This document shows, one piece after another, positions 1-64,000 of a stretch of 64,000 bases of DNA. The notes beneath the pieces are model-generated. The model made no database searches, was not told the DNA's origin, and saw nothing but the letters and a program-made list of their open reading frames with translations. Origin of the DNA: Lentzea tibetensis (GTDB lineage Bacteria > Actinomycetota > Actinomycetes > Mycobacteriales > Pseudonocardiaceae); assembly GCF_007845675.1 (NCBI RefSeq), contig NZ_VOBR01000018.1, forward strand, positions 1 through 64,000, written 5' to 3'. The first letter of the stretch is position 1; every line of letters begins with the position of its first letter. Position numbers and translations under genes: made by a program.

Positions 1-101
1 CCTTGACTTGGGGTGCGGCGTGGTACCCCTATCGGGCCGGCAGGTTCTCTTCCTGCCGGCGGAGCCGGCCCCACCACGCCGCGAGGGGCCCCAAGTCAAG
101 G
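1..101. repeat. Long nested inverted repeat at window edge
   Basis: Three sets of complementary arms fold this stretch into one long imperfect hairpin. The outer arms are 1-13 with 89-101, the middle arms 15-24 with 73-82, and an inner 9-bp stem 36-44 with 52-60 closes a 7-nt loop. The outer arm starts at base 1, so the structure may continue to the left. It lies downstream of the leftward accD6 gene and could act as a terminator. It is much longer than an ordinary terminator, so it could also be a copy of a dispersed palindromic element. The pairing is seen directly; the function is unknown. Confidence 0.75.
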
Positions 102-366
102 CCCAATCGCTGCGCCGAAGGCGCGACCCAACCCACGACACCGAAACACCGAAACACAGCAACCATCAGACCCCAGCCTCGACGAGAACCGGCCGCCAGG
201 CAAAGAACCCCAGCCCCGACGAGAACCGGCAGCCAGACAAAGAACCCGGCCCCGACGAAGCCGGGCACGTCGACACGCCCAGCAACCCGGCGGAAGCACA
301 CCCGGCCCGCGCGAGCCGTCGCGAAGTCGGCCACCCCCGCGAGCGAGGTGTGCGCGGACCTGCGCT
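102..366. repeat. AC-rich non-coding stretch with 37-bp tandem repeat
   Basis: I see no credible gene here. The plus strand is rich in A and C. A 37-bp unit containing CGACGAGAACCGGC occurs twice in tandem, with its AACCGG core at 187 and 224, and decays afterwards. Bases about 263-301 match about 23758-23798 in inverted orientation (the shared block begins GGGCACGTCGAC). The AACCGGCAG core also recurs around 23.85-24.02 kb. The stretch therefore belongs to a dispersed repeat family of this genome. Confidence 0.6.
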
Positions 367-1767
367 CTACAGCGGAATGTTGGTGTGGGCCCCGCGCCCA
401 GCGGGAGCGGCAGCCAGCGCCTCTGCCACCCGGCGCCGCGTCTGGGTTGGCGCGATCACCTCGTCGACCACGCCGAGCGACACGGCGCGGTCCACGCCGC
501 CCGCGATGCGCTCGTGCTCGGAGACCAGGTGGGTGCGCAGAGCTTCGCGCGCGGTGGTGTCGTCGACGGCGGCGAGTTTCTTGCGGTGCAGGATGCCGAC
601 GGCGGCGCCCGCGCCCATCACGGCGACCTCGGCCTCTGGCCACGCGAACACGTTGGTGGCGCCCAAGGAGCGGGAGTTCATGGCGATGTACGCGCCGCCG
701 TAGGACTTGCGGGTCACCAGGGTGACGCGCGGAACCACGGCCTCGCCGAAGGCGTGCAGGAGTTTGGCGCCGCGCCGGACCACGCCGCCCCACTCCTGGC
801 CCACGCCGGGCAGGTAGCCGGGTACGTCCACGACCACGAGCAGCGGTGTGCCGAAGGAGTCGCACATGCGCACGAAGCGGGCGGCCTTCTCTGCGGACAG
901 CGAGTCGAGGCAGCCGCCCTTGCGCAGCGGGTTGTTGGCGATCATGCCCACCGTGCGGCCGCCGAGACGGCCCAGGCCGACCACCACGTTCGGGGCCCAG
1001 CGGGCCTGGAGTTCCTCGAACGACGACGTGTCCAGCAGGGCGTGCACGAGAGGCTTGACGTCGTAGGCGCGGCGAGGTGCCGAGGGGAGCCAAGCTCGCA
1101 GGTCGTCGCCCTCGGGAACGGAGCGGGGATCGAAGACGCCGGGTTGTGCGAACAGACCGACGAGGCGGCGGCAGCGGGCGAAAGCGTCCAGCTCGTCAGA
1201 AGCGGTCACGTGGACCACGCCGGAGCGGCGGCCGTGGGCGTCCAGACCGCCCAGGTCGTCCATGGAGATTTCCTCGCCGGTCACCGAGCGGACGACGTCC
1301 GGGCCGGTCACGAAGACCTTGCCGGACGGGCACATGATGACGAGGTCGGTCAGCGCTGGGCCGTAGGCGCCGCCGCCCGCGGCCGGGCCCACGACCACGG
1401 ACAACTGGGGTATGCGGCCTGAGGCGCGGATCATCGCCGCGAACATCTGGCCCATGCCGTCCAGCGACTCGACGCCCTCCGGGAGGCGGGCGCCGCCGGA
1501 GTGCCAGACGCCGATGACGGGGCAGCGCTCGCGCACCGCGGCGTCGATGGCTTCCACCACGTGACGGCAGCCGAGCGAACCCAGTGCGCCGCCCATCAGG
1601 GTGGCGTCGCTGCAGTACGCGACGACCTTGGCGCCGTTGACGCGGCCGCGCACGGCGTGCATGCCGCTGCCGTCACGTGGGCGGAACGGGGACATCGAGC
1701 CTGGATCCAGCAACAGCGAGAGGCGGTGCAGGGGGTCGCGGGGGTCGATCACCACAGCGGCAGTCAT
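367..1767 (-). CDS. accD6: Acyl-CoA carboxylase carboxyltransferase (beta) subunit, AccD6-like
   Basis: A 466-aa biotin-dependent carboxyltransferase subunit. It moves CO2 from carboxybiotin to acetyl- or propionyl-CoA and so supplies malonyl-CoA to the fatty-acid synthase encoded upstream. Both crotonase-fold halves are visible: an N-terminal half with a GGxxGSLG-type segment and SGGARLPEG, and a C-terminal half with DVPGYLPG and KSYGGAYIAMNSRSLG. It is the last gene of the leftward fabD-fabH-acpP-fabF operon, the same position as accD6 in mycobacteria. The ATG is preceded by GAGGAG at a good distance. The biotin-carrying alpha subunit is not in the window. The choice between acetyl- and propionyl-CoA cannot be read from sequence alone. 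Confidence 0.93.
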   Translation of the reverse strand: MTAAVVIDPRDPLHRLSLLLDPGSMSPFRPRDGSGMHAVRGRVNGAKVVAYCSDATLMGGALGSLGCRHVVEAIDAAVRERCPVIGVWHSGGARLPEGVESLDGMGQMFAAMIRASGRIPQLSVVVGPAAGGGAYGPALTDLVIMCPSGKVFVTGPDVVRSVTGEEISMDDLGGLDAHGRRSGVVHVTASDELDAFARCRRLVGLFAQPGVFDPRSVPEGDDLRAWLPSAPRRAYDVKPLVHALLDTSSFEELQARWAPNVVVGLGRLGGRTVGMIANNPLRKGGCLDSLSAEKAARFVRMCDSFGTPLLVVVDVPGYLPGVGQEWGGVVRRGAKLLHAFGEAVVPRVTLVTRKSYGGAYIAMNSRSLGATNVFAWPEAEVAVMGAGAAVGILHRKKLAAVDDTTAREALRTHLVSEHERIAGGVDRAVSLGVVDEVIAPTQTRRRVAEALAAAPAGRGAHTNIPL

Positions 1768-1835
1768 CGCGGTACTCCTCGGGCGCGCGGAAGTGCAACC
1801 GATAAGGAGAAGGGGGCCTCACCCCGGCCGTGGAA

Positions 1836-3074
1836 CTAGGCCGGGGTGAAGGCGAGCGCGACGTTGTGCCCGCCGAAGCCGAACGAGTCGTTGACGGCGG
1901 CGTCCAGCTTGATCTTGCGTGGCTCGTTCGCCACGACGTCGAGCAGGACGGCCGGGTCGAGGTTGTCCAGGTTCAGCGTCTGCGGCACGACACCATCACG
2001 GATCGAGAGAACCGTGACGATGGCTTCCACCGCTCCAGCGGCACCGAGCAGGTGACCGAGCGCGCCCTTGGGAGCGGTCAGCACCGGGTGGTCGCCGATG
2101 GCCTTGCGGATTGCGACGGTCTCGGCCACGTCGCCGACCGGGGTCGAGGTGGCGTGGCAGTTCACGTGGCCGACGTCGGCCGGGTCGATGCCACCGCTGC
2201 GCAGCGCAGCGGCGATCGCCCGTGACTGCCCCACACCCTCGGGGTCCGGTGCGGTGATGTGGTAGCCGTCGGCACTGGTACCGATGCCTGCGAGCCTGCC
2301 GTAGATCTTGGCACCGCGAGCCTCGGCGAAGTCCCGACGCTCCAGCACCATGATTCCGGCGCCCTCACCGAGCACGAAGCCGTCGCGACCGACGTCGAAG
2401 GGGCGCGAGGCCTTCTCCGGCTCGTCGTTGCGCGTGCTCATCGTGCGGGCCTGGGAGAAACCGGCGACCGGGATCGCGGTGATGCACGCTTCCGCGCCAC
2501 CGGCGACCACGACGTCCGCTTCGCCCGCCTTGATCATGCGGAACGCCCAGGCGATGGCCTCGGCACCCGAGGCGCAGGCCGACACCGGTGCGTGCACACC
2601 GGCCTTGGCCTTCAGCTCGAGACCGACGTGCGCGGCCGGGCCGTTCGGCATGAGCATCGGCACGGTCAGCGGCGACACCTTGCGGAGGCCCTGCGTCTCC
2701 AGCAGGTCGTCCTGCGTCAGCAGCGTGATCGCGCCGCCGATGCCGGTGCCGACGATGACGGCGAGCCGTTCCTTCTCGACGGTGTCGTCGTTGTGACCCG
2801 CGTCCGCCCATGCCTGCCGCGACGCGACGATCGCGACCTGCTCGGAGCGGTCCAGCCGCCGTGCCTCGACCCTGGGGAGGACCTCGGTGGGGTCCACGAT
2901 CAGCTGCGAGGCGATCTTGACCGGCAGGTCGAACCGCGCGACCCAGTCAGCCTCCAGGGGGCGAACCCCGGACTTCCCGGCGAGCAAGGCGTCCCACGTC
3001 GAGGTGACGTCACCGCCGAGCGGGGTGGTGGCACCCAGCCCGGTGATGACGACCTCGATGTCGTTCGAACTCAT
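1836..3074 (-). CDS. fabF: Beta-ketoacyl-ACP synthase II (KAS II)
   Basis: A 412-aa elongating condensing enzyme of type II fatty-acid synthesis. It joins acyl-enzyme to malonyl-ACP. The nucleophile is Cys167 in SACASG. The two catalytic histidines lie in CHATSTPVGD and KGALGHLLGAAG, giving the Cys-His-His set of KAS I/II. Its ATG overlaps the acpP stop as ATGA, so translation is coupled. Mycobacteria carry kasA and kasB at this place; here only one KAS gene is present. Length is typical for the family. Confidence 0.96.
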   Translation of the reverse strand: MSSNDIEVVITGLGATTPLGGDVTSTWDALLAGKSGVRPLEADWVARFDLPVKIASQLIVDPTEVLPRVEARRLDRSEQVAIVASRQAWADAGHNDDTVEKERLAVIVGTGIGGAITLLTQDDLLETQGLRKVSPLTVPMLMPNGPAAHVGLELKAKAGVHAPVSACASGAEAIAWAFRMIKAGEADVVVAGGAEACITAIPVAGFSQARTMSTRNDEPEKASRPFDVGRDGFVLGEGAGIMVLERRDFAEARGAKIYGRLAGIGTSADGYHITAPDPEGVGQSRAIAAALRSGGIDPADVGHVNCHATSTPVGDVAETVAIRKAIGDHPVLTAPKGALGHLLGAAGAVEAIVTVLSIRDGVVPQTLNLDNLDPAVLLDVVANEPRKIKLDAAVNDSFGFGGHNVALAFTPA

Positions 3075-3307
3075 GCGTTGGCGGTGATGTACTTCACCGC
3101 ATCACCCACGGTCTTGAGGTTGGCCAGCTCGTCGTCCGGGATCTTGACGCCGAACTTGTCCTCGGCCTGAACGGCGATCTCCACCATGGAGAGCGAGTCG
3201 ATGTCGAGGTCGTCCACGAAGGACTTCTCGGCGGTGACGTCGTCGGCGGCGACACCGGCGACCTCTTCGACGATCTCGGCAAGCCCTGCAAGGACGTTGT
3301 CGCTCAC
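3071..3307 (-). CDS. acpP: Acyl carrier protein of fatty-acid synthesis
   Basis: A 78-aa acyl carrier protein with the 4'-phosphopantetheine attachment Ser38 in DIDSLSMVE. The GTG start at 3307 is chosen because a GGGAA-type ribosome site lies just upstream and the product then has normal ACP length. An upstream ATG in the same frame would add 11 unusual residues and overlap fabH. It carries the growing acyl chain between FabH, FabF and the other synthase enzymes. It is clearly different from the second, divergent carrier protein at 56.6 kb. Confidence 0.95.
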   Translation of the reverse strand: MSDNVLAGLAEIVEEVAGVAADDVTAEKSFVDDLDIDSLSMVEIAVQAEDKFGVKIPDDELANLKTVGDAVKYITANA

Positions 3308-3330
3308 TGAAGTTCCCTTTCCATCGATAC

Positions 3331-4308
3331 TCATGGGCACCGGACCACCTGTCCCGCGTAGGACAGACCTGCGCCGAATCCGACCAGCAACACCACATCT
3401 CCACTGGAGATCTCGCCCGCTGCCCTCATGTGGTCCAGTGCCATGGGGATCGAGGCGGAGGAGGTGTTGCCGGATTCGACGATGTCTCGTGCGACCACCA
3501 TGTCGTCGCGTGCACCCTTGGCACGCAGACGCTTGGCGATCGCGTCGATGATCCGCAGGTTCGCCTGGTGCGGCACGAACACGTCCACGTCGGACAGTTC
3601 GATGCCGGCCAGTTCGACCGCGCGGATCGCGACGGGCGCGATCTGGGTCGTCGCCCAGCGGAAGACCGACTGGCCTTCCTGGTGGATGAAGGAGTTGCGG
3701 TCCTTGATCGTGATGGTCTCCGCGAGGTCACCCGCGCTGCCCCACGACACCGGACCGATGTTGGCCTCGTCGCTCGCGCCGACGACCACCGCGCCAGCCG
3801 CGTCGGCGAAGATGATCGCCGTCGAGCGGTCCTCGGGGTCCACCCAGTCGGTGAGCTTCTCGGCGCCGATCACCAGCACGTGCTTCGCGGTACCGGCGCG
3901 GACCAGGTCCGACGCGGTGGCGAGCGCGTAGCAGAAGCCCGCGCACGCGGCGTTCACGTCGAACGCGGGGCCCGCCTTGACGCCGATGCGGTCGGCGACC
4001 TGCGCGGCGGCGTTCGGGATCGGCGACGGCATGGTGCACGTCGCGACGATCACGCCCTGGATGTCCGCCGCGGTGAGACCCGCGTCCTCGAGCGCCTTCT
4101 TGCCCGCGGTGGCGGCCATGTCGACGAGCGACTCGTCCTTGTCCGCGAAGCGGCGGTTCACGATGCCGACGCGCTCGCGGATCCACTCGTCGCTGGTCTC
4201 CATGCGCGCCGCGAGGTCGTGGTTGCTCACCACGTTCTCGGGCTGGTGGCTGGCGAGCCCGACGATCCGGGTGCCACCCACGCTCGCGGAGACGTTGAAA
4301 GCGGTCAC
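3331..4308 (-). CDS. fabH: Beta-ketoacyl-ACP synthase III (KAS III)
   Basis: A 325-aa initiating condensing enzyme that joins an acyl-CoA primer to malonyl-ACP. The catalytic triad is intact: Cys122 in NAACAGF, His in VPHQAN and Asn in ESGNTSSAS. The start is the GTG at 4308, which overlaps the fabD stop (GTGA), so the two are translationally coupled. A longer reading of the same frame runs into fabD and is not credible. In actinomycetes this enzyme usually selects straight or branched short primers. It is the useful reference for the divergent KAS III at 58.8 kb. Confidence 0.95.
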   Translation of the reverse strand: MTAFNVSASVGGTRIVGLASHQPENVVSNHDLAARMETSDEWIRERVGIVNRRFADKDESLVDMAATAGKKALEDAGLTAADIQGVIVATCTMPSPIPNAAAQVADRIGVKAGPAFDVNAACAGFCYALATASDLVRAGTAKHVLVIGAEKLTDWVDPEDRSTAIIFADAAGAVVVGASDEANIGPVSWGSAGDLAETITIKDRNSFIHQEGQSVFRWATTQIAPVAIRAVELAGIELSDVDVFVPHQANLRIIDAIAKRLRAKGARDDMVVARDIVESGNTSSASIPMALDHMRAAGEISSGDVVLLVGFGAGLSYAGQVVRCP

Positions 4309-5255
4309 TTGGTGGCCTCCGCGCTGGTCAGCAGGTCGCTGACCTGGTCGAGCTGGGCCGGGGTCTTCAGGCCGAGCGTGGGGGTGCCCTTGAGGGTGCG
4401 CTTCGCCAGACCGGTGAGCGCGCCCGCGGGCGGCAGCTCGATCACAGCGGTGACGCCCTCGGCGGCGAGCGTCTCCTGGCAGCTGTCCCAGCGGACCGGG
4501 CGGGTCACCTGCGCGACGAGGCGGCGCAGCACCTCGGCGCCGGTGGTGACGACCTGACCGTCCGAATTGGACAGCAGAGGCAGCGTGGGGTCGTTCGGCG
4601 TGATGCCGGCGGCGTGCGTCTTCAACGCCTCTTCGGCCGTCGCCATGTACTGCGTGTGGAACGCGCCCGCGACCGCCAGCTTGCGCACCTTGGCGCGCTC
4701 CGGCGGGTTCTCCACGAGCTTGGCGAGCGCCTCCAGCGGACCGGCCGCGACGATCTGACCGGCGCCGTTGCGGTTCGCGGGCACCAGGTCCAGCTCGGCG
4801 AGCCGCTCCAGCACCTCGGACTCCTCGCCACCGAGGACGGCGGCCATGCCGGTCGCCTCCAGGGCGCACGCGGCGGCCATCGCCTTGCCGCGCACCGCGG
4901 CGAGCGCGACGGCCTCGTCCGGGCTCAGCACACCGGCGATCGCGGCGGCGGCGAGCTCACCGACGGAGTGGCCCGCGATGATCGTGTCGGCGGGCACCTC
5001 GATCCGGCCGCGCAGCTCCTGGAACGCGAGGAGCGCGAACGCGACGACGAGCGGCTGCGTCACGGCCGTGTCCACGATCTCCTCGGCCTCAGCGGTGGTG
5101 CCGAGTCGCACGAGGTCCAGGTTCGTGATCTCCGACCACTTCTGGACCTGCTGCTCCGCCCCCTCGACCTCGAGCCAGGGGGTGAGCATGCCGGGCGACT
5201 GGGAGCCTTGTCCGGGAGCGAGGAGTGCGATCACCCGCTCACTAAAGCTGGTCAC
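4305..5255 (-). CDS. fabD: Malonyl-CoA:ACP transacylase
   Basis: A 316-aa acyltransferase that loads malonyl groups onto the carrier protein. The family marks are GQGSQ near residue 15 and the nucleophile elbow GHSVGE with Ser97. It is the first gene of the leftward fatty-acid operon, followed by overlapping fabH. The promoter should lie in the 154-bp gap to the PucR-type regulator gene, which points the same way. A 7-bp inverted repeat in that gap is annotated separately as a possible operator. Confidence 0.95.
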   Translation of the reverse strand: MTSFSERVIALLAPGQGSQSPGMLTPWLEVEGAEQQVQKWSEITNLDLVRLGTTAEAEEIVDTAVTQPLVVAFALLAFQELRGRIEVPADTIIAGHSVGELAAAAIAGVLSPDEAVALAAVRGKAMAAACALEATGMAAVLGGEESEVLERLAELDLVPANRNGAGQIVAAGPLEALAKLVENPPERAKVRKLAVAGAFHTQYMATAEEALKTHAAGITPNDPTLPLLSNSDGQVVTTGAEVLRRLVAQVTRPVRWDSCQETLAAEGVTAVIELPPAGALTGLAKRTLKGTPTLGLKTPAQLDQVSDLLTSAEATK

Positions 5256-5300
5256 GGGCGATCGAAGTGATGCCGGGGGTTACGAAGTACGACGATCGTC

Positions 5301-5319
5301 TTTGTAGGTTCTCTACAAA
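5301..5319. promoter_or_regulatory. Inverted repeat upstream of fabD, possible operator
   Basis: TTTGTAG (5301-5307) and CTACAAA (5313-5319) form a perfect 7-bp inverted repeat around a 5-nt spacer, 46-64 bp upstream of the fabD start. A second small palindrome, TTGAG-N6-CTCAA, lies at about 5358-5373. Position and symmetry suit a binding site for a dimeric regulator such as the adjacent PucR-type protein. This is a positional inference with no experimental support. Confidence 0.4.
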
Positions 5320-5409
5320 AGTGACCGGGCGATGAACGTTGAACGACGTCATCAGTTGTTGAGCGTTGACTCAATCACCCGTTTGGACCGGCACTCCAGC
5401 GTGTGCCTC

Positions 5410-6609
5410 TCACCACAGTCCGCGCGATCTTGCCAGTCTTCCCACGCTCAGTGCGACGCGCAGCACCAGAGCGTCACGAGGATCGTGCGCGTTGCGGCCG
5501 GTCAGCTCGTGGACCCGGCGCAGCCGGTACCGGACGGTGTTGGGGTGGACGAACAGCCGTTTCGCGCAGGTCTCCAGCACGCCGCCGACCTCGAGGAACG
5601 CGTCGACGGTCTCCAGCAGCGAGCCGCCAGCCTCCTCCAACGGCCGCGCGACGCGGTCGACGAGCTGCCACTCGGCCTCCGGGTCGCCCGCGAGCGCGCG
5701 TTCCGGCAGCAGGTCCAGCGACCGGACGGGTCGCGGTGCGCCCGGCCAGCCGACCACGGCCCTCAACCCGCTGAGCGCGTCGCTGGCGCTGCGGTGCGCC
5801 TCGGCCAGGCTCGACGTCGTCGGTCCGGCGACGACCGGGCCGTCGCCGAACGCCTCGGCGACCTTCTCCAGCACGTCGCCACCGGGCTCGGTCGGCCCGC
5901 TCAGCACCACGACCAGCCTGCTGCCCTGCACGCTCAGGAGCACCGCCCTGCCGATCCGGGCGGCCCGGCTGCGCACGCCGTAGATGATCTCCTGAGGGTC
6001 TTCCGAGCTCGGGTTGCCGACCAGGACGGTCGCCTCGGCCGCCGGGTCCCAGCCGAGCGCTGCCGCCCTGGAGAGCAGCGCCTCCTCGGGGTCGCCGCGC
6101 ACGATGCCGTCCACGACCAGCGCTTCGAGCCGGGCATCCCACGCGCCGCGGGCCTCCGCGGCCGCCGCGTAGCTCGTCGCCGCCGAGAAGGCGATCTCCC
6201 GGCCGTACCGGAGTACGCCCTCGGTGAGGAACGCGCGCTCCTTCTCGTTCACGGCCAGTATCGGCAGTTGCTGCTCGAACAGCTCCAGCGCGATGCGGAC
6301 CAGTTCCACGGTCTGGCGGAGGCTCACCCAGCGGGAGATGTCCTTGGGCGCGCTGCGGAACGCCTCCGCGCTCAGGCTCATCGACTGCTGCGGGTCGTGC
6401 AGCCACGACACGAAGCCGGCCACGCCGTTCTGGATGAGGAGCAGCACGCTCGCGCGCTGGTCGGCGGGCATGCGGCGGAACCAGGGGAGGCGGCTCTCCA
6501 TCTCGGCCACCGTGGACGACGCCAGGCTCCCCGACGCGCGCTCCAGCTTGCGCATCGTGCGAGGGGACAGCGGTTGCGCGCCCTCCTCGGCCCCGGCGGT
6601 GGTGGTCAT
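5410..6609 (-). CDS. fasR: PucR-family regulator next to fab operon (FasR-like)
   Basis: A 399-aa protein ending in the PucR-type helix-turn-helix. The segment ETCAKRLFVHPNTVRYRLRRV near residues 345-370 is the recognition region. The middle part is a GGDEF-like, CdaR-type region. In Streptomyces the FasR activator and in mycobacteria Rv2242 occupy this place directly upstream of fabD, and FasR is known to activate the fab operon. The gene symbol rests on this synteny. It reads in the same direction as the operon, with 154 bp between. No ligand site can be deduced. Confidence 0.82.
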   Translation of the reverse strand: MTTTAGAEEGAQPLSPRTMRKLERASGSLASSTVAEMESRLPWFRRMPADQRASVLLLIQNGVAGFVSWLHDPQQSMSLSAEAFRSAPKDISRWVSLRQTVELVRIALELFEQQLPILAVNEKERAFLTEGVLRYGREIAFSAATSYAAAAEARGAWDARLEALVVDGIVRGDPEEALLSRAAALGWDPAAEATVLVGNPSSEDPQEIIYGVRSRAARIGRAVLLSVQGSRLVVVLSGPTEPGGDVLEKVAEAFGDGPVVAGPTTSSLAEAHRSASDALSGLRAVVGWPGAPRPVRSLDLLPERALAGDPEAEWQLVDRVARPLEEAGGSLLETVDAFLEVGGVLETCAKRLFVHPNTVRYRLRRVHELTGRNAHDPRDALVLRVALSVGRLARSRGLW

Positions 6610-6726
6610 ACCCCCAGCCTATGTGGTGGTTCTGGGCGTCACCGTTCCGAGTGACAGAACCTGAATCGGCGTCTCAGTAGCCATACCTTCGCTGGGGTGT
6701 TCTGCCCGTCGTCGCGGAGGTTCGTC

Positions 6727-8289
6727 TTGCGGAGGTATCCGACTATCAGCATCGGTGTGGTCGCGCTCATGCTGGTGAGCACGACCGCGTCAGCGGACCC
6801 TCCGGATCCGCTCGCCGAGTTCTACCAGCAGAAGGTGACCTGGGCTCAGTGCAGCGGCAAGCTGGCCGAGCTGGAGTGCGCCACGCTGGTCGCGCCGCTG
6901 GACTACGCCAAGCCCGCGGGCGACCGGATCTCGGTCGTCATCAGTCGCCGCAAGGCGGGCGAGCAGGAGCGCAGGCGGGGTGTTCTGTTCACCAATCCGG
7001 GTGGTCCCGGTGGCTCGGGTCTCGGGATGCCGCTCTTCCTCGGCAAAACGGAGATCGCGAAGGTCCACGACCTGATCGGGTTCGACCCGCGCGGGGTGGG
7101 CGGCTCGACGGCGTTGAACTGCCGCGCGGCTCCCGTGATCGCGGCACCGGACTCGCGGCCGGGCGACGCCGACTTCCCCAAGTGGGCGGCCGAGGCGCGC
7201 GAGGCGGAGGAGGCGTGCCAGAAGTCGGCAGGCGGGATCCGGCAGTTCGTCAGCACGCTCAACACGGCGCGGGACATGGACGTCCTGCGCGGTGCGCTGG
7301 GTGAGCAGAAGCTCAACTACCTGGGTTACTCGTACGGCACCTACCTGGGCGCTGTGTACGGAACGTTGTTCCCGGCACACCTGGACCGCAGTGTGCTCGA
7401 CTCGGCCGTGCACCCCGAATGGGTGTGGCGCGAGCAGTTCAAGGCGCAGGCCGTCGCGTACCGGCGCGACGTCGAGGCGTGGGCGGCGTGGGCCGGTGAG
7501 CGCAACGAGAAGTTCGCGCTCGGCAAGACGCAGGGCGAGGTGCTGGGCGAGGTCGAGAAGGTCGCGGCCAAGCTGCTCGCCGAGCCGATCGGCGACCACA
7601 CGCGCACGTCGTTCGACGGCGCGGTCGGTGTCGGCGCCCGCTACCGTCCACTGTGGGCGGACCTGGCGACGATCGTCGGGAAGCTCAAGGCGGGGGAGAA
7701 GCCCGCGCAGACCGAGGGTGCGAAAGCCGCGCAGCTGCTGGCGAAGACCGGGCTGAGCGAGCTGCGGTCTGGCGTCTTCGACACGGTCACGTGCGAGGCG
7801 GACTGGCCGACGGACGTCGAGACCTACTACGAGGACATGCGGGCGTTCCGCGAGCGCTACCCGTTCGGGTTCGGCATCGTCAGGGCCGCGCCGATGACGT
7901 GCACGTTCCGCACGTTCACGCCGCCGGAGGCGCCCGCGAAGCTGGCCCGCAACGGCTACCCGGTCGGCCTCGTGGTCCAGGCCGAGGGCGACACGCAGAC
8001 GCAGTACGCGAGCGGTCCCGCGATGGCGAGCCGGTTGGGGCACAACCTGATCACCGTTGTCGACGAGGGCAAGCACGGGATCTACGGCGGCGGCAACAAG
8101 TGCGTCGACGCCAAGGTCGACCGGTACCTGGTCGACGGGGTGCTGCCGGGCAGCCTGACCGAGTGCCACGGCGACGGGCGGCCGGACGTGCCGAAGGACG
8201 GTGAGCCGCCGAAACCGGCGCAGGCGGCGAACCTGGAGCAGTCGATCCAGACGTACCTCAACGGCCGCGGGCTCAGCGCGATCGGCTGA
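6727..8289 (+). CDS. Secreted tripeptidyl-peptidase-like alpha/beta hydrolase (TAP/SlpD type)
   Basis: About 520 aa, exported. I prefer the TTG at 6727 because GGAGG lies 6 nt upstream. This gives a clean signal peptide (RRYPTISIGVVALMLVSTTASA); a GTG at 6697 would add ten residues. The alpha/beta-hydrolase core has TNPGGPGGSG (oxyanion region), the nucleophile elbow GYSYG, and a C-terminal TAP-like cap domain with HGIYGGGNKCVD carrying the catalytic His. Related proteins remove tripeptides from peptide N-termini outside the cell. The gene stands alone and is followed by a strong hairpin terminator. Confidence 0.88.
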   Translation: MRRYPTISIGVVALMLVSTTASADPPDPLAEFYQQKVTWAQCSGKLAELECATLVAPLDYAKPAGDRISVVISRRKAGEQERRRGVLFTNPGGPGGSGLGMPLFLGKTEIAKVHDLIGFDPRGVGGSTALNCRAAPVIAAPDSRPGDADFPKWAAEAREAEEACQKSAGGIRQFVSTLNTARDMDVLRGALGEQKLNYLGYSYGTYLGAVYGTLFPAHLDRSVLDSAVHPEWVWREQFKAQAVAYRRDVEAWAAWAGERNEKFALGKTQGEVLGEVEKVAAKLLAEPIGDHTRTSFDGAVGVGARYRPLWADLATIVGKLKAGEKPAQTEGAKAAQLLAKTGLSELRSGVFDTVTCEADWPTDVETYYEDMRAFRERYPFGFGIVRAAPMTCTFRTFTPPEAPAKLARNGYPVGLVVQAEGDTQTQYASGPAMASRLGHNLITVVDEGKHGIYGGGNKCVDAKVDRYLVDGVLPGSLTECHGDGRPDVPKDGEPPKPAQAANLEQSIQTYLNGRGLSAIG

Positions 8290-8306
8290 CCCCACCTGGG
8301 AAACAC

Positions 8307-8343
8307 GGAAGCGCCCGGCGCGTCGAACGCGCCGGGCGCTTCC
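8307..8343 (+). terminator. Strong hairpin terminator after the TAP-like gene
   Basis: A perfect 16-bp stem (8307-8322 with 8328-8343) encloses a 5-nt loop and begins 18 nt after the stop codon. No U-tract follows, which is common for actinomycete terminators. Confidence 0.8.
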
Positions 8344-8503
8344 ATCTCCCCGGTCCCCACCGGTCACTCCACTCTGGACGGACTGAGACGGAAAATCCAC
8401 GTCAGCCACCCTTTCGTGTAGCAGTGTCGCGCTTGTCGCGTGTCGTGATCCGCGAAACGATCTCCACGTTGGTTTTCATCTTCGTGTTGGTTGGAGTGGC
8501 GCC

Positions 8504-9277
8504 GTGGGCACCCAAATCACCGAAGGACTGGGTCAGGCGTGGGCAATGGTCGCCACGTTCGTGCCGAAGCTCCTCGGTTTCCTGCTCGTCCTGGTCGTCG
8601 GCTGGTTCATCGCCAAGGCACTCGCCAAGGGCGTTGAGTTCCTGCTGAAGCGGGTCGGTTTCGACCGCCTGGTCGAGAAGTCCGGTCTCGGTGGCGCCAT
8701 GGCGCAGTCCCCGATCGACGCGTCCGGGCTGATCGTCAAGATCGTCTACTACTTCGTGCTCCTCATCGCGCTGCAGCTGGCGTTCGGTGTCTTCGGCACC
8801 GGCAACCCGGTCAGCTCGCTGCTCAACGAGGTCATCGCGTACCTGCCGCGCATCGTCGTGGCGCTGGTGCTCGTGCTGGTCGCCTCGGCGATCGGCAAGG
8901 CCGTGAGCGGTCTCGTGACGGGTGCGCTCGGTGCGCGGCCGTACACGAAGATGCTGGGCTCGATCACCTACGGCTTCATCATGGCCCTCGGTGTGATCGC
9001 CGCGCTGAACCAGCTCGGCATCGCCGTCTCGGTCACCATGCCGGTGCTCATCACCGTGCTCGCGACCGTCGCCGGCGTGATCGTCATCGGTGTCGGTGGT
9101 GGTCTGGTCCGTCCCATGCAGCAGCGCTGGGAGGGCTGGCTGCAGCGCATGCAGGCCGAGGCGCCGGGTCGTGCGCCGGAGCCGCGTCGCTCGCAGGAGC
9201 CGGTCAGCGCCGGTGTGCGCGCCGGTGACAACACGCCGACGCCGCCGCAGGGCACCCCGATGCCCAAGCCGGAGTAG
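8504..9277 (+). CDS. Small mechanosensitive-channel-like membrane protein
   Basis: A 257-aa membrane protein with about five hydrophobic helices (around residues 20-40, 78-98, 108-132, 150-170 and 178-200) and a hydrophilic Pro/Arg-rich tail. The first helix followed by KALAKGVEFLLKRVGFDRL resembles the TM-helix repeat of bacterial MscS-related proteins (PF05552 type). The soluble MscS beta domain is absent. The GTG start has GGAG 7 nt upstream. It may release pressure under osmotic stress, but conduction cannot be judged from sequence. It is convergent with the next gene, with essentially no gap. Confidence 0.75.
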   Translation: MGTQITEGLGQAWAMVATFVPKLLGFLLVLVVGWFIAKALAKGVEFLLKRVGFDRLVEKSGLGGAMAQSPIDASGLIVKIVYYFVLLIALQLAFGVFGTGNPVSSLLNEVIAYLPRIVVALVLVLVASAIGKAVSGLVTGALGARPYTKMLGSITYGFIMALGVIAALNQLGIAVSVTMPVLITVLATVAGVIVIGVGGGLVRPMQQRWEGWLQRMQAEAPGRAPEPRRSQEPVSAGVRAGDNTPTPPQGTPMPKPE

Positions 9278-10354
9278 TCAGCGCACAGTTCGCTCGACGT
9301 CCGGGGCGAGGAAGGCCAGGAGGCGCTCAGCCTCCTCGGTCACCTCGTCCCGGACTCGTTCTTCCGGCTCTGCCAAGTACTCCACGGCCAGCGTCGCCGA
9401 GTCCTTCGTGCGGGTGAGCGTCCACTGCGCGCCGACGTAGCCGTTGATCAGCACGGTCCGCTTGCCGCCGATCACGAGCGGCAGGTCCTTGTCCGCGATG
9501 ACGCGGCTGCGATCCGCGTGCGCCAGCAGGATGTTGTCGAACTCCGGGATGAACCGCACCGGCAGCGGCGTGTCCTCGTCCGGCCGCGGCGCGTCCGGCA
9601 GGTCGAACAGCTCGCGCCCCGACTCGTCGGTGAACACCACGAGCCGGTCGCGCAGCCGGTCGAGCACCTCGCGCAGCCGGGTCAGGCCGCACCACGCCTG
9701 CACGTCCATCACGGACGACGGCCCGAACGCCGCCAGGTACCGCAGCACCACGTCGTCGATCGAGAACGACTCGAGCGGGCGGCCCAGCCACGCGTCGGAC
9801 GTCGTGCACACCGGACGCTTCATCAGCCCCGGACCCCACGTGCCGCGCGGCGGCAGCTGCACGGCGGGCAGCGCGCACCGCAGCAGCAGGCCGAACGTCG
9901 TGGGGTCGTAGCCGGGCCACTTCTCCGCGAGCTGCTTGCCGATGTTGGTGAGCGTGTCCGGACGTTCCTCCATGAGCACGCGCGCGGTCTCGACGACCTC
10001 GGGGACGTCGAGACCGACCAGCTTCTTCATGATCATGGGGGTGGCGGCGTGCCGGTCGAGTATCACCTGCACGAGCGGCCGCAGCCCGAGGCAGTCGGCC
10101 GCGCTGACCAGGTGGATCGTGCCGCGCATCAGCAGCAGCCGCACGGCCTGGCGCGACTCGAGCAACGCCGTCAGGTCGTCGGCGCGGAAGTTCTGCAGCC
10201 GTGACCAGAGGCCGGGGTAGGGCGACGGCGGTTCCTGCGCCTGGATGCCCACCAGGTGCTCGATGGCGTCGAGCGCGCCCAGTGGGGCGCGCTCGCGCAA
10301 CATCTGCCGTTCGATCAGTGCCCTGTTCAGCGCGTCCCGGCTGAGAATCCCCAT
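9278..10354 (-). CDS. AlkZ-like winged-helix DNA glycosylase homologue (HTH_42)
   Basis: A 358-aa protein of the winged-helix HTH_42 / AlkZ-like superfamily. The family segment RGTIHLVSAADCLGLRP is clear. A Gln-Ala-Gln triplet (Q38, Q40) sits in GIQAQEPPSPYPGLW, matching the Q-x-Q motif that AlkZ uses to unhook DNA cross-links. AlkZ itself guards azinomycin producers, while other members (YcaQ type) are housekeeping. The gene lies 9 kb outside the proposed biosynthetic cluster, in a block of unrelated genes, so a general repair role is as likely as self-protection. Confidence 0.78.
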   Translation of the reverse strand: MGILSRDALNRALIERQMLRERAPLGALDAIEHLVGIQAQEPPSPYPGLWSRLQNFRADDLTALLESRQAVRLLLMRGTIHLVSAADCLGLRPLVQVILDRHAATPMIMKKLVGLDVPEVVETARVLMEERPDTLTNIGKQLAEKWPGYDPTTFGLLLRCALPAVQLPPRGTWGPGLMKRPVCTTSDAWLGRPLESFSIDDVVLRYLAAFGPSSVMDVQAWCGLTRLREVLDRLRDRLVVFTDESGRELFDLPDAPRPDEDTPLPVRFIPEFDNILLAHADRSRVIADKDLPLVIGGKRTVLINGYVGAQWTLTRTKDSATLAVEYLAEPEERVRDEVTEEAERLLAFLAPDVERTVR

Positions 10355-10367
10355 CCGGGAATGCTAA

Positions 10368-11465
10368 TCACCTGCGCAGGAAGGCGAAACCGGTGCCGTC
10401 AGGACGTTCGCCGTCGTGCACGACCAACAGGTTGAGCTTCCCGGTGACGATCGCCGCGCCGTCCGAGTGCTCGACACCGGCGACCTTGAAGTCGCTGAGC
10501 GCCTTGAACGACCCGGTGCGCCGGTACAGCACGAACCGCGAGTCGCCCTGGCTGGACGCGATCAGCATGTCGTCGCCGAGCAGCGTCAGGCCCTCGGCGT
10601 CCGCCTCCAGCCACTTGCCGCCGAAACCGGGGTTCGGGCCGTCGGCCACGCACTCCTCGGTCGCCTCGTCGAACTTCATCGGCGCGCCGAACGTGCGCAC
10701 CTCGTCCACCAGCACCGGCTGGCCGAAGCCCTTGGCGCGCAACGGGATCCGCCAGATGCCGACGTCCTCCTGCGCGGCGTAGAGCACGCCGGCCCTCGAG
10801 TCGATCACCATGCCCTCGAGTTGCGGGTCGTCGCCGGGCTCCTCGCACGGCTGCCACGTCTTGCCGTTGGGCAGCTTGAACTTCTTCGGCAGGTCGAGAG
10901 TGGACACCACCTTCGTGTCGACCGTCCTGCCCTTCTCGACCTGCAGCAGCGCGATGCGGGTCTCGCTGCGCCTGCTCGTGACGACGACGTCCTTGCCGCC
11001 GACGGTGCCCGCCGCGAGGCCGTACGCGGTGTGCTGCTCGTCCACCTCGGTCTCGTCGGCGGAGAAGACGGGCTTCGTCCTGGGGTTCGTGACGTCCTTG
11101 GCGCCGTGCTCGTCGACCCGGTACACCCGGATCCGGTCGCGGCCCCGGTCGCTGACGAACGCCAGGTCGCCCAGCACGTCGACGTTGTTGAACCGGCCCG
11201 GCTTCGAGTCGGGCGTCGGGCCCGCCGGCGCCGGGTACGTGCCGATCGTGCGTCCGCTCAGGTCGAACGCCGCCAGGCCGCCCTCCTTCAGCGTGCCGAG
11301 CACGACGCTGCGCTCGGGGTTGGCCGGGTTCACCCAGATCGCCGGGTCGTCGGCGTCGGCGGGATCACCGAAGGTCTGCGTCACCGCGGTCGGCTCGAGT
11401 ACAGGGGTGGCGGAGGGTGCCGCGAGGAACAAAGGCACCAGCGCCAGCGCTAACGAAGATGACAT
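10368..11465 (-). CDS. Secreted phytase-like beta-propeller protein
   Basis: About 365 aa with an N-terminal signal peptide. The ATG at 11465 begins a hydrophobic segment ending near PSATPVLEP. A longer in-frame start would add 26 polar residues and is less likely. The body matches the beta-propeller phytase family: DADDPAIWVNPANPERSVVLGTLKEGGL near the start, NNVDV and DRGRDRIRVYRVD, and a C-terminal SQGDSRFVLYRR. Such enzymes release phosphate from phytate outside the cell with calcium. It is divergent from pnuC and ends 13 bp from the AlkZ-like gene. Confidence 0.82.
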   Translation of the reverse strand: MSSSLALALVPLFLAAPSATPVLEPTAVTQTFGDPADADDPAIWVNPANPERSVVLGTLKEGGLAAFDLSGRTIGTYPAPAGPTPDSKPGRFNNVDVLGDLAFVSDRGRDRIRVYRVDEHGAKDVTNPRTKPVFSADETEVDEQHTAYGLAAGTVGGKDVVVTSRRSETRIALLQVEKGRTVDTKVVSTLDLPKKFKLPNGKTWQPCEEPGDDPQLEGMVIDSRAGVLYAAQEDVGIWRIPLRAKGFGQPVLVDEVRTFGAPMKFDEATEECVADGPNPGFGGKWLEADAEGLTLLGDDMLIASSQGDSRFVLYRRTGSFKALSDFKVAGVEHSDGAAIVTGKLNLLVVHDGERPDGTGFAFLRR

Positions 11466-11520
11466 GGGTGGGAACGTAAGGGCGGTCGGTGTACAACGAC
11501 TGAACCGAGGGGGAACGGCT

Positions 11521-12144
11521 GTGTGGTTCGAGCTGGGGTTCAAGATCTTCGGTCAGAAGATCGCCTACACGGAGCTGGTCGGACAGGTGCTGGCGCTCGC
11601 GGTGGTCTTCTTCGCCCAGCGCCGCTCGTTGTGGACGTGGCCCGTGCAGCTCGTGTCGGTGTCGCTGTTGTTCGCGGTCTACGTCTCCGCGCACCTCGGT
11701 GGTCTCGCGACCAGGCAGGTCGTGGTCGGGCTGATCGCGATCTACGGCTGGTACGCGTGGGTGCGGCGGCGTGACCCGATCTTCGGCGTGGTGGTCCGCA
11801 AGGGCTCCCCGCGTGAGCGGCTCGCGATCGTGGGTGTGTTCGCCATCGGCACGGTCGCGTTCGCGCTGCTCCTGGACGCACTGGACGCCTCGTGGGCGCC
11901 GTGGCCGGACGCCGCGATCTTCGTCGGCACCGTGCTGGCGTTCTCGTTGCAGGGGCTCGGGCTGGTCGAGTTCTGGCTGGTCTGGCTCGCCGTCGACGCG
12001 GTCGGCGTACCGCTGCAGATCCAGTCGCACCTGTACTTCAGCGCACTGGTCTACACGGTGTTCGCCGGTCTGGTGATCCACGGCTGGTTCGACTGGAACA
12101 GGACCGCGCGCCGATTGACACAGGCGGCAAAGTCTCCTGTATGA
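11521..12144 (+). CDS. pnuC: Nicotinamide riboside transporter PnuC-like
   Basis: A 207-aa integral membrane protein with about seven hydrophobic helices. The conserved IYGWYAWVRRRDP segment and the following loop are typical of PnuC carriers, which bring nicotinamide riboside in by facilitated diffusion. The GTG at 11521 follows a GAGGGGG ribosome site. The stop overlaps the next start as ATGA, so the secreted peptidase gene downstream is co-translated. No NAD-responsive riboswitch is evident in the 55-bp leader. Confidence 0.82.
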   Translation: MWFELGFKIFGQKIAYTELVGQVLALAVVFFAQRRSLWTWPVQLVSVSLLFAVYVSAHLGGLATRQVVVGLIAIYGWYAWVRRRDPIFGVVVRKGSPRERLAIVGVFAIGTVAFALLLDALDASWAPWPDAAIFVGTVLAFSLQGLGLVEFWLVWLAVDAVGVPLQIQSHLYFSALVYTVFAGLVIHGWFDWNRTARRLTQAAKSPV

Positions 12145-13310
12145 GGGGACTCCTGATCGCTCTCGCAGCAGCAACACTCACCTTCACCGCGGCTCCGGCG
12201 CACGCAGCCGAGCCGCCGCGCACCGGGTTCGAGCAGACCGGCAAGTGGACCACGCAGGACGAGGAGCAGGCCTACCTGAAGGCGCTCGGACTGCCCGTCA
12301 CGCAGATAGGCACCACCGCGCAGGGCCGCCCCGTGCAGCTCGTGCGGGTCGGTCCGAAAGCCAGGACCGTCGTGCTGTTCATCTGCTCGCAGCACGGCGA
12401 CGAGCCGTCCGGCCGCGAGGCCTGCCTGATCGCGATGCGGGACCTGCCGCGCCGCGCGGGCGTCACGTACCTGTTCGTGCCCAACGCGAACCCCGACGGC
12501 CGCGTCGCGAACACGCGCGGCAACTCGGCCGGCATCGACATCAACCGCGACCACCTGCAGCTGCAGACGGCCGAGGCCCGCGCGATGGCCGCGGTGATCC
12601 GCGACTGGCAGCCGGACGTGATCCACGACCTGCACGAGTTCGGCCCGTCCGCGCCGTACTACGTCAAGGACGTGCTCTGGCTGTGGCCGCGCAACCTGAA
12701 CGCGCAGCAGGACGTGCACGACCTCTCGGAGTCGCTGTCGCGCTCCTACGTGAAGCCCGCGGTCGAGGCCGCCGGCCGGACGAGCGGCGTGTACGGCATC
12801 TACGTCGACCCGGTGACCGGTGAGCCGGTCCGGCAGGTCGCCGGTGACCACCAGGAGCGCATCCTGCGCAACACGGCCGCGCTCAAGCACAGCACCGGGC
12901 TGCTGCTGGAGACCAACGTGACCGGCACGCCGCGCAAGCGCGTCTACTCGCACCTGATCGCCGTGGACGGGACGCTGAAGTTCGTCGGCGAGAAGCGGAG
13001 CCTGATCGAGCGCGCAAACGCCCTCAGCCGGGCCGTGCGGAGCGGGCCGGTGTACTTCGGTGGGGCGGACAACCAGCCGCCGTCACCGGGGCAGGTGGAC
13101 GCCAATCCGCCGTGCGGCTACGTGCTCACCGCCGCCCAGTTCACCCAGATCGGTGACGAACTGGCGTTGCACGGGATCTCGTCGCAGTACCTGCGCGGCG
13201 GTGACCGCATCGTGCCGCTGAAGCAGGAAGCCCGCGCGCTGATCCCGCTGCTGCTGGACGCGCGGGCGGACGGCGAACTGGTCGCCGCCCGCCCGGTAGC
13301 GCGCTGCTGA
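12141..13310 (+). CDS. Secreted M14 zinc carboxypeptidase
   Basis: A 389-aa exported metallopeptidase. A signal peptide (MRGLLIALAAATLTFTAAPAHA) is followed by an M14 catalytic domain. Zinc ligands are His85 and Glu88 in SQHGDEPSG and His165 in DLHEFG. Asn135-Arg136 in GIDINRD bind the substrate carboxylate, and the general base Glu lies in LLLETNV near residue 258. It is translationally coupled to pnuC. The pairing of an extracellular peptidase with a small-molecule importer suggests nutrient scavenging, which is inference. Confidence 0.88.
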   Translation: MRGLLIALAAATLTFTAAPAHAAEPPRTGFEQTGKWTTQDEEQAYLKALGLPVTQIGTTAQGRPVQLVRVGPKARTVVLFICSQHGDEPSGREACLIAMRDLPRRAGVTYLFVPNANPDGRVANTRGNSAGIDINRDHLQLQTAEARAMAAVIRDWQPDVIHDLHEFGPSAPYYVKDVLWLWPRNLNAQQDVHDLSESLSRSYVKPAVEAAGRTSGVYGIYVDPVTGEPVRQVAGDHQERILRNTAALKHSTGLLLETNVTGTPRKRVYSHLIAVDGTLKFVGEKRSLIERANALSRAVRSGPVYFGGADNQPPSPGQVDANPPCGYVLTAAQFTQIGDELALHGISSQYLRGGDRIVPLKQEARALIPLLLDARADGELVAARPVARC

Positions 13311-13315
13311 TCTTT

Positions 13316-13362
13316 ATGAAGGGAGCTTTCATCAAGCTCAGGTTGATGAAAGCTCCCTTCAT
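13316..13362. terminator. Perfect 20-bp bidirectional hairpin between convergent genes
   Basis: Arms 13316-13335 and 13343-13362 are perfectly complementary around a 7-nt loop. It lies between the M14 peptidase gene (plus) and aceE (minus), ending 7 bp from the aceE stop. The stem is only about 40 percent GC, unlike the other GC-rich terminators here, and may be a copy of a dispersed element. It should end transcription from both sides. Confidence 0.85.
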
Positions 13363-13368
13363 CAAGGA

Positions 13369-16128
13369 CTAAGCGAGGCCTGCGTCGCCCGTCGAGGGGC
13401 CAGCGGCCTGGACGTCGTCGATGCGGTACTTGCGTGCCGCCTCGACGACCTTGGCCTGGTCCACCTCACCGCGGCGGGCGAGCGCGGCCAGCGTGGCCAC
13501 GACGACCGACTCGGCGTCCACCAGGAAGTGGCGCCGGGCGGCCGGGCGGGTGTCCGAGAAGCCGAAGCCGTCGGTGCCGAGGGTGACCATGTCGGTCGGC
13601 ACGTACGGGCGGATCAGGTCCGGGATGGCGGACATCCAGTCCGACACCGCGACGACCGGGCCGGGCTGGTCGGTCAGCACCTGCGTCACGTACGGCACGC
13701 GCGGCTCGGCGTCCGGGTGCAGCAGGTTGTGCCGGTCCGTGTCGACCGCGTCGCGGCGCAGCTCCGGGTACGACGTCGCGGACCAGACCGCGGCCTGCAC
13801 GCCCCACTCGTCGGCGAGGATCTGCTGGGCCTTGAGCGCCCACGGCAGGCCGACACCGGAGCCGAAGATCTGCGCCTTCGGGCCGTCGCCCGCCGGAGCC
13901 TCCTGGTACCGGTACAGACCCCGCAGCAGGCCCTCGACGTCCAGGCCCTCCGGCTCGGCCGGCTGCACGTACGGCTCGTTGTAGACGGTCATGTAGTAGA
14001 AGACGTTCTCGGCGTTCTCGCCGTACATCCGCCGCAGGCCGTCCTTGACGATGTGCGCGACCTCGAACGAGAACGCCGGGTCGTACACGACCGCGGCCGG
14101 GTTCGTGTGCGCCAGCAGCAGCGAGTGGCCGTCGGCGTGCTGCAGGCCCTCACCGGTCAGCGTCGTGCGGCCCGCGGTGGCGCCGAGGACGAAGCCGCGG
14201 GCCATCTGGTCCGCCGCCGCCCACAGGCCGTCACCGGTCCGCTGGAAGCCGAACATCGAGTAGAAGATGTAGATCGGGATCATCGGCTCGCCGTGCGTGG
14301 CGTACGACGTGCCGACGGCGGTGAACGACGCCGTCGAGCCTGCCTCGTTGATGCCCTCGTGCAGGATCTGGCCCTGCTCGGACTCCTTGTACGCCAGCAT
14401 CAGGCCGGCGTCGACGGAGGTGTAGGCCTGCCCGTTCGGGTTGTAGATCTTCTGCGTCGGGAACATGGAGTCCATGCCGAACGTGCGCGCCTCGTCCGGG
14501 ATGATCGGCACGATGCGCGAGCCGATCTCCGGGTCCTTCGCGAGGTCGCGGACGAGCCGCACGAACGCCATCGTCGTCGCGACCTCCTGCTTGCCGGAGC
14601 CGCGCTTGATGCCGTCGTAGACCTTGTCGCCGGGCAGCACGAGCGCCTTGGACTTGGTGCGCCGCTCGGGCACGAAACCACCGAGCTGGCGGCGGCGCTC
14701 CTGGAGGTACTGGATGGCCGGGTCGTCCTGGCCGGGGTGGTAGTACGGCGGCAGGTACGGGTTCGCCTCGAGCTGCTCGTCGGTGATCGGGATGCGCAGG
14801 CTGTCCCGGAAGCCCTTGAGGTCGTCGAGGGTCATCTTCTTCATCTGGTGCGTCGCGTTGCGGGCCGCGAAGTGCGGTCCGAGCGAGTAGCCCTTGATGG
14901 TCTTGGCGAGGATGACCGTCGGCTGGCCGACCGTCTCGGTCGCCGCCTTGTACGCCGCGTAGACCTTGCGGTAGTCGTGGCCACCGCGCTTGAGGTTCCA
15001 CACGTCGTCGTCGCTCATCTGCGAGACGAGCTCCTTCGTGCGCGGGTCGCGCCCGAAGAAGTGCTCCTTGATGTAGGCGCCGTCGTTCGCCTTGTAGGTC
15101 TGGTAGTCGCCGTCCGGCGTGCTGTTCATCAGGTTGACCAGCGCGCCCTGGCGGTCCGCGTGCAGCAGCGCGTCCCACTCGCGGCCCCAGATGACCTTGA
15201 TGACGTTCCAGCCCGCGCCGCGGAAGAACGACTCCAGCTCCTGGATGATCTTGCCGTTGCCGCGGACCGGGCCGTCGAGGCGCTGCAGGTTGCAGTTGAC
15301 CACGAACGTCAGGTTGTCCAGCTGCTCGTTCGCGGCGAGCTGCAGCAGGCCGCGCGACTCGGGCTCGTCCATCTCGCCGTCGCCGAGGAACGCCCAGACG
15401 TGCTGGTCCGAGGTGTCCTTGAAGCCGCGGTCGTGCAGGTAGCGGTTGAACCGCGCCTGGTAGATCGCGTTCATCGGGCCGATGCCCATGGAGACCGTCG
15501 GGAACTCCCAGAAGTCCGGCATCAGCCGCGGGTGCGGGTACGACGGCAGGCCGCCGCCGGCACCGGCGTGCGAGTACTCCTGGCGGAAGCCGTCGAGCTG
15601 GTGCTCGGACAGCCTGCCCTCGAGGAACGCGCGGGCGTACACACCGGGGGACGCGTGGCCCTGGATGAAGACCTGGTCGCCGCCGCCGGGGTGGTTCTTG
15701 CCGCGGAAGAAGTGGTTGAAGCCGACCTCGTAGAGGCTCGCGCTGGACGCGTACGTCGAGATGTGACCACCAACACCGACACCCGGCCGCTGCGCGCGGT
15801 GCACGGTCATCGCCGCGTTCCACCGGATCCACGCGCGGTAGCGGCGCTCGGTCTCCTCGTCACCGGGGAACCACGGCTCCCGCTCGGTGGCGATCGTGTT
15901 GACGTAGTCCGTGCTGATCAGCGAGGGGACACCGACCTGGTTCTCACCGGCCCGCTCGAGCAGCCGGAGCATGAGGTAGCGCGCACGCTGCTGTCCACCG
16001 TCCTGCAGCACCGCGTCGAACGACTCGAGCCACTCCGCGGTCTCCTCCGGATCGATGTCCGGCAGGTGGGCGGCGAGGCCGTCGCGGATGACGCGCACCC
16101 GTTCGGGGCCGGTGTTCTGCGGGCTCAA
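13369..16128 (-). CDS. aceE: Pyruvate dehydrogenase E1, homodimeric type
   Basis: A 919-aa thiamine-diphosphate E1 of the single-chain (alpha-beta fused) type. It decarboxylates pyruvate and acetylates the lipoyl arm of E2. [10 protein letters not shown] starts the thiamine-diphosphate motif near residue 240 and [14 protein letters not shown] follows it. The TTG at 16128 is chosen because GAGGAGA lies 5 nt upstream and the product length is typical. E2 and E3 are not nearby, as usual for actinomycetes. The aceE-DUF3052-ahpE neighbourhood is conserved with mycobacteria (Rv2241-Rv2238c). It is unrelated to the small split E1 of the 55.7-kb operon. Confidence 0.95.
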
Positions 16129-16442
16129 GGTGTCTCCTCGACTGGTTCTTCCGGTGGCCGTGCGACCGCCTCGTGCGCCTCTATCGTTGTCTGAAGGACA
16201 CGAATACGTCACCGCTACCGGTGAGTAGTTCTGGATCGTGTCTCTCACGCGCGCGCGATAAGAGGTATGTGCAGCGTGCACCATCACCCCCTAGGTGTTC
16301 TCACAGGGGTCCTTTTTGCGGCGTGTCACGTGGTCAACAGTTGCGCAGGTGGTAGCAGGCAGTGTTCGCTGTCCCGGAAGACTTGAAACCGGCGGCAGTC
16401 GAGGTGGGCTGCCGCTCTTGCGTAGTTGGAGGAGTGGAAGCC
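16129..16442. other. Divergent control region between aceE and the DUF3052 gene
   Basis: This 314-bp gap holds the promoters of aceE (minus) and the DUF3052 gene (plus). A weak plus-strand hairpin (ACCCC at 16286-16290 with GGGGT at 16306-16310) is followed by CCTTTTT and could be an attenuator. I see no gene in it; in-frame codons upstream of 16443 look non-coding. Confidence 0.45.
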
Positions 16443-16874
16443 GTGGTCGCCGCGGAAGACGCCGGCAAGATCGGTGTCGCCGAGAAGCTCGGGATCGAAC
16501 CGGGCATGACCGTCCAGGAACTGGGCTGGGACGAGGACGTTGACGACAACCTGCGGGCGGCCGTCGAGGAACAGGTCGGTGGAGACCTACTCGACGAGGA
16601 TGCCGACGAGGTCATCAACGTGGTCCTGCTCTGGTGGCGAGAAGACGACGGCGATCTGGTCGACGCCCTCATCAACGCGACCGGACCCCTTGCCGAGGAC
16701 GGCGTGATCTGGGTCCTGTCGCCGAAGACTGGGCGCCCAGGACACGTCGAGCCCAGCGACATCGCGGAGGCCGTGCCGACCGCTGGTCTGGCGCAGACGT
16801 CGAACATCGGTGTCGCCGACGACTGGGCGGGCGTCCGCCTCGTGTGGCCGAAGTCCGCCAAGGCCAAGCGCTGA
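16443..16874 (+). CDS. DUF3052 family protein
   Basis: A 143-aa small acidic protein of the actinobacterial DUF3052 family (Rv2239c type). The start is the GTG at 16443, with GGAGGAG 8 nt upstream. An ATG 81 bp further up gives a non-conserved extension. Conserved features are IGVAEKLGIEPGMTVQELGWDEDVDD at the N-terminus and WVLSPKTGRPGHVEPSDIAEA in the second half. No catalytic residues are recognised and the function is unknown. Its constant place between aceE and ahpE suggests a link to central carbon or redox metabolism. Confidence 0.85.
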   Translation: MVAAEDAGKIGVAEKLGIEPGMTVQELGWDEDVDDNLRAAVEEQVGGDLLDEDADEVINVVLLWWREDDGDLVDALINATGPLAEDGVIWVLSPKTGRPGHVEPSDIAEAVPTAGLAQTSNIGVADDWAGVRLVWPKSAKAKR

Positions 16875-16894
16875 TCTAGGGTGGGTGACGGGCT

Positions 16895-16909
16895 CCCCGC
16901 CAGGCGGGG
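16895..16909 (+). terminator. Short GC hairpin after the DUF3052 gene
   Basis: A 6-bp all-GC stem (CCCCGC with GCGGGG) around CAG lies 20 nt after the stop codon and 60 nt before ahpE. It is short, so termination would be partial at best. Confidence 0.4.
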
Positions 16910-16968
16910 GGCTCGTTGCTGACACCTGTCTTTGGGGCCTTTGTGCCTTTGGTCGGAGGGGTTTGTAC

Positions 16969-17433
16969 ATGGCGGTCGAGATCGGTTCGGTGGCCCCGGA
17001 CTTCACGCTCAACGACTACAACAAGCAGCCCGTCACGCTGTCGTCGTTCCGCGGCTCGAAGAACGTCCTGCTCGTGTTCTACCCGTTCGCGTTCAGCGGC
17101 ACCTGCCAGGGCGAGCTCTGCCAGGTCCGCGACGAGATCGGCGCCTACGAGGACGAGAACGTCCAGGTGATCGGCGTCTCCGTCGACACGCCGTTCTCGC
17201 TCAAGGCGTGGGCAGCGCAGCAGGGCTACACGTTCCCGCTGCTGTCCGACTTCTGGCCGCACGGCGCCGTCGCGCAGGCCTACGGCGTGTTCAACGACGG
17301 GCCGGGGTTCGCCAACCGCGGCACGTTCCTGATCGACACCGACGGGGTTGTGCGGTTCGCCGAGGTCAACGGACCCGGTGAGGCCCGCGACCAGGACGCC
17401 TGGAAGAAGGCCGTAGCCTCCCTCAAGGCATAA
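16969..17433 (+). CDS. ahpE: AhpE-type one-cysteine peroxiredoxin
   Basis: A 154-aa cytoplasmic thiol peroxidase that reduces hydroperoxides and peroxynitrite. The peroxidatic Cys46 lies in SGTCQGELC, preceded by the helix-start FYPFAF. Cys51 is the only other cysteine in that motif, and no C-terminal resolving cysteine is present, as in mycobacterial AhpE. The ATG follows GGAGGGG. A hairpin terminator closes the gene at 17440-17460. Confidence 0.9.
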   Translation: MAVEIGSVAPDFTLNDYNKQPVTLSSFRGSKNVLLVFYPFAFSGTCQGELCQVRDEIGAYEDENVQVIGVSVDTPFSLKAWAAQQGYTFPLLSDFWPHGAVAQAYGVFNDGPGFANRGTFLIDTDGVVRFAEVNGPGEARDQDAWKKAVASLKA

Positions 17434-17439
17434 TTCGAT

Positions 17440-17460
17440 GCGCCCAGGACTCCTGGGCGC
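17440..17460 (+). terminator. Hairpin terminator after ahpE
   Basis: A 9-bp perfect stem GCGCCCAGG / CCTGGGCGC with a 3-nt loop, 6 nt after the ahpE stop and just before the tRNA gene. Confidence 0.7.
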
Positions 17461-17465
17461 GTCTG

Positions 17466-17537
17466 GGGCGTGTAGCTCAGCGGAAGAGCACTCGGTTTAC
17501 ACCCGAGCGGTCGCAGGTTCGAACCCTGCCGCGCCCA
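17466..17537 (+). tRNA. tRNA-Val (anticodon TAC)
   Basis: A 72-nt cloverleaf. The acceptor stem GGGCGTG pairs with CGCGCCC (one G-U pair). The D arm is GCTC...GAGC. The anticodon stem CTCGG/CCGAG encloses TTTACAC, giving anticodon TAC for valine GTA codons. The T arm is GCAGG-TTCGAAC-CCTGC and the discriminator base is A. The CCA end is not encoded. It reads the rare GTA codon in this GC-rich genome. Confidence 0.96.
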
Positions 17538-18070
17538 TCCGCTCGTGGGCGAGGTGTGTCTGTGGACAGCACAGACCGCCTCGCTCCTCGTGTCTTCTGG
17601 GGGCCGAGCCCCCAGACCCCCAGCCGGGGCACTCCGCCCCCGGACCCCCGGTTCGGCCCTTGCTTCGCTCGGCCGCCCTTGTTGGCCGCATGAACTGCGT
17701 CCGTCGTCACCTGTCGGGTTAGTCGTCGAGGCAAAGGGCGCCAGGCAGGGTGCCGAGAACGGCGTTCCCGTCGGCACCGCCTGGCACGTTGAGGACGTAG
17801 CCGACCAAGCACGCGTCGTCGCCGATGGCGACGGCGTGGATCAGGCTGCTGGGCGGAGCCGGGGCGGTGGAACGAGCAACGCGGGCCGTGCTGCTGTGGT
17901 GCACGCCGCCTTGAGCGCCTGGACGACGGCATCGGTTGGTTGGCGGTGCGATGTGCTCCCACCGCAAGGCTCTCCGACGCGTCCCGGTATTCGCTCGATC
18001 TCGCTCGCCGCGGCTGCGGCCGCACGACCGCAGTACTCGTCGTTGCTGCCAGCCCCTACGTCCAACCGCT
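17538..18070. other. Poorly coding stretch after the tRNA
   Basis: The first 180 bp hold C- and G-run low-complexity sequence around 17600-17660 and no gene. The rest contains only the degenerate reading frame described separately at 17719-18055. Confidence 0.5.
17719..18055 (-). pseudogene. Possible frameshifted remnant of a small protein gene
   Basis: Two leftward frames each look protein-like but do not join. One (about 18055-17860) reads VGAGSNDEYCGRAAAAAASEI and later PTDAVVQALKAACTTAAR. The other (about 17860-17719) reads SSLIHAVAIGDDACLVGYV and ends GTLPGALCLDD before a TAA. A single frameshift near 17850-17870 would merge them into a protein of about 110 aa beginning just after the stop of the upstream membrane-protein gene. 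I recognise no family. It could also be chance coding-like sequence. Confidence 0.3.
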
Positions 18071-18841
18071 TCAGTAGTTGTGGCAGGTGACCTTCTGGGT
18101 GCGCACCCATTGGGCCTTGTCCGGGCAGAAGATCTTGGACTCCTTCGACGCGGTGACGCGGAACGGCGTGCCGTTGTCGTCGACCTGGAGCTCCCCCTTG
18201 CTGGTGCCCGAAGTCCACGACAGGTGGACGCGCCAGTCGAAATCGCCCTCGCGGGTCGTGGCGCTGACGACGATCTTCTCCGGTGCCGTGCGGCTGACGG
18301 TGTAGGGGAAGGGCGCCGAGCCGTCCTCGCCCTCGTAGAACTTGAGGGCGAGTGTCGGGGAGTCCAGATCGGCTCCGTAGTGGCGGACCGGCAGGAGGTA
18401 GCACGGACAGATCGGGCCGGTCCACAGCAGAGCGCCGCCGGAGGTCGGTGGGCGGCGGGCGACTACCTCCACGCGGGCGCCTTCCAGCACCACCGCCTCA
18501 TCGGTGAGGCCGTGCACGGTCATGCTCACCGACAGGCTGGTGCCGGCCACCCCGTCGGGCGGCCGGTTGTCGCGGTCGAGGGGAATGGGATCGTCGGGAC
18601 GGTCGGGCACCAGCCAGCCGACATCGGCCTTCTGGGTCGAGGTCACCGACAGCGGTACCGACGGGGCGCGAAGCGTTGTCCAACCCCAGATACCGCCCAC
18701 CGCGGCCAGCGTGACGAGGAGTGCGCCGATCACGGGCCACGCACGGGCGCCGCGCACGATGACGTTGTCGATCGAGCCCGCCTGCACCACCCAGCGGGCC
18801 CTGCCGCTCATCGAGTTCGTCACCTCGTCGGGCCCGGCCAT
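18071..18841 (-). CDS. Hypothetical single-pass membrane protein
   Basis: A 256-aa protein with about 30 polar residues, one transmembrane helix (ARAWPVIGALLVTLAAVGGIWGW, about residues 32-54), then a roughly 200-residue domain that should lie outside. It has a CPCYLL cysteine pair and a further pair near the C-terminus (IFCPDKAQW and VTCHNY), so disulfides are likely. No family is recognised. The ATG at 18841 has no clear ribosome site; an ATG at 18811 is a good alternative. It ends beside the possible remnant gene and may have formed an operon with it. Confidence 0.6.
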   Translation of the reverse strand: MAGPDEVTNSMSGRARWVVQAGSIDNVIVRGARAWPVIGALLVTLAAVGGIWGWTTLRAPSVPLSVTSTQKADVGWLVPDRPDDPIPLDRDNRPPDGVAGTSLSVSMTVHGLTDEAVVLEGARVEVVARRPPTSGGALLWTGPICPCYLLPVRHYGADLDSPTLALKFYEGEDGSAPFPYTVSRTAPEKIVVSATTREGDFDWRVHLSWTSGTSKGELQVDDNGTPFRVTASKESKIFCPDKAQWVRTQKVTCHNY

Positions 18842-18888
18842 AATTGGAACTCGGAATCGGCTACCCGGCCGTTACCCGTGTCACCTGT

Positions 18889-19812
18889 TCAGCCCAGGAG
18901 GTGTACTCCCACGTCCGTCAGGAACGGTGCGTCGTACTGGGCCGGGTCGACCGCCGTGTCGGTGATCAGGTCCGCCCGGAGCGGCGTGTGCTGGGTGATC
19001 ACCTCGACCCCCTCCAGTTGGTACGACAGCAGCAGCGACGGGTCGGTCAACGCGTCCAGCCGCAGCACCTTCGTGGCCTCGTCGGGGTCGTCCATCGTGC
19101 CGAGGAAACGAGCGGGCACGGGTGTGAAGCGCAGTGCGCTCTTGAACGCGAACAGGCCAGGCTTGGCCATGTGACCGTAAAGAGCAGGGTCGGAGCCCAG
19201 TGAGATGTCGTTGAACCCCATCTCGCGCGCGGTCTGGAACACCTGCATGTACATGGCCCGCACGAGCCGCTGCTGGCGCGAGGACGGGGCCGTGGAAGCG
19301 AAGCGGATCACGACAGTGGAGATGTCGCGGCGCAGCCTGCACACGCACGCGCCCTGCAGAGCCGAGGACGAGTACGCCAGCACGGCGAAGTAGTCGGCCC
19401 CCGCGGCGAGGATCTCGGACCGTTCCATGCGTGCGTACGGAACGCCGTGCCGCATGGAGCTGATCTGCGCGTCGTAGAGCGTGAGGAACGCGTCGAACGA
19501 CGCCTCGTCCAGTGGGGAAGCCACCTTCAGCGCGATGCCCTCGGAGGCGACGAACCGTTGGCCGGCGCGGACGGAACGGCGTTCCTTGCCGGAAAGGCGG
19601 GAGAGGTAGGACTCCTCGGAAGCGCCGACGGGCGCGATCCAGGTGACCCACGACGGGTGGACCGCGAAGCCCGCTCGCTGCAGAGCGGGCCACGCGGCCG
19701 CCGGGGGATCGACGACACGGACGACGTCGAGACCGTCGTGCGGTGAGAAGGTCAGTGCTTCGTCGACGGTCACCAGCGCGGTGGTCAGACCGTGCGTGGT
19801 CTCGACGTCCAT
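18889..19812 (-). CDS. FemAB/GNAT-fold acyltransferase (first of two)
   Basis: A 307-aa protein of the GNAT superfamily branch that includes FemAB-like and BioF2-like transferases. The basic RLSGKERRSVRAG helix near residues 70-85 and the later SRQQRLVRAMYMQVFQTAREMGFNDISLGSD segment match that fold. These enzymes move an acyl or aminoacyl group from CoA or tRNA to an amine; the donor cannot be told here. It is the last gene of a leftward four-gene operon. GGAGG lies 7 nt before the ATG, 13 bp after the oxygenase gene. The promoter of this operon carries the shared cluster motif, which ties it to the biosynthetic genes. Confidence 0.7.
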   Translation of the reverse strand: MDVETTHGLTTALVTVDEALTFSPHDGLDVVRVVDPPAAAWPALQRAGFAVHPSWVTWIAPVGASEESYLSRLSGKERRSVRAGQRFVASEGIALKVASPLDEASFDAFLTLYDAQISSMRHGVPYARMERSEILAAGADYFAVLAYSSSALQGACVCRLRRDISTVVIRFASTAPSSRQQRLVRAMYMQVFQTAREMGFNDISLGSDPALYGHMAKPGLFAFKSALRFTPVPARFLGTMDDPDEATKVLRLDALTDPSLLLSYQLEGVEVITQHTPLRADLITDTAVDPAQYDAPFLTDVGVHLLG

Positions 19813-19825
19813 CCGTGCCTCCAGG

Positions 19826-20797
19826 TCACGTGCGAACGGTTACCGGGACGTCCAGACGCTGCTCGCGCGTGCCCTGACGGGTGCGCAGGACCACGCCGGA
19901 CTCCGTGATCTGGACGGTGCGCTCGTCGGTCCAGCCGGTGAAGCGGAACTCCCCGTCGCCGACGTGCACCAGGCCGTACTTCGGCGTGCCGTCCACGGAC
20001 AGCACGAGCGGGTCACCGTCCACAGTGGCCTGAACGTTCTGCTGCGGCAGTTTGAACTGGCCCTCGGCCTCCTCGAAGTCGAGGAACGACAGGGGGAGCT
20101 CGAACGAGCAGTCGTACGAACGGTCGACCGGTACCGCGGGGCGGTTGAACAGGATCTCGGACGCGTCCAGCTGGTCGAGGAACGACGACGGGAACAGCGA
20201 CAGCAGCTCGGGGGTGAGGGTGGTGTCGATGACCATGTGGATGCGCTTGCGGGTACCGGTGTTCTCCACCTGGTGCAGGCGGCAGAAGTCGCCGAACCAG
20301 AACGTGCCCGGCTCCCACACGTGGACGTCGCCGTCCATCAGCAGCGTCGCGCCGGGGTTGGTGATCAGCGGTACGTGCAGACGCAGGTTCGCCCACGGGA
20401 AGCCGATCTTCGTGTCGAAGTGGAGCTCGCTGCACGCGCCCGGACCGAGTGCGAGCAGGCGGACGCAGCGCAGCGGGGCCGGAATCGAGTCCAAAATGGA
20501 CGCGAGATAGGGCGCGGACGCCTTCCACTTGGTGTCGGCGAACTCGTCGAGCCCGGCACCGCCGGGGTCGGTGCGCAGCTCGCTGCCGGTCGGGCTGCGC
20601 AGCGGCAGCGCGCGCCAGTCGAAGTCCGCCTCCTCGGCGGGACCGTCGGTCTCGAACGTCGTCTGCAACGACCACTGGTGGCTGTCGAGGATCTTCAGGT
20701 CCCCGAGCAGCCGCTCGACGTCGAACGTCGGCAGCAGCCGCACGGCGGACGGGTGGCTGCCGACGTGGGCCTCGCAGAGCTGGTACGGAGCAGTCAT
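19826..20797 (-). CDS. Asp/Asn beta-hydroxylase-like Fe(II) oxygenase
   Basis: A 323-aa protein resembling the aspartyl/asparaginyl beta-hydroxylase family (PF05118 type), a double-stranded beta-helix Fe(II)/2-oxoglutarate oxygenase. The iron ligands appear as His-x-Asp in ELHFDTKIGFPWANLRLHVPL and a distal His in CRLHQVENTGTRKRIHMVID, where the Arg/Lys group could bind 2-oxoglutarate. The C-terminal 120 residues are an extra domain of unknown role. The ATG at 20797 has GGAGAG upstream; a longer reading overlaps the MFS gene and is rejected. It probably hydroxylates an amino acid or peptide-like intermediate. Substrate unknown. Confidence 0.72.
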   Translation of the reverse strand: MTAPYQLCEAHVGSHPSAVRLLPTFDVERLLGDLKILDSHQWSLQTTFETDGPAEEADFDWRALPLRSPTGSELRTDPGGAGLDEFADTKWKASAPYLASILDSIPAPLRCVRLLALGPGACSELHFDTKIGFPWANLRLHVPLITNPGATLLMDGDVHVWEPGTFWFGDFCRLHQVENTGTRKRIHMVIDTTLTPELLSLFPSSFLDQLDASEILFNRPAVPVDRSYDCSFELPLSFLDFEEAEGQFKLPQQNVQATVDGDPLVLSVDGTPKYGLVHVGDGEFRFTGWTDERTVQITESGVVLRTRQGTREQRLDVPVTVRT

Positions 20798-20826
20798 GGT
20801 GTTGGTCTCTCCGATCTTCCTGGTTC

Positions 20827-22038
20827 TCAGCCCACTGTGTCGCCGGCCGGTATCAGTTCCTTCTCCTTCCGGTACTCGCGCTGCGGCACCACGACGAACA
20901 CCAGTGCTGCCAACAGGAGTCCGGACACCGCGCCGAGGAACACGAACGACAACCGCCCGGTCAGCTCGTACAGCACGACGCCGATGATCGGCCCGAGCAC
21001 GCTGCCGACGTCCGAGATGAACCCGAACAGCCCGAACGCCTTGCCGTGGTTGCCCGCCGCGGACTTGAGCTCGACGATGCCGCGCCGCGCGCTCAGGAAC
21101 AGCGCCGCGTACCCGACCATGAACAGCACGAACCACGCCGCGACCGCCAGCACGTCCGCGCTGATCGCCGTGCCGGCCAGTCCGACCGCGAGGAACCCGA
21201 GCCCGACCTTCACCATCGTGGTGAGGCGCAGCTTCTCCGCGTACCGGCCGAGTACGAACATGCTCAGCCCGGACGTCGCGAGCCCGACGACGAACACGAT
21301 CGAGATCGCGCCGCGCGCGTCGTCCCGCACGGTGCTGAGGTACAGCGGGAGCACGGGTTCCAGCGCCGAGTAGATGATCGAGGTGAACATGTCCAGCCCG
21401 CCCAGCGCGAGCACCCACACCCACCACTTGCCGACGGACTCCTTCGACTCCGTCTGCTGTTCCTCGTGCGTCTCGACGCGCCGGGCCGGAATCGCCTGCA
21501 GCAGACCGAAAGCAGTCGCCGCGGTGATGACGGCACCGATGAGGAACAACGCTTCGAGCCCGAGCGGTGTGGCCACGCCGGCGACCAGCGGCCCGAGCAG
21601 GAACCCGGCGATCGCGGCCGACCCGAAGTTGCCCATCATCCGGCTGGTCGAGATGCCGTAGACGTTGCACAGCGCGGACATCCCGGCGTACAACGCGGGG
21701 GACACGAGCCCTTCACCCACACCCCACAGCGCTCGCCCGGCGAGCAGCGTGAACGAGTCCGTCGCGAACGCCGTGACCACGATGCCCGCCGCCGCGATGA
21801 GCAACGACACGCACGCGACGGCGTTGGCCCGCCAGCGGTCGACCCACCACCCGCCGACGGGCTGGAACAACGCCTTCGTCGCGGCGAAGAGCGCGAACAT
21901 GAGCGCGATGGTCACCGGCCCCGCACCGACCCGGTGCTCGAGGTCGGGGACGAACGGGATCAGGACCGTGTACGAGGCGTTGACGCTGATGACCGCGATC
22001 AGCAACAGGGCGGCGCGCCGCTGACCTGATCCCATCAC
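20827..22038 (-). CDS. MFS transporter
   Basis: A 403-aa major-facilitator protein with twelve predicted helices. The loop-2 motif is visible as GWWVDRWRANAV and a signal-like ALWGVGEG lies in the first half. Its start overlaps the stop of the upstream acyltransferase by 4 nt (ATGA), so they are translated together. Given its operon it probably exports the product or an intermediate of the cluster. A second MFS pump of a different subfamily lies at 41.3 kb. Confidence 0.85.
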   Translation of the reverse strand: MMGSGQRRAALLLIAVISVNASYTVLIPFVPDLEHRVGAGPVTIALMFALFAATKALFQPVGGWWVDRWRANAVACVSLLIAAAGIVVTAFATDSFTLLAGRALWGVGEGLVSPALYAGMSALCNVYGISTSRMMGNFGSAAIAGFLLGPLVAGVATPLGLEALFLIGAVITAATAFGLLQAIPARRVETHEEQQTESKESVGKWWVWVLALGGLDMFTSIIYSALEPVLPLYLSTVRDDARGAISIVFVVGLATSGLSMFVLGRYAEKLRLTTMVKVGLGFLAVGLAGTAISADVLAVAAWFVLFMVGYAALFLSARRGIVELKSAAGNHGKAFGLFGFISDVGSVLGPIIGVVLYELTGRLSFVFLGAVSGLLLAALVFVVVPQREYRKEKELIPAGDTVG

Positions 22039-23084
22039 ACACCCTTGATATAGGCGGAAAGCACGCTGTGCATGCCTTCCAGAGCGGGCACGAGATCAGG
22101 TCTCGCGGAGGGCGCGTAGACCAGGGCCCACAGATCGGTGCTGTCCAAGCCGTGCTTCTCCTTGAACCGGTAGTTGTCGCGGCCCCACTCCATGCGGCGC
22201 ATGCCGTTCTCGTAGGACCACCGGACGCAGCCGTACATCAGTGCGATGTAGGTGCTGTACTCCTTCAACGTCGAGTACTCGATACCGCCGCACATGAACG
22301 TGACCTCGTCGCCGTGCACGAACGAGAAGAACGCGCCGACCAGCCGATCACCGATCTCGGCAGCGACCAGCATCGCGCCGGGCACGTCGAGCATCGCGTT
22401 CAACGACTGCTCGCTGAACAACGCGGGCCAGTCGTTCTTGTCGCTGGTGTCGACGGTCAACGGGTACGCGTACTTGACCAGGTCGTGCGCCTCGGCACCG
22501 GTGACCATGCGGATGGTGAGCCCGCGCTCGGACGACCGCCGCAGCCTGCGCTCGACGTCCTTGCGGATCTTCTCCGGCAGATGCCGCCACAGGTGGTCCC
22601 GAAACGTCCCCTCAACCGCAACGCTGTAAGTGCGCTCCAACAACACCTTGCCGACGGGCTCCGGCGCCGCGTCGAGCCAGCTCTCCACACCTTCGTCGGT
22701 CAGGTTGGGCACGATGAGCAGGTCAGCGGGCCCGTTCTCGATCCACTCCATCGCCGTGGCGTGCGCGCCGCGGATCAACGCGTGCGACACCGCCCCTCGC
22801 TTGCCGTACATCGAGTACGTCGACCCGGCGAACAAGATCGGCTTCCCGAACCGCCCGACCAGCTCGCACTGCACCTCGTACCCGTGCCAGAACGGCGACG
22901 AGGTGATCTCGTACAAGGGCAGCACATCCCCGCGTTCGTCGCTGATGTAGCCGAACCGGGTGCGTTGCTCGATGGTGTTGGTCTCCCAGGTGCGCAGCCA
23001 GCCGTCGGAGTCGTACAGGCTGCTGGGCACAACCCGCTCCGGCAGCTGATCGGACAGCGACCAGCCGGTATGTGTGACGGTCAT
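22035..23084 (-). CDS. FemAB/GNAT-fold acyltransferase (second of two)
   Basis: A 349-aa GNAT-superfamily protein of the FemAB/CelD-like branch. It has a basic helix LPEKIRKDVERRLRRSSERGL near residues 190-210, then the acceptor fold with GDRLVGAFFSFVHGDEVTFMCGG and EYSTYIALMYGCVRWSYENGMRRMEWGRDNYRFKEKHG. It is the first gene of the leftward operon and is preceded by GGGAGG. The divergent gap to the flavin reductase holds two copies of the cluster promoter motif, one for each gene. Two such proteins in one operon could acylate two positions or work as a pair. The substrate is unknown. Confidence 0.7.
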   Translation of the reverse strand: MTVTHTGWSLSDQLPERVVPSSLYDSDGWLRTWETNTIEQRTRFGYISDERGDVLPLYEITSSPFWHGYEVQCELVGRFGKPILFAGSTYSMYGKRGAVSHALIRGAHATAMEWIENGPADLLIVPNLTDEGVESWLDAAPEPVGKVLLERTYSVAVEGTFRDHLWRHLPEKIRKDVERRLRRSSERGLTIRMVTGAEAHDLVKYAYPLTVDTSDKNDWPALFSEQSLNAMLDVPGAMLVAAEIGDRLVGAFFSFVHGDEVTFMCGGIEYSTLKEYSTYIALMYGCVRWSYENGMRRMEWGRDNYRFKEKHGLDSTDLWALVYAPSARPDLVPALEGMHSVLSAYIKGV

Positions 23085-23104
23085 GTCGCATACCTCCCGG
23101 GAGA

Positions 23105-23138
23105 AAACTAGATATCGCCGCTCTCATCCCGGTCTCAC
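23105..23138 (-). promoter_or_regulatory. Cluster-type promoter of the acyltransferase operon
   Basis: On the minus strand: GTGAGAC (23138-23132), 4 nt, ATGAGAG (23127-23121), 10 nt, then TAGTTT (23110-23105), which ends 20 nt before the start codon. The 11-bp heptamer spacing and fixed distance to a TA-containing -10 box match four other promoters in this window and resemble SARP-dependent promoters. Confidence 0.55.
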
Positions 23139-23154
23139 CGCATTCCAGCGAGAT

Positions 23155-23188
23155 TTGAGAGTTTCCTGATAGGTCGTCTCGCTACTTT
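23155..23188 (+). promoter_or_regulatory. Cluster-type promoter of the flavin reductase gene
   Basis: TTGAGAG (23155-23161), 4 nt, CTGATAG (23166-23172), 10 nt, TACTTT (23183-23188). The GTG start at 23196 lies 7 nt after the -10 box and has no ribosome site, so the transcript is probably leaderless. The architecture is the same as in the divergent operon. Confidence 0.55.
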
Positions 23189-23195
23189 TGGTGGC

Positions 23196-23693
23196 GTGGA
23201 GCCGACTATTACTTCCGTGGACGCGGACACGTTCCGCCACGCGATGGCCCAGCTGGCCGCGCCGCTCACCGTGCTGACGTGCTACGGCCCGTCCGGTGAG
23301 CCGATCGGCCTCACGGTGAACGCGGTGTGCTCGGTGTCGGCGTCTCCGCCCCTGGTGGCCGTGTGCCTCAACCGGTCCAACTACAGCCACGACATGGTCG
23401 TCGCCGCGCGGCGGGTGTGTCTGCACGTGCTGGAACCGGGGCAGGAGGGGTTGGCGTTCCACTTCGCCAAGCCCATTGACCGGTTCGCCGGGGTTTCCGT
23501 GCTGCACGGGGATGCACCCGAGTTGGGTGATGTGCGGCTGCGGATCCTGTGCACTCCCGACGGGGTACGGGATGGCGGGGACCACACCATTCTGCTGGGG
23601 CGCGTGGTTTCTGTGGTCAGCCCTGAGGAAGGCGACGGGGGCGGGCTGGTCTGGCACCGGCGGGGCCCGGTGGACGCTCGCCGCTCCGCTTGA
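23196..23693 (+). CDS. Flavin reductase, probable partner of the HpaB-type hydroxylase
   Basis: A 165-aa NAD(P)H:flavin oxidoreductase of the flavin-reductase-like (HpaC) family. Family marks are GLTVNAVCSVSASPPLVAVCLNR in the first half and GDHTILLGRV near residue 128. It should supply free reduced FAD to the two-component hydroxylase encoded at 47.4 kb, the only reduced-flavin-dependent enzyme in the cluster. It is a single-gene transcript from a cluster-type promoter and lacks a ribosome site. The region just downstream is an AC-rich repeat tract. Confidence 0.85.
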   Translation: MEPTITSVDADTFRHAMAQLAAPLTVLTCYGPSGEPIGLTVNAVCSVSASPPLVAVCLNRSNYSHDMVVAARRVCLHVLEPGQEGLAFHFAKPIDRFAGVSVLHGDAPELGDVRLRILCTPDGVRDGGDHTILLGRVVSVVSPEEGDGGGLVWHRRGPVDARRSA

Positions 23694-24088
23694 GCAGCCG
23701 CGCGCTGGTCTGCTCTCGCACCGTCTTGCCCTGACCCCGGCCGCGCGCCGCACGTGGGTGTGTGCGGTCGCCGAGTTGTTGGGCGCGTCGACGTGCCCGC
23801 GCTCACGCAGGCATCCTCCGGCGCGAACCAAGCGAGCGCCGCCCAACCGGCAGGTACCAAGGGAGCGCCGACCAAAACCGGCAGGTACCAAGGGAGCCCA
23901 GCGAAACCGGCAGGTACCGAGGGAGCCCGACGAAACCGGCAGATACCAAAAGAAAGAGCGCCCGCCGCACTCCCAACCCCCGCACTGCCAACCGGGCGCG
24001 GCCCCCGAGCACAAACCGGCAGCCAAATAATCCCAAGCATCCGAAGGGCGAGCCCCTCCCCACCCCACACCAGAAAGCCCCAAGCCCC
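23694..24088. repeat. AC-rich tract with four tandem 29-31-bp repeats
   Basis: No gene is credible here. Four tandem units with core AACCGGCAGGTACCAAGGGA begin at 23845, 23876, 23905 and 23934 (29-31-bp period, diverging at the end). A fifth partial core lies at 24013. Bases about 23758-23798 match 263-301 of the window in inverted orientation. The A+C bias of the plus strand continues into the 3' half of the ABC permease gene. Confidence 0.75.
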
Positions 24089-24924
24089 TCAGCTGGTGAT
24101 GTCCTTGCGAGCAAACCGCCGAGCAGCAAACACACAGAAGACCAAGCAGTACCCCAAGGACAACAGAGCCCCACTAGCCATGTTGGTCCAGTTGACATCG
24201 GTGGAGAACACGTCAATCCAGGAGAACGTGTAGTGCGTGGGCAAGAATTCCCGAACACCCCCAAGCGCGGTGATCGCATCGAGGATCTGCGACAACACCC
24301 CGGCCAACACAGCCCCACCCACAGCCCCAAGAGGAGCGTCAAGCACCACGGACAGCAACAACGCAAGCCCAGCAACCCAACTCAACTGAACCACGATGTA
24401 CCCGGAAGCAACGCACAACGCGACAACGGACTTCCCGAACGGCACAGCGTCCCCGGTAGGACTGGTCGCATCCCCAGCCCCGTACCAAATCACCCCGACC
24501 AAAAAGGCACACAAGGGAAACAACAACAGCCCGGCCAACGACAACCACCCGGCGACGAAGGCCTTCTGCCGCAACAACCGCAACCGAGGAACAGGTATGG
24601 CCAACAGGTACTTCAGGGAAGACCACGAGGCCTCGGAAGCAACCGCCTCACCGAAGAACACTGCCACCACAACGGGCAACAGATAGGCGCCGGCGACGTA
24701 GAACCCGAACACCACGAAGTTGGGCGCGGACACCATCGCCAGGTCGGCGAACGTGCCACCGCGCTTGGCGGTGTCCGGAGTCTCGCCGAACCCGAACGCC
24801 ACCACCAGCAGCAGAGGCAGGAGAGCGGTCAGCGCGAGCAGCATCTTGGTGCGACGGCGCCGGAGCTGGCGGCGCAGCTCCACCCCCAGCCGCAGCGTGC
24901 GGGAAGGCGCGTACCCGGCAGCGG

Positions 24925-24928
<4 letters not shown>
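24089..24928 (-). CDS. ABC-2-type permease
   Basis: A 279-aa membrane protein with six hydrophobic helices, the permease partner of the ATPase half of the upstream fusion protein. The start overlaps its stop by 4 nt. The last helix-rich part and the end FCVFAARRFARKDITS fit the ABC-2 (NatB/DrrB-like) family. Codon use is odd: the 3' half uses many T-ending codons and GGG/TTG, unlike the 5' part and the neighbouring genes, and this G+T bias of the coding strand runs on into the downstream repeat tract. The substrate is unknown. Confidence 0.82.
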
Positions 24929-27594
<2,666 letters not shown>

Positions 27595-27601
27595 CCGGCT
27601 C

Positions 27602-28591
27602 TTACCGGCGCCGGGCCGCCACCGCGACGTCCGGGTGGTCGGCGAACGCGCCGTCGATGCCCTGCCGGTAGTACGCCTTCAGCAACGAGGTGAACGTCTG
27701 GCCGGTCGGCAGGTCGTCGGCCGCGAACGTGTACGCGTGCACGGCCAGCCCAGCTCGGTGCGCGTCGCGAACCAGCGTTGTAGGAGCTCCCAGAGAACCG
27801 TCCGAGTTCCAGCTGATCACCATCGTCATGTGCGGCCCGACCGCATCCGCGTACGAGGCGATCTCGCGCAAGCGCGCGGGCGTCACCTGCGCGGGTTCCC
27901 ACACCAGCTGGATGAGCGGAACGCGCAGCTGCCGGTTCAGCGCGCGCAGGTTGTCCGACTCGAACGACTGCACGAACACCTTGGCGCGTCGGTGGTTGAG
28001 CCCGTTGACGTTCAGCGTCCGCACGAGCGCCGGCTCCAGGGGCAGACCCAGAGCCGCGAAGTACGCGGAGTGCTTGGTCTCCGGGTAGAGGCCGATCTCG
28101 CGCCCGAGCTGCCGCGACAGCCGCCGCGAGAGGTCGATGACCTCCTGGAACGTCATGATCTGGTACTTCCCGTCCCACGCCGTGTTCGCCGGCCGAAGTG
28201 AAGGCTGGCTCTCCCGCGCGCGCAACGTCTTGAGCTCGGCCAGGGTGAAGTCCTCGGTGAACCAGCCGGTCATGTCCCAGCCGTCGACGTTCTTCGTCGT
28301 GAGCCGAGAAGCGAACTCGGGGTGCGACGCCACGTCGGTCGACCCGCCGATCTCGTTCTCGTGCCGGGCGACGAGCACACCATCCTTTGTGGACACCAAG
28401 TCCGGCTCTACGTAGTCGGCACCCATCCGAGCCGCGAGCTCGTAGGACGCGGCGGTGTGCTCGGGACGGTAACCGGCGGCGCCGCGGTGGCCGATGACCA
28501 GCGGATCCGCCCCGTGCGCGGCGGCGGGCACCACAACGGTGCTGTGCAGGAGGAGTACGGCGGCGGTGGCCGCGACGAGTCGAGTCAGCAT
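27602..28591 (-). CDS. glpQ: Secreted glycerophosphodiester phosphodiesterase
   Basis: A 329-aa exported enzyme that hydrolyses deacylated phospholipids to glycerol-3-phosphate. A signal peptide (about 1-26) precedes the GDPD TIM barrel: IGHRGAAGYRPEHT carries the first catalytic His and EPDLVSTKDGVLVARHE the metal ligands and second His. The C-terminal QGIDGAFADHPDVA is typical. The ATG at 28591 is chosen for the signal peptide; a longer reading in this frame runs antisense through the dioxygenase gene and is rejected. It is 7 bp upstream of the hydrolase-ABC fusion and divergent from the kynurenine operon. Confidence 0.88.
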   Translation of the reverse strand: MLTRLVAATAAVLLLHSTVVVPAAAHGADPLVIGHRGAAGYRPEHTAASYELAARMGADYVEPDLVSTKDGVLVARHENEIGGSTDVASHPEFASRLTTKNVDGWDMTGWFTEDFTLAELKTLRARESQPSLRPANTAWDGKYQIMTFQEVIDLSRRLSRQLGREIGLYPETKHSAYFAALGLPLEPALVRTLNVNGLNHRRAKVFVQSFESDNLRALNRQLRVPLIQLVWEPAQVTPARLREIASYADAVGPHMTMVISWNSDGSLGAPTTLVRDAHRAGLAVHAYTFAADDLPTGQTFTSLLKAYYRQGIDGAFADHPDVAVAARRR

Positions 28592-28643
28592 GGCCGAAAT
28601 CGTCTGCCGCACCGTGCACAGGAGCAATCGAATGAGACTGGAG

Positions 28644-28677
28644 CGAAGACCGCGCTGATAGGTGAACTTCGTAGCTT
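28644..28677 (+). promoter_or_regulatory. Cluster-type promoter of the kynurenine operon
   Basis: CTGATAG (28655-28661), 10 nt, TAGCTT (28672-28677). The upstream heptamer position (CGAAGAC, 28644-28650) matches the consensus only partly. CTGATAGGT is identical to the flavin-reductase promoter and stands at the same distance from the -10 box. The leader to the ATG at 28718 is about 35 nt with GGAGGGG. Confidence 0.5.
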
Positions 28678-28717
28678 TGCCGCAGGAAATCGTCATACCG
28701 GCGGAGGGGTTCGCCAC

Positions 28718-29422
28718 ATGAAGGACTACGCCCGGCAGGTGCTGACCGGCGAGGGACGCGACGACTACGCGAGGTACATGCGCACCGATGCGCTGCTGTC
28801 GCTGCAACGCGGCTCGGACGAGGTCGTGCACCGCGACGAGCTGCTGTTCCAGGTGGTGCACCAGTCCACCGAGCTGTGGCTCAAGCTGGCCTGCGCGGAG
28901 GTCGCCGAGGCGGCCGAGTGCATCGGGCGCGACGACTTGGAGGCCGCGATCCGGCTGCTGGGCCGGGCCGCGCTCGGCGTCCACCTCGTCACCGACCAGC
29001 TGGAGATGATGCGGCACCTGTCGCCGTGGGACTTCCAGACGATCAGAACCGTGCTCGGCCACGGCTCCGGCGCCGACTCACCCGGCTGGCGGTCCGTGCA
29101 GCGCACCAGCAGGGTTGTCGACCGCGCCTTCACCGACCTCGTCGAACGCCGCGGCGTCGACCTCGCCGAGCTGTACCGCAGCAAGGTCGACAGCGACGAG
29201 CAGCGGCTCGCGGAGGCCATGATCGAGTGGGACGAGCGCATCTCGCTGTGGCGCGTGCGCCACTACAAGATGGCCACCCGCGTGATCGGCCACCAGGTCG
29301 TCGGCACCCAGGGAACGCCGGTCGACGTGCTCGCGAAGCTCATCGCGCACAAGTTCTTCCCGTCGCTGTGGGACGTCCGCACCGAGCTCACCAGAACAGG
29401 GCCGATGGGGGACACGACATGA
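28718..29422 (+). CDS. Tryptophan 2,3-dioxygenase
   Basis: A 234-aa heme dioxygenase that should open the indole ring of tryptophan to N-formylkynurenine. The N-terminal family segments are clear: RTDALLSLQRGSDEVVHRDELLFQVVHQSTELWLKL. The proximal heme His lies in WRVRHYKMATRVIG, and the end FFPSLWDVRTEL is typical. The substrate loop that in TDO reads GTGGSSG is replaced by GTQGTPVDVLAKL, so substrate handling may differ; a modified tryptophan is possible. It is shorter than the usual 260-300 aa. It is the first gene of an eight-gene operon, with its stop overlapping the next start (ATGA). Confidence 0.85.
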   Translation: MKDYARQVLTGEGRDDYARYMRTDALLSLQRGSDEVVHRDELLFQVVHQSTELWLKLACAEVAEAAECIGRDDLEAAIRLLGRAALGVHLVTDQLEMMRHLSPWDFQTIRTVLGHGSGADSPGWRSVQRTSRVVDRAFTDLVERRGVDLAELYRSKVDSDEQRLAEAMIEWDERISLWRVRHYKMATRVIGHQVVGTQGTPVDVLAKLIAHKFFPSLWDVRTELTRTGPMGDTT

Positions 29423-30522
29423 CAGCAGCGGTGTTCCGCAAGCACTTCCCCGCACTGGAGCAGAGGGTCCACCTGGCCAGCTGCAGCATCGGCGCGCGCT
29501 CGTCCGACCTGGACGACGCACTCCTGCGCATGGCGGACGACCTCTCCGGCAACGCGTGGGAGTCGTTCGAACGTGAGGTCCTCCTCGCACGTCAGGGGTT
29601 CGCGAAGCTGGTTGGCGCCGATGAAGACCAGATCGCCTTGCTGCCCAATGCCTCCACCGGCGCCTATCAAGCAGCCTCCACGATGGAGTTCGGGAAACGG
29701 TGGAAGGTGGTCACAACTCCGGTGGAGTTCCCGTCCATCGCGCACGTCTGGTTGGCCCAGCAGCCGCGCGGCGCCGAGGTCGTCTTCACCGCCGAACCCG
29801 AGGACTACGAACGGTTCGTCGACCGCCGCACGCGCCTGGTGTCCGTGCCGCTGGTGAGCTACCAGCACGGCCGGAGGCTGCCGGTCGAACGAGCCGTGCA
29901 CGCCGCGGAACAGGTGGGTGCGCAGGTGTTCGTCGACGCGTACCAGGCGGTCGGCGTCATGCCGGTCGACGTGTCCGAACTGGACTGCGACTTCCTGGTG
30001 GCGGGTGCGTCGAAGTACCTGCCCGGCCTGCCGGGCCTCGCCTTCCTGTACGTGCGCGACCCGGAGCTCACCGACCGGGTGCCGCAGCTGACCGGGTGGT
30101 TCGGCCGCGTCAACCCGTTCGCGTTCGACCCGACGACGCTGGACTTCCCCGGCACGGCGTCCCGGTTCGAGACCGGGACGCCGCCGGTGCCCGCGTGTTA
30201 CGCGGCGAACGCCGCCCTTGGCCTGATCGGAGCGCTCGACCTCGCGGAGGTGCGTATGCACGTGCTGCAACTGACCGAGCTGGCCGCGAGCCGGCTGACC
30301 GGTCAAGGGGAACAGGTACACGCGTTGCCACCGGAGCGACGCGGCGCGCACATCGGCCTGGTCGATCCCGACCCGGCCGCGCTGGCCCGTGGTCTCGCGA
30401 GTCGCGACGTCACGGTGAGCCCGCGCGGCGATCTCGTTCGCATCTCCTTCCACTACTACAACAACGAGGAGGACGTCGCGGCCTTGTGCGACGCACTCGA
30501 CGACGTCAGAAGCGGGCGGTAG
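29419..30522 (+). CDS. Kynureninase-like class V PLP enzyme
   Basis: A 367-aa fold-type I PLP enzyme of the aminotransferase class V group, which holds kynureninases and cysteine desulfurases. The Schiff-base Lys199 is in AGASKYLPG, and the PLP-binding Asp lies in FVDAYQAVG near residue 173. Thr/Ser contacts are in PNASTGAYQA. Its place between a tryptophan dioxygenase and a formamidase-like gene supports cleavage of kynurenine or 3-hydroxykynurenine to an anthranilate and alanine. The sequence is not a textbook kynureninase, so another C-C or C-S lyase or an aminotransferase role remains possible. Confidence 0.72.
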   Translation: MTAAVFRKHFPALEQRVHLASCSIGARSSDLDDALLRMADDLSGNAWESFEREVLLARQGFAKLVGADEDQIALLPNASTGAYQAASTMEFGKRWKVVTTPVEFPSIAHVWLAQQPRGAEVVFTAEPEDYERFVDRRTRLVSVPLVSYQHGRRLPVERAVHAAEQVGAQVFVDAYQAVGVMPVDVSELDCDFLVAGASKYLPGLPGLAFLYVRDPELTDRVPQLTGWFGRVNPFAFDPTTLDFPGTASRFETGTPPVPACYAANAALGLIGALDLAEVRMHVLQLTELAASRLTGQGEQVHALPPERRGAHIGLVDPDPAALARGLASRDVTVSPRGDLVRISFHYYNNEEDVAALCDALDDVRSGR

Positions 30523-30526
30523 AGCC

Positions 30527-31762
30527 ATGTCCACCGCCGAGTTGAGGTCCTGGTTGCGCGCTCCGGCCGTCAAGAGCTTCCCGTACGGCGCCGTGGTCCG
30601 CGAGTACCACAGCGCGGGCAAGCACTTCGTCTCACCGGAGCTGCTGGAGATGCTGTCCGGCGTGCGCGACATGCTGCCGGAGCTGAGCGGCCCGTGGCCG
30701 AACGTGCAGACGCTCGCGTCGTTCCTGACCACCGCGCTGGACAAGCCGGACAAGCGTTACGACTACCCGTCCTACCTGGCGCTGGCGCTGCTCCAGCTGC
30801 CGGGCCCGGACGACCCGGTCGAGCAGGCGCCGTTCGCGCGCACCCGATGCGACCGGCTCACCGCGCAGCTCGTCGCGGACGCACTGGCGTTCGAGGTGTC
30901 CGCATTGGACGGACGCACGACGTTGCTGCCGCAGTTGCGGCCCGCAGAGGTGCACGTCGGCAAGCGGTTCCGGCACGGGCTGCGGGTGATCCGGCCCGCG
31001 CTGGCCCGCATGGCGCTCGACACCGGGCTCACCGCCACCGAGCCTGGCGACCTCGCGCGCCAGGCCTGCGCCGCAGTGCACGACGACATGTCCTACGCCG
31101 AACGGCGTGCGCTCGAGCTGAGCATCCTGCCCGTCTACACGATGCACGACGAGTACCTGTTCCTGCGCGTGCTCCAGACGTTCGAGACGACGTTCTCGCT
31201 GCTGGCGACGCAGATCCGCGGCGCGATCGCGGCCATCGGCGACGGTGAGATCGAACGGGCCGTGCACTTCGTCAACAGCTCTGAGACCGCGTTGAGAGAG
31301 TCCGCCCCGTTGTTCTCGATGCTCGCGACCATGCAGATCGAGTCGTTCCGCACCTTCCGCGACTTCACCGAAGGCGCGAGTGCGATTCAATCGCGCAACT
31401 ACAAACTGGTCGAGTCGCTGTGCCGGACACCGGACACCAGCCGGGTGGACTCACCCGCGTACCGCTCGGTGCCCGACGTCCGCGAACGCGTGCTGGGCAG
31501 CCAGCCCACGCTCGACGAGGCGTACCGGGAGCTCTGCGCGTCCGACGTCATCGCCGAGGACGCGCTCAAGCCGTTGTCCGAGGCCATGAGCGCGTTCGCG
31601 CGGGCGCTGCTGCGCTGGCGGCAGACGCACTACCGGCTCGCCGTGCGCATGCTCGGCGAGGCGACCGGGACCGGTTACACCGAAGGAACTCCATACCTGG
31701 CCGCGGTGCGGGACATCCCCGTCTTCCACGCGGTCGACACCGAAACCACGGGGGCGCCGTGA
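30527..31762 (+). CDS. Second tryptophan-dioxygenase-superfamily heme protein (MarE/PrnB-like)
   Basis: A 411-aa heme protein of the TDO/IDO superfamily. FTEGASAIQSRNYKLVESLC matches the TDO helix FxxxxGxxSGxQSxxYRxxE. The proximal His lies in WRQTHYRLAVRMLGEATGTGYTEGTPYL, which also keeps the GTG...YL loop missing from the first dioxygenase. The N-terminal 120 residues are an extension. Longer family members include MarE, which makes 2-oxindoles, and PrnB, which rearranges tryptophan. A second oxidation of an indole or aromatic substrate is likely. It sits between the kynureninase-like and flavin hydroxylase genes, and its stop overlaps the latter's GTG. Confidence 0.75.
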   Translation: MSTAELRSWLRAPAVKSFPYGAVVREYHSAGKHFVSPELLEMLSGVRDMLPELSGPWPNVQTLASFLTTALDKPDKRYDYPSYLALALLQLPGPDDPVEQAPFARTRCDRLTAQLVADALAFEVSALDGRTTLLPQLRPAEVHVGKRFRHGLRVIRPALARMALDTGLTATEPGDLARQACAAVHDDMSYAERRALELSILPVYTMHDEYLFLRVLQTFETTFSLLATQIRGAIAAIGDGEIERAVHFVNSSETALRESAPLFSMLATMQIESFRTFRDFTEGASAIQSRNYKLVESLCRTPDTSRVDSPAYRSVPDVRERVLGSQPTLDEAYRELCASDVIAEDALKPLSEAMSAFARALLRWRQTHYRLAVRMLGEATGTGYTEGTPYLAAVRDIPVFHAVDTETTGAP

Positions 31763-33363
31763 TCATCGAAGCACCGGTCGGGATCGTCGGTGCCGGCCCC
31801 GTCGGGCTGGTCGCCGCACTGCGGCTCGCCAGCCTCGGCGTGGACTGCGTCGTGCTGGAAGCCGATCCCCACCTGATCAAGCAGGGTTCCAAGGCGTGCC
31901 TCATCCAGGGCGACGTGCTGGAGGTGCTCGACAAGTTCGGGTGCGCCCAGCAGATCGCGGACGAGGGTGTCACGTGGACCACCGCCCGGACGTACGTGCG
32001 CAACCAGGAGATCCGCGCGGCGCAGTTCCCGCGCGGGCTCGGGTACGGGCCGTTCGTCAACATCTCGCAGTTCCGCATCGAGCAGGTGCTGGTCGACGCC
32101 GCGGAGGCCGAGCCTGCCATCGACATCCGGTGGGGCCAGAAGGTCATCGGCGTCTCGCAGGACGACGACGCGGTCACCGTGCGCGTCGACAGCGCCAGCG
32201 GCGACTTCGACCTGAGCTTCTCCTACCTCATCGCGTGCGACGGTGTCCGAAGTGGACTGCGGGAGATGCTCGGCGTCGAGTGGACCGGGTACACGCACCA
32301 AGACCGGTTCCTGATCACCGACATCAGGGCCAAGCTGCCGCTCGCCAAGGAACGGCACTTCCACTACGACCCGTCGTTCAACCCCGGCCGCCAGCTCGTC
32401 ATGCACCCGCAGCCCAACGACATCTGGCGCATCGACTGGCAGCTCCCGCCGGACGCGGACATCGAGGCCGAGCGCGCCGACGGCCGGTTCGACGAACGGG
32501 TGCGCAAGGTCATCGGCGACATCCCGTACGAGATCGACTGGGTCAGCACCTACCGGTTCCACCAGCGGGTCGTCGACCGGCTGCGGGTCGGGCGCGTGCT
32601 GTTCGCCGGTGATGCCGCGCACGCGCTGCCGCCGTACGGGTCGCGCGGCATGAACAGCGGCATCCAGGACGCGGACAACCTCGCGTGGAAGCTCCCGCTC
32701 GTGCTGGCAGGCACCGCGCCGGACGAGCTGCTCGACACCTACCACGACGAGCGGTACGCCGCGGCGAAGGAGAACCTGCGGGTCACCGAGGCCACGATCC
32801 GGTTCATGGTGCCGCCCAACCGGATCCGCAGGCTGACCCGCTCGGTGCTGCTCACGCTGTCCGGCTGGCTCGGGCTCGCGCGCAAGCACGTGAACAGCGG
32901 CAAGATGGCCGAGCCCTACCACTACACGGACTCGGCGATCATCCAGAAGGGACACCCGCTGCTCGGTGCGTTCGCGCCGGACGGCCGGGTGTACGTCAAC
33001 GGTTCCCCGACGCGGCTGCGCAGGCTGCTCGGCGACGAGTTCGTCGGGCTGGTCTTCGCGCGCAACCGCATCGAGGCCGTCGAGATGATCGACGCCGCGC
33101 AGCTGCGGCCGTGGCCGTTGCCCGCGAACCTGGTGGTGGTGCTGCCGTACGGCTCGTCGGTCGCGGGGCTGCCGCCCGAGGTCACCGTCGCGATGGCCGA
33201 GGACGAGCGCCTGTTCGACACCTACGGCACCGGCTGGTGGCTGGCCCGTCCCGACGGCCACCTCGCGGCCACCGGGCACCGCGGCGAGGAGTTCTTTAGC
33301 GCGCTTCGAGCGGCGGCGGGCATCGTCGCATCGGACCTGGTCGAAGGCTCGATGAGGGGATAG
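31759..33363 (+). CDS. FAD-dependent aromatic hydroxylase (MhpA/PheA type), first of two
   Basis: A 534-aa group A flavoprotein monooxygenase. The FAD motifs are VGIVGAGPVGLVAALRLA at the N-terminus, the LIACDGVRSGLR (DG) motif near residue 165 and LFAGDAAHALPPYGSRGMNSGIQDA (GD motif) near 285. A thioredoxin-like C-terminal extension is typical of phenol and 3-(3-hydroxyphenyl)propionate hydroxylases. In this operon it probably hydroxylates the kynurenine or anthranilate ring, a role played by kynurenine 3-monooxygenase elsewhere, though it is not a close KMO. The GTG start overlaps the preceding stop. Confidence 0.85.
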   Translation: MIIEAPVGIVGAGPVGLVAALRLASLGVDCVVLEADPHLIKQGSKACLIQGDVLEVLDKFGCAQQIADEGVTWTTARTYVRNQEIRAAQFPRGLGYGPFVNISQFRIEQVLVDAAEAEPAIDIRWGQKVIGVSQDDDAVTVRVDSASGDFDLSFSYLIACDGVRSGLREMLGVEWTGYTHQDRFLITDIRAKLPLAKERHFHYDPSFNPGRQLVMHPQPNDIWRIDWQLPPDADIEAERADGRFDERVRKVIGDIPYEIDWVSTYRFHQRVVDRLRVGRVLFAGDAAHALPPYGSRGMNSGIQDADNLAWKLPLVLAGTAPDELLDTYHDERYAAAKENLRVTEATIRFMVPPNRIRRLTRSVLLTLSGWLGLARKHVNSGKMAEPYHYTDSAIIQKGHPLLGAFAPDGRVYVNGSPTRLRRLLGDEFVGLVFARNRIEAVEMIDAAQLRPWPLPANLVVVLPYGSSVAGLPPEVTVAMAEDERLFDTYGTGWWLARPDGHLAATGHRGEEFFSALRAAAGIVASDLVEGSMRG

Positions 33364-33368
33364 CCGCC

Positions 33369-33770
33369 ATGAGCAACGCCTACAGCAGGCGCGCCGTGAT
33401 CGCGGGTACCGGCGCCGTGATCGCAGGAACCGCCGTCGGCGCGTGCGGTGAGGTCGTCCGCACCGCCGACGCGCCACCGTCCGGCACACCGCTGGGCAAG
33501 GTGTCCGGCATCCCGGTCGGCGGCGGCGAGATCTTCGCCGAGGCCGGCGTGGTCGTGTGCCAGCCCGAGGAGGGCAAGTTCAAGGCCTACTCGGCGATCT
33601 GCACGCACCGCGGCTGCAAGGTCACCGCCGTGCGCGACGGGCAGATCACCTGCGAGTGCCACTACAGCGTCTTCAACATGAAGGACGGCACGGTCACCAG
33701 CGGACCGGCCAAGCAGCCGCTGCCGGAGTTCGGGCTCAAGGTGGACGGCGACGAGATCCAGGCGGTGTGA
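33369..33770 (+). CDS. Tat-exported Rieske iron-sulfur (lipo)protein
   Basis: A 133-aa protein with a twin-arginine signal (SRRAVIAGTGAVIAGTAVGAC) whose last residues fit a lipobox, so Cys26 may be lipidated. The Rieske cluster ligands are Cys78 and His80 in CTHRGC and Cys95 and His98 in CECHYS. Small Rieske proteins of this kind carry electrons at the outer face of the membrane. Its place in the middle of an operon of cytoplasmic aromatic enzymes is unusual. It starts 5 nt after the hydroxylase stop. Its 3' end is repeated 64 bp downstream. Confidence 0.88.
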   Translation: MSNAYSRRAVIAGTGAVIAGTAVGACGEVVRTADAPPSGTPLGKVSGIPVGGGEIFAEAGVVVCQPEEGKFKAYSAICTHRGCKVTAVRDGQITCECHYSVFNMKDGTVTSGPAKQPLPEFGLKVDGDEIQAV

Positions 33771-33832
33771 CGTGCTCACGATGGTGGTTGTGGCGGTTGA
33801 GGTGTGCTGCGGCGACGAGATCCAGGCGGTGT
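33746..33832 (+). repeat. 23-bp direct repeat of the Rieske gene 3' end
   Basis: The 23 bases at 33746-33768, encoding the GDEIQAV end of the Rieske protein, recur exactly at 33810-33832. The second copy ends a 17-codon frame from the ATG at 33780 (MVVVAVEVCCGDEIQAV, then TAG) just before the next gene's GTG. It looks like the scar of a small tandem duplication. Translation of the mini-frame could couple the two genes but is unproven. Confidence 0.85.
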
Positions 33833-33836
33833 AGCG

Positions 33837-34582
33837 GTGCTCAGCGAGCTGGTCGCGGCACTGCGCGGCGGCGCGATCGAGGTCGTCGACCTGACCGCGC
33901 CGCTGTCCGAGGAGACGCCGATCATCAACCTTCCGTCCGAGCGCGGACAGCCGTGGCCGTTCTCGCGCGAGGTGATCAGCGACTTCGACGCGCTCGGCCC
34001 GACCGTGTACTGGAACAACATCCGGCTGTCCGAGCACACCGGCACGCACTTCGACGCGCCGGTGCACTGGTTGTCCGGCAAGGGATCGCACGACGTGTCC
34101 GAGGTGCCACCGGGAAAGCTCGTAGGTCCCGCCGTGGTGCTGGACTTCTCGGCGCAGGCCGCGGAGAACCCGGACTTCCTGTTGCAGCAGTCGGATGTCG
34201 AGCAGTGGGTGTCGGAGCACGGCCCGTTGCCCGAGGACGGCTGGCTGCTCTACCGCACCGGCTGGGAAGGCCGGGAGAACTTCCTCAACGACGGCCACAC
34301 CCCCGGTGTGGCCGTCGACTGCGCGCGCTGGCTCGCCGAGGAGACCCCGATCGTGGGAATCGGCGTGGAGACCGTGGGCACGGACGCGGGGCGGGCAGGT
34401 GAGTTCGAGCGGCCCTACCCGTGCCACTGGTACCTGCACGGCGCGGGCAAGTACGGCCTCACCCAGCTGCGGAACCTCGCCTCGCTGCCCCCGACCGGCG
34501 CGGTGCTGATCGCGTCACCGCTGCCGATCGTGCGCGGCTCCGGCAGCCCCACCAGGGTGCTCGCGCTCGTCGAGCGGCGGCC

Positions 34583-34586
<4 letters not shown>
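33837..34586 (+). CDS. Cyclase-family metal hydrolase, kynurenine-formamidase-like
   Basis: A 249-aa metal-dependent hydrolase of the cyclase/KynB family. The metal site is HTGTHFDAPVHW with His67, His71 and Asp73, and VVDLTAPLSEETP is the usual N-terminus. KynB-type members remove formate from N-formylkynurenine, which is the step expected between the first dioxygenase and the kynureninase-like enzyme. The GTG at 33837 lies 4 nt after the duplicated Rieske tail. Its stop overlaps the ATG of the UvrA-like gene. Other members of this family cyclise polyketides or hydrolyse isatin, so the assignment rests partly on context. Confidence 0.8.
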
Positions 34587-36845
<2,259 letters not shown>

Positions 36846-36859
<14 letters not shown>

Positions 36860-37532
36860 CGTGCGCGCGGGCGCCCGGCTCATCTCGAGGATCGAGGCGG
36901 GCGAGGCGGCGTTCGACGTGGTCACGGGCAACGCGTCCGTCGTCGGCATCACCGGCCCGCCCGGCGCGGGCAAGTCCACGCTCGTCGACAAGGTCATCAC
37001 CGCGTACCGCATGCGCGGCCAGACGGTCGCGGTGCTCGCAGTCGACCCGTCGAGCCCGTTCACCGGCGGCGCCGTGCTGGGCGACCGGATCCGGATGCGC
37101 TCGCACGCGGGCGATCGCGGCGTGTTCATCCGCTCGATGGCCGCGCGCGGGCAGCTCGGTGGTCTCGCGGTGGCGACGCCCGCGGCGATCCGGGTGCTCG
37201 ACTCGCTCGGGTTCGACCGGATCATCGTGGAAACCGTGGGGGTGGGCCAGAGCGAGATCGCGGTGGCCGCGTCCGCCGACTGCACCGTGCTGGTGAGCAC
37301 GCCCAACGCGGGCGACTCGGTGCAGGCCATGAAGGCAGGCGTGATCGAGGTCGGGGACGTGTTCGTGGTGAACAAGTCCGACCTGCCCGGTGCCCAGGTG
37401 ACGGCGCGATCGCTGCGCAACGCCTTGGGAGTCACCGCTCGACGAGCTCCGGTGCTGCTCACGCGGGCGGACCGCGGTGACGGCGTGCCGGAGCTCGTCG
37501 GCGTGGTCGAGCGCTTCCTAGACGCGCTGTAG
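36846..37532 (+). CDS. Short MeaB/ArgK-type G3E GTPase (B12 mutase chaperone)
   Basis: A 228-aa P-loop GTPase of the MeaB family: Walker A GPPGAGKST near residue 37, switch region VDPSSPFTGGAVLGDRIRM, ETVGVGQSE, and the guanine motif NKSD. MeaB proteins load and guard B12 mutases such as methylmalonyl-CoA mutase. Here the N-terminal helical and C-terminal dimerisation arms are shortened (family about 320 aa). The partner mutase subunits are encoded 1.8 kb downstream. The GTG start lies inside the UvrA-like gene. The 3' end overlaps the convergent acetyltransferase gene by 15 nt. Confidence 0.87.
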
Positions 37533-38297
37533 GCGTTGCGCGGCAGGCGGTTGGTCGAGCTGGATGCCGAACGTGCCGCGGTAGACCTCGACCAGCTCGG
37601 CCTCGTCCAGCGTGCGTTCGGTCGTCTCGCCGTCGGACGTGGTCAGCAACCTGTTGCCGTGCAACGTGATCCGCCCGGTGGGTGTGGCGAGCGAGCAGAG
37701 GTCCATGGTGTTCCAGAACGACTCGGTCGCGACCTGGTGCCACTCCCAGGACGGCATGAAGTCGACCCAGCGGCGCGGGTGGGACTCCACGCGGTACTTC
37801 GGCTTGCCGTCGAACCACACGTCCACGTCGCCGTGCTCGGCCTCGGTCACGCGGAACGTGCCGGCGGGGTCGTGCTGCACCTCGTCGGTGTCCATGCGGA
37901 TCGGGAAGATGTAGCCCTGGCCGAAGCCGACGTCGATCATGTACGGGTGGTCGAGGTCGACCCGCAGCACGAGGTGGTCCAGCGCGAACATGGGCACGCC
38001 GTCGGGCTTGAACGGCGCGGCGCCCAGCAGCGTCACCTGGTAGCCCAGCGCACGCAGCAGCGCCCCGAAGGCACCGTTGAGCTCGTAGCAGCCGCCGCCG
38101 TACCCGAGGCGCACGATCTTGTCGACGTACACGTCCTCGTCGAGGTCGACGGGTGTGCCGATGCGCGTGTAGATGTTCTCGAACGGCACCGCGTACAGGT
38201 GGCGCTGGTGCAGTTCCCGCAGCGTGTCGAGGTCGGCTGTGATCGGCGTGGAGGCGCCGAGGCGGTCGAGGTAGGCCCGCACGATCTGCTCGTCCAT
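37518..38297 (-). CDS. Arylamine N-acetyltransferase-like amide synthase
   Basis: A 259-aa NAT-family enzyme with the full thiol-protease-like triad: Cys70 in YGGGCYELN, His108 in LDHLVL and Asp122 in MIDVGFG. NATs acetylate aryl amines. Relatives such as RifF use carrier-bound acyl chains and an arylamine to form an amide. In a cluster that makes an aminoaromatic unit and an acyl carrier protein but has no NRPS, it is a candidate amide-forming enzyme. It is the only leftward gene between rightward operons and faces the SDR gene across 63 bp. No cluster motif is clear on its side. Confidence 0.85.
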   Translation of the reverse strand: MDEQIVRAYLDRLGASTPITADLDTLRELHQRHLYAVPFENIYTRIGTPVDLDEDVYVDKIVRLGYGGGCYELNGAFGALLRALGYQVTLLGAAPFKPDGVPMFALDHLVLRVDLDHPYMIDVGFGQGYIFPIRMDTDEVQHDPAGTFRVTEAEHGDVDVWFDGKPKYRVESHPRRWVDFMPSWEWHQVATESFWNTMDLCSLATPTGRITLHGNRLLTTSDGETTERTLDEAELVEVYRGTFGIQLDQPPAAQRLQRV

Positions 38298-38321
38298 GCG
38301 CCCGATGGTGTCGGGATCGGC

Positions 38322-38356
38322 TCGAGCGCGGCTTGAGAACGCACCGATACGGTGCG
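38322..38356. promoter_or_regulatory. Divergent NAT/SDR control region with 7-bp inverted repeat
   Basis: CGCACCG (38340-38346) and CGGTGCG (38350-38356) form a perfect inverted repeat directly before the SDR start. Just upstream, TCGAGCG (38322-38328) and TTGAGAA (38333-38339) are heptamers 11 bp apart, similar to the cluster motif, but the -10 box (TACGGT at 38348) stands at a different distance. The role is uncertain. Confidence 0.35.
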
Positions 38357-38360
38357 TCGC

Positions 38361-39272
38361 ATGACTGAATCGCTGGCAGGAAAGGTCGCACTGGTCGCGG
38401 GCGGAACGCGTGGCGCGGGCAGGGGCATCTCCGAGCAACTGGGCGCGGCGGGCGCGACCGTCTACGTCACGGGCCGGACGACCCGCAGCCAGAAGTCGGA
38501 GATGAACCGGCCGGAGACGATCGAGGAGACCGCCAAGCTGGTGACGGCCGCCGGTGGCACGGGTATTCCCGTCCAGGTGGACCACCTGGTGCCCGCCGAG
38601 GTGCAGGCGCTGGTGCAGCGCATCGAGGACGAGCAGGGCGCGTTGCACGTGCTGGTCAACAACATCTGGGGCACCACCAAGATCGAGTGGCAGAAGTCGG
38701 TGTGGGAGGTCGACCTCGAGAGCGGGCTGCACACCATGCGCCTCGCCGTCGACACGCACGCCATCACCAGCCACTTCGCGTTGCCGCTGCTCATCAAGCA
38801 GCCCGGCGGGCTCGTCATCGAGATCACCGACGGCACGGACGAGTACAACTCGAAGAACTACCGCAACTCGTTCTTCTACGACCTCGCCAAGGGCGCCGTC
38901 AGCCGCATGGCGTTCGCGCTGGCGCACGAGGTGAAGCCGCACGGCGCCACCGCCGTCCTGCTCACGCCGGGCTGGCTCCGTTCGGAGTTCATGCTCGGCG
39001 AGTTCGGTGTCACCGAGGACAACTGGATGGACGCCACCCGGTTCCAGCCGCACTTCGCGATCTCCGAGTCGCCCGCGTTCGTGGGACGCGCGGTGGCCGC
39101 TCTCGCCGGTGACCCCGATGTGGCGCGGTGGAACGGGGAGTCGCTGTCCAGCGGCCAGCTCGCCAAGGTGTACGGCTTCACGGACGCCGACGGCAGCCAG
39201 CCGGACGCGTGGCGGTACATGGTCGAGGTCCAGGACGCCGGCAAGCCCGCGGACACCACCGGTTACCGGTAG
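38361..39272 (+). CDS. Short-chain dehydrogenase/reductase
   Basis: A 303-aa NAD(P)-dependent oxidoreductase with the nucleotide motif GGTRGAGRGI near residue 15, NN in LVNNIWGT and the catalytic Tyr-x3-Lys in FFYDLAKGA. RTTRS after the second strand suggests NADPH. Length is above the 250-aa norm because of a C-terminal extension (QLAKVYGFTDADGSQPDAWRYMVEVQ) common in an actinomycete SDR branch. I chose the ATG at 38361 over an upstream GTG. Its substrate is not evident. It lies 37 bp upstream of the mutase gene, which has its own promoter. Confidence 0.82.
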   Translation: MTESLAGKVALVAGGTRGAGRGISEQLGAAGATVYVTGRTTRSQKSEMNRPETIEETAKLVTAAGGTGIPVQVDHLVPAEVQALVQRIEDEQGALHVLVNNIWGTTKIEWQKSVWEVDLESGLHTMRLAVDTHAITSHFALPLLIKQPGGLVIEITDGTDEYNSKNYRNSFFYDLAKGAVSRMAFALAHEVKPHGATAVLLTPGWLRSEFMLGEFGVTEDNWMDATRFQPHFAISESPAFVGRAVAALAGDPDVARWNGESLSSGQLAKVYGFTDADGSQPDAWRYMVEVQDAGKPADTTGYR

Positions 39273-39303
39273 AGACTCAGCTGAGAGCCGTTGAAGCTAG
39301 TTT
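39270..39303 (+). promoter_or_regulatory. Cluster-type promoter of the B12 mutase genes
   Basis: TAGAGAC (39270-39276), 4 nt, CTGAGAG (39281-39287), 10 nt, TAGTTT (39298-39303). The GTG start is 7 nt further with no ribosome site, so this transcript too may be leaderless. GCTAGTTTTGGCTGGTG closely resembles the flavin-reductase start region. Confidence 0.55.
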
Positions 39304-39309
39304 TGGCTG

Positions 39310-40884
39310 GTGACGGCATCGGCGAGTGGTATTCCGCTACCCGCGGTCGCGGGTGATGACCTGGTGGCACCCGGCCTGTCCGACCGCGTCGGCAGGCCGG
39401 GGGAGTTCCCCTACACCAGGGGAATCCGGCCGACGATGTACCGCGAGCGGCCGTGGACGATCCGGCAGCTCGCCGGGTTCGGCACGGCCCAGGACACCAA
39501 CGCCCGCTACCGGATGCTGCTCGACAACGGCTCGACCGGCATCAACGGCGTCTTCGACTACCCGAGCCTGCGCGCGTTCGACTCGGACGAGCCGCGCGCG
39601 CGGGCCGACGTCGGGCGTGGCGGCGTGGCGGTCGACGTGCGCGACGACTTCGACGACCTGTTCAAGGCCATTCCGCTGGACTCCGTCAGCGTGTCGCTGG
39701 TGTCGTCGCAGCCGATCGGTGCCGTCGCGCATCTCGCGATGTACCTGCGTTCCGCGGAACGCCAGGGCTTTGCGCGCACCTCCCTCGCGGGTACGAGCCA
39801 GAACGACTTCCTGATGGAAACGGCCATCACGATCGCGCCGGAGGCACTGCCGCCCGCCGGGTCGTTCCGGCTGGCGTGCGACCTCGCGGACTTCGCGCTG
39901 CGCGAGGTGCCGCGCTGGAACCCGGTGAGCGTCAGCGGGTACAACTACCGCGAGGCCGGTGCGGACGCCACGTTCGAGATGGCCCTGTGCCTCGCGCACG
40001 GCCAGGCCGTCGCGCGTGAGCTGATCGGGCGCGGCCACGACCCGGACCGCGTGCTGTCGCGGATCTCGTTCTTCCTCAACGCCCACAACGACTTCTTCGA
40101 GGAAGTGGCCAAGTACCGCGCGCTGCGCCGGATGTGGGCCACGTGGGTGCGCGACGAGCTGGGTGTCACTTCGCCGCGCGCACAGGCGTTCCGCTATCAC
40201 GTGCAGACCTCGGGCGTGACGAACGCCGCCCGGCACGCGCACGTCAACATCGCGCGCAGTGCGCTGCAGGGTCTCGCCGCGGTGTGCGGCGGCACGCAGT
40301 CGTTGCACCTCAACGGGTACGACGAGGCCGTGTGCATTCCCTCCGAGCACGCCGCGATGACCGCGTTGCGCACGCAGTACGTGCTGCTGCACGAGACCGG
40401 TGTCGCGAAGGTCGCGGACCCGTTGGGCGGCAGTCACCTCGTCGAGTACCTGACGGACTCGCTGGAGGCCCGCGCGGCCGAGCTGGTCGCGGTGATCGAC
40501 GACATCGGTGGTGTCGTCGCCGCGACCGAGCAGGGCTGGGTGCACGCGGAGCTCGCGCGCACCGCGTTCGCCGACCAGAAGGCCATCGAGGACGGCACCT
40601 CGCTCGTCGTCGGCGTCAACACGCAGCTGGAGGGCGACGACGAGCAGCCGATGCTCTTCGAGATCCCAGACGACACGCTGGAACGGCAGGTCGCGCGCCT
40701 GGAACTGGTGCGCTCTCGGCGTTCCGAAGTCGGTCCTGCCCTGAAGGCTGTGGCACAGGCCTGCCGCGACGGCGTCAACGTGATGCCCGCCGTGCTGGCC
40801 GCGGTCGACGCCGACGTGACGCTCGGCGAGCTGGGCCTGGTGTTCCGCGACGAGCTCGGACGATGGGAGTTCCCGCTGTGGTGA
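39310..40884 (+). CDS. B12-dependent acyl-CoA mutase, large subunit, with altered active site
   Basis: A 524-aa TIM-barrel subunit of the methylmalonyl-/isobutyryl-CoA mutase family. Family segments are PTMYRERPWTIRQLAGFGTA, LAGTSQNDFL, SGYNYREAGAD and GGTQSLHLNGYDEA. By eye against Propionibacterium mutase, the carboxylate-binding Tyr89 is Leu54, Arg207 falls near Thr174, and the carbonyl-binding His244 is Asn212. The His is kept in known methylmalonyl-, isobutyryl- and hydroxyisobutyryl-CoA mutases, as far as I recall. The enzyme is therefore unlikely to act on methylmalonyl-CoA and may rearrange a new thioester. Its stop overlaps the GTG of the small subunit. Confidence 0.85.
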   Translation: MTASASGIPLPAVAGDDLVAPGLSDRVGRPGEFPYTRGIRPTMYRERPWTIRQLAGFGTAQDTNARYRMLLDNGSTGINGVFDYPSLRAFDSDEPRARADVGRGGVAVDVRDDFDDLFKAIPLDSVSVSLVSSQPIGAVAHLAMYLRSAERQGFARTSLAGTSQNDFLMETAITIAPEALPPAGSFRLACDLADFALREVPRWNPVSVSGYNYREAGADATFEMALCLAHGQAVARELIGRGHDPDRVLSRISFFLNAHNDFFEEVAKYRALRRMWATWVRDELGVTSPRAQAFRYHVQTSGVTNAARHAHVNIARSALQGLAAVCGGTQSLHLNGYDEAVCIPSEHAAMTALRTQYVLLHETGVAKVADPLGGSHLVEYLTDSLEARAAELVAVIDDIGGVVAATEQGWVHAELARTAFADQKAIEDGTSLVVGVNTQLEGDDEQPMLFEIPDDTLERQVARLELVRSRRSEVGPALKAVAQACRDGVNVMPAVLAAVDADVTLGELGLVFRDELGRWEFPLW

Positions 40885-41276
40885 CCGCATTGCAAGGACG
40901 CAAGGCCATCGTGGCCAAGCTCGGCATGGACGCCCACTGGCGGGGCGCCATCGTCGTGTCGAACGCGCTGAAGGAAGCCGGGATGGAGGTCGTCTACCTC
41001 GGCCACGCCACGGCGCAGGACCTCGTTTCCGCGGTGGCGCAGGAGGATCCGGCTCTGCTGGGCCTGTCCACGTTGTCCGGAAACCACCTCACCGAGTGCG
41101 AGGCCGTGATGGCCGCACTCCGCGACGCGGGCCTCGACGACGTGGCCGTGGTGGTGGGCGGCTCCATCCCCGCACAGGACCACGACCGCCTGAAGTCCTT
41201 CGGCGTGGACCAGGTCTTCGGCGTGGGCAGCCCGCTGACCACCATCGTCACCAACATCGCCGACCTGATCGCCTGA
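40881..41276 (+). CDS. B12-binding small subunit of the mutase
   Basis: A 131-aa Rossmann-like cobalamin domain with the base-off binding motif Asp-x-His-x-x-Gly in GMDAHWRGA, then GLSTLSG and VVGGSIP, all typical of mutase small subunits. It completes the mutase with the preceding gene (overlap GTGA), and the MeaB-like protein should act as chaperone. The pair is split, as in isobutyryl-CoA and hydroxyisobutyryl-CoA mutases. A strong hairpin terminator follows 3 nt after the stop. Confidence 0.92.
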   Translation: MTALQGRKAIVAKLGMDAHWRGAIVVSNALKEAGMEVVYLGHATAQDLVSAVAQEDPALLGLSTLSGNHLTECEAVMAALRDAGLDDVAVVVGGSIPAQDHDRLKSFGVDQVFGVGSPLTTIVTNIADLIA

Positions 41277-41278
41277 AC

Positions 41279-41319
41279 GCCGTCAGGGCCACCCCTCAGC
41301 GAGGGGTGGCCCTGACGGC
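41279..41319. terminator. Perfect 19-bp bidirectional terminator
   Basis: Arms 41279-41297 and 41301-41319 are perfectly complementary around a 3-nt loop. It separates the mutase genes (plus) from the convergent MFS gene (minus) and serves both. Confidence 0.88.
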
Positions 41320-41327
41320 ATTTCGGC

Positions 41328-42725
41328 CTAGCGGCGGGAGCGGATCAGCAGCGAGGCCAGGATGATGGCTGCGGCGAAGCCGGCACCTGCGGCGAAGCTG
41401 CCGGACATCGACGCCGTGAACTGGGCGTCCGGGGCCGCGGAAGCCGACACGGCCGTCGCGATCGCGACGATGATCGCGAGCGAGATCGACGAGCCGACGT
41501 TCTGCACGGCGTTGACGACGCTCGAGGCGGAGCCGGAACCGGAGTCCTCGACACCCGACGTGGCGTGCACGGTCGCCGGGATGATCGTGAACGCGAGCCC
41601 GGCGCCGACCAGCAGCAGCGACGGCAGGATGGCGGTCCAGAACGAGTCGCCCGGCTCCATCCGCAGCAGCCACACGTTGGCGGCCACCAGCATCAACGCG
41701 CCGAGCACGATCACCTGACGCCCGCCGATGCGCGCGTCCAGCTTGCCGGCCGGACCGGCGGCACCGACCATGCCCACCGACACCAGCAGGAACGCCAGCG
41801 CCACCGTCATCGGTGTGTACCCGGCGACGAGCTGGAGGTACTGGCCGAGGAAGAAGAACAGGCCGATCTGCGTGCCGGGCATGAGCGCCAGCACCAGGTA
41901 CGCGCCGACGCGCGACCGGTCGGAGAACAGCGACAGGTCCAGCAGCGGCTGCGCGGCCCGCCGGGTGATCGTCACGAACACCCCGAGCAGCACCAGACCG
42001 CCGACGACGTACCAGGACGCACTGGCCCAGCCGTTGGTCTGCGAGCTGGTCAGCCCGTACACCAGCGCGACGAGCCCGAGCGTCGACACCAGAGCACCCG
42101 CCACGTCGAACCGGCCGGACTCCCGAGGCGTCTCACCGACGACGGCAGGCGTGACGACCAGCAGGACCAGCCCGATCACACCGGCCAGCCCCATCTGCAG
42201 CTTCCACGAGCCGAACGACCCGAGCGCGCCCGCGAGGAGCAGGCCGACGGCCGCGCCGGTGCCACCGGCGATGGTGTAGACGCCGATCGCCTTGCGGCGC
42301 AACGCACCCTCGGCGAACATGTTCATGATCAACGCGAGCACGCACGGCGTGGCAAGGGCCGCACCGGCGCCCTGCACACCGCGCGCGAGGATCAGCAGCC
42401 ACGCGTCGGGCGCGACGACCCGAGCGAGACAACCGATGGTGTACAACGCCATGCCGGCGACGAACACCCTGCGCTTGCCGAGGATGTCGCCCACCCGTCC
42501 CCCGAGCAGCAGCAGGCCGCCGTAGGGGAGCAGGTAGGCGTTCACCACCAGCGACAGCTCGACCTGCGTCAGGTCGAGCGCGGTTCCTATCTGCGCCAAC
42601 GAGATGTTCACGACCATCTCGTCGACGAGGATGAGCGCCCAGAAGCTGACCACGACGGCGAGCGCGACCGCGGTGCGGCCCCTGATCCGATCAGGCGCCG
42701 GTGGCGCCAACAGCTGCGTGGACAT
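41328..42725 (-). CDS. DHA2-type MFS drug exporter (14 helices)
   Basis: A 465-aa proton-driven multidrug exporter of the EmrB/QacA (DHA2) subfamily. Motif A reads GGRVGDILGKRRVF, motif C-like GGTGAAVGLLLAG lies near residue 155, and fourteen helices are predicted. The D1 motif is seen as ILVDEMVVNISLAQIG. The ATG at 42725 is chosen; the frame reads open further but into the flavoprotein gene. It is last in a leftward run after the SatP-like and flavin-oxidase genes and is a likely self-resistance pump. Confidence 0.9.
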   Translation of the reverse strand: MSTQLLAPPAPDRIRGRTAVALAVVVSFWALILVDEMVVNISLAQIGTALDLTQVELSLVVNAYLLPYGGLLLLGGRVGDILGKRRVFVAGMALYTIGCLARVVAPDAWLLILARGVQGAGAALATPCVLALIMNMFAEGALRRKAIGVYTIAGGTGAAVGLLLAGALGSFGSWKLQMGLAGVIGLVLLVVTPAVVGETPRESGRFDVAGALVSTLGLVALVYGLTSSQTNGWASASWYVVGGLVLLGVFVTITRRAAQPLLDLSLFSDRSRVGAYLVLALMPGTQIGLFFFLGQYLQLVAGYTPMTVALAFLLVSVGMVGAAGPAGKLDARIGGRQVIVLGALMLVAANVWLLRMEPGDSFWTAILPSLLLVGAGLAFTIIPATVHATSGVEDSGSGSASSVVNAVQNVGSSISLAIIVAIATAVSASAAPDAQFTASMSGSFAAGAGFAAAIILASLLIRSRR

Positions 42726-42741
42726 GGGCGGCTTCCAATCG

Positions 42742-44334
42742 TTAGGCGGGGACGATGGACATGGAGTGCTTGAACACGTTGCGCGGGTCGTAGCGCTTCT
42801 TGATGCGCTGCAGGCGCGGGTAGTTGTCGCGGTAGTAGAGGGTGTGCCACGGCACGCCCGAGGTGTTCCACGCCGGGTCGAGCAGGTCGCTGTCGGCGTA
42901 GTTGATGAACGCGCCACCGTTGGTCGCGTTCGGCACGGGCACGCCGCCGGTGGTGGCGTAGACGTCGCGGTAGAGGTTGCGCACCCACGTCATGTGGGTC
43001 TCGTCCTCCCACTCGCCGGTCCAGCCGCCCGCGGTGAAGTACACGCGCAGGATCGAGTCGCGGTGCACGGCCGCGGTCGCGTCGGACGCGACGCTGTTGA
43101 TCTGGCCGCCGAACCCGGTCATGTTCACCAGCGCGTTGGCGTTGGAGTAGCCGGGATCGTTGAGGTAGCGGTAGATCGTGGAGATCTGCGCGTCGCTGTA
43201 GCCCTTGCGCAGGTCCGCGGTCTTGTTCTTCTGACGGCCCGCCGGGTCGCTGACCCAGTTGCGCGGGTCGAGCCACGAGGTGACCTCGCCGAAGTCCGCG
43301 ATGGGCGTGGCGCCGACGTCCGCCATGATCGAGTTGAAGTGCGCGTCCAGCATGGCCTGGCCGCCGGACACGGTGTCCTCGACGCCGGCCAGCACGCCGA
43401 TCGTGCCCGCGGCGGCGTGGTTCGCGAAGAGGGTGCCCCAGAGCTTGGTGTTCGGGTTGCCCGGCGCGCTGTTCGCCTCGAACCAGTTGCTGTAGTTGCG
43501 GATCAGCTTGATGAACGACTGCTCCGACATGCCCTGCCACGAGTACATGACCATGCGGGCGCGCTGGTTGCCCGTGCTGGGCAACAGCTTGCGCGGATCG
43601 GTCGACGTGGCACCGGGCGAGCGGAACCAGTACTTCGTGACGATGCCGAAGTTGCCGCCGCCACCGCCGGTGTGCGCCCACCACAGGTCGCGGTTCGGGT
43701 CGGTCGCCTCGCGGGTCGCCACCACCAGCTTGGGGGTGCCTGCCGCGTCGACCGTCACGACCTCGATCGCGTACAGGTGGTCGACGGTGATGCCGTAGCG
43801 GCGCGAGTAGAAGCCGTAGCCGCCACCGGGGATGTGGCCGCCGACGCCGACGGCCGCGCAGCCGGTGCCGGGGATCATGACGCCCCAGCCCTTGAACAGG
43901 GTCTCGGCCATCCGGCCGATCGTGGCGCCCGGCTCGACGCAGAACGCGCGCTTGGCCTCGTCGTAGTACACCTCGTCCAGCTGCGAGAGGTCGATGAGCG
44001 CCTTGACGTCCGTCGTCGTGAAGTTCTCCATGCAGTGGCCGCCGGAGCGCGCGGCGATGCGCTTGCCCGCGGCGACGGCGTCGCCGACGGCGGAGACGAC
44101 GTGTGCTGGTGTGCCTACTACTTTGGAGTAGTCGGGGCTTCCTACGTACCTGGTGTTGTGCGCGCGTTGCACGCTCAGGTAGCGAGGATCACCGACGGGG
44201 ATGGTGACAGGCCCGAAGGGGGCGCACGTCCTGGCGGCCTCGGCGGCGGCCGTCGCGACCGACGTTCCCGCCACCAGGCTCGCTCCGCCGATCGCCGTAC
44301 CGGCCAGGAATCCTCGACGGGACAGTGCAGTCAT
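42742..44334 (-). CDS. Tat-exported berberine-bridge-type FAD oxidase, bicovalent flavin
   Basis: A 530-aa flavoprotein oxidase of the BBE/FAD_binding_4 family. A twin-arginine signal (LSRRGFLAG, residues about 4-33) means it works outside the membrane. The flavin should be doubly attached: His100 in RSGGHCMEN and Cys159 in GTGCAAVGVGGHIPGGGYG. The C-terminal BBE segment with YYRDNYPRLQRIKKRYDPRNVF is present. Exported members oxidise alcohols or amines at a late step, as in prodrug activation; McrA of mitomycin producers uses a similar fold for resistance. GAGGTGAG precedes the ATG. A hairpin separates it from the gene upstream. Confidence 0.88.
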   Translation of the reverse strand: MTALSRRGFLAGTAIGGASLVAGTSVATAAAEAARTCAPFGPVTIPVGDPRYLSVQRAHNTRYVGSPDYSKVVGTPAHVVSAVGDAVAAGKRIAARSGGHCMENFTTTDVKALIDLSQLDEVYYDEAKRAFCVEPGATIGRMAETLFKGWGVMIPGTGCAAVGVGGHIPGGGYGFYSRRYGITVDHLYAIEVVTVDAAGTPKLVVATREATDPNRDLWWAHTGGGGGNFGIVTKYWFRSPGATSTDPRKLLPSTGNQRARMVMYSWQGMSEQSFIKLIRNYSNWFEANSAPGNPNTKLWGTLFANHAAAGTIGVLAGVEDTVSGGQAMLDAHFNSIMADVGATPIADFGEVTSWLDPRNWVSDPAGRQKNKTADLRKGYSDAQISTIYRYLNDPGYSNANALVNMTGFGGQINSVASDATAAVHRDSILRVYFTAGGWTGEWEDETHMTWVRNLYRDVYATTGGVPVPNATNGGAFINYADSDLLDPAWNTSGVPWHTLYYRDNYPRLQRIKKRYDPRNVFKHSMSIVPA

Positions 44335-44365
44335 GTTCTCACCTCGAAGTAGTTGAAACCGACCC

Positions 44366-44396
44366 TGGTCTCGGTGGCGATTCGCCACCGAGACCA
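44366..44396 (-). terminator. Hairpin between the SatP-like gene and the flavin oxidase
   Basis: A perfect 14-bp stem (44366-44379 with 44383-44396) with a 3-nt loop lies 24 nt after the SatP-like stop. It probably lowers readthrough into the oxidase gene. Confidence 0.75.
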
Positions 44397-44419
44397 AGCA
44401 GGACCACTTGTGCTGAACC

Positions 44420-45118
44420 TCAGCGCTTGATGAACGGCTTTCCCATGGGGAAGGACTTGCCGCCGAGAGCGGCGTTCGTGGCGCTCATGAAGAGGTACAG
44501 ACCGAGGAACGGCATGATGAACAGCGCGGCGATGCCGGGGTGCAGGATGAACGGGTCGCCACCGGCACCGGGACGAGCGATGCTGACCGCCGAGAACAGC
44601 GTGATCAGCGAGAAGTCGACCAGCACGAACAGCAGCGTGATGGCCTTCGGCAGGCGCAGCGTCGCGAACGTCATCGCCAGCATCAGTACGAACCACACGA
44701 GCAGGAAGTTCGCGTTCGCGCCGCGCTGAGCGGGCTCCGGGAGCTTGCCGAACCAGTTGTCGAGCAGGCCGACGATCAGGACGGTGAAGCTCAGCCAGAA
44801 CGCGCCGAACAGGCCGAAGATCGCGGCCTGCACGCCGTCGTTGCGCTTGATGGCCCAGATGCTCGCGACGATCAGCAGCAAGCCGCTGGCCACGATCATG
44901 ATCGGCAGCCCGCCCGCGAGCGTGCTGGGGATCGTGGTCTGGTTGAAGCCGGTGAGGAACAGCGCGAGAGACAGCGCCCCGATGGCGAACGCGGGGTAAC
45001 CGAGCAGCGCCGGGTTCGCGCTGAGAGAGGTCGGGACCTCGGTCGGTGCGGTCTCGGTCTTCTCGACGGCCACCTTGTGCCCGTTCGAGGTCTGGGACGG
45101 AATTTCCGTAGTGGTCAT
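44420..45118 (-). CDS. SatP/YaaH-type acetate-succinate transporter (GPR1/FUN34/YaaH)
   Basis: A 232-aa membrane protein with six helices. The family signature NPALLGYPAFAIGALSLALFLTGF (usual form NPxPLGLxxFG) begins near residue 33. These proteins move acetate and other short monocarboxylates. The polar N-terminus of about 30 residues is longer than usual. GGAGAG precedes the ATG at 45118. It is divergent from pabAB, and its promoter shows a variant of the cluster motif, so it may import or export a small acid linked to the pathway. Confidence 0.82.
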   Translation of the reverse strand: MTTTEIPSQTSNGHKVAVEKTETAPTEVPTSLSANPALLGYPAFAIGALSLALFLTGFNQTTIPSTLAGGLPIMIVASGLLLIVASIWAIKRNDGVQAAIFGLFGAFWLSFTVLIVGLLDNWFGKLPEPAQRGANANFLLVWFVLMLAMTFATLRLPKAITLLFVLVDFSLITLFSAVSIARPGAGGDPFILHPGIAALFIMPFLGLYLFMSATNAALGGKSFPMGKPFIKR

Positions 45119-45154
45119 GAGTTCTCTCCGGTCGCTCGACATCTGGCGATCCGA

Positions 45155-45188
45155 AAGCTAGCGAGCGCCGTTCTCACATCAGTAAACG
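45155..45188 (-). promoter_or_regulatory. Variant cluster-type promoter of the SatP-like gene
   Basis: On the minus strand GTGAGAA (45177-45171), 10 nt, TAGCTT (45160-45155). The 3' heptamer and its distance to the -10 box match the other cluster promoters; the second heptamer position does not. The opposite strand of this gap should hold the pabAB promoter; TTGTTC (45237) and TTTACT (45261) are weak candidates for it. Confidence 0.4.
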
Positions 45189-45309
45189 CAGAGATTCGTA
45201 CGGCTCTTTCGCCAGTCTCACCACGCTCTTGTCCCCTTGTTCGCGTCCGAGCGACTCCAATTTACTAACCAGGCGGCAAAGCGGACGACCAGGCTGAAAT
45301 GGGGGTTGT

Positions 45310-47370
45310 ATGCGCACGCTGCTCATCGACAACCACGATTCGTACACCTACAACCTGTTTCAGTTGATGGCCGAGGTGTACGGCACGCCTCCGGTGGTGG
45401 TGACCAACGACGACGAACGCTGGTCGTCGCTGGACGTGGACGGGTTCGACGCGATCGTCGTCTCGCCCGGTCCCGGCCACCCCGGACGCACCCGCGACCT
45501 CGGCGCTGTGCGCGCGGTGCTCCGGCACACCTCCGTCCCGTTGCTGGGCGTGTGCCTCGGTCACCAGGCGATCGCCCTGCTCGCCGGAGCCGATGTCGTC
45601 GGCGCTCCGCAGCCGAGGCACGGGCACCTGACTCGGGTGCGCCACAACGGATCCGGCTTGTTCGACGGGCTGCCACAGGACTTCACCGCCGTCCGCTACC
45701 ACTCGCTGTGCGTGCCACCCGAGAGCTTGCCCGCGACGCTCGAAGCGACGGCGTGGGCCGAGGACGGCGTGCTGATGGGGTTGCGGCACCGGGAACGTCC
45801 CATGTGGGGCGTGCAGTTCCACCCGGAGTCGATCGCGTCCGAGCACGGCGCCTGGTTGATCGAGAACTTCGGCAGGCTCGCCGCGAAGACGTTGGCGGAA
45901 CAGGGGAAGGCCTTGCGCGCCCCGGTCGCCGACGAACCGGTGCGTGAGGTGATCACGGTGCGCCCGGCGGGTGAACCGTGGCGCGTGCTGCACCGCGAGC
46001 TCGGCCGCGAGGTCGACACGGCGTCGGTGTTCGCGGACCTCTTCGGCGGGCTCGACCACGCTTTCTGGCTCGACAGCAGCCGCGTCGAGCCCGGCCTGTC
46101 GCGGTTCTCGTTCCTCGGCGCGCCCGAGGGCCCGCACGGCGAGGTGCTGACGTACACGATCGACGAGACCGAAGAGTCGATCTTCGACGCCCTGCGCGCG
46201 CGGCTGGCCGCGCCGGTCGAGGGTGCGCCGGACGTGCCGTTCGACCTGACCGCCGGCTACGTGGGCTACTTCGGCTACGAGCTGAAGGGCGAGCTGGGGT
46301 CGCCGAACCGGCACCGCGCGCTCACCCCGGACGCGGTGTGGATGTCGACGACCCGCATGGTCGTCGTGGACCACGAGGAACGCGTCACGCACCTGGTCGC
46401 GCTGACCCGCGGCGACGACGTCACCGCTGCGGAGTGGCTCGACGACACCGAACGCCGGATCGCCGAGCTGCCGCCGTTGCCGGAACCACGTGAGCCGCTC
46501 GAGTTCGGCTACGACCCCGGCCCCGGCCTGATGCTGGCGCGGCAGGACTACATCGACAAGGTCGAGGCGTGCCAGCGGCAGCTGCACGCAGGTGAGAGCT
46601 ACGAGATCTGCCTGACGACCAGGACGAGCCTCCCGCTGCTCGACACCGACCCGCTGAAGCTGTACCTGGTGCAGCGCAGGACGAACCCCGCGCCGTACGC
46701 GGCGTTCCTGCGGCTCGACGGAGTGTCGGTGATGTGCTCGTCGCCCGAGCGGTTCCTGCGCGTCGACCGCGACCGGACCGTGGAGTCCAAGCCCATCAAG
46801 GGAACCACCGCCCGATGCGACGACCTGCTCGAGGACGCGCGGCTGCGGGCCAGCCTCAGCGAGGACCCTAAGGTCCGCGCCGAGAACCTGATGATCGTCG
46901 ACCTGCTGCGCAACGACCTCGGCCGGGTGTGCGAGATCGGCTCGGTGCACGTGCCGAGGTACATGGCGGTGGAGAGCTACGCGACCGTGCACCAGCTCGT
47001 GTCGACGGTGCGGGGCAGCCTGCGCGACGACGTGGACACGATCGCCGCCGTGTGCGCGTGCTTCCCCGGCGGCTCGATGACCGGTGCGCCGAAGATGCGC
47101 ACGATGGAGATCATCGACCAGCTGGAGCAGACGGCGCGCGGCATCTTCTCCGGCTCCATCGGTTTCCTGTCCTGCAACGGAACCGCGGACCTGAACATCG
47201 TGATCCGCACGGCCGTCTCGGACGGGCACAGCCTCTCGATCGGTGCGGGCGGCGCGATCGTCCTCGACTCCGTTCCCGAGGACGAGTTCGAGGAAATGCT
47301 GCTGAAGGCACGGGCCCCGATGCGCGGGCTCGGCGCACCGCGATCCCATCTCTTGGAGGCGAAGCGATGA
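45310..47370 (+). CDS. pabAB: Fused aminodeoxychorismate synthase (PabA-PabB)
   Basis: A 686-aa fusion. Residues about 1-195 are a glutamine amidotransferase with Cys82 in GVCLGHQ and the His/Glu pair in FHPES. Residues about 225-686 are the chorismate-binding half. The diagnostic motif is PIKGT (495-499) with Lys497, as in PabB, where anthranilate synthases read PIAGT; this Lys forms the covalent chorismate adduct. The product is therefore 4-amino-4-deoxychorismate, the source of p-aminobenzoate or p-aminophenylalanine-type units. No lyase or mutase follows in the window. It is the first gene of a long rightward operon and overlaps the next start. Confidence 0.92.
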
Positions 47371-48815
47371 CGCGCTCCGGCAAGGAGTACCTGGAGTCGT
47401 TGCGCGACGGCCGGGTCATCTGGCTCGACGGCGAACGGGTGGACGACGTCACGACGCACCCCGCGTTCCGCCGCTCGGTCCAGTCGATCTCCGAGCTGTA
47501 CGACATGACGCACGAACCGGAGTTCGCCGACGCGCTCACCGTCGACCACGACGGCACGAAGATCCTGCGCGCGCACCAGATTCCGCGCACCAAGGACGAG
47601 CTCAAGGCCAAGGGCCGGGCGTTCAAGGTGTGGTCGGAGGCGACGTTCGGCTTCTTCGGCCGCTCGCCCGACTACATGGCGTCCGCGGTCGCCGGGTTCG
47701 CCGCCGTGCCCAGCGTCTTCCAGAGCGACTTCGACGGGTCGGCCAACATCCTGGCGCACTGGGAGCGGATGGCCACACAGGACCTGTACCAGGCCCACAC
47801 GCTGGTCAACCCGCAGATCGACCGCACCAAGGCGCCGTCCCAGCAAGAGGAGGACGACCTCTGCCTGCGGGTGGTCCAGGAACGCGGCGACGGCATGGTC
47901 GTGCGCGGCGCCAAGATGATCGGCACCGCGGCCGCGTTCGCGGACGAGATGCTGGTCGGCGTCACGCAACGGATGGCGCCCAGCGAGGCCGACTACGCGG
48001 TGAGCTTCTCCGTTCCCGTTGCCACACCGGGCATCCAGTTCGTCAGCCGCACCTCCTACGAGGGCCGCGCGACGAGCGTCTTCGACTACCCGCTCTCCAG
48101 CCGGTTCGACGAGAACGACGCGCTGGTCGTGTTCGACGACGTCTTCGTGCCGTGGGAGCGGGTCTTCGCCTACCGCGACCCGGTGGTGTGCCAGGAGCAG
48201 TTCTGGAAGACGCCCGCGTTCCTCAGCTTCGTGCACCACGGCGCGATCCGGCTGTGGACCAAGCTCGAGTTCATGGTCGGCGTGGCGATCCTCGTCGCGC
48301 GGGCCAACAACACCTACGACCTGCCGCCGGTGCGGATGCAGATCGGCAAGCTCATGGCGTGGGTCAACACGGCCAAGGCCGTCGCGATCGCCATCGAGGA
48401 CGGCGCCGAGCCGATGGGTGCGGCCATGGCGCCGAACCGCGAGATGTCGTGCGCCCAGCTCGCCATCGGGCCGGACCTCTACCCGAAGGTGCTGGCGGAG
48501 ATCAAGCTCCTCGCCGGTGGCGGGCTGATCCAGCTCCCGGCGTCCTACCGGGACCTCCAGCACCCCGAGGTCTCCAAGCTGCTGAACAAGTACGTCCGCT
48601 CACCCGGTCACGACGCCGAGTCGCGGATCAAGCTGCTGAAGCTCGCGTGGGACGCGCTCGGCAGCGAGTTCGCCGGCAGGCACGACCAGTACGAGCGCTT
48701 CTACCACGGCTCACCCCACGTCTACCTCCCCGCGCTGGTGCGCGAGGGAGATCCCGAGTCCTACGCGGCGCTGGCCAGACGGTGCCTCGACGGCTACGGC
48801 CTCGAAGAGCTCTGA
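47367..48815 (+). CDS. HpaB-type reduced-FAD aromatic hydroxylase
   Basis: A 482-aa monooxygenase of the 4-hydroxyphenylacetate 3-hydroxylase family. [25 protein letters not shown] at the N-terminus, [10 protein letters not shown] in the middle and [21 protein letters not shown] near residue 390 are family marks. It needs reduced FAD from a separate reductase, most likely the one at 23.2 kb. It ortho-hydroxylates a phenol or aniline; relatives such as the tomaymycin TomE protein act on anthranilates. It is coupled to pabAB by ATGA overlap. Confidence 0.9.
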
Positions 48816-48843
48816 GAACACCATCCACCGAAAGGAACCAGTC

Positions 48844-49278
48844 ATGGCCGCGACCGAGACCCGCACCAGCCCCACACTCGCGACGAAGCTGCAGCCCGGC
48901 GTGCTCGCCGGGTTCCGGATCGTCGTGTCGTTCCTCTTCATCCTGCACGGCACCATGGGCCTGTTCGGCGCCTTCGGCGGCGTCGACGGTCAGGGCGGCA
49001 CCGTGTCGTTCCCGACGTTCCCGGACTTCTGGGGCAGCGCTATCCCGTTCGGCACCGGCATCCTGATCCTGCTGGGCCTCTTCACCCGGCCCGCCGCGGT
49101 GCTCGCGTCCGGCTCGATGGCGTTCGCGTACTTCGTCGTGCACATCCCGATGGGCGGCCTGTGGCCGTTGCAGAACGGCGGCGAGCTCGCCGCGATGTTC
49201 AGCTGGATCTTCCTGCTCATCGCGGCCTTCGGCCCTGGTGCTCTCGCGCTGGACAACCTGCGTCGCAAGGCATCATGA
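48844..49278 (+). CDS. DoxX-family membrane protein
   Basis: A 144-aa membrane protein with four helices and the DoxX features FILHGTMGLFGAFGG, FGTGILILLGLFTRPAAVLASGSMAFAYF and a final amphipathic end. DoxX-like proteins are tied to membrane quinone and thiol redox, but their chemistry in secondary metabolism is not settled. AAAGGAACC lies ahead of the ATG. Its stop overlaps the first ABC exporter gene, so it is part of the same transcript. It may keep a quinone-like intermediate in the right redox state, which is speculation. Confidence 0.82.
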   Translation: MAATETRTSPTLATKLQPGVLAGFRIVVSFLFILHGTMGLFGAFGGVDGQGGTVSFPTFPDFWGSAIPFGTGILILLGLFTRPAAVLASGSMAFAYFVVHIPMGGLWPLQNGGELAAMFSWIFLLIAAFGPGALALDNLRRKAS

Positions 49279-50999
49279 CCGGCGGCGTAACCCACGGCGC
49301 CCTGCTGCGGACCTACCTGGGTCCGCAGCGGGCGAGCGTCGTGGTGATGGCGGTGCTGCTGCTCTGCTCGATCGCACTCGAGATCGCGGAGCCGCGCATC
49401 GCCGCCTTCTTCATCGAGTCCGTGCAGCTCGGCCGCGCGGAGAGCACGCTCGTCGGCATCTCGCTGGTGTTCCTCGCGGTCGCCGCGTTCCGCCAGCTCG
49501 CCAAGGTCATCGCGGCCTACGCGTCGGAACGCGTGTCGTGGACCGCGACCAACGCCGCGCGCGAGGACCTCGCCGCGCACGTGCTGAGCCTCGACCTCGG
49601 CTTCCACGAGTCGCGCTCGCCGGGTGAGCTGATCGAGCGCATCGACGGCGACGTCAACCAGGTCGCCGAGTTCTTCTCCAGTCTGATCGTGCACCTCATC
49701 GGCAACGCGGTGCTGGTGCTGGGGATTCTCGGCGCGTTGACGTTCGTCGACTGGCGCATCGGGCTGACGTTCGCCGCGATCACGCTGCTGGGGTACTTCT
49801 TCCTCGCCCAGGTCGCCGGGGTCGCGACCGTCAAGTGGGAGGCCGACCGCGAGCAGAGCGCCAAGTTCTTCGGCTACGTCAGCGAGTCCATGCGCGCGAC
49901 CGAGGACCTGAAGTCGTCCAACGCCACCGAGTACGCGTTGTCCCGGTTCCACAAGCACCTGCGCTCGTGGCTGCCGGTGAAGGTGCGGGCCGAGGGCTGG
50001 GGCAGTGCGATCTGGGTCGTGCTGTCGCTGGTGTTCACGGCCGGATCGGCGTTCGCGTTCGGCTACGGCGGGTTCTTCTACCAGAACGGCACCGTGTCGC
50101 TGTCCGGTGTCTTCCTGATCATCGCGTACGCCACGATGCTCAACACCCCGATGGAGGTGCTGCGCCACCAGGTGCAGGCGTTGCAACAGGCATCGGCCGC
50201 CATCCGGCGCATGGCTGAGCTGTTCGGGCACAAGCCGACGATCCTCGACGGGACCCGCACGCTGCAGAAGGGCGCGTTGTCCGTCCGGTTCGACCACGTC
50301 ACGTTCTCCTACCAGGACAAGAAGATCCTGGACGAGCTGACGTTCGAGGTCCCCGCGGGCACGTCGTTCGGTCTCGTCGGACGCACCGGCGCCGGCAAGT
50401 CGACCATCGCGCACCTGATGTTCCGCATGTACGACCCGGTCCAGGGCCGGGTCTTGCTCGGTGAGGTCGACACGCGGGATGCCACGCTGTCGTCGTTGCG
50501 CTCGCAGGTCGGGTTCGTGACGCAGGACGTGCAGGTGTTCGACGCGACCCTGCGTGAGAACCTGACGTTCTTCGACCGCAGCGTGGACGACTCGCTACTG
50601 CTGTCCGTTTTGGACACTCTGGAGCTGCGGCCGTGGCTCGACGGCCTGCCGGACGGGTTGTCGTCGCGGATCTCGCCCAGCTCGCTGTCCGCGGGCCAGG
50701 CGCAGCTGCTCGCGCTGGCGCGGGTGTTCCTCAAGGATCCCGGCCTGGTGATCCTGGACGAGCCGTCGAGCAAGCTGGACCTGGTCACCGAGGCCATGGT
50801 CGAGCGCGCGCTGGACCGCATGCTGGCCGGCCGGACGTCGATCATCATCGCGCACCGCCTCGACACGATCCTGCGCACCGACCACACGCTGGTGCTGAGC
50901 CAGGGCGCGGTCGTCGAGCACGGCGTGACCGCCGACCTGCTGGCCGATCCGGACTCCCACCTGTCCGAGCTCTACCGCGTTGGGCGGGTGCTGCAATGA
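49275..50999 (+). CDS. ABC exporter half-transporter A
   Basis: A 574-aa type IV ABC exporter subunit: six helices (about 20-300) then an ATPase with Walker A GRTGAGKST, Q-loop VTQDVQVF, signature LSAGQAQLLALARV, Walker B LVILDEPSSKLD (catalytic Glu present) and H-loop His in IIAHRLDT. It forms a heterodimer with the next gene product. The signature is slightly off consensus (LSAGQ). It should export the cluster product. Coupled to doxX upstream and to half-transporter B downstream. Confidence 0.93.
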   Translation: MTGGVTHGALLRTYLGPQRASVVVMAVLLLCSIALEIAEPRIAAFFIESVQLGRAESTLVGISLVFLAVAAFRQLAKVIAAYASERVSWTATNAAREDLAAHVLSLDLGFHESRSPGELIERIDGDVNQVAEFFSSLIVHLIGNAVLVLGILGALTFVDWRIGLTFAAITLLGYFFLAQVAGVATVKWEADREQSAKFFGYVSESMRATEDLKSSNATEYALSRFHKHLRSWLPVKVRAEGWGSAIWVVLSLVFTAGSAFAFGYGGFFYQNGTVSLSGVFLIIAYATMLNTPMEVLRHQVQALQQASAAIRRMAELFGHKPTILDGTRTLQKGALSVRFDHVTFSYQDKKILDELTFEVPAGTSFGLVGRTGAGKSTIAHLMFRMYDPVQGRVLLGEVDTRDATLSSLRSQVGFVTQDVQVFDATLRENLTFFDRSVDDSLLLSVLDTLELRPWLDGLPDGLSSRISPSSLSAGQAQLLALARVFLKDPGLVILDEPSSKLDLVTEAMVERALDRMLAGRTSIIIAHRLDTILRTDHTLVLSQGAVVEHGVTADLLADPDSHLSELYRVGRVLQ

Positions 51000-52750
51000 A
51001 GAACGACTCCGTACCGCCGACACTGACGTTCCTGTGGCGGCTGATCACCTACAGCCCGTGGCGCTACCTCGCGGCCGCGGGCGGCTGGGCGTTGTTCCAC
51101 CTGTGGCCGCTGCTGCCGGGTGTGCTGGGCAAGCTGCTGTTCGACGTGCTGGAAGGCCGGGCCGCGCCGGGCATCACGGTGTGGACGCTGGTCGCGATCG
51201 TCGTCGCCGCGGGTCTTGCGCGATGTGCGGCGATCATCGGCGCGACCGTCGCGTGGGCGGGCTGGTACCTCCGCGCCCGCGGCCTGGTGCAACGCAACCT
51301 GCTCGCGCGGGTGTTCAGACTGCCTGGCGCGCAGGCGATGCCGACGAACGTCGGCGAGAGCATCTCGACGGTGCGGGACGACAGCGACGCCATCGCGTTG
51401 ATGGGCGGCTGGGGCTTCGACATGATGTCCGGCCTCATCTTCGCGGGCGGCGGGATGATCATCCTGCTCAGCGTCGACGTGAAGATCACGCTGATCGTCA
51501 TGGTGCCGCTGGCGATCGTGCTGGGGCTGGCCCAGTTCGCACGGGCGCGGGCGTACCGGATCCGCGAGCAGAGCCGCGACGCGACGGCCAAGGTCACCGG
51601 CACCATCGGCGAGATCGTCGTCGCTGTGCGCGCGATCAAGGCCGCCAACAAGGAGAAGGAAGTCGTCGAACGGCTCCGCGCGGACAACCGGGTGCGCAAG
51701 ACCGCGATGATCCGCGACAAGGTGCAGAGCCTCGCGATCGACTCCGTCTTCAACAGCACCGCGTCGCTCGGCGCCGGCCTGACGTTGCTGGTCGCGGCAG
51801 GTCAGATGCGCGGCGGCGACTTCACCATCGGCGACTTCGTGCTGTTCTCCACGTACCTCATGCAGGTCGCGGACTACACCGCGTTCATGGGCTTCCTCGT
51901 GCGCACCTACCAGCAGTCCGGCGTGTCCTTCGTGCGCGCGGCCGCGCTGTTGCAGGGCGCGCCGCCGATGACCCTGGTCGACCACCACCCGCTGCACCTG
52001 CGTCACGACCCGCCGCCGCCCGCGCCGTACCCGGACGTCGAACCGTTGCGGGAGCTCGAGGTGCGCTCGCTGACCCACGTGTTCCCCGGCTCCGGCGGCA
52101 TTCGAGACGTGTCGATGACGCTGCGAAGAGGCACCGTCACGGTGGTGACCGGCGAGGTCGGGTCGGGCAAGACGACGTTGCTCCGCAGCGTGCTCGGTCT
52201 GTACGCGGCGCAGGACGGCGAGGTCCGGTGGAACGGGTCCCGCGTCGATCCGGGTGACTTCATGATCCCGCCGCGCGTCGCGTACACGCCGCAGAACCCG
52301 GCGCTGCTCTCCGGCTCCATCAGGGAGAACATTCTGCTCGGGCTGCCAGAGGACGGCCTGGAGCGCGCGGTGCAGATGGCCGTGCTCGGGCCGGACGTCG
52401 AGCGGCTCGACGACGGCCTGGACACCGAGATCGGGGTACGCGGCGTCCGGCTGTCCGGTGGGCAGGTGCAACGGACCGCCGCCGCACGGATGTTCGCGCG
52501 CAAGCCGTCGCTGCTCGTGATGGACGACCTGTCGAGCGCGCTGGACGTGACGACCGAGCAGGAGCTGTGGCGGCGCATCTTCGCCACGGACGCGACCTGT
52601 CTGGCGGTGTCGCACCGGCCCGCCGTGCTCGAACGCGCGGACCAGGTGCTGCTGCTCAAACAGGGCCGGGTGATCGCGGCCGGTCCGCTCGCCGAACTGC
52701 TGGAGACGTCCGCGGACATGCGGATGCACTACCGACTGCCGAGGGAGTGA
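50996..52750 (+). CDS. ABC exporter half-transporter B (degenerate Walker B)
   Basis: A 584-aa partner of half-transporter A with the same layout. Walker A is GEVGSGKTT and the signature VRLSGGQVQRTAAARMF is consensus. Walker B reads LLVMDDLSSALD, with Asp in place of the catalytic Glu. In heterodimeric exporters one site is commonly degenerate in this way, and here the change and the LSAGQ variant of subunit A are split between the two chains. The start overlaps the stop of subunit A (ATGA). A hydrophobic membrane domain spans about 20-300. Confidence 0.93.
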   Translation: MKNDSVPPTLTFLWRLITYSPWRYLAAAGGWALFHLWPLLPGVLGKLLFDVLEGRAAPGITVWTLVAIVVAAGLARCAAIIGATVAWAGWYLRARGLVQRNLLARVFRLPGAQAMPTNVGESISTVRDDSDAIALMGGWGFDMMSGLIFAGGGMIILLSVDVKITLIVMVPLAIVLGLAQFARARAYRIREQSRDATAKVTGTIGEIVVAVRAIKAANKEKEVVERLRADNRVRKTAMIRDKVQSLAIDSVFNSTASLGAGLTLLVAAGQMRGGDFTIGDFVLFSTYLMQVADYTAFMGFLVRTYQQSGVSFVRAAALLQGAPPMTLVDHHPLHLRHDPPPPAPYPDVEPLRELEVRSLTHVFPGSGGIRDVSMTLRRGTVTVVTGEVGSGKTTLLRSVLGLYAAQDGEVRWNGSRVDPGDFMIPPRVAYTPQNPALLSGSIRENILLGLPEDGLERAVQMAVLGPDVERLDDGLDTEIGVRGVRLSGGQVQRTAAARMFARKPSLLVMDDLSSALDVTTEQELWRRIFATDATCLAVSHRPAVLERADQVLLLKQGRVIAAGPLAELLETSADMRMHYRLPRE

Positions 52751-52752
52751 CC

Positions 52753-54141
52753 GTGTCCGCGAAAGTGATCATCGTCGGCGCCGGGCCGACGGGCCTGGCG
52801 CTCGCGGCCGAGCTGGCCGAGGCCGGGATCGACTGCCACGTCCTGGAGAAGCGCTCGCAGAAGGCGGAGTTGTCGCGCGCGTTCACGATGGAGCCGCGCA
52901 CGATGGAGCTGCTGGACATGCGCGGCCGCGTCGAAGGTGTGCTCGAGCACGGCAGGCCGTGCCAGCACCCGCCGGTCGGCGACGAGGACGGCTACCTCGA
53001 CTACGGGCTGCTCGACACGCGGTTCCCGTTCAGCCTGATCATCCCGCAGCACCGCACGGAGAGCGTGCTGCAGGAGGCCGCCGAGAAGGCGGGTGCCCAG
53101 ATACGCACCGGTGTCGCGGTCGTCGGGCTGCGGCAGGACGCGGAAGGCGTCGAGGTCGACCTCAGCGACGGCACGACCGAACGCGCGGAGTACGTCGTCG
53201 GGTGCGACGGCGTGAACAGCAAGGTGCGCGAGCTGATCGGCGTCGACTTCGACGGCTGGAACTACGAGGACTCCGTGATCATGGGGGACTGCAAGCTGCG
53301 CAACCCACCGGTCCCCAACGCCTACGCGCGGATCAGCAAGCGCGGCATGGCGGCGGTGTTCCCGTTCCAGGACGACACGTACCGCGTGATCGTGTTCGAC
53401 CACGAGAAGATGAAGCTGCCCGCGGACCTGCCGCTGCCGCTGGAGGACGTGCGGGAGAGCTGCACGGCCCTGCTGGGCATGGACATCGAGCCGTACGACC
53501 CGGTGTGGCTGTCGCGGTTCCGCAGCTCGCAGCGGCACGCCAAGAAGTACCGCGTGGGCAGGGTGCTGCTGGCCGGCGACGCGGCACACACGCACATCCC
53601 CTCTGGGGGACAAGGACTTCAGACGGGCATTCAGGACGCGTTCAACCTCGGGTGGAAGCTCAGAGCCGAGATCGAGGGCTGGGCGCCGGACGGGCTGCTG
53701 GACAGCTACGAGGCCGAGCGCTACCCGATCGCGGCGGAGACGTTGCGCAAGACCGACATCTCGTTCCGCTTCGAGACGTCCAACGGCGTCGCCGCGCGGG
53801 CGATCCGCTGGGTCGTGCAGCAGCTCGTGCGGTTCGACTGGTTCCAGCGCGCGAACCTCGAACACCTGTCCGGCCTGACGCTGCGGTATCCCGGCAAGGG
53901 CTGGGTGGGCAAGAGGGTCCCCGACCGGCCCGTGCGCGACGGATCCCGGCTGTACGAACACTTCCGTGCCGGCCTGCCCGTCCTCATCGGACCGGGCCAC
54001 CTGGAGCTGTCCGAACCGCTCGGCCGCGGCTGCCCGCCGTTCGTGCTGGTGCGTCCCGACGGCTACGTGGCCTGGGCCGGAACCGAGAGCGAGCTGAGAC
54101 TCCAGCCGCCAACACTACTTCTACACAGCCAGCGAGTGTGA
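52753..54141 (+). CDS. FAD-dependent aromatic hydroxylase, second of two
   Basis: A 462-aa group A flavoprotein monooxygenase. VIIVGAGPTGLALAAELAEAGIDCHVLEK binds FAD, VVGCDGVNSKVRELIG is the DG motif and LLAGDAAHTHIPSGGQGLQTGIQDAFNLGWKL the GD motif, as in polyketide aromatic hydroxylases such as PgaE and RdmE. The C-terminal thioredoxin-like part is short and ends in SQRV. The GTG at 52753 follows GAGGGAG. It probably acts on a phenolic ring after assembly; the substrate is unknown. It belongs to a different subgroup from the hydroxylase at 31.8 kb. Confidence 0.88.
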   Translation: MSAKVIIVGAGPTGLALAAELAEAGIDCHVLEKRSQKAELSRAFTMEPRTMELLDMRGRVEGVLEHGRPCQHPPVGDEDGYLDYGLLDTRFPFSLIIPQHRTESVLQEAAEKAGAQIRTGVAVVGLRQDAEGVEVDLSDGTTERAEYVVGCDGVNSKVRELIGVDFDGWNYEDSVIMGDCKLRNPPVPNAYARISKRGMAAVFPFQDDTYRVIVFDHEKMKLPADLPLPLEDVRESCTALLGMDIEPYDPVWLSRFRSSQRHAKKYRVGRVLLAGDAAHTHIPSGGQGLQTGIQDAFNLGWKLRAEIEGWAPDGLLDSYEAERYPIAAETLRKTDISFRFETSNGVAARAIRWVVQQLVRFDWFQRANLEHLSGLTLRYPGKGWVGKRVPDRPVRDGSRLYEHFRAGLPVLIGPGHLELSEPLGRGCPPFVLVRPDGYVAWAGTESELRLQPPTLLLHSQRV

Positions 54142-54153
54142 GGGGAACGCAGC

Positions 54154-54888
54154 ATGCAGAGCTATTCCGCGGAGTCCTACGGCGAAGCCATTGCTGCGGT
54201 CTTCGACTTCATCAACGACAACCCCGCCGAGGTCGCCAGCATCGTCGGCTTCCTCAAGGGGTACGTGGGTGACGGTCCCGTGCTGGAGGCCGGCATCGGC
54301 ACCGGCCGCATCGCGATCCCGCTGGCCGCCGAAGGCGTCGAGCTGTACGGCGTCGACATCAGCAAGGAGATGGTCGACCAGCTGCTCGCCAAGCCCGGTG
54401 CGGAGAAGATCACCGTCGAGGTCGGCGACATGAACGACATCGACTTCGGCAAGCAGTTCTCGATGGTGTTCCTCGCGCAGGGCACGTTCGGTGCGCTGCT
54501 GACCGAGGAGGCGCAGCGCCGGTTCCTGCAGGGCGCGCGCAAGCAGCTCGCGGCCGGCGGGAAGCTCGTGATCGAGACCATGGAGGTCGACGACACCCGC
54601 TTCACCCACGACCAGTACTGCACGACCTCGCTGCTCGACGTCACGCACGTCGTGCTCAGCGCCGCCATCCGCGAGCCGGAGGCGCAGCTGCTGAGCATCC
54701 AGAACGTTCTGCTGACGCCGCACGGGATCCAGCTCTACCCGGTGAAGTTCCGGTACTACACGGCCACCGAGCTCGACGGCATGGCGGCCGAGGCCGGACT
54801 GCGGCTGCTCGAGCGGTACTCCGACTGGGACTCCGCCGAGTACAAGTCCGGCGACCTGCGGCACATCTCGGTATACGGCGCAATCTGA
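54154..54888 (+). CDS. SAM-dependent methyltransferase
   Basis: A 244-aa class I methyltransferase. Motif I reads VLEAGIGTGRIAIPLA with the acidic end of strand 2 in LYGVDISKEMVDQL, and motif II/III lies around MVFLAQGTFGAL. It resembles the small methyltransferase_25/11 groups. It is the only methyltransferase in the cluster, so at most this enzyme adds O-, N- or C-methyl groups from SAM. It lies 12 bp after the hydroxylase in the operon. Confidence 0.87.
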   Translation: MQSYSAESYGEAIAAVFDFINDNPAEVASIVGFLKGYVGDGPVLEAGIGTGRIAIPLAAEGVELYGVDISKEMVDQLLAKPGAEKITVEVGDMNDIDFGKQFSMVFLAQGTFGALLTEEAQRRFLQGARKQLAAGGKLVIETMEVDDTRFTHDQYCTTSLLDVTHVVLSAAIREPEAQLLSIQNVLLTPHGIQLYPVKFRYYTATELDGMAAEAGLRLLERYSDWDSAEYKSGDLRHISVYGAI

Positions 54889-54909
54889 TCCCTGGGAAGG
54901 AAAAGAGCA

Positions 54910-55716
54910 ATGACCACGTTACGCAGATCGCTGCGCCGGACCGTCGCACTCGTGCTCGCCGCGGCCGCGGTCGCCGCCTGTGCACCGAGCCGCGCGAGCA
55001 CCAACGCCAAGGGCGAGATGACGGTGCTCGGTGACACGGAGGCGCTCGGACTGGGGATCGCCACGCCGTACGCGACCATCGACAAGCAGGGCAACCCGGT
55101 CGAGATCGGCGTGCGGCTCACCGAGAAGGCGCTCGACGGACTGCCGCAGGGCGACGCGCCGTCGATGTACGTGCTCAACTTCCCGGAAGAGGCGGCGAAG
55201 ACGCCCGTCAAGAACCTCATGCTGAACTGGTACCCGAAGGGCCGCAAGCCCGCGGAGCTCTTCGGCGAGCCGCAGCTGGCGTTCCACTTCTACACGATCG
55301 ACCACGGCGAGGCCATGGGCATCAACCCCAAGGCCGAGACCGCCAAGGCCAACAACCTGCTGGACCCCAAGTACGTCGCGAAGGACTTCATCGCCGAGCC
55401 CGGTGACCCGGTCGAGAAGACCGTGCCCGCCATGGGTCTGCACTGGCTGGACTCCACCCGCGAGTTCGGGCCGGGCAAGCCGGAGTTCTCCGAGGTCTTC
55501 GTGTACGGCTCGTGGGACAGCAAGATGATCTTCCTGGAGCCGCTGGCGACGCGGAAGTACCTGCTGACCAAGCCGAACCTCACGGCCGAGGTCAAGCAGC
55601 CCGCCGCGTTCCAGAAGGACGCCTACTACCCGACGAAGTACACCATCCGGTGGGACGGCGAGCTCCAGCAGTACGTGATCGCGCTGACCAACCTGACGAA
55701 GAGGCAGGGCTCGTAG
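54910..55716 (+). CDS. Secreted lipoprotein, TTHB210/DUF5602-like
   Basis: A 268-aa exported protein. LRRSLRRTVALVLAAAAVAACAP is a lipoprotein signal with lipobox VAAC (Cys24). The mature part has a FHFYTIDHGEAMGINP segment and a MGLHWLDSTREFGPG segment with several His residues, similar to what I recall for the TTHB210-like (DUF5602) domain. The role is unknown; an extracytoplasmic binding or redox function is possible. GGAAGGAAAA precedes the ATG. Its place inside the operon, directly before the E1/E2 genes, suggests a role in product handling. Confidence 0.65.
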   Translation: MTTLRRSLRRTVALVLAAAAVAACAPSRASTNAKGEMTVLGDTEALGLGIATPYATIDKQGNPVEIGVRLTEKALDGLPQGDAPSMYVLNFPEEAAKTPVKNLMLNWYPKGRKPAELFGEPQLAFHFYTIDHGEAMGINPKAETAKANNLLDPKYVAKDFIAEPGDPVEKTVPAMGLHWLDSTREFGPGKPEFSEVFVYGSWDSKMIFLEPLATRKYLLTKPNLTAEVKQPAAFQKDAYYPTKYTIRWDGELQQYVIALTNLTKRQGS

Positions 55717-55718
55717 CG

Positions 55719-56627
55719 ATGCCTTCGCCCGACGAGGATCTGGAGCTGCTGGTCGGCATCCGGCACTTCGAGCTGGCGCTGCTCCGGATGTTCGACGAAG
55801 GCAAGCTCAACGGCACCACGCACACCTGCCTCGGCCAGGAGTACGTCCCGGTCGCACTGGCCCCCTTGCTGGACGGGGACTTCGTGCTCAGCAACCACCG
55901 GGGTCACGGGCACTACCTCGCGCACACCCGTGACCCCGAGGGGCTCCTGGCGGAGATCATGGGCCGCGCCGGCGCCGTGTGCAACGGCGTCGGCGGCAGC
56001 CAGCACGTGCACACCGAGGGGTTCCTCTCCACCGGCGTGCAGGGGCAGAGCCTGCCGCTGGCGGTGGGGATCGGGTTGCACCACAAGAGAATCGGCTCCG
56101 GTCAGATCGCCGTCGCGTACGTCGGCGACGGCACGTGGGGCGAGGGAACCGTGTACGAGGCGCTGAACATGGCGTCGCTGTGGCAGGTTCCGGTGCTCGT
56201 CGTCGTGGAGCACAACGGGATCGCGCAGTCCACGCCGACCGCGCTGGAGATGGCCGGGAACATCGGCGATCGGGCGCGGGCGTTCGGAGTGGACTTCCTG
56301 TCTGTGTCCTCAAAGGACGTATCCGAGATCCGGTCGCTGGTCTCGCCGGTGATCGCTCGGGTTCGCGACGAGCACCGGCCCGCGGTCATCGAGTTCCGGA
56401 CGACTCGGGTCGGTCCGCACAGCAAGGGCGACGACACGCGGTCGGCTGACGAGATCGCTTCGGTGCGTGCTGCCGACTGGTACGCGGCTCTGGCCGACCG
56501 GCCGGGGTTCGCGGAGCTGGACGCGCGGGTGCGGGAGTCGGTGGACCGGATGGTCGCCGAGGTGGAGGCGCGGGCGTTGTCGTCGTGGGACGGCCTGGTT
56601 GAGGCGGGGGTGGCGGGATGGGCTTGA
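55719..56627 (+). CDS. E1-alpha-type thiamine-diphosphate subunit (NapB/QncN-like)
   Basis: A 302-aa thiamine-diphosphate subunit like the alpha chain of 2-oxoacid dehydrogenases. The cofactor motif runs from GDGTWGEG at residue 136 to EHNG at 164-167 (Asn166). The phosphorylation-loop region and the C-terminal arm of classical E1-alpha (about 350-400 aa) are shortened. With the E1-beta/lipoyl/E2 fusion two genes on and a carrier protein between, it reproduces the two-component transketolase of the naphthyridinomycin and quinocarcin pathways, which takes a C2 ketol from a ketose phosphate. Oxidative decarboxylation of a 2-oxoacid is the alternative. It overlaps the carrier-protein gene by 10 nt. 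Confidence 0.85.
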   Translation: MPSPDEDLELLVGIRHFELALLRMFDEGKLNGTTHTCLGQEYVPVALAPLLDGDFVLSNHRGHGHYLAHTRDPEGLLAEIMGRAGAVCNGVGGSQHVHTEGFLSTGVQGQSLPLAVGIGLHHKRIGSGQIAVAYVGDGTWGEGTVYEALNMASLWQVPVLVVVEHNGIAQSTPTALEMAGNIGDRARAFGVDFLSVSSKDVSEIRSLVSPVIARVRDEHRPAVIEFRTTRVGPHSKGDDTRSADEIASVRAADWYAALADRPGFAELDARVRESVDRMVAEVEARALSSWDGLVEAGVAGWA

Positions 56628-56845
56628 ACCACCTGGTCGCGGACATCCTGCGGGTGCCGGTGGAGTCGGTCGGTGACGAGACCGGCACCGCCACCACGTC
56701 CGCGTGGAGCAGCCTGCGGCACGTGGAGATCGTCGTCGGTGTCGAGAAGACCTACGGCGTGAAGCTGACGCCGCGCGAGGCGCGCTCGTGCCGTTCGGTG
56801 CGCGCGTTGCGGCAAGTGTTGTCAGGGAAGGGGATCACGGCATGA
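56618..56845 (+). CDS. Stand-alone acyl carrier protein with SSL in place of DSL
   Basis: A 75-aa phosphopantetheine carrier protein. The attachment site reads AWSSLRHVEIVVGVEKTYGVKL, so the Ser of the usual DSL motif is kept (Ser32) but the Asp before it is Ser31. It is clearly distinct from the fatty-acid ACP at 3.1 kb. It is set between the two thiamine enzyme genes and overlaps both (10 nt and ATGA), as expected for the protein that receives the C2 acyl group from the lipoyl arm. Recognition by a phosphopantetheinyl transferase despite the missing Asp needs testing. Confidence 0.8.
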   Translation: MGLNHLVADILRVPVESVGDETGTATTSAWSSLRHVEIVVGVEKTYGVKLTPREARSCRSVRALRQVLSGKGITA

Positions 56846-58821
56846 CCCCGGCGCCGCGTGTGGTCGAGAACCTGAACCGCGCACTGCACCGGCTCTTCGC
56901 CGAGCGCGCGGACCTGCACCTGCTGGGCGAGGACGTGCTCGACCCGTACGGCGGCGCGTTCAAGGTCACCAAGGGCCTGTCGTCCGGTTTCCCGGACCGC
57001 GTGCTGACGACACCGTTGAGCGAGGCGGGCATCGCCGGTGTCGCAGCCGGGCTCGCCGTGGCCGGTGACCAGGTCGTGCTGGAGGCCATGTTCGGCGACT
57101 TCGCCGCGTTGATGTTCGACCAGATCCTCAACATGGCCTCGAAGTCCGTGACGATGTACGGGCGGCCCAAAGCCATGCGCGTGCTGGTGCGCTGCCCGGT
57201 CGGCGGCAACCGCGGCTACGGCCCCACGCACAGCCAGAGCGTGCAGAAGCACTTCATGGGCATCCCCAACCTCGGGTTGTACGAGGCCACGCCGTTCCAC
57301 GACGCGTACCCGCTGATGGCGCACGCGCTGGACCACGGCCCGTCGATCCTGTTCGAGGACAAGGTCCTCTACACGCGCCGGCTGTTCCAGGACGGCGTGG
57401 TGTCGGACCACTTCCGCTACTCGCTCGTCGGTGGCGCCACGGGCTGGGCGCACGTCACCTCGGGCGCACCGGCCGATGTCGTGATCATCTGCCCAGGTGG
57501 TGTGGCACATCGGGCACTGGAAGCGGCGGAGGCGTTGCGCGAGCAGGGCGTCTCGGCGCACCTGCTGGTGCCCGCCCAGCTCTACCCGCTCGACGTCGAA
57601 CCCGTGCTGCCGCTGATCTCCGGACGCGTCGTCGTCGCCGAGGAGAGCACGGCGGGCGGCACGTGGGGCTCGGACGTCGCCGCGGTGCTGCACGAACGCT
57701 TGTGGGGCAAACTGTCCGCCCCCGTCCTGCGCCTCTCCTCGGCCGACTCGATCATCCCCAGTGCCCGCCACCTGGAAGAACGCGTCCTCCTCAACTCCCA
57801 CCACATCGTCACCGCGCTGGGACGCGACCACTGCGAAGCACCTCAGGCCGTGCCAGAGGTGACGGCAGGCGCGCCGGTGACCGCGCCCAAGCTGAACAAC
57901 AACGACACCACGTACCTGGTGCTGGGGTGGCTGGTCGAGGACGGTGCGAAGGTCGAGCCGGGGACGGCGATCCTCGAGCTGGAGACGTCGAAGGCGATCG
58001 AGGAGATCGAGGCGACGGAGGCCGGGTACCTGCGCATTCACGTCCAGCAGGGCGTGGAGGTCGAGGTCGGCGCGCTGCTGGCGGAGATCGTCGGTGCGAA
58101 GACCGCGGTCGCGAAACCAGAAGTCCCGAAGCAGCGCACGCACAGCCTGGACCGGGCGCAGCAGGGCACCGCGATGGTGGTCAGCAAGGCGCACCAGGAG
58201 GTCCCGGCCGCGTTCACCGCGATCGAGGTGCGGGTCGACGCGCTGCTGGAACGGTTGCGCCAGCTCAGCGACGAGACGGGCGCCGAGGTGGGCGTGCCGG
58301 AGGCCGTGGTGAAGGCGGTGGCGGGCGCGCACGCCGACTTCGGCACGTTGTTCGGCAGCCTGGTCGACGACACGACGGTCGCGCTGGTCGACACCCCGCA
58401 CGTCGCCGTGACGCTGGACGCCGGCAAGGGCCTCTACGCGCCGGTGATCCGCGACTGCACCGACCGGTCCATTGTGGACATCTCGGACGACATGATGGAC
58501 TTCCGGATGAAGGCGTGGCGCGGCGAGTTCGCCGCGGCCGAGCTGACCGGCGGTTCGATCACGGTGTCGCTGAACACCGACGACGACGTGCTGCTGGTGC
58601 AGCCCATCGTGATGTGGCCCCAGCTGTGCATGTTGTCGGTGGGCGGGCTCCGGAACCAGGTCGTTCTGGAAGACGACGGGCCCAGCAACACCACGGTCGT
58701 CACGCTCGGCCTGGCGTACGACCACCGCGTCGTGAACGGCGCCGAGGCCGTGGCGTTCCTCCGCGCGGTCGCGGACAGCCTGCGCAAGCCGGATCGGTTG
58801 GAGAAGCTGGTGAGCCTCTGA
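56842..58821 (+). CDS. E1-beta / lipoyl / E2 fusion acyltransferase (NapD/QncL-like)
   Basis: A 659-aa three-part protein. Residues about 1-325 are an E1-beta-type transketolase subunit (GEDV, TPLSEAGIAGVAAG). Residues about 345-418 are one lipoyl domain with Lys384 in ELETSKAIEEIEA. Residues about 440-659 are an E2 catalytic domain with His628 in DHRVVNG, where the usual DHRxxDG Asp is Asn632. No E3-binding segment lies between lipoyl and E2 domains, and no E3 gene is in the window, which favours a non-oxidative C2 transfer to the adjacent carrier protein. This matches the domain layout I recall for NapD and QncL, known to form glycolyl-S-ACP. The ATG overlaps the carrier-protein stop. Confidence 0.88.
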   Translation: MTPAPRVVENLNRALHRLFAERADLHLLGEDVLDPYGGAFKVTKGLSSGFPDRVLTTPLSEAGIAGVAAGLAVAGDQVVLEAMFGDFAALMFDQILNMASKSVTMYGRPKAMRVLVRCPVGGNRGYGPTHSQSVQKHFMGIPNLGLYEATPFHDAYPLMAHALDHGPSILFEDKVLYTRRLFQDGVVSDHFRYSLVGGATGWAHVTSGAPADVVIICPGGVAHRALEAAEALREQGVSAHLLVPAQLYPLDVEPVLPLISGRVVVAEESTAGGTWGSDVAAVLHERLWGKLSAPVLRLSSADSIIPSARHLEERVLLNSHHIVTALGRDHCEAPQAVPEVTAGAPVTAPKLNNNDTTYLVLGWLVEDGAKVEPGTAILELETSKAIEEIEATEAGYLRIHVQQGVEVEVGALLAEIVGAKTAVAKPEVPKQRTHSLDRAQQGTAMVVSKAHQEVPAAFTAIEVRVDALLERLRQLSDETGAEVGVPEAVVKAVAGAHADFGTLFGSLVDDTTVALVDTPHVAVTLDAGKGLYAPVIRDCTDRSIVDISDDMMDFRMKAWRGEFAAAELTGGSITVSLNTDDDVLLVQPIVMWPQLCMLSVGGLRNQVVLEDDGPSNTTVVTLGLAYDHRVVNGAEAVAFLRAVADSLRKPDRLEKLVSL

Positions 58822-59822
58822 TGGCGTTCGGACTGGTCGCGTTCGGCACGGCGCTCGGCGAGCAGGTCGCCGTCAAGGACGTCGTCGCCGACTACACGGA
58901 GGACGTCGAGCGGGTGCTCGGCTACGGCTACGACTACGTGCACCGCTCGGACCAGCACCTGACCGATCTCGCGGTCGAGGCGGGCGCGAAGGCGCTCGAG
59001 AGTGCAGCGGTCGATCCCAGAACCGTTGACCTGCTGGTATTCGCGATCACGGACATCGCGGACTACCTGTACTGGGACGCGGCCGCATCGGTCGCGCACC
59101 GGCTGGGCCTGCGCCGCGCGGAAGCCGTTCTCATCGACCAGGGCTGCGTCGGCGGCGTCACGGCGTTCGACGCGCTGGCTGGCCGCTTCGCCACGCACCC
59201 CACCTGCAAGACGGCACTGGTGATCGGCGCGAACCGCACCACCGAGCTGTACATGAACCGCTTCGACACGAACTCGCTGCTGTTCTCGGACGGCGCCGCC
59301 GCCGCGGTGGCAACGCGAGACGCGCTCACGTTGACCTGGCGTTCGTCACACGCCGAAACCGATGGCAGCTACGCGGATTTCTTCCGCATGGACGTCGGTG
59401 GCGGTGCCAGGCCGTTCCAGCAGGGTGACCCGCCTGCCGTGCGCGACGCGTGGGACATCATGAGCTACTTCGACTACGAAGTAGAGCGGTTCTCGGTTTT
59501 CGCCGCAGAGATCAACGATCGCACCGCGCGCGCCGTGCACCGGGTGTGCAAGCAGGCAGGCGTCTCCGAGGACGACCTCGGCTGGTTGGTGCTGCTCAAC
59601 GACAATCCGCGCGTGCTCACCGAGCAGGCCGACCTCATCGGTGTGCCGGTCGAGCGCACGAACCTGAGGTGGGCGACGCAGCACGGCCACTTCGGTGCTG
59701 CCGATCACTTGTTCGCATTGGCGGAGCTCAGCGCCTCGGGCGAGCTGAAACGAGGTGACCTGGTCGCTCTCGCCGCCAACGGGCGCGGAATGCACTGGGC
59801 CGCAACGTTGCTGACGGCGTGA
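58821..59822 (+). CDS. Divergent KAS III-like acyltransferase
   Basis: A 333-aa thiolase-fold protein of the KAS III group. The nucleophile Cys109 is kept in DQGCVGG. The His of the FabH motif VPHQAN is not found at the matching place, which reads LLNDNPRV, and the Asn of GNTSSAS is replaced within ATQHGHFGAADHL, which offers His residues instead. Such altered KAS III proteins (CerJ, ChlB3 types) transfer acyl groups to alcohols or amines rather than condensing with malonyl-ACP. Placed last in the C2-unit block and coupled to it (TGATG), it may move the acyl group from the carrier protein to the aromatic unit. Confidence 0.8.
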   Translation: MAFGLVAFGTALGEQVAVKDVVADYTEDVERVLGYGYDYVHRSDQHLTDLAVEAGAKALESAAVDPRTVDLLVFAITDIADYLYWDAAASVAHRLGLRRAEAVLIDQGCVGGVTAFDALAGRFATHPTCKTALVIGANRTTELYMNRFDTNSLLFSDGAAAAVATRDALTLTWRSSHAETDGSYADFFRMDVGGGARPFQQGDPPAVRDAWDIMSYFDYEVERFSVFAAEINDRTARAVHRVCKQAGVSEDDLGWLVLLNDNPRVLTEQADLIGVPVERTNLRWATQHGHFGAADHLFALAELSASGELKRGDLVALAANGRGMHWAATLLTA

Positions 59823-59930
59823 TCTGACCAGTTTCTGGCCACTCCGCTTACTCCACTTAGGTCTTGTTCTCCGGGACCCCTCCCGAGCGCGGCGCCACAT
59901 GGTAGACCGTGATCGATACGGGAGGTGGGG

Positions 59931-61403
59931 ATGTCGTACGCGGTCGGCGAGAGCAGGAGCAGGGCGGCTGCCGACCGGTTGCTCGAGGTGGCGGGGCCGC
60001 ACGTGTACCGGCGCAACCCGTTCCGGGTGACCGGCCTGGCCACCGACGCGCGCGCACGCGAGGTGCGGCAGCGCAGGCAGACCGTGCTGGGCGCCATCGA
60101 CCTCGGCGCGGCTGCGACGGTCGGAGACAAGCGCCTGCCGCTGCCCGCGACGCCGTCCGCGCAGGACGTGCGCAGCGCGTTCGACGCGCTCGAACGCGCT
60201 GACCAGCGGCTCGTCGACGAGCTGTTCTGGTGGTGGGGCGAGCCCGGTGCGTGCGGCTGCGAGCCGGAGGTGCACGAACTGCACGACACGGCCGTCGAGG
60301 CGCACGCGACGGTCCTCGACCTCGAGGCCGCGGGCAAGACCAGTGAACGGGGCGACCGCTGGGCGGACGCGGCCGACTCGTGGATGGACGCGCTCGACCA
60401 CGACGGGTTCTGGCGCCACGTGCTGCACCGGGTCGGCGTGTTGTCCGACCGCAGGCTCGACGAGTCCACTGTGGATGGTCTGAGGGGTGCCATGCCGAAG
60501 GCGCTGCTCGCACCGCAGGTGGCGCTGGCCAGGGACAACTCTCCGGAGCTCGCCGCGTTGCTCGCGGTGTGGGACGTCGACGAGAGCGTCATCGAGGACG
60601 CCCGCAACGCCGCGGCGGCACCGAGGATCGACATGATCACGAAGCAGATCAACGAGATCAGCGCCCTGCTCGACGCGGGCAGCGCCTACTCGGCGAGCAA
60701 GCGCGCGCTGGTCGAGTTCCCGGCCGCCGCCGTGCAGCTGGACATCCTGCTGCCGTACCAGAGTTTTCGCAGGTCGGCGAAACTGCGCAACCGCATGGCC
60801 GTGCTGATGAACAACTGCGCGCTGAAACTCGCGAGTGAGCACGCGAAACTGGGCACCGACCTGTTCAACAGCGCGCTGGACCTGGCCACCGAGGCGACCG
60901 ACAAGCGGACCATCGAGCAGAACCTGGCGAGCCACCGCACCATCGCGCAGTACCCGGTGAGCCAGCAGGCGCAGATCGAACGGGTGCTCCAGCAGCTCCA
61001 GAACCAGCAGCGGTACGCGGCTCCTCCGTCATCCGTCCCGGCTCGCCCGCCGCTGCCGCACACCTGGCTCGCGAACCTGTCGTTCATCACCGCGTTCATC
61101 GCCGGCCTGGTGCTGCTGCTGGTCGTGCGCTGGGACTACCCGACGTGGGCGGCCGCGATCGCGACGACCGTGCTCGCGCCGTTCCCGATCACCCTCATCT
61201 ACGCGCACACCCGCGAGCGCGTCCCGCCTGGACTGTTCGTTCTCTTCGGCATCGTCGTGTCCGTCTTGGCGTACAGGATGGTCGGGACGGTCTTCGAGGT
61301 CCGTGGTGACGCGTTCCTGTGGTGCCTCGGCACGTTCATCGTCACGTCACCTTTCACCATCGCGATCGGCAAGTCGTGGGCAGAACGCAGGGAGTACCGA
61401 TGA
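59931..61403 (+). CDS. Membrane protein of an Hsp70-like operon
   Basis: A 490-aa protein of unknown family. Residues 1-360 are soluble and mostly helical, with YRRNPFRVTGLATDARAREVRQRRQ at the start (a J-domain-like or scaffold helix region, but with no HPD motif) and long helices later. The C-terminal part holds four hydrophobic helices (about 375-395, 400-418, 423-445 and 460-480). GGAGG lies 5 nt before the ATG. It is co-translated with a GrpE-like and an Hsp70-like gene, so it may anchor or feed clients to that chaperone at the membrane. No cluster promoter motif is present, so it is probably unrelated to the biosynthetic genes. Confidence 0.7.
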   Translation: MSYAVGESRSRAAADRLLEVAGPHVYRRNPFRVTGLATDARAREVRQRRQTVLGAIDLGAAATVGDKRLPLPATPSAQDVRSAFDALERADQRLVDELFWWWGEPGACGCEPEVHELHDTAVEAHATVLDLEAAGKTSERGDRWADAADSWMDALDHDGFWRHVLHRVGVLSDRRLDESTVDGLRGAMPKALLAPQVALARDNSPELAALLAVWDVDESVIEDARNAAAAPRIDMITKQINEISALLDAGSAYSASKRALVEFPAAAVQLDILLPYQSFRRSAKLRNRMAVLMNNCALKLASEHAKLGTDLFNSALDLATEATDKRTIEQNLASHRTIAQYPVSQQAQIERVLQQLQNQQRYAAPPSSVPARPPLPHTWLANLSFITAFIAGLVLLLVVRWDYPTWAAAIATTVLAPFPITLIYAHTRERVPPGLFVLFGIVVSVLAYRMVGTVFEVRGDAFLWCLGTFIVTSPFTIAIGKSWAERREYR

Positions 61404-61906
61404 GCAGGTGGTCGCGAACCGAGCGAGCGCAACGGCGCCACCACCCCCAGTTCCGGATCGCCGAACCCGACTGGACCGCCGCGGAACGCGAGCGGCTCAC
61501 CAGCCTGGTCGGTGACCTCACCGTGCCTCAGGGGATCGGAGCGGCGCTGGGAGAAGGGGATCTCGCCAGCGCCGCGACGAGCCTCTGGCGGGCCCGGCGC
61601 AGAGTCGCCAGGCTCGCTGACGAGCGCGAGGCCAAGCGCATCGGCCGGTTCCTCGAGAACAGCCAGGAGGAGTTCGACCGGGCGGGCGTGGTGGTGCAGG
61701 ACCACGACGGCACCGAGTACGACCCAGGGCTGTCGCTGGAGGTGCTGATGTTCCAGGACGACCCGGCGCTGTCCAGGGAGGTCGTCGTCGAGACCGTGCG
61801 TCCGTCGGTCTACCTGCTCGGCAAGCGCATCCAGATGGGCCAGGTCATCGTCGGCGGCCCCGAGAACGGCTCAGGAAACGGCAAGGCGGAGGAAGCCCGT
61901 GCGTGA
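61400..61906 (+). CDS. GrpE-like nucleotide exchange protein
   Basis: A 168-aa protein whose second half reads VVVQDHDGTEYDPGLSLEVLMFQDDPALSREVVVETVRPSVYLLGKRIQMGQVIVGGP. This matches the GrpE beta domain (GxxFDPxxHEAV ... VxxGYxLxDRVLRPAxV). The N-terminal helix is much shorter than in housekeeping GrpE. It should exchange nucleotide on the Hsp70-like protein encoded next. The ATG overlaps the preceding stop, and the stop overlaps the next GTG, so all three are translated together. Confidence 0.75.
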   Translation: MSRWSRTERAQRRHHPQFRIAEPDWTAAERERLTSLVGDLTVPQGIGAALGEGDLASAATSLWRARRRVARLADEREAKRIGRFLENSQEEFDRAGVVVQDHDGTEYDPGLSLEVLMFQDDPALSREVVVETVRPSVYLLGKRIQMGQVIVGGPENGSGNGKAEEARA

Positions 61907-64000
61907 CAGCATCGACTTCGGCATCGACCTGGGCACCACCAACAGCGCGATCGCCGTGGTGCACGACGGCGAGGCGCAGGTCATCAAGAACAACGACGGC
62001 TGGGAGTACACGCCGTCCGCGGTGTGGATCCCCAGGGAGGGCGTGACGAACGTCGGCCGCAGCGCACGTGACCGCCTGCACCGCGAGATGGACAACGTGC
62101 ACGCCGAGTTCAAGCAGGAGATGGGACTCGAGGGCGCTGTCCGCACCTTCCGCAAGTCCGGCATCTCGCTGACGCCGCCGCAGCTCTCCGCCGAGGTGCT
62201 CAAGTCGCTGCGCGCGGACGCCGCGTCCCGGTTCGGCGAACCGCCGCGGGCCGCCGTGATCACCGTGCCGGCCGCGTTCCGCCTGCACGAGAACAACGCC
62301 ACCAGCCTGGCCGCCGAGCTCGCCGGGTTCGGCGCCTGCCCGCTGGTGCAGGAACCGACAGCCGCCGCGTTCGCCTACGGCTTCCAGAACGAGAGCGCGG
62401 ACGCCTGCTGGATGGTCTTCGACTTCGGCGGCGGCACGTTCGACGCCGCGGTCGTCAGCACGCACGACGGCGAGCTCAGGGTGCTCGACCACGAGGGCGA
62501 CCCGCACCTCGGCGGCAAGCTCATCGACTGGGCCATCGTCGAACGCGTCCTCGCGCCCGCGGTGGCCCGCGAGTTCGGCCTCACCGACTTCACCAGGGAC
62601 AACCCGGCCTGGCGGCTGAACTTCTACCGGTTGAAGTGGGCTGCCGAGGAAGCGAAGATCTCGCTCTCCCGCAACGAGAAGGCGGTGCTGTACGCCGAGA
62701 TCGACCTCGGCGACGGCGACACCGAGACGTTCGAGTACACGCTGCACCGCGACGAGGCCGACCGGGTCGCCGAGCCGTACTACCTGCGTGCGATCAACCT
62801 GTGCAGGGCCGCGTTGAGCAAGGCGAACCTGCACACCGGCGACATCGACCGGCTCCTGCTGGTCGGCGGCGCGACGCTCGCACCCGGCCTCCGTGAACGG
62901 CTCGCGGATCCCGTGGCCGGCATGGGGATCGAGCTGGACCACATCCAGGACCCGACCACGGTCGTCGCCCGCGGCGCGGCGGTGTTCGCCAGCACGGTGC
63001 CGCTCGCGATGCCGAAGGTCCGTCCGGCAGCGGGTGAGTTCAGCGCGGACCTGCGGTATCCGTTGAAGACGAGCCTGCTCACGGCGTCCGTCGTCGGCAG
63101 GGTCGAGAGCGCGCCGCCGCAGGACATGACCCGTTTCGCGATCCAGTTGGACAACCCGGACGGCATGCCGCCGTTCCGCAGCGCCAAGGTGCCGCTCGAC
63201 GCGCAGGGCAACTTCCTGGTCGACGTGAAGCTGGCCGAGAAGACCGCGTCGACGTTCACCCTGTTGCTGGTCAACGACTCCGGCGGCACCGAGAAGATCA
63301 CGCCGAGGTCCGTCAAGATCACGCACTGGCCGCAGGAACCGGGCGGCCAGGTGCTCACGAACTCGATCGGCCTGGCCGAGGCGGACCGCAAGTTCGCTCC
63401 GATCCTGCGCAAGGGCTCGCGGCTGCCCGCGAAGGAACGCGCCACCTTCTACACGACGGCCGCGTTGCACCGCACGGACACCACGACGTTCATCAAGATC
63501 CCGATCGTCGAGGGCGAGCAGCCGGTCGCGGACCGCAACCTCCAGGTCGGGTTGATCGAGATCTGGCCGAAGGACGTGCGCATCGACCTGCCGCAGGGCA
63601 GCGAGGTCGAGGTCACCATCGAGGTCGACGAGTCGCGCCGCGTCACCGTCGTCGCCGACGTGCCGCTGGTCGACGAGCAGTTCGAGGCCGAGATCGACCT
63701 GACCAACGTCCGCGCCCGCGACACCGACGACCTCGAACGCGAGCTCACCGAGGTGCGCAGGCGCATCGACGAGCTGCGCGACTCCGCGGGCAGGACCGGT
63801 TTCCGGCCTGCTCTGGACAAGCTCGACCAGATCGACGGTGAGCAGCGGGTCGTGCTCGCCGAGACCGCGGTCCGCGCCGCCAGGAGCGATGCGGGCAGTG
63901 CTGCCGCGGCCGACCAACGCCTGCGCGAGCTCCAGGCAGAGCTCGACGGGGTGGAGGCGGACGTCGAGCTGCCTGCGTTGCGCGAGGAGCTGGACGCGCT
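61899..64000 (+). CDS. Hsp70-like protein (partial, runs off the window)
   Basis: At least 700 residues, open at the right edge. The N-terminal actin-fold ATPase is clear: IDFGIDLGTTNSAIAVVHDG (phosphate 1), VFDFGGGTFDAAVVS (phosphate 2) and RLLLVGGATLAPGLRERL (adenosine site). After residue about 380 the typical substrate-binding domain is replaced by beta-rich sequence, and then a charged coiled-coil region (LERELTEVRRRIDELRD onward) begins near 605. It is thus a specialised Hsp70 relative rather than DnaK. The GTG at 61899 follows GGCGGAGG and overlaps the GrpE-like gene. Confidence 0.9.
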   Translation, partial: MRDSIDFGIDLGTTNSAIAVVHDGEAQVIKNNDGWEYTPSAVWIPREGVTNVGRSARDRLHREMDNVHAEFKQEMGLEGAVRTFRKSGISLTPPQLSAEVLKSLRADAASRFGEPPRAAVITVPAAFRLHENNATSLAAELAGFGACPLVQEPTAAAFAYGFQNESADACWMVFDFGGGTFDAAVVSTHDGELRVLDHEGDPHLGGKLIDWAIVERVLAPAVAREFGLTDFTRDNPAWRLNFYRLKWAAEEAKISLSRNEKAVLYAEIDLGDGDTETFEYTLHRDEADRVAEPYYLRAINLCRAALSKANLHTGDIDRLLLVGGATLAPGLRERLADPVAGMGIELDHIQDPTTVVARGAAVFASTVPLAMPKVRPAAGEFSADLRYPLKTSLLTASVVGRVESAPPQDMTRFAIQLDNPDGMPPFRSAKVPLDAQGNFLVDVKLAEKTASTFTLLLVNDSGGTEKITPRSVKITHWPQEPGGQVLTNSIGLAEADRKFAPILRKGSRLPAKERATFYTTAALHRTDTTTFIKIPIVEGEQPVADRNLQVGLIEIWPKDVRIDLPQGSEVEVTIEVDESRRVTVVADVPLVDEQFEAEIDLTNVRARDTDDLERELTEVRRRIDELRDSAGRTGFRPALDKLDQIDGEQRVVLAETAVRAARSDAGSAAAADQRLRELQAELDGVEADVELPALREELDA

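Follow-up and report, generated by a model that had tools for sequence, protein, structure and literature searches.

The four overlapping genes described here are, on balance, best read as the glycolyl-unit supply of a tetrahydroisoquinoline cluster of the dnacin/naphthyridinomycin type, in which the KAS III-fold protein would shuttle glycolyl from the ACP onto the carrier of a DinL-type module. The window, i.e., the whole stretch of DNA that was analysed, is the first 64 kb of the 178-kb contig C20 in a 9.36-Mb genome, and the four genes form a single operon within a far bigger cluster (Table 1). In itself the four-gene finding is ordinary, as both the module and the cluster type are known. 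Its value is that the triad of the KAS III protein and the decayed A domain of the DinL-type module predict one reaction, which makes the role of NapE/DinQ directly testable.

Organization of the Operon

All four reading frames agree in size, coordinates and overlap with the description given in the first-pass annotation of this DNA, with adjoining genes sharing 10, 4, and 1 bases from E1-alpha through the ACP and the fusion to KAS III. The fusion is made up of the Pfam domains Transket_pyr, Transketolase_C, Biotin_lipoyl, and 2-oxoacid_dh, and the same Pfam scan returned no match to an E3-binding domain. Lys384, the lipoyl lysine, and the E2 motif DHRVVNG, both pointed out earlier, were verified in the fusion, the motif containing His628 and Asn632. 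A lipoyl lysine, the catalytic His of E2, and a serine-bearing ACP are thereby encoded side by side. Ser32 of the ACP is likely the phosphopantetheine site, and a Ser occupies this position in all 27 aligned carriers.

Upstream, the DinV orthologue matches aminodeoxychorismate synthase models (pabB, 345.9 bits versus a cut-off of 328.4), and the small protein that precedes E1-alpha has no match among the called genes of the dnacin region. Gene starts are those of a home-made caller, from which the DinV of the dnacin reference came out split.

Table 1. Features of the operon and its cluster in the window and further along contig C20; percentages are identities to the named orthologue.
Feature	Position	Strand	Match
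Transporter pair, DinR4/DinR5 orthologues; left part of shared cluster	24089..27564	-	55-56%
FAD-linked oxidase, DinA/NapU orthologue	42742..44274	-	60%
DinP orthologue	44420..45118	-	39%
4-Amino-4-deoxychorismate synthase, DinV orthologue (p-aminophenylalanine supply)	45310..47370	+	69% over 331 residues
HpaB-type hydroxylase, DinW orthologue	47367..48815	+	73%; HpaB match
ABC transporter, DinR6 orthologue	49275..50999	+	69%
ABC transporter, DinR7 orthologue	50996..52750	+	78%
FAD monooxygenase, DinX/NapA orthologue	52753..54141	+	69% to DinX
Methyltransferase, DinY orthologue	54154..54888	+	66%
Small, possibly secreted protein directly upstream of E1-alpha	54910..55716	+	TTHB210-like, 59.3 bits; 49-51% in both Microbispora clusters
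E1-alpha, ThDP-binding half of two-component transketolase; DinU/NapB orthologue	55719..56627	+	302 aa; Pfam E1_dh, 149.5 bits; 67% to DinU
Stand-alone ACP; DinT/NapC orthologue	56618..56845	+	75 aa; PP-binding, 23.8 bits; 60% to DinT
E1-beta/lipoyl/E2 fusion; DinS/NapD orthologue	56842..58821	+	659 aa; 60% to DinS
KAS III-fold protein; DinQ/NapE orthologue	58821..59822	+	333 aa; 69% to DinQ
DinO orthologue (NRPS)	contig 67891-76650		57%
DinN orthologue (NRPS)	same contig, past window		62%
DinL orthologue (NRPS)	contig 79480-82344		53%
DinJ orthologue (NRPS)	contig 82593-86948		73%

A C2-Transfer Platform

Judged by identity and score comparison, the operon proteins are a C2-transfer platform of the NapB/NapD type. 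This is the family (NapB/NapD, QncN/QncL) to which the first-pass annotation had assigned them, and the likeness to DinU and DinS bears the assignment out; DinU and DinS are in turn 68% identical to NapB and 59% to NapD (PMC7570522). Within its own genome, E1-alpha has three paralogous matches at 24-34%, the top one by score being 34% over 121 residues, and it scores 173.9 bits with the NCBIfam equivalog for pyruvate dehydrogenase E1-alpha, short of the cut-off of 393.85. An ordinary pyruvate, branched-chain, or acetoin dehydrogenase would contain the same domain families, but the operon almost certainly does not encode one. The NCBIfam cut-offs compared (pyruvate dehydrogenase, 2-oxoglutarate, and acetoin) were all missed by a wide margin, the E2 motif of the fusion has Asn where Asp is expected, and the fusion shows no E3-binding match, the two such domains of the genome belonging to other E2s. 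The dehydrogenase reading was rejected on these three grounds, and E1-alpha and E1-beta stand nearer to relatives of the platform than to PDH or BCKDH.

Among the best 80 of at least 593 E1-beta stretches, DHRxxNG is found in 75 loci; L099 has Thr in the motif, and no motif is found in L053, L060, L073, and L124, of which L060 is a 6.4-kb contig and L053 has its match at a contig end. The other three E2s of the genome read DHRVVDG, DHRLVDG, and DHRIIQG, and the first two of these carry the E3-binding domains.

The absence of E3 had also been taken to favour a non-oxidative route. The E3-binding domain is indeed unmatched and the operon has no E3 gene; the genome's seven lipoamide-dehydrogenase matches all lie elsewhere, including the two that exceed the family cut-off. 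Loading lipoyl with glycolyl drawn from a ketose already amounts to an oxidation, at the expense of the lipoyl disulfide, and because of this an unlinked E3 is no sign of a non-oxidative route. The argument was rejected as non-discriminating, since a profile scan likewise found no E3-binding match in DinS or in the fusions of three other loci (L052, L055, and L047).

The NRPS Partner

In the first-pass annotation a KAS III took the place of an NRPS as partner of the platform, which was seen as a new use of it. The claim of novelty fails because the window edge cut off the NRPS genes. These start at contig position 67891, so that C20 itself carries orthologues of the dnacin NRPS genes, located 8 to 31 kb downstream from the KAS III gene and separated from it by about 8 kb of other genes. 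Further orthologues past the window (DinM, DinK, DinI, DinH, DinG, DinF, DinR3, and DinE) reach position 104646, and the dnacin-type tetrahydroisoquinoline gene set, i.e., the NRPS set, the p-aminophenylalanine genes (DinV, E, and F), and DinI, is present on the contig. A KAS III beside the platform has been published as DinQ in the dnacin cluster and as NapE in that of naphthyridinomycin, and the combination of KAS III, platform, and NRPS is the published dnacin arrangement (PMC7570522).

A condensing KAS III that delivers the platform's product to an acceptor other than an NRPS is thus very hard to credit for this cluster. Such a pairing has a parallel in four Streptomyces loci (L069, L072, L078, and L081), in which a different KAS III, with an intact Cys-His-Asn triad, adjoins the platform, but nothing within the window itself speaks for it, the condensing His is lost in the window protein, and dnacin-type NRPS genes share its contig. 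With NRPS genes on the rest of C20, a non-NRPS use was rejected for the window cluster.

Catalytic Residues of the KAS III-Fold Protein

The window KAS III lacks the FabH-type Cys-His-Asn triad, the first condensing His being replaced by Leu259 and the FabH Asn by His290. The protein has a Cys-His-Asp triad formed of Cys109, His290, and Asp295. The first-pass annotation had listed Cys109 and altered His and Asn sites; the residues are as it described, and its view of the altered sites was right in spirit, in that they speak for acyl transfer rather than condensation. The same pattern, with Cys, a His at the FabH Asn site, an Asp five residues on, and the first His lost, is present in the window protein and in all 26 homologues, about 25 of which are distinct, as G394 and L062 are apparently the same contig. 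Alignment A2 and the structure comparison cover 20 of these 27 sequences, with seven from G-handle stretches omitted. In four stretches (G091, G181, G367, and G163) the KAS III was masked by an opposite-strand ORF call and recovered by tblastn. When the KAS III was searched across the phylum, with at most five candidates scored per genome, one of 396 sampled genomes matched at 1e-50, and this was the host itself.

The best matches to a structure model of the window KAS III are ChlB3, DpsC, NatS, and CerJ, which are tied and include the condensing enzyme DpsC. Fold comparison thus leaves the acyltransferases ChlB3 and CerJ unseparated from DpsC. In a profile alignment DpsC also displays Gly-His-Leu-Gly-x-x-Asp at the second site, and because it shares this His and Asp, the two residues alone cannot separate condensation from acyl transfer. 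Going by sequence, the change that distinguishes the window KAS III from DpsC is the loss of the first His, and the window protein is probably an acyltransferase.

The Putative Receiving Module

The DinL-type protein of the window cluster has a condensation domain (288.4 bits) and a carrier (48.3 bits), and its A domain is a 40-residue remnant that scores 20.1 bits, below the Pfam cut-off of 29.9. The A domain of dnacin DinL scores 20.4 bits and is called inactive by the dnacin authors (PMC7570522). Nine further modules gave no match (three modules), 24.0, 31.4, 31.3, 53.2, 49.8, and 101.4 bits, and a tenth, L166, gave 109.5. The decay is graded, with six of the 12 modules above 29.9 bits and maxima of 101.4 (L165) and 109.5 (L166). 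A domains used as controls scored 275.4 bits in DinJ, 206 in DinN, and 752.1 summed over the three DinO domains.

Of the A-domain motif patterns, A3 and A10 are absent in all 12 modules and A7 in 11, being kept in L166, and 11 modules show the carrier-serine pattern, the exception again being L166, which was read only up to the end of its locus. The HHxxxD pattern is recognisable in the condensation domain of nine. As controls, A3 and A7 were both found in DinH, both DinJ domains, and the three window DinO domains; the A-motif patterns are indicative only, since A10 missed both DinJ domains, A3 missed one dnacin DinO domain, and DinN showed none of them. Eleven of the 12 modules, none of them from a Micromonospora-type KAS III cluster, come from genomes in which a KAS III was seen and one, L161, from the L053 genome, whose contig ends too early. 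Thirteen genomes were searched for such modules, 12 of which show KAS III (the L053 contig ending before its place), and at E 1e-90 no DinL-type module was matched in three, those of L056-L058, all of which have KAS III.

Proposed Mechanism

A decayed A domain next to a live carrier requires loading from outside, and a KAS III fold with an acyltransferase triad is the obvious carrier-to-carrier shuttle, for which ChlB3, acting between two carriers, is a precedent. Gene order, orthology, triad, and decayed A domain are observed; the reactions that we infer would comprise five steps. By homology to NapB/NapD, the E1-alpha/E1-beta pair would load thiamine diphosphate with a C2 ketol unit drawn from a ketose phosphate, the lipoyl arm on Lys384 would oxidise and accept this unit as a glycolyl thioester, and the E2 domain would transfer the glycolyl onto Ser32 of the ACP. 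In the fourth step, which is our own proposal, the non-condensing KAS III would use Cys109-His290-Asp295 to move the glycolyl from the ACP to the DinL-type carrier domain. After the published dnacin proposal, the condensation domain would then join the peptide chain to the glycolyl, and a DinJ-type reductase domain would release the aldehyde for ring closure. Speaking against a shuttle are the graded A-domain decay, the tie in fold with DpsC, and the three KAS III genomes that gave no DinL-type match at E 1e-90; KAS III also lies away from the platform genes in four of 19 KAS III-positive loci (L060, L062, L068, and L089).

Alternatively, KAS III may load the ACP with glycolyl from lipoyl or another donor, after which the ACP serves the condensation domain. 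The dnacin authors assign DinQ to loading DinT, writing "glyceryl" in the passage concerned (PMC7570522), and 15 of the 19 KAS III-positive loci have the KAS III gene next to that of the fusion or the ACP. We nonetheless regard ACP loading as rather unlikely, as an E2 acyltransferase domain, which seems able to load the ACP, is already part of the fusion, and in 61 of the best 80 loci no KAS III of this type lies within the flanks retrieved, some of them truncated where a contig ends. In a 2012 PNAS study, NapB and NapD alone reportedly formed glycolyl-ACP, which also argues against a loading role for KAS III. There is a slim chance that KAS III instead forms an ester, placing the peptide chain on the glycolyl hydroxyl in the manner of CerJ on a sugar hydroxyl. 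CerJ forms esters with the same triad, and some Micromonospora relatives of the KAS III gene have beside them an FkbH-like gene, of a family that makes glyceryl-ACP. Against ester formation stands the condensation domain, which is retained in the DinL-type module and is the assigned joiner in dnacin (PMC7570522).

Distribution of the Platform and Its KAS III

The E1-beta alignment scan, with one genome per species, gave at least 593 stretches, 588 of them confirmed, from which the best 80 were kept. Alignment A1 contains 15 of 20 loci, the window included; L011, L019, and L024 were omitted, as were L018 and L022, in which stops interrupt the match, and L025 corresponds to the E2 half of the gene in L007. 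A NapE-type KAS III, defined as at least 40% over 300 residues within the fetched flanks, was found in 19 of the best 80 loci, and 14 of these 19 have NRPS similarity of at least 250 residues in the same locus. Such similarity is missing from L047, L054, L060, L062, and L068, of which L054 ends in a short DinO-type piece and L047 belongs to a genome with a DinL-type module elsewhere. The KAS III of L060, L062, and L068 lies some kilobases off the platform, beside the FkbH-like gene, and that of L089 is on the other strand.

When ten loci were read gene by gene, seven were found to have no NapE-type KAS III. Among these seven, an NRPS-like gene directly follows the E2 gene in L066, L087, L099, and L103, and NRPS genes lie upstream in L061 and L063. 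L072 has the condensing KAS III with intact Cys-His-Asn.

In Microbispora triticiradicis and M. amethystogenes (L052 and L054), the run of genes between ADC synthase and KAS III, these two included, is conserved at 51-79% identity, with the DoxX gene absent and the ADC synthase cut by the contig start in both. A DinO-type gene follows KAS III on the other strand in each cluster, with 133 and 126 bp between KAS III and the end of this NRPS gene.

Additional Cassettes and a Possible Product

Two further sets of genes are inserted among the dnacin orthologues. Between DinF and DinR3 (92392-101284) lie genes for a ThDP enzyme, a DegT aminotransferase, a split transketolase, a LysW-like carrier, a LysX-type ligase, a semialdehyde dehydrogenase, an amino-acid kinase, and an M20 peptidase. 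The LysW-pathway Pfam set (carrier, LysX type, dehydrogenase, kinase, M20 peptidase, and split transketolase) is found at C20:95428-101284, and in domain make-up the cassette is that of an amino-group-carrier pathway. The stretch from DinR4/5 to DinA holds genes for two tryptophan-dioxygenase-like proteins, a kynureninase-like protein, an FAD monooxygenase, a Rieske protein, and a cyclase, along with UvrA, MeaB, an N-acetyltransferase, an SDR gene, and a mutase with a B12-binding partner.

In both Microbispora genomes the NRPS-bearing contig also encodes LysX, at 76 and 77% identity, and the dioxygenase-like protein, at 72 and 73%. Among 14 genomes searched at E 1e-20, LysX was matched in three and the dioxygenase-like protein in four, and neither marker was found in the dnacin genome G150 at this threshold. 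The extra cassettes, conserved in Microbispora, suggest a product different from dnacin. A transketolase C2 extension of comparable sort is used for azinomycin, and an amino-group carrier protein for vazabitide (PMC9570651). No paper joining a tetrahydroisoquinoline to an amino-group carrier protein was found in the literature search, the review passages tying this carrier to azinomycin and vazabitide only. As a tentative extension that we would not call probable, KAS III may be a dedicated shuttle loading a decayed-A module, a sugar C2 replacing an amino acid, with a second ketose C2 entering through the transketolase of the amino-group-carrier cassette, to give a tetrahydroisoquinoline not yet described that contains an additional, unusual amino acid and a portion derived from tryptophan. 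As a dnacin relative with two conserved extra cassettes, the cluster is a candidate source of a new antibiotic of the dnacin class.

Comparison with Known Systems

The matches listed in a literature search on platform biochemistry included three relevant items, namely the scleric acid paper, the dnacin paper, and one review, and among those listed for related antibiotic names the dnacin paper was the sole relevant cluster paper recognised. The acyltransferases CerJ and ChlB3 resemble the window KAS III in the Cys-His-Asp triad and the lost first His, and in fold they tie with DpsC and NatS as its best matches; they are about 21-23% identical to it. Their substrates are malonyl, moved to a sugar hydroxyl by CerJ, and 6-methylsalicyl, moved between carriers by ChlB3.

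Quinocarcin (QncN/QncM/QncL) and scleric acid (SclQ1-4) likewise use a C2-glycolyl platform with an ACP, and differ in that the passages of PMC6335953 that describe them mention no KAS III. In naphthyridinomycin, compared here through the dnacin paper, NapB-NapC-NapD-NapE are listed as the homologues of the four dnacin proteins, with NapE as the KAS III (PMC7570522).

The closest known system is dnacin B1 from Actinosynnema pretiosum. A stretch of G150 (C1:4270001-4350000), from the same family as the host, served as the dnacin reference; it agrees in gene order with the published cluster, and most of its proteins have exactly the published lengths, with DinE, O, R4, X, and R9 differing somewhat (PMC7570522). 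The window contig rearranges this gene order, its fusion is shorter (659 versus 754 aa, mainly in the linker), and its cluster adds a DoxX gene and the small upstream gene. DinU, DinT, DinS, and DinQ are nevertheless the nearest relatives of the four operon proteins in a published cluster (67, 60, 60, and 69%), and the two clusters share their partner genes: DinA, P, R4, R5, V, W, R6, R7, X, Y, O, N, M, L, K, J, I, H, G, F, E, and R3.

Gene sets shared with related clusters

Several gene sets lie around the C2-transfer platform (E1-alpha, an ACP, and an E1-beta/lipoyl/E2 fusion) and its KAS III (Table). The tryptophan/kynurenine set is retained in both Microbispora clusters (M. triticiradicis and M. 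amethystogenes), and five of its six genes lie about 14 kb from tetrahydroisoquinoline-type NRPS genes in Actinosynnema sp. ALI-1.44; S. griseus BIG105 has four of the six. The mutase, acetyltransferase and SDR genes are all kept in the M. triticiradicis cluster, where no MeaB was seen. The Hsp70-family gene of the spacer scored 237.2 bits, and two other spacer genes gave no Pfam match; L. tibetensis has this spacer, whereas the Microbispora clusters do not.

Beyond the window, the amino-group-carrier-protein cassette is flanked by orthologues of DinF and DinR3 from the dnacin B1 cluster. It is kept in the two Microbispora clusters, and its LysX marker found no match in the dnacin genome at E 1e-20.

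Table. Features of the 178-kb contig (C20) discussed in this section
Feature	Position	Content
Tryptophan/kynurenine set	window 28718-34586	two tryptophan 2,3-dioxygenase-like, kynureninase-like, FAD monooxygenase, Rieske protein, cyclase
UvrA-like protein	window 34421-36859	inside cluster
B12-dependent mutase genes	window 36846-41276	split mutase (methylmalonyl-CoA mutase family), MeaB, arylamine N-acetyltransferase-type gene, SDR gene
KAS III-NRPS spacer (~8 kb)	window 59931-64000, continuing to C20:67449	Hsp70-family gene and others
Amino-group-carrier-protein cassette	C20:92392-101284 (L027:8392-17284)	LysW-like carrier, own split transketolase

The platform in other settings

In four Streptomyces loci (L069, L072, L078, and L081), the platform adjoins a different KAS III with Cys-His-Asn intact, as read in the L072 protein (the other three are 95-98% identical). 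Each locus also holds a pair of ACPs, a FabF-like synthase and a gene of the thioester-reductase type. These loci are candidate cases in which the platform supplies a condensing enzyme instead of an NRPS. Platform relatives (50-51% identity) also occur in cyanobacterial loci L075, L079, and L083, near a weak DinT-like ACP match (26-31%) and a FabF-like match.

In Micromonospora (L060, L068, G279, and L062 and G394, apparently the same contig), the platform occurs with a NapE-type KAS III and an FkbH-like gene; the G279 FkbH-like protein scores 74.6 bits, below the FkbH cut-off of 146.65. This co-occurrence suggests one pathway using both a glycolyl and a glyceryl unit.

Comparison with dnacin resistance

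The UvrA-like protein is only 38% identical to DinR8, the dnacin resistance UvrA, and judging from this divergence it is perhaps of separate origin.
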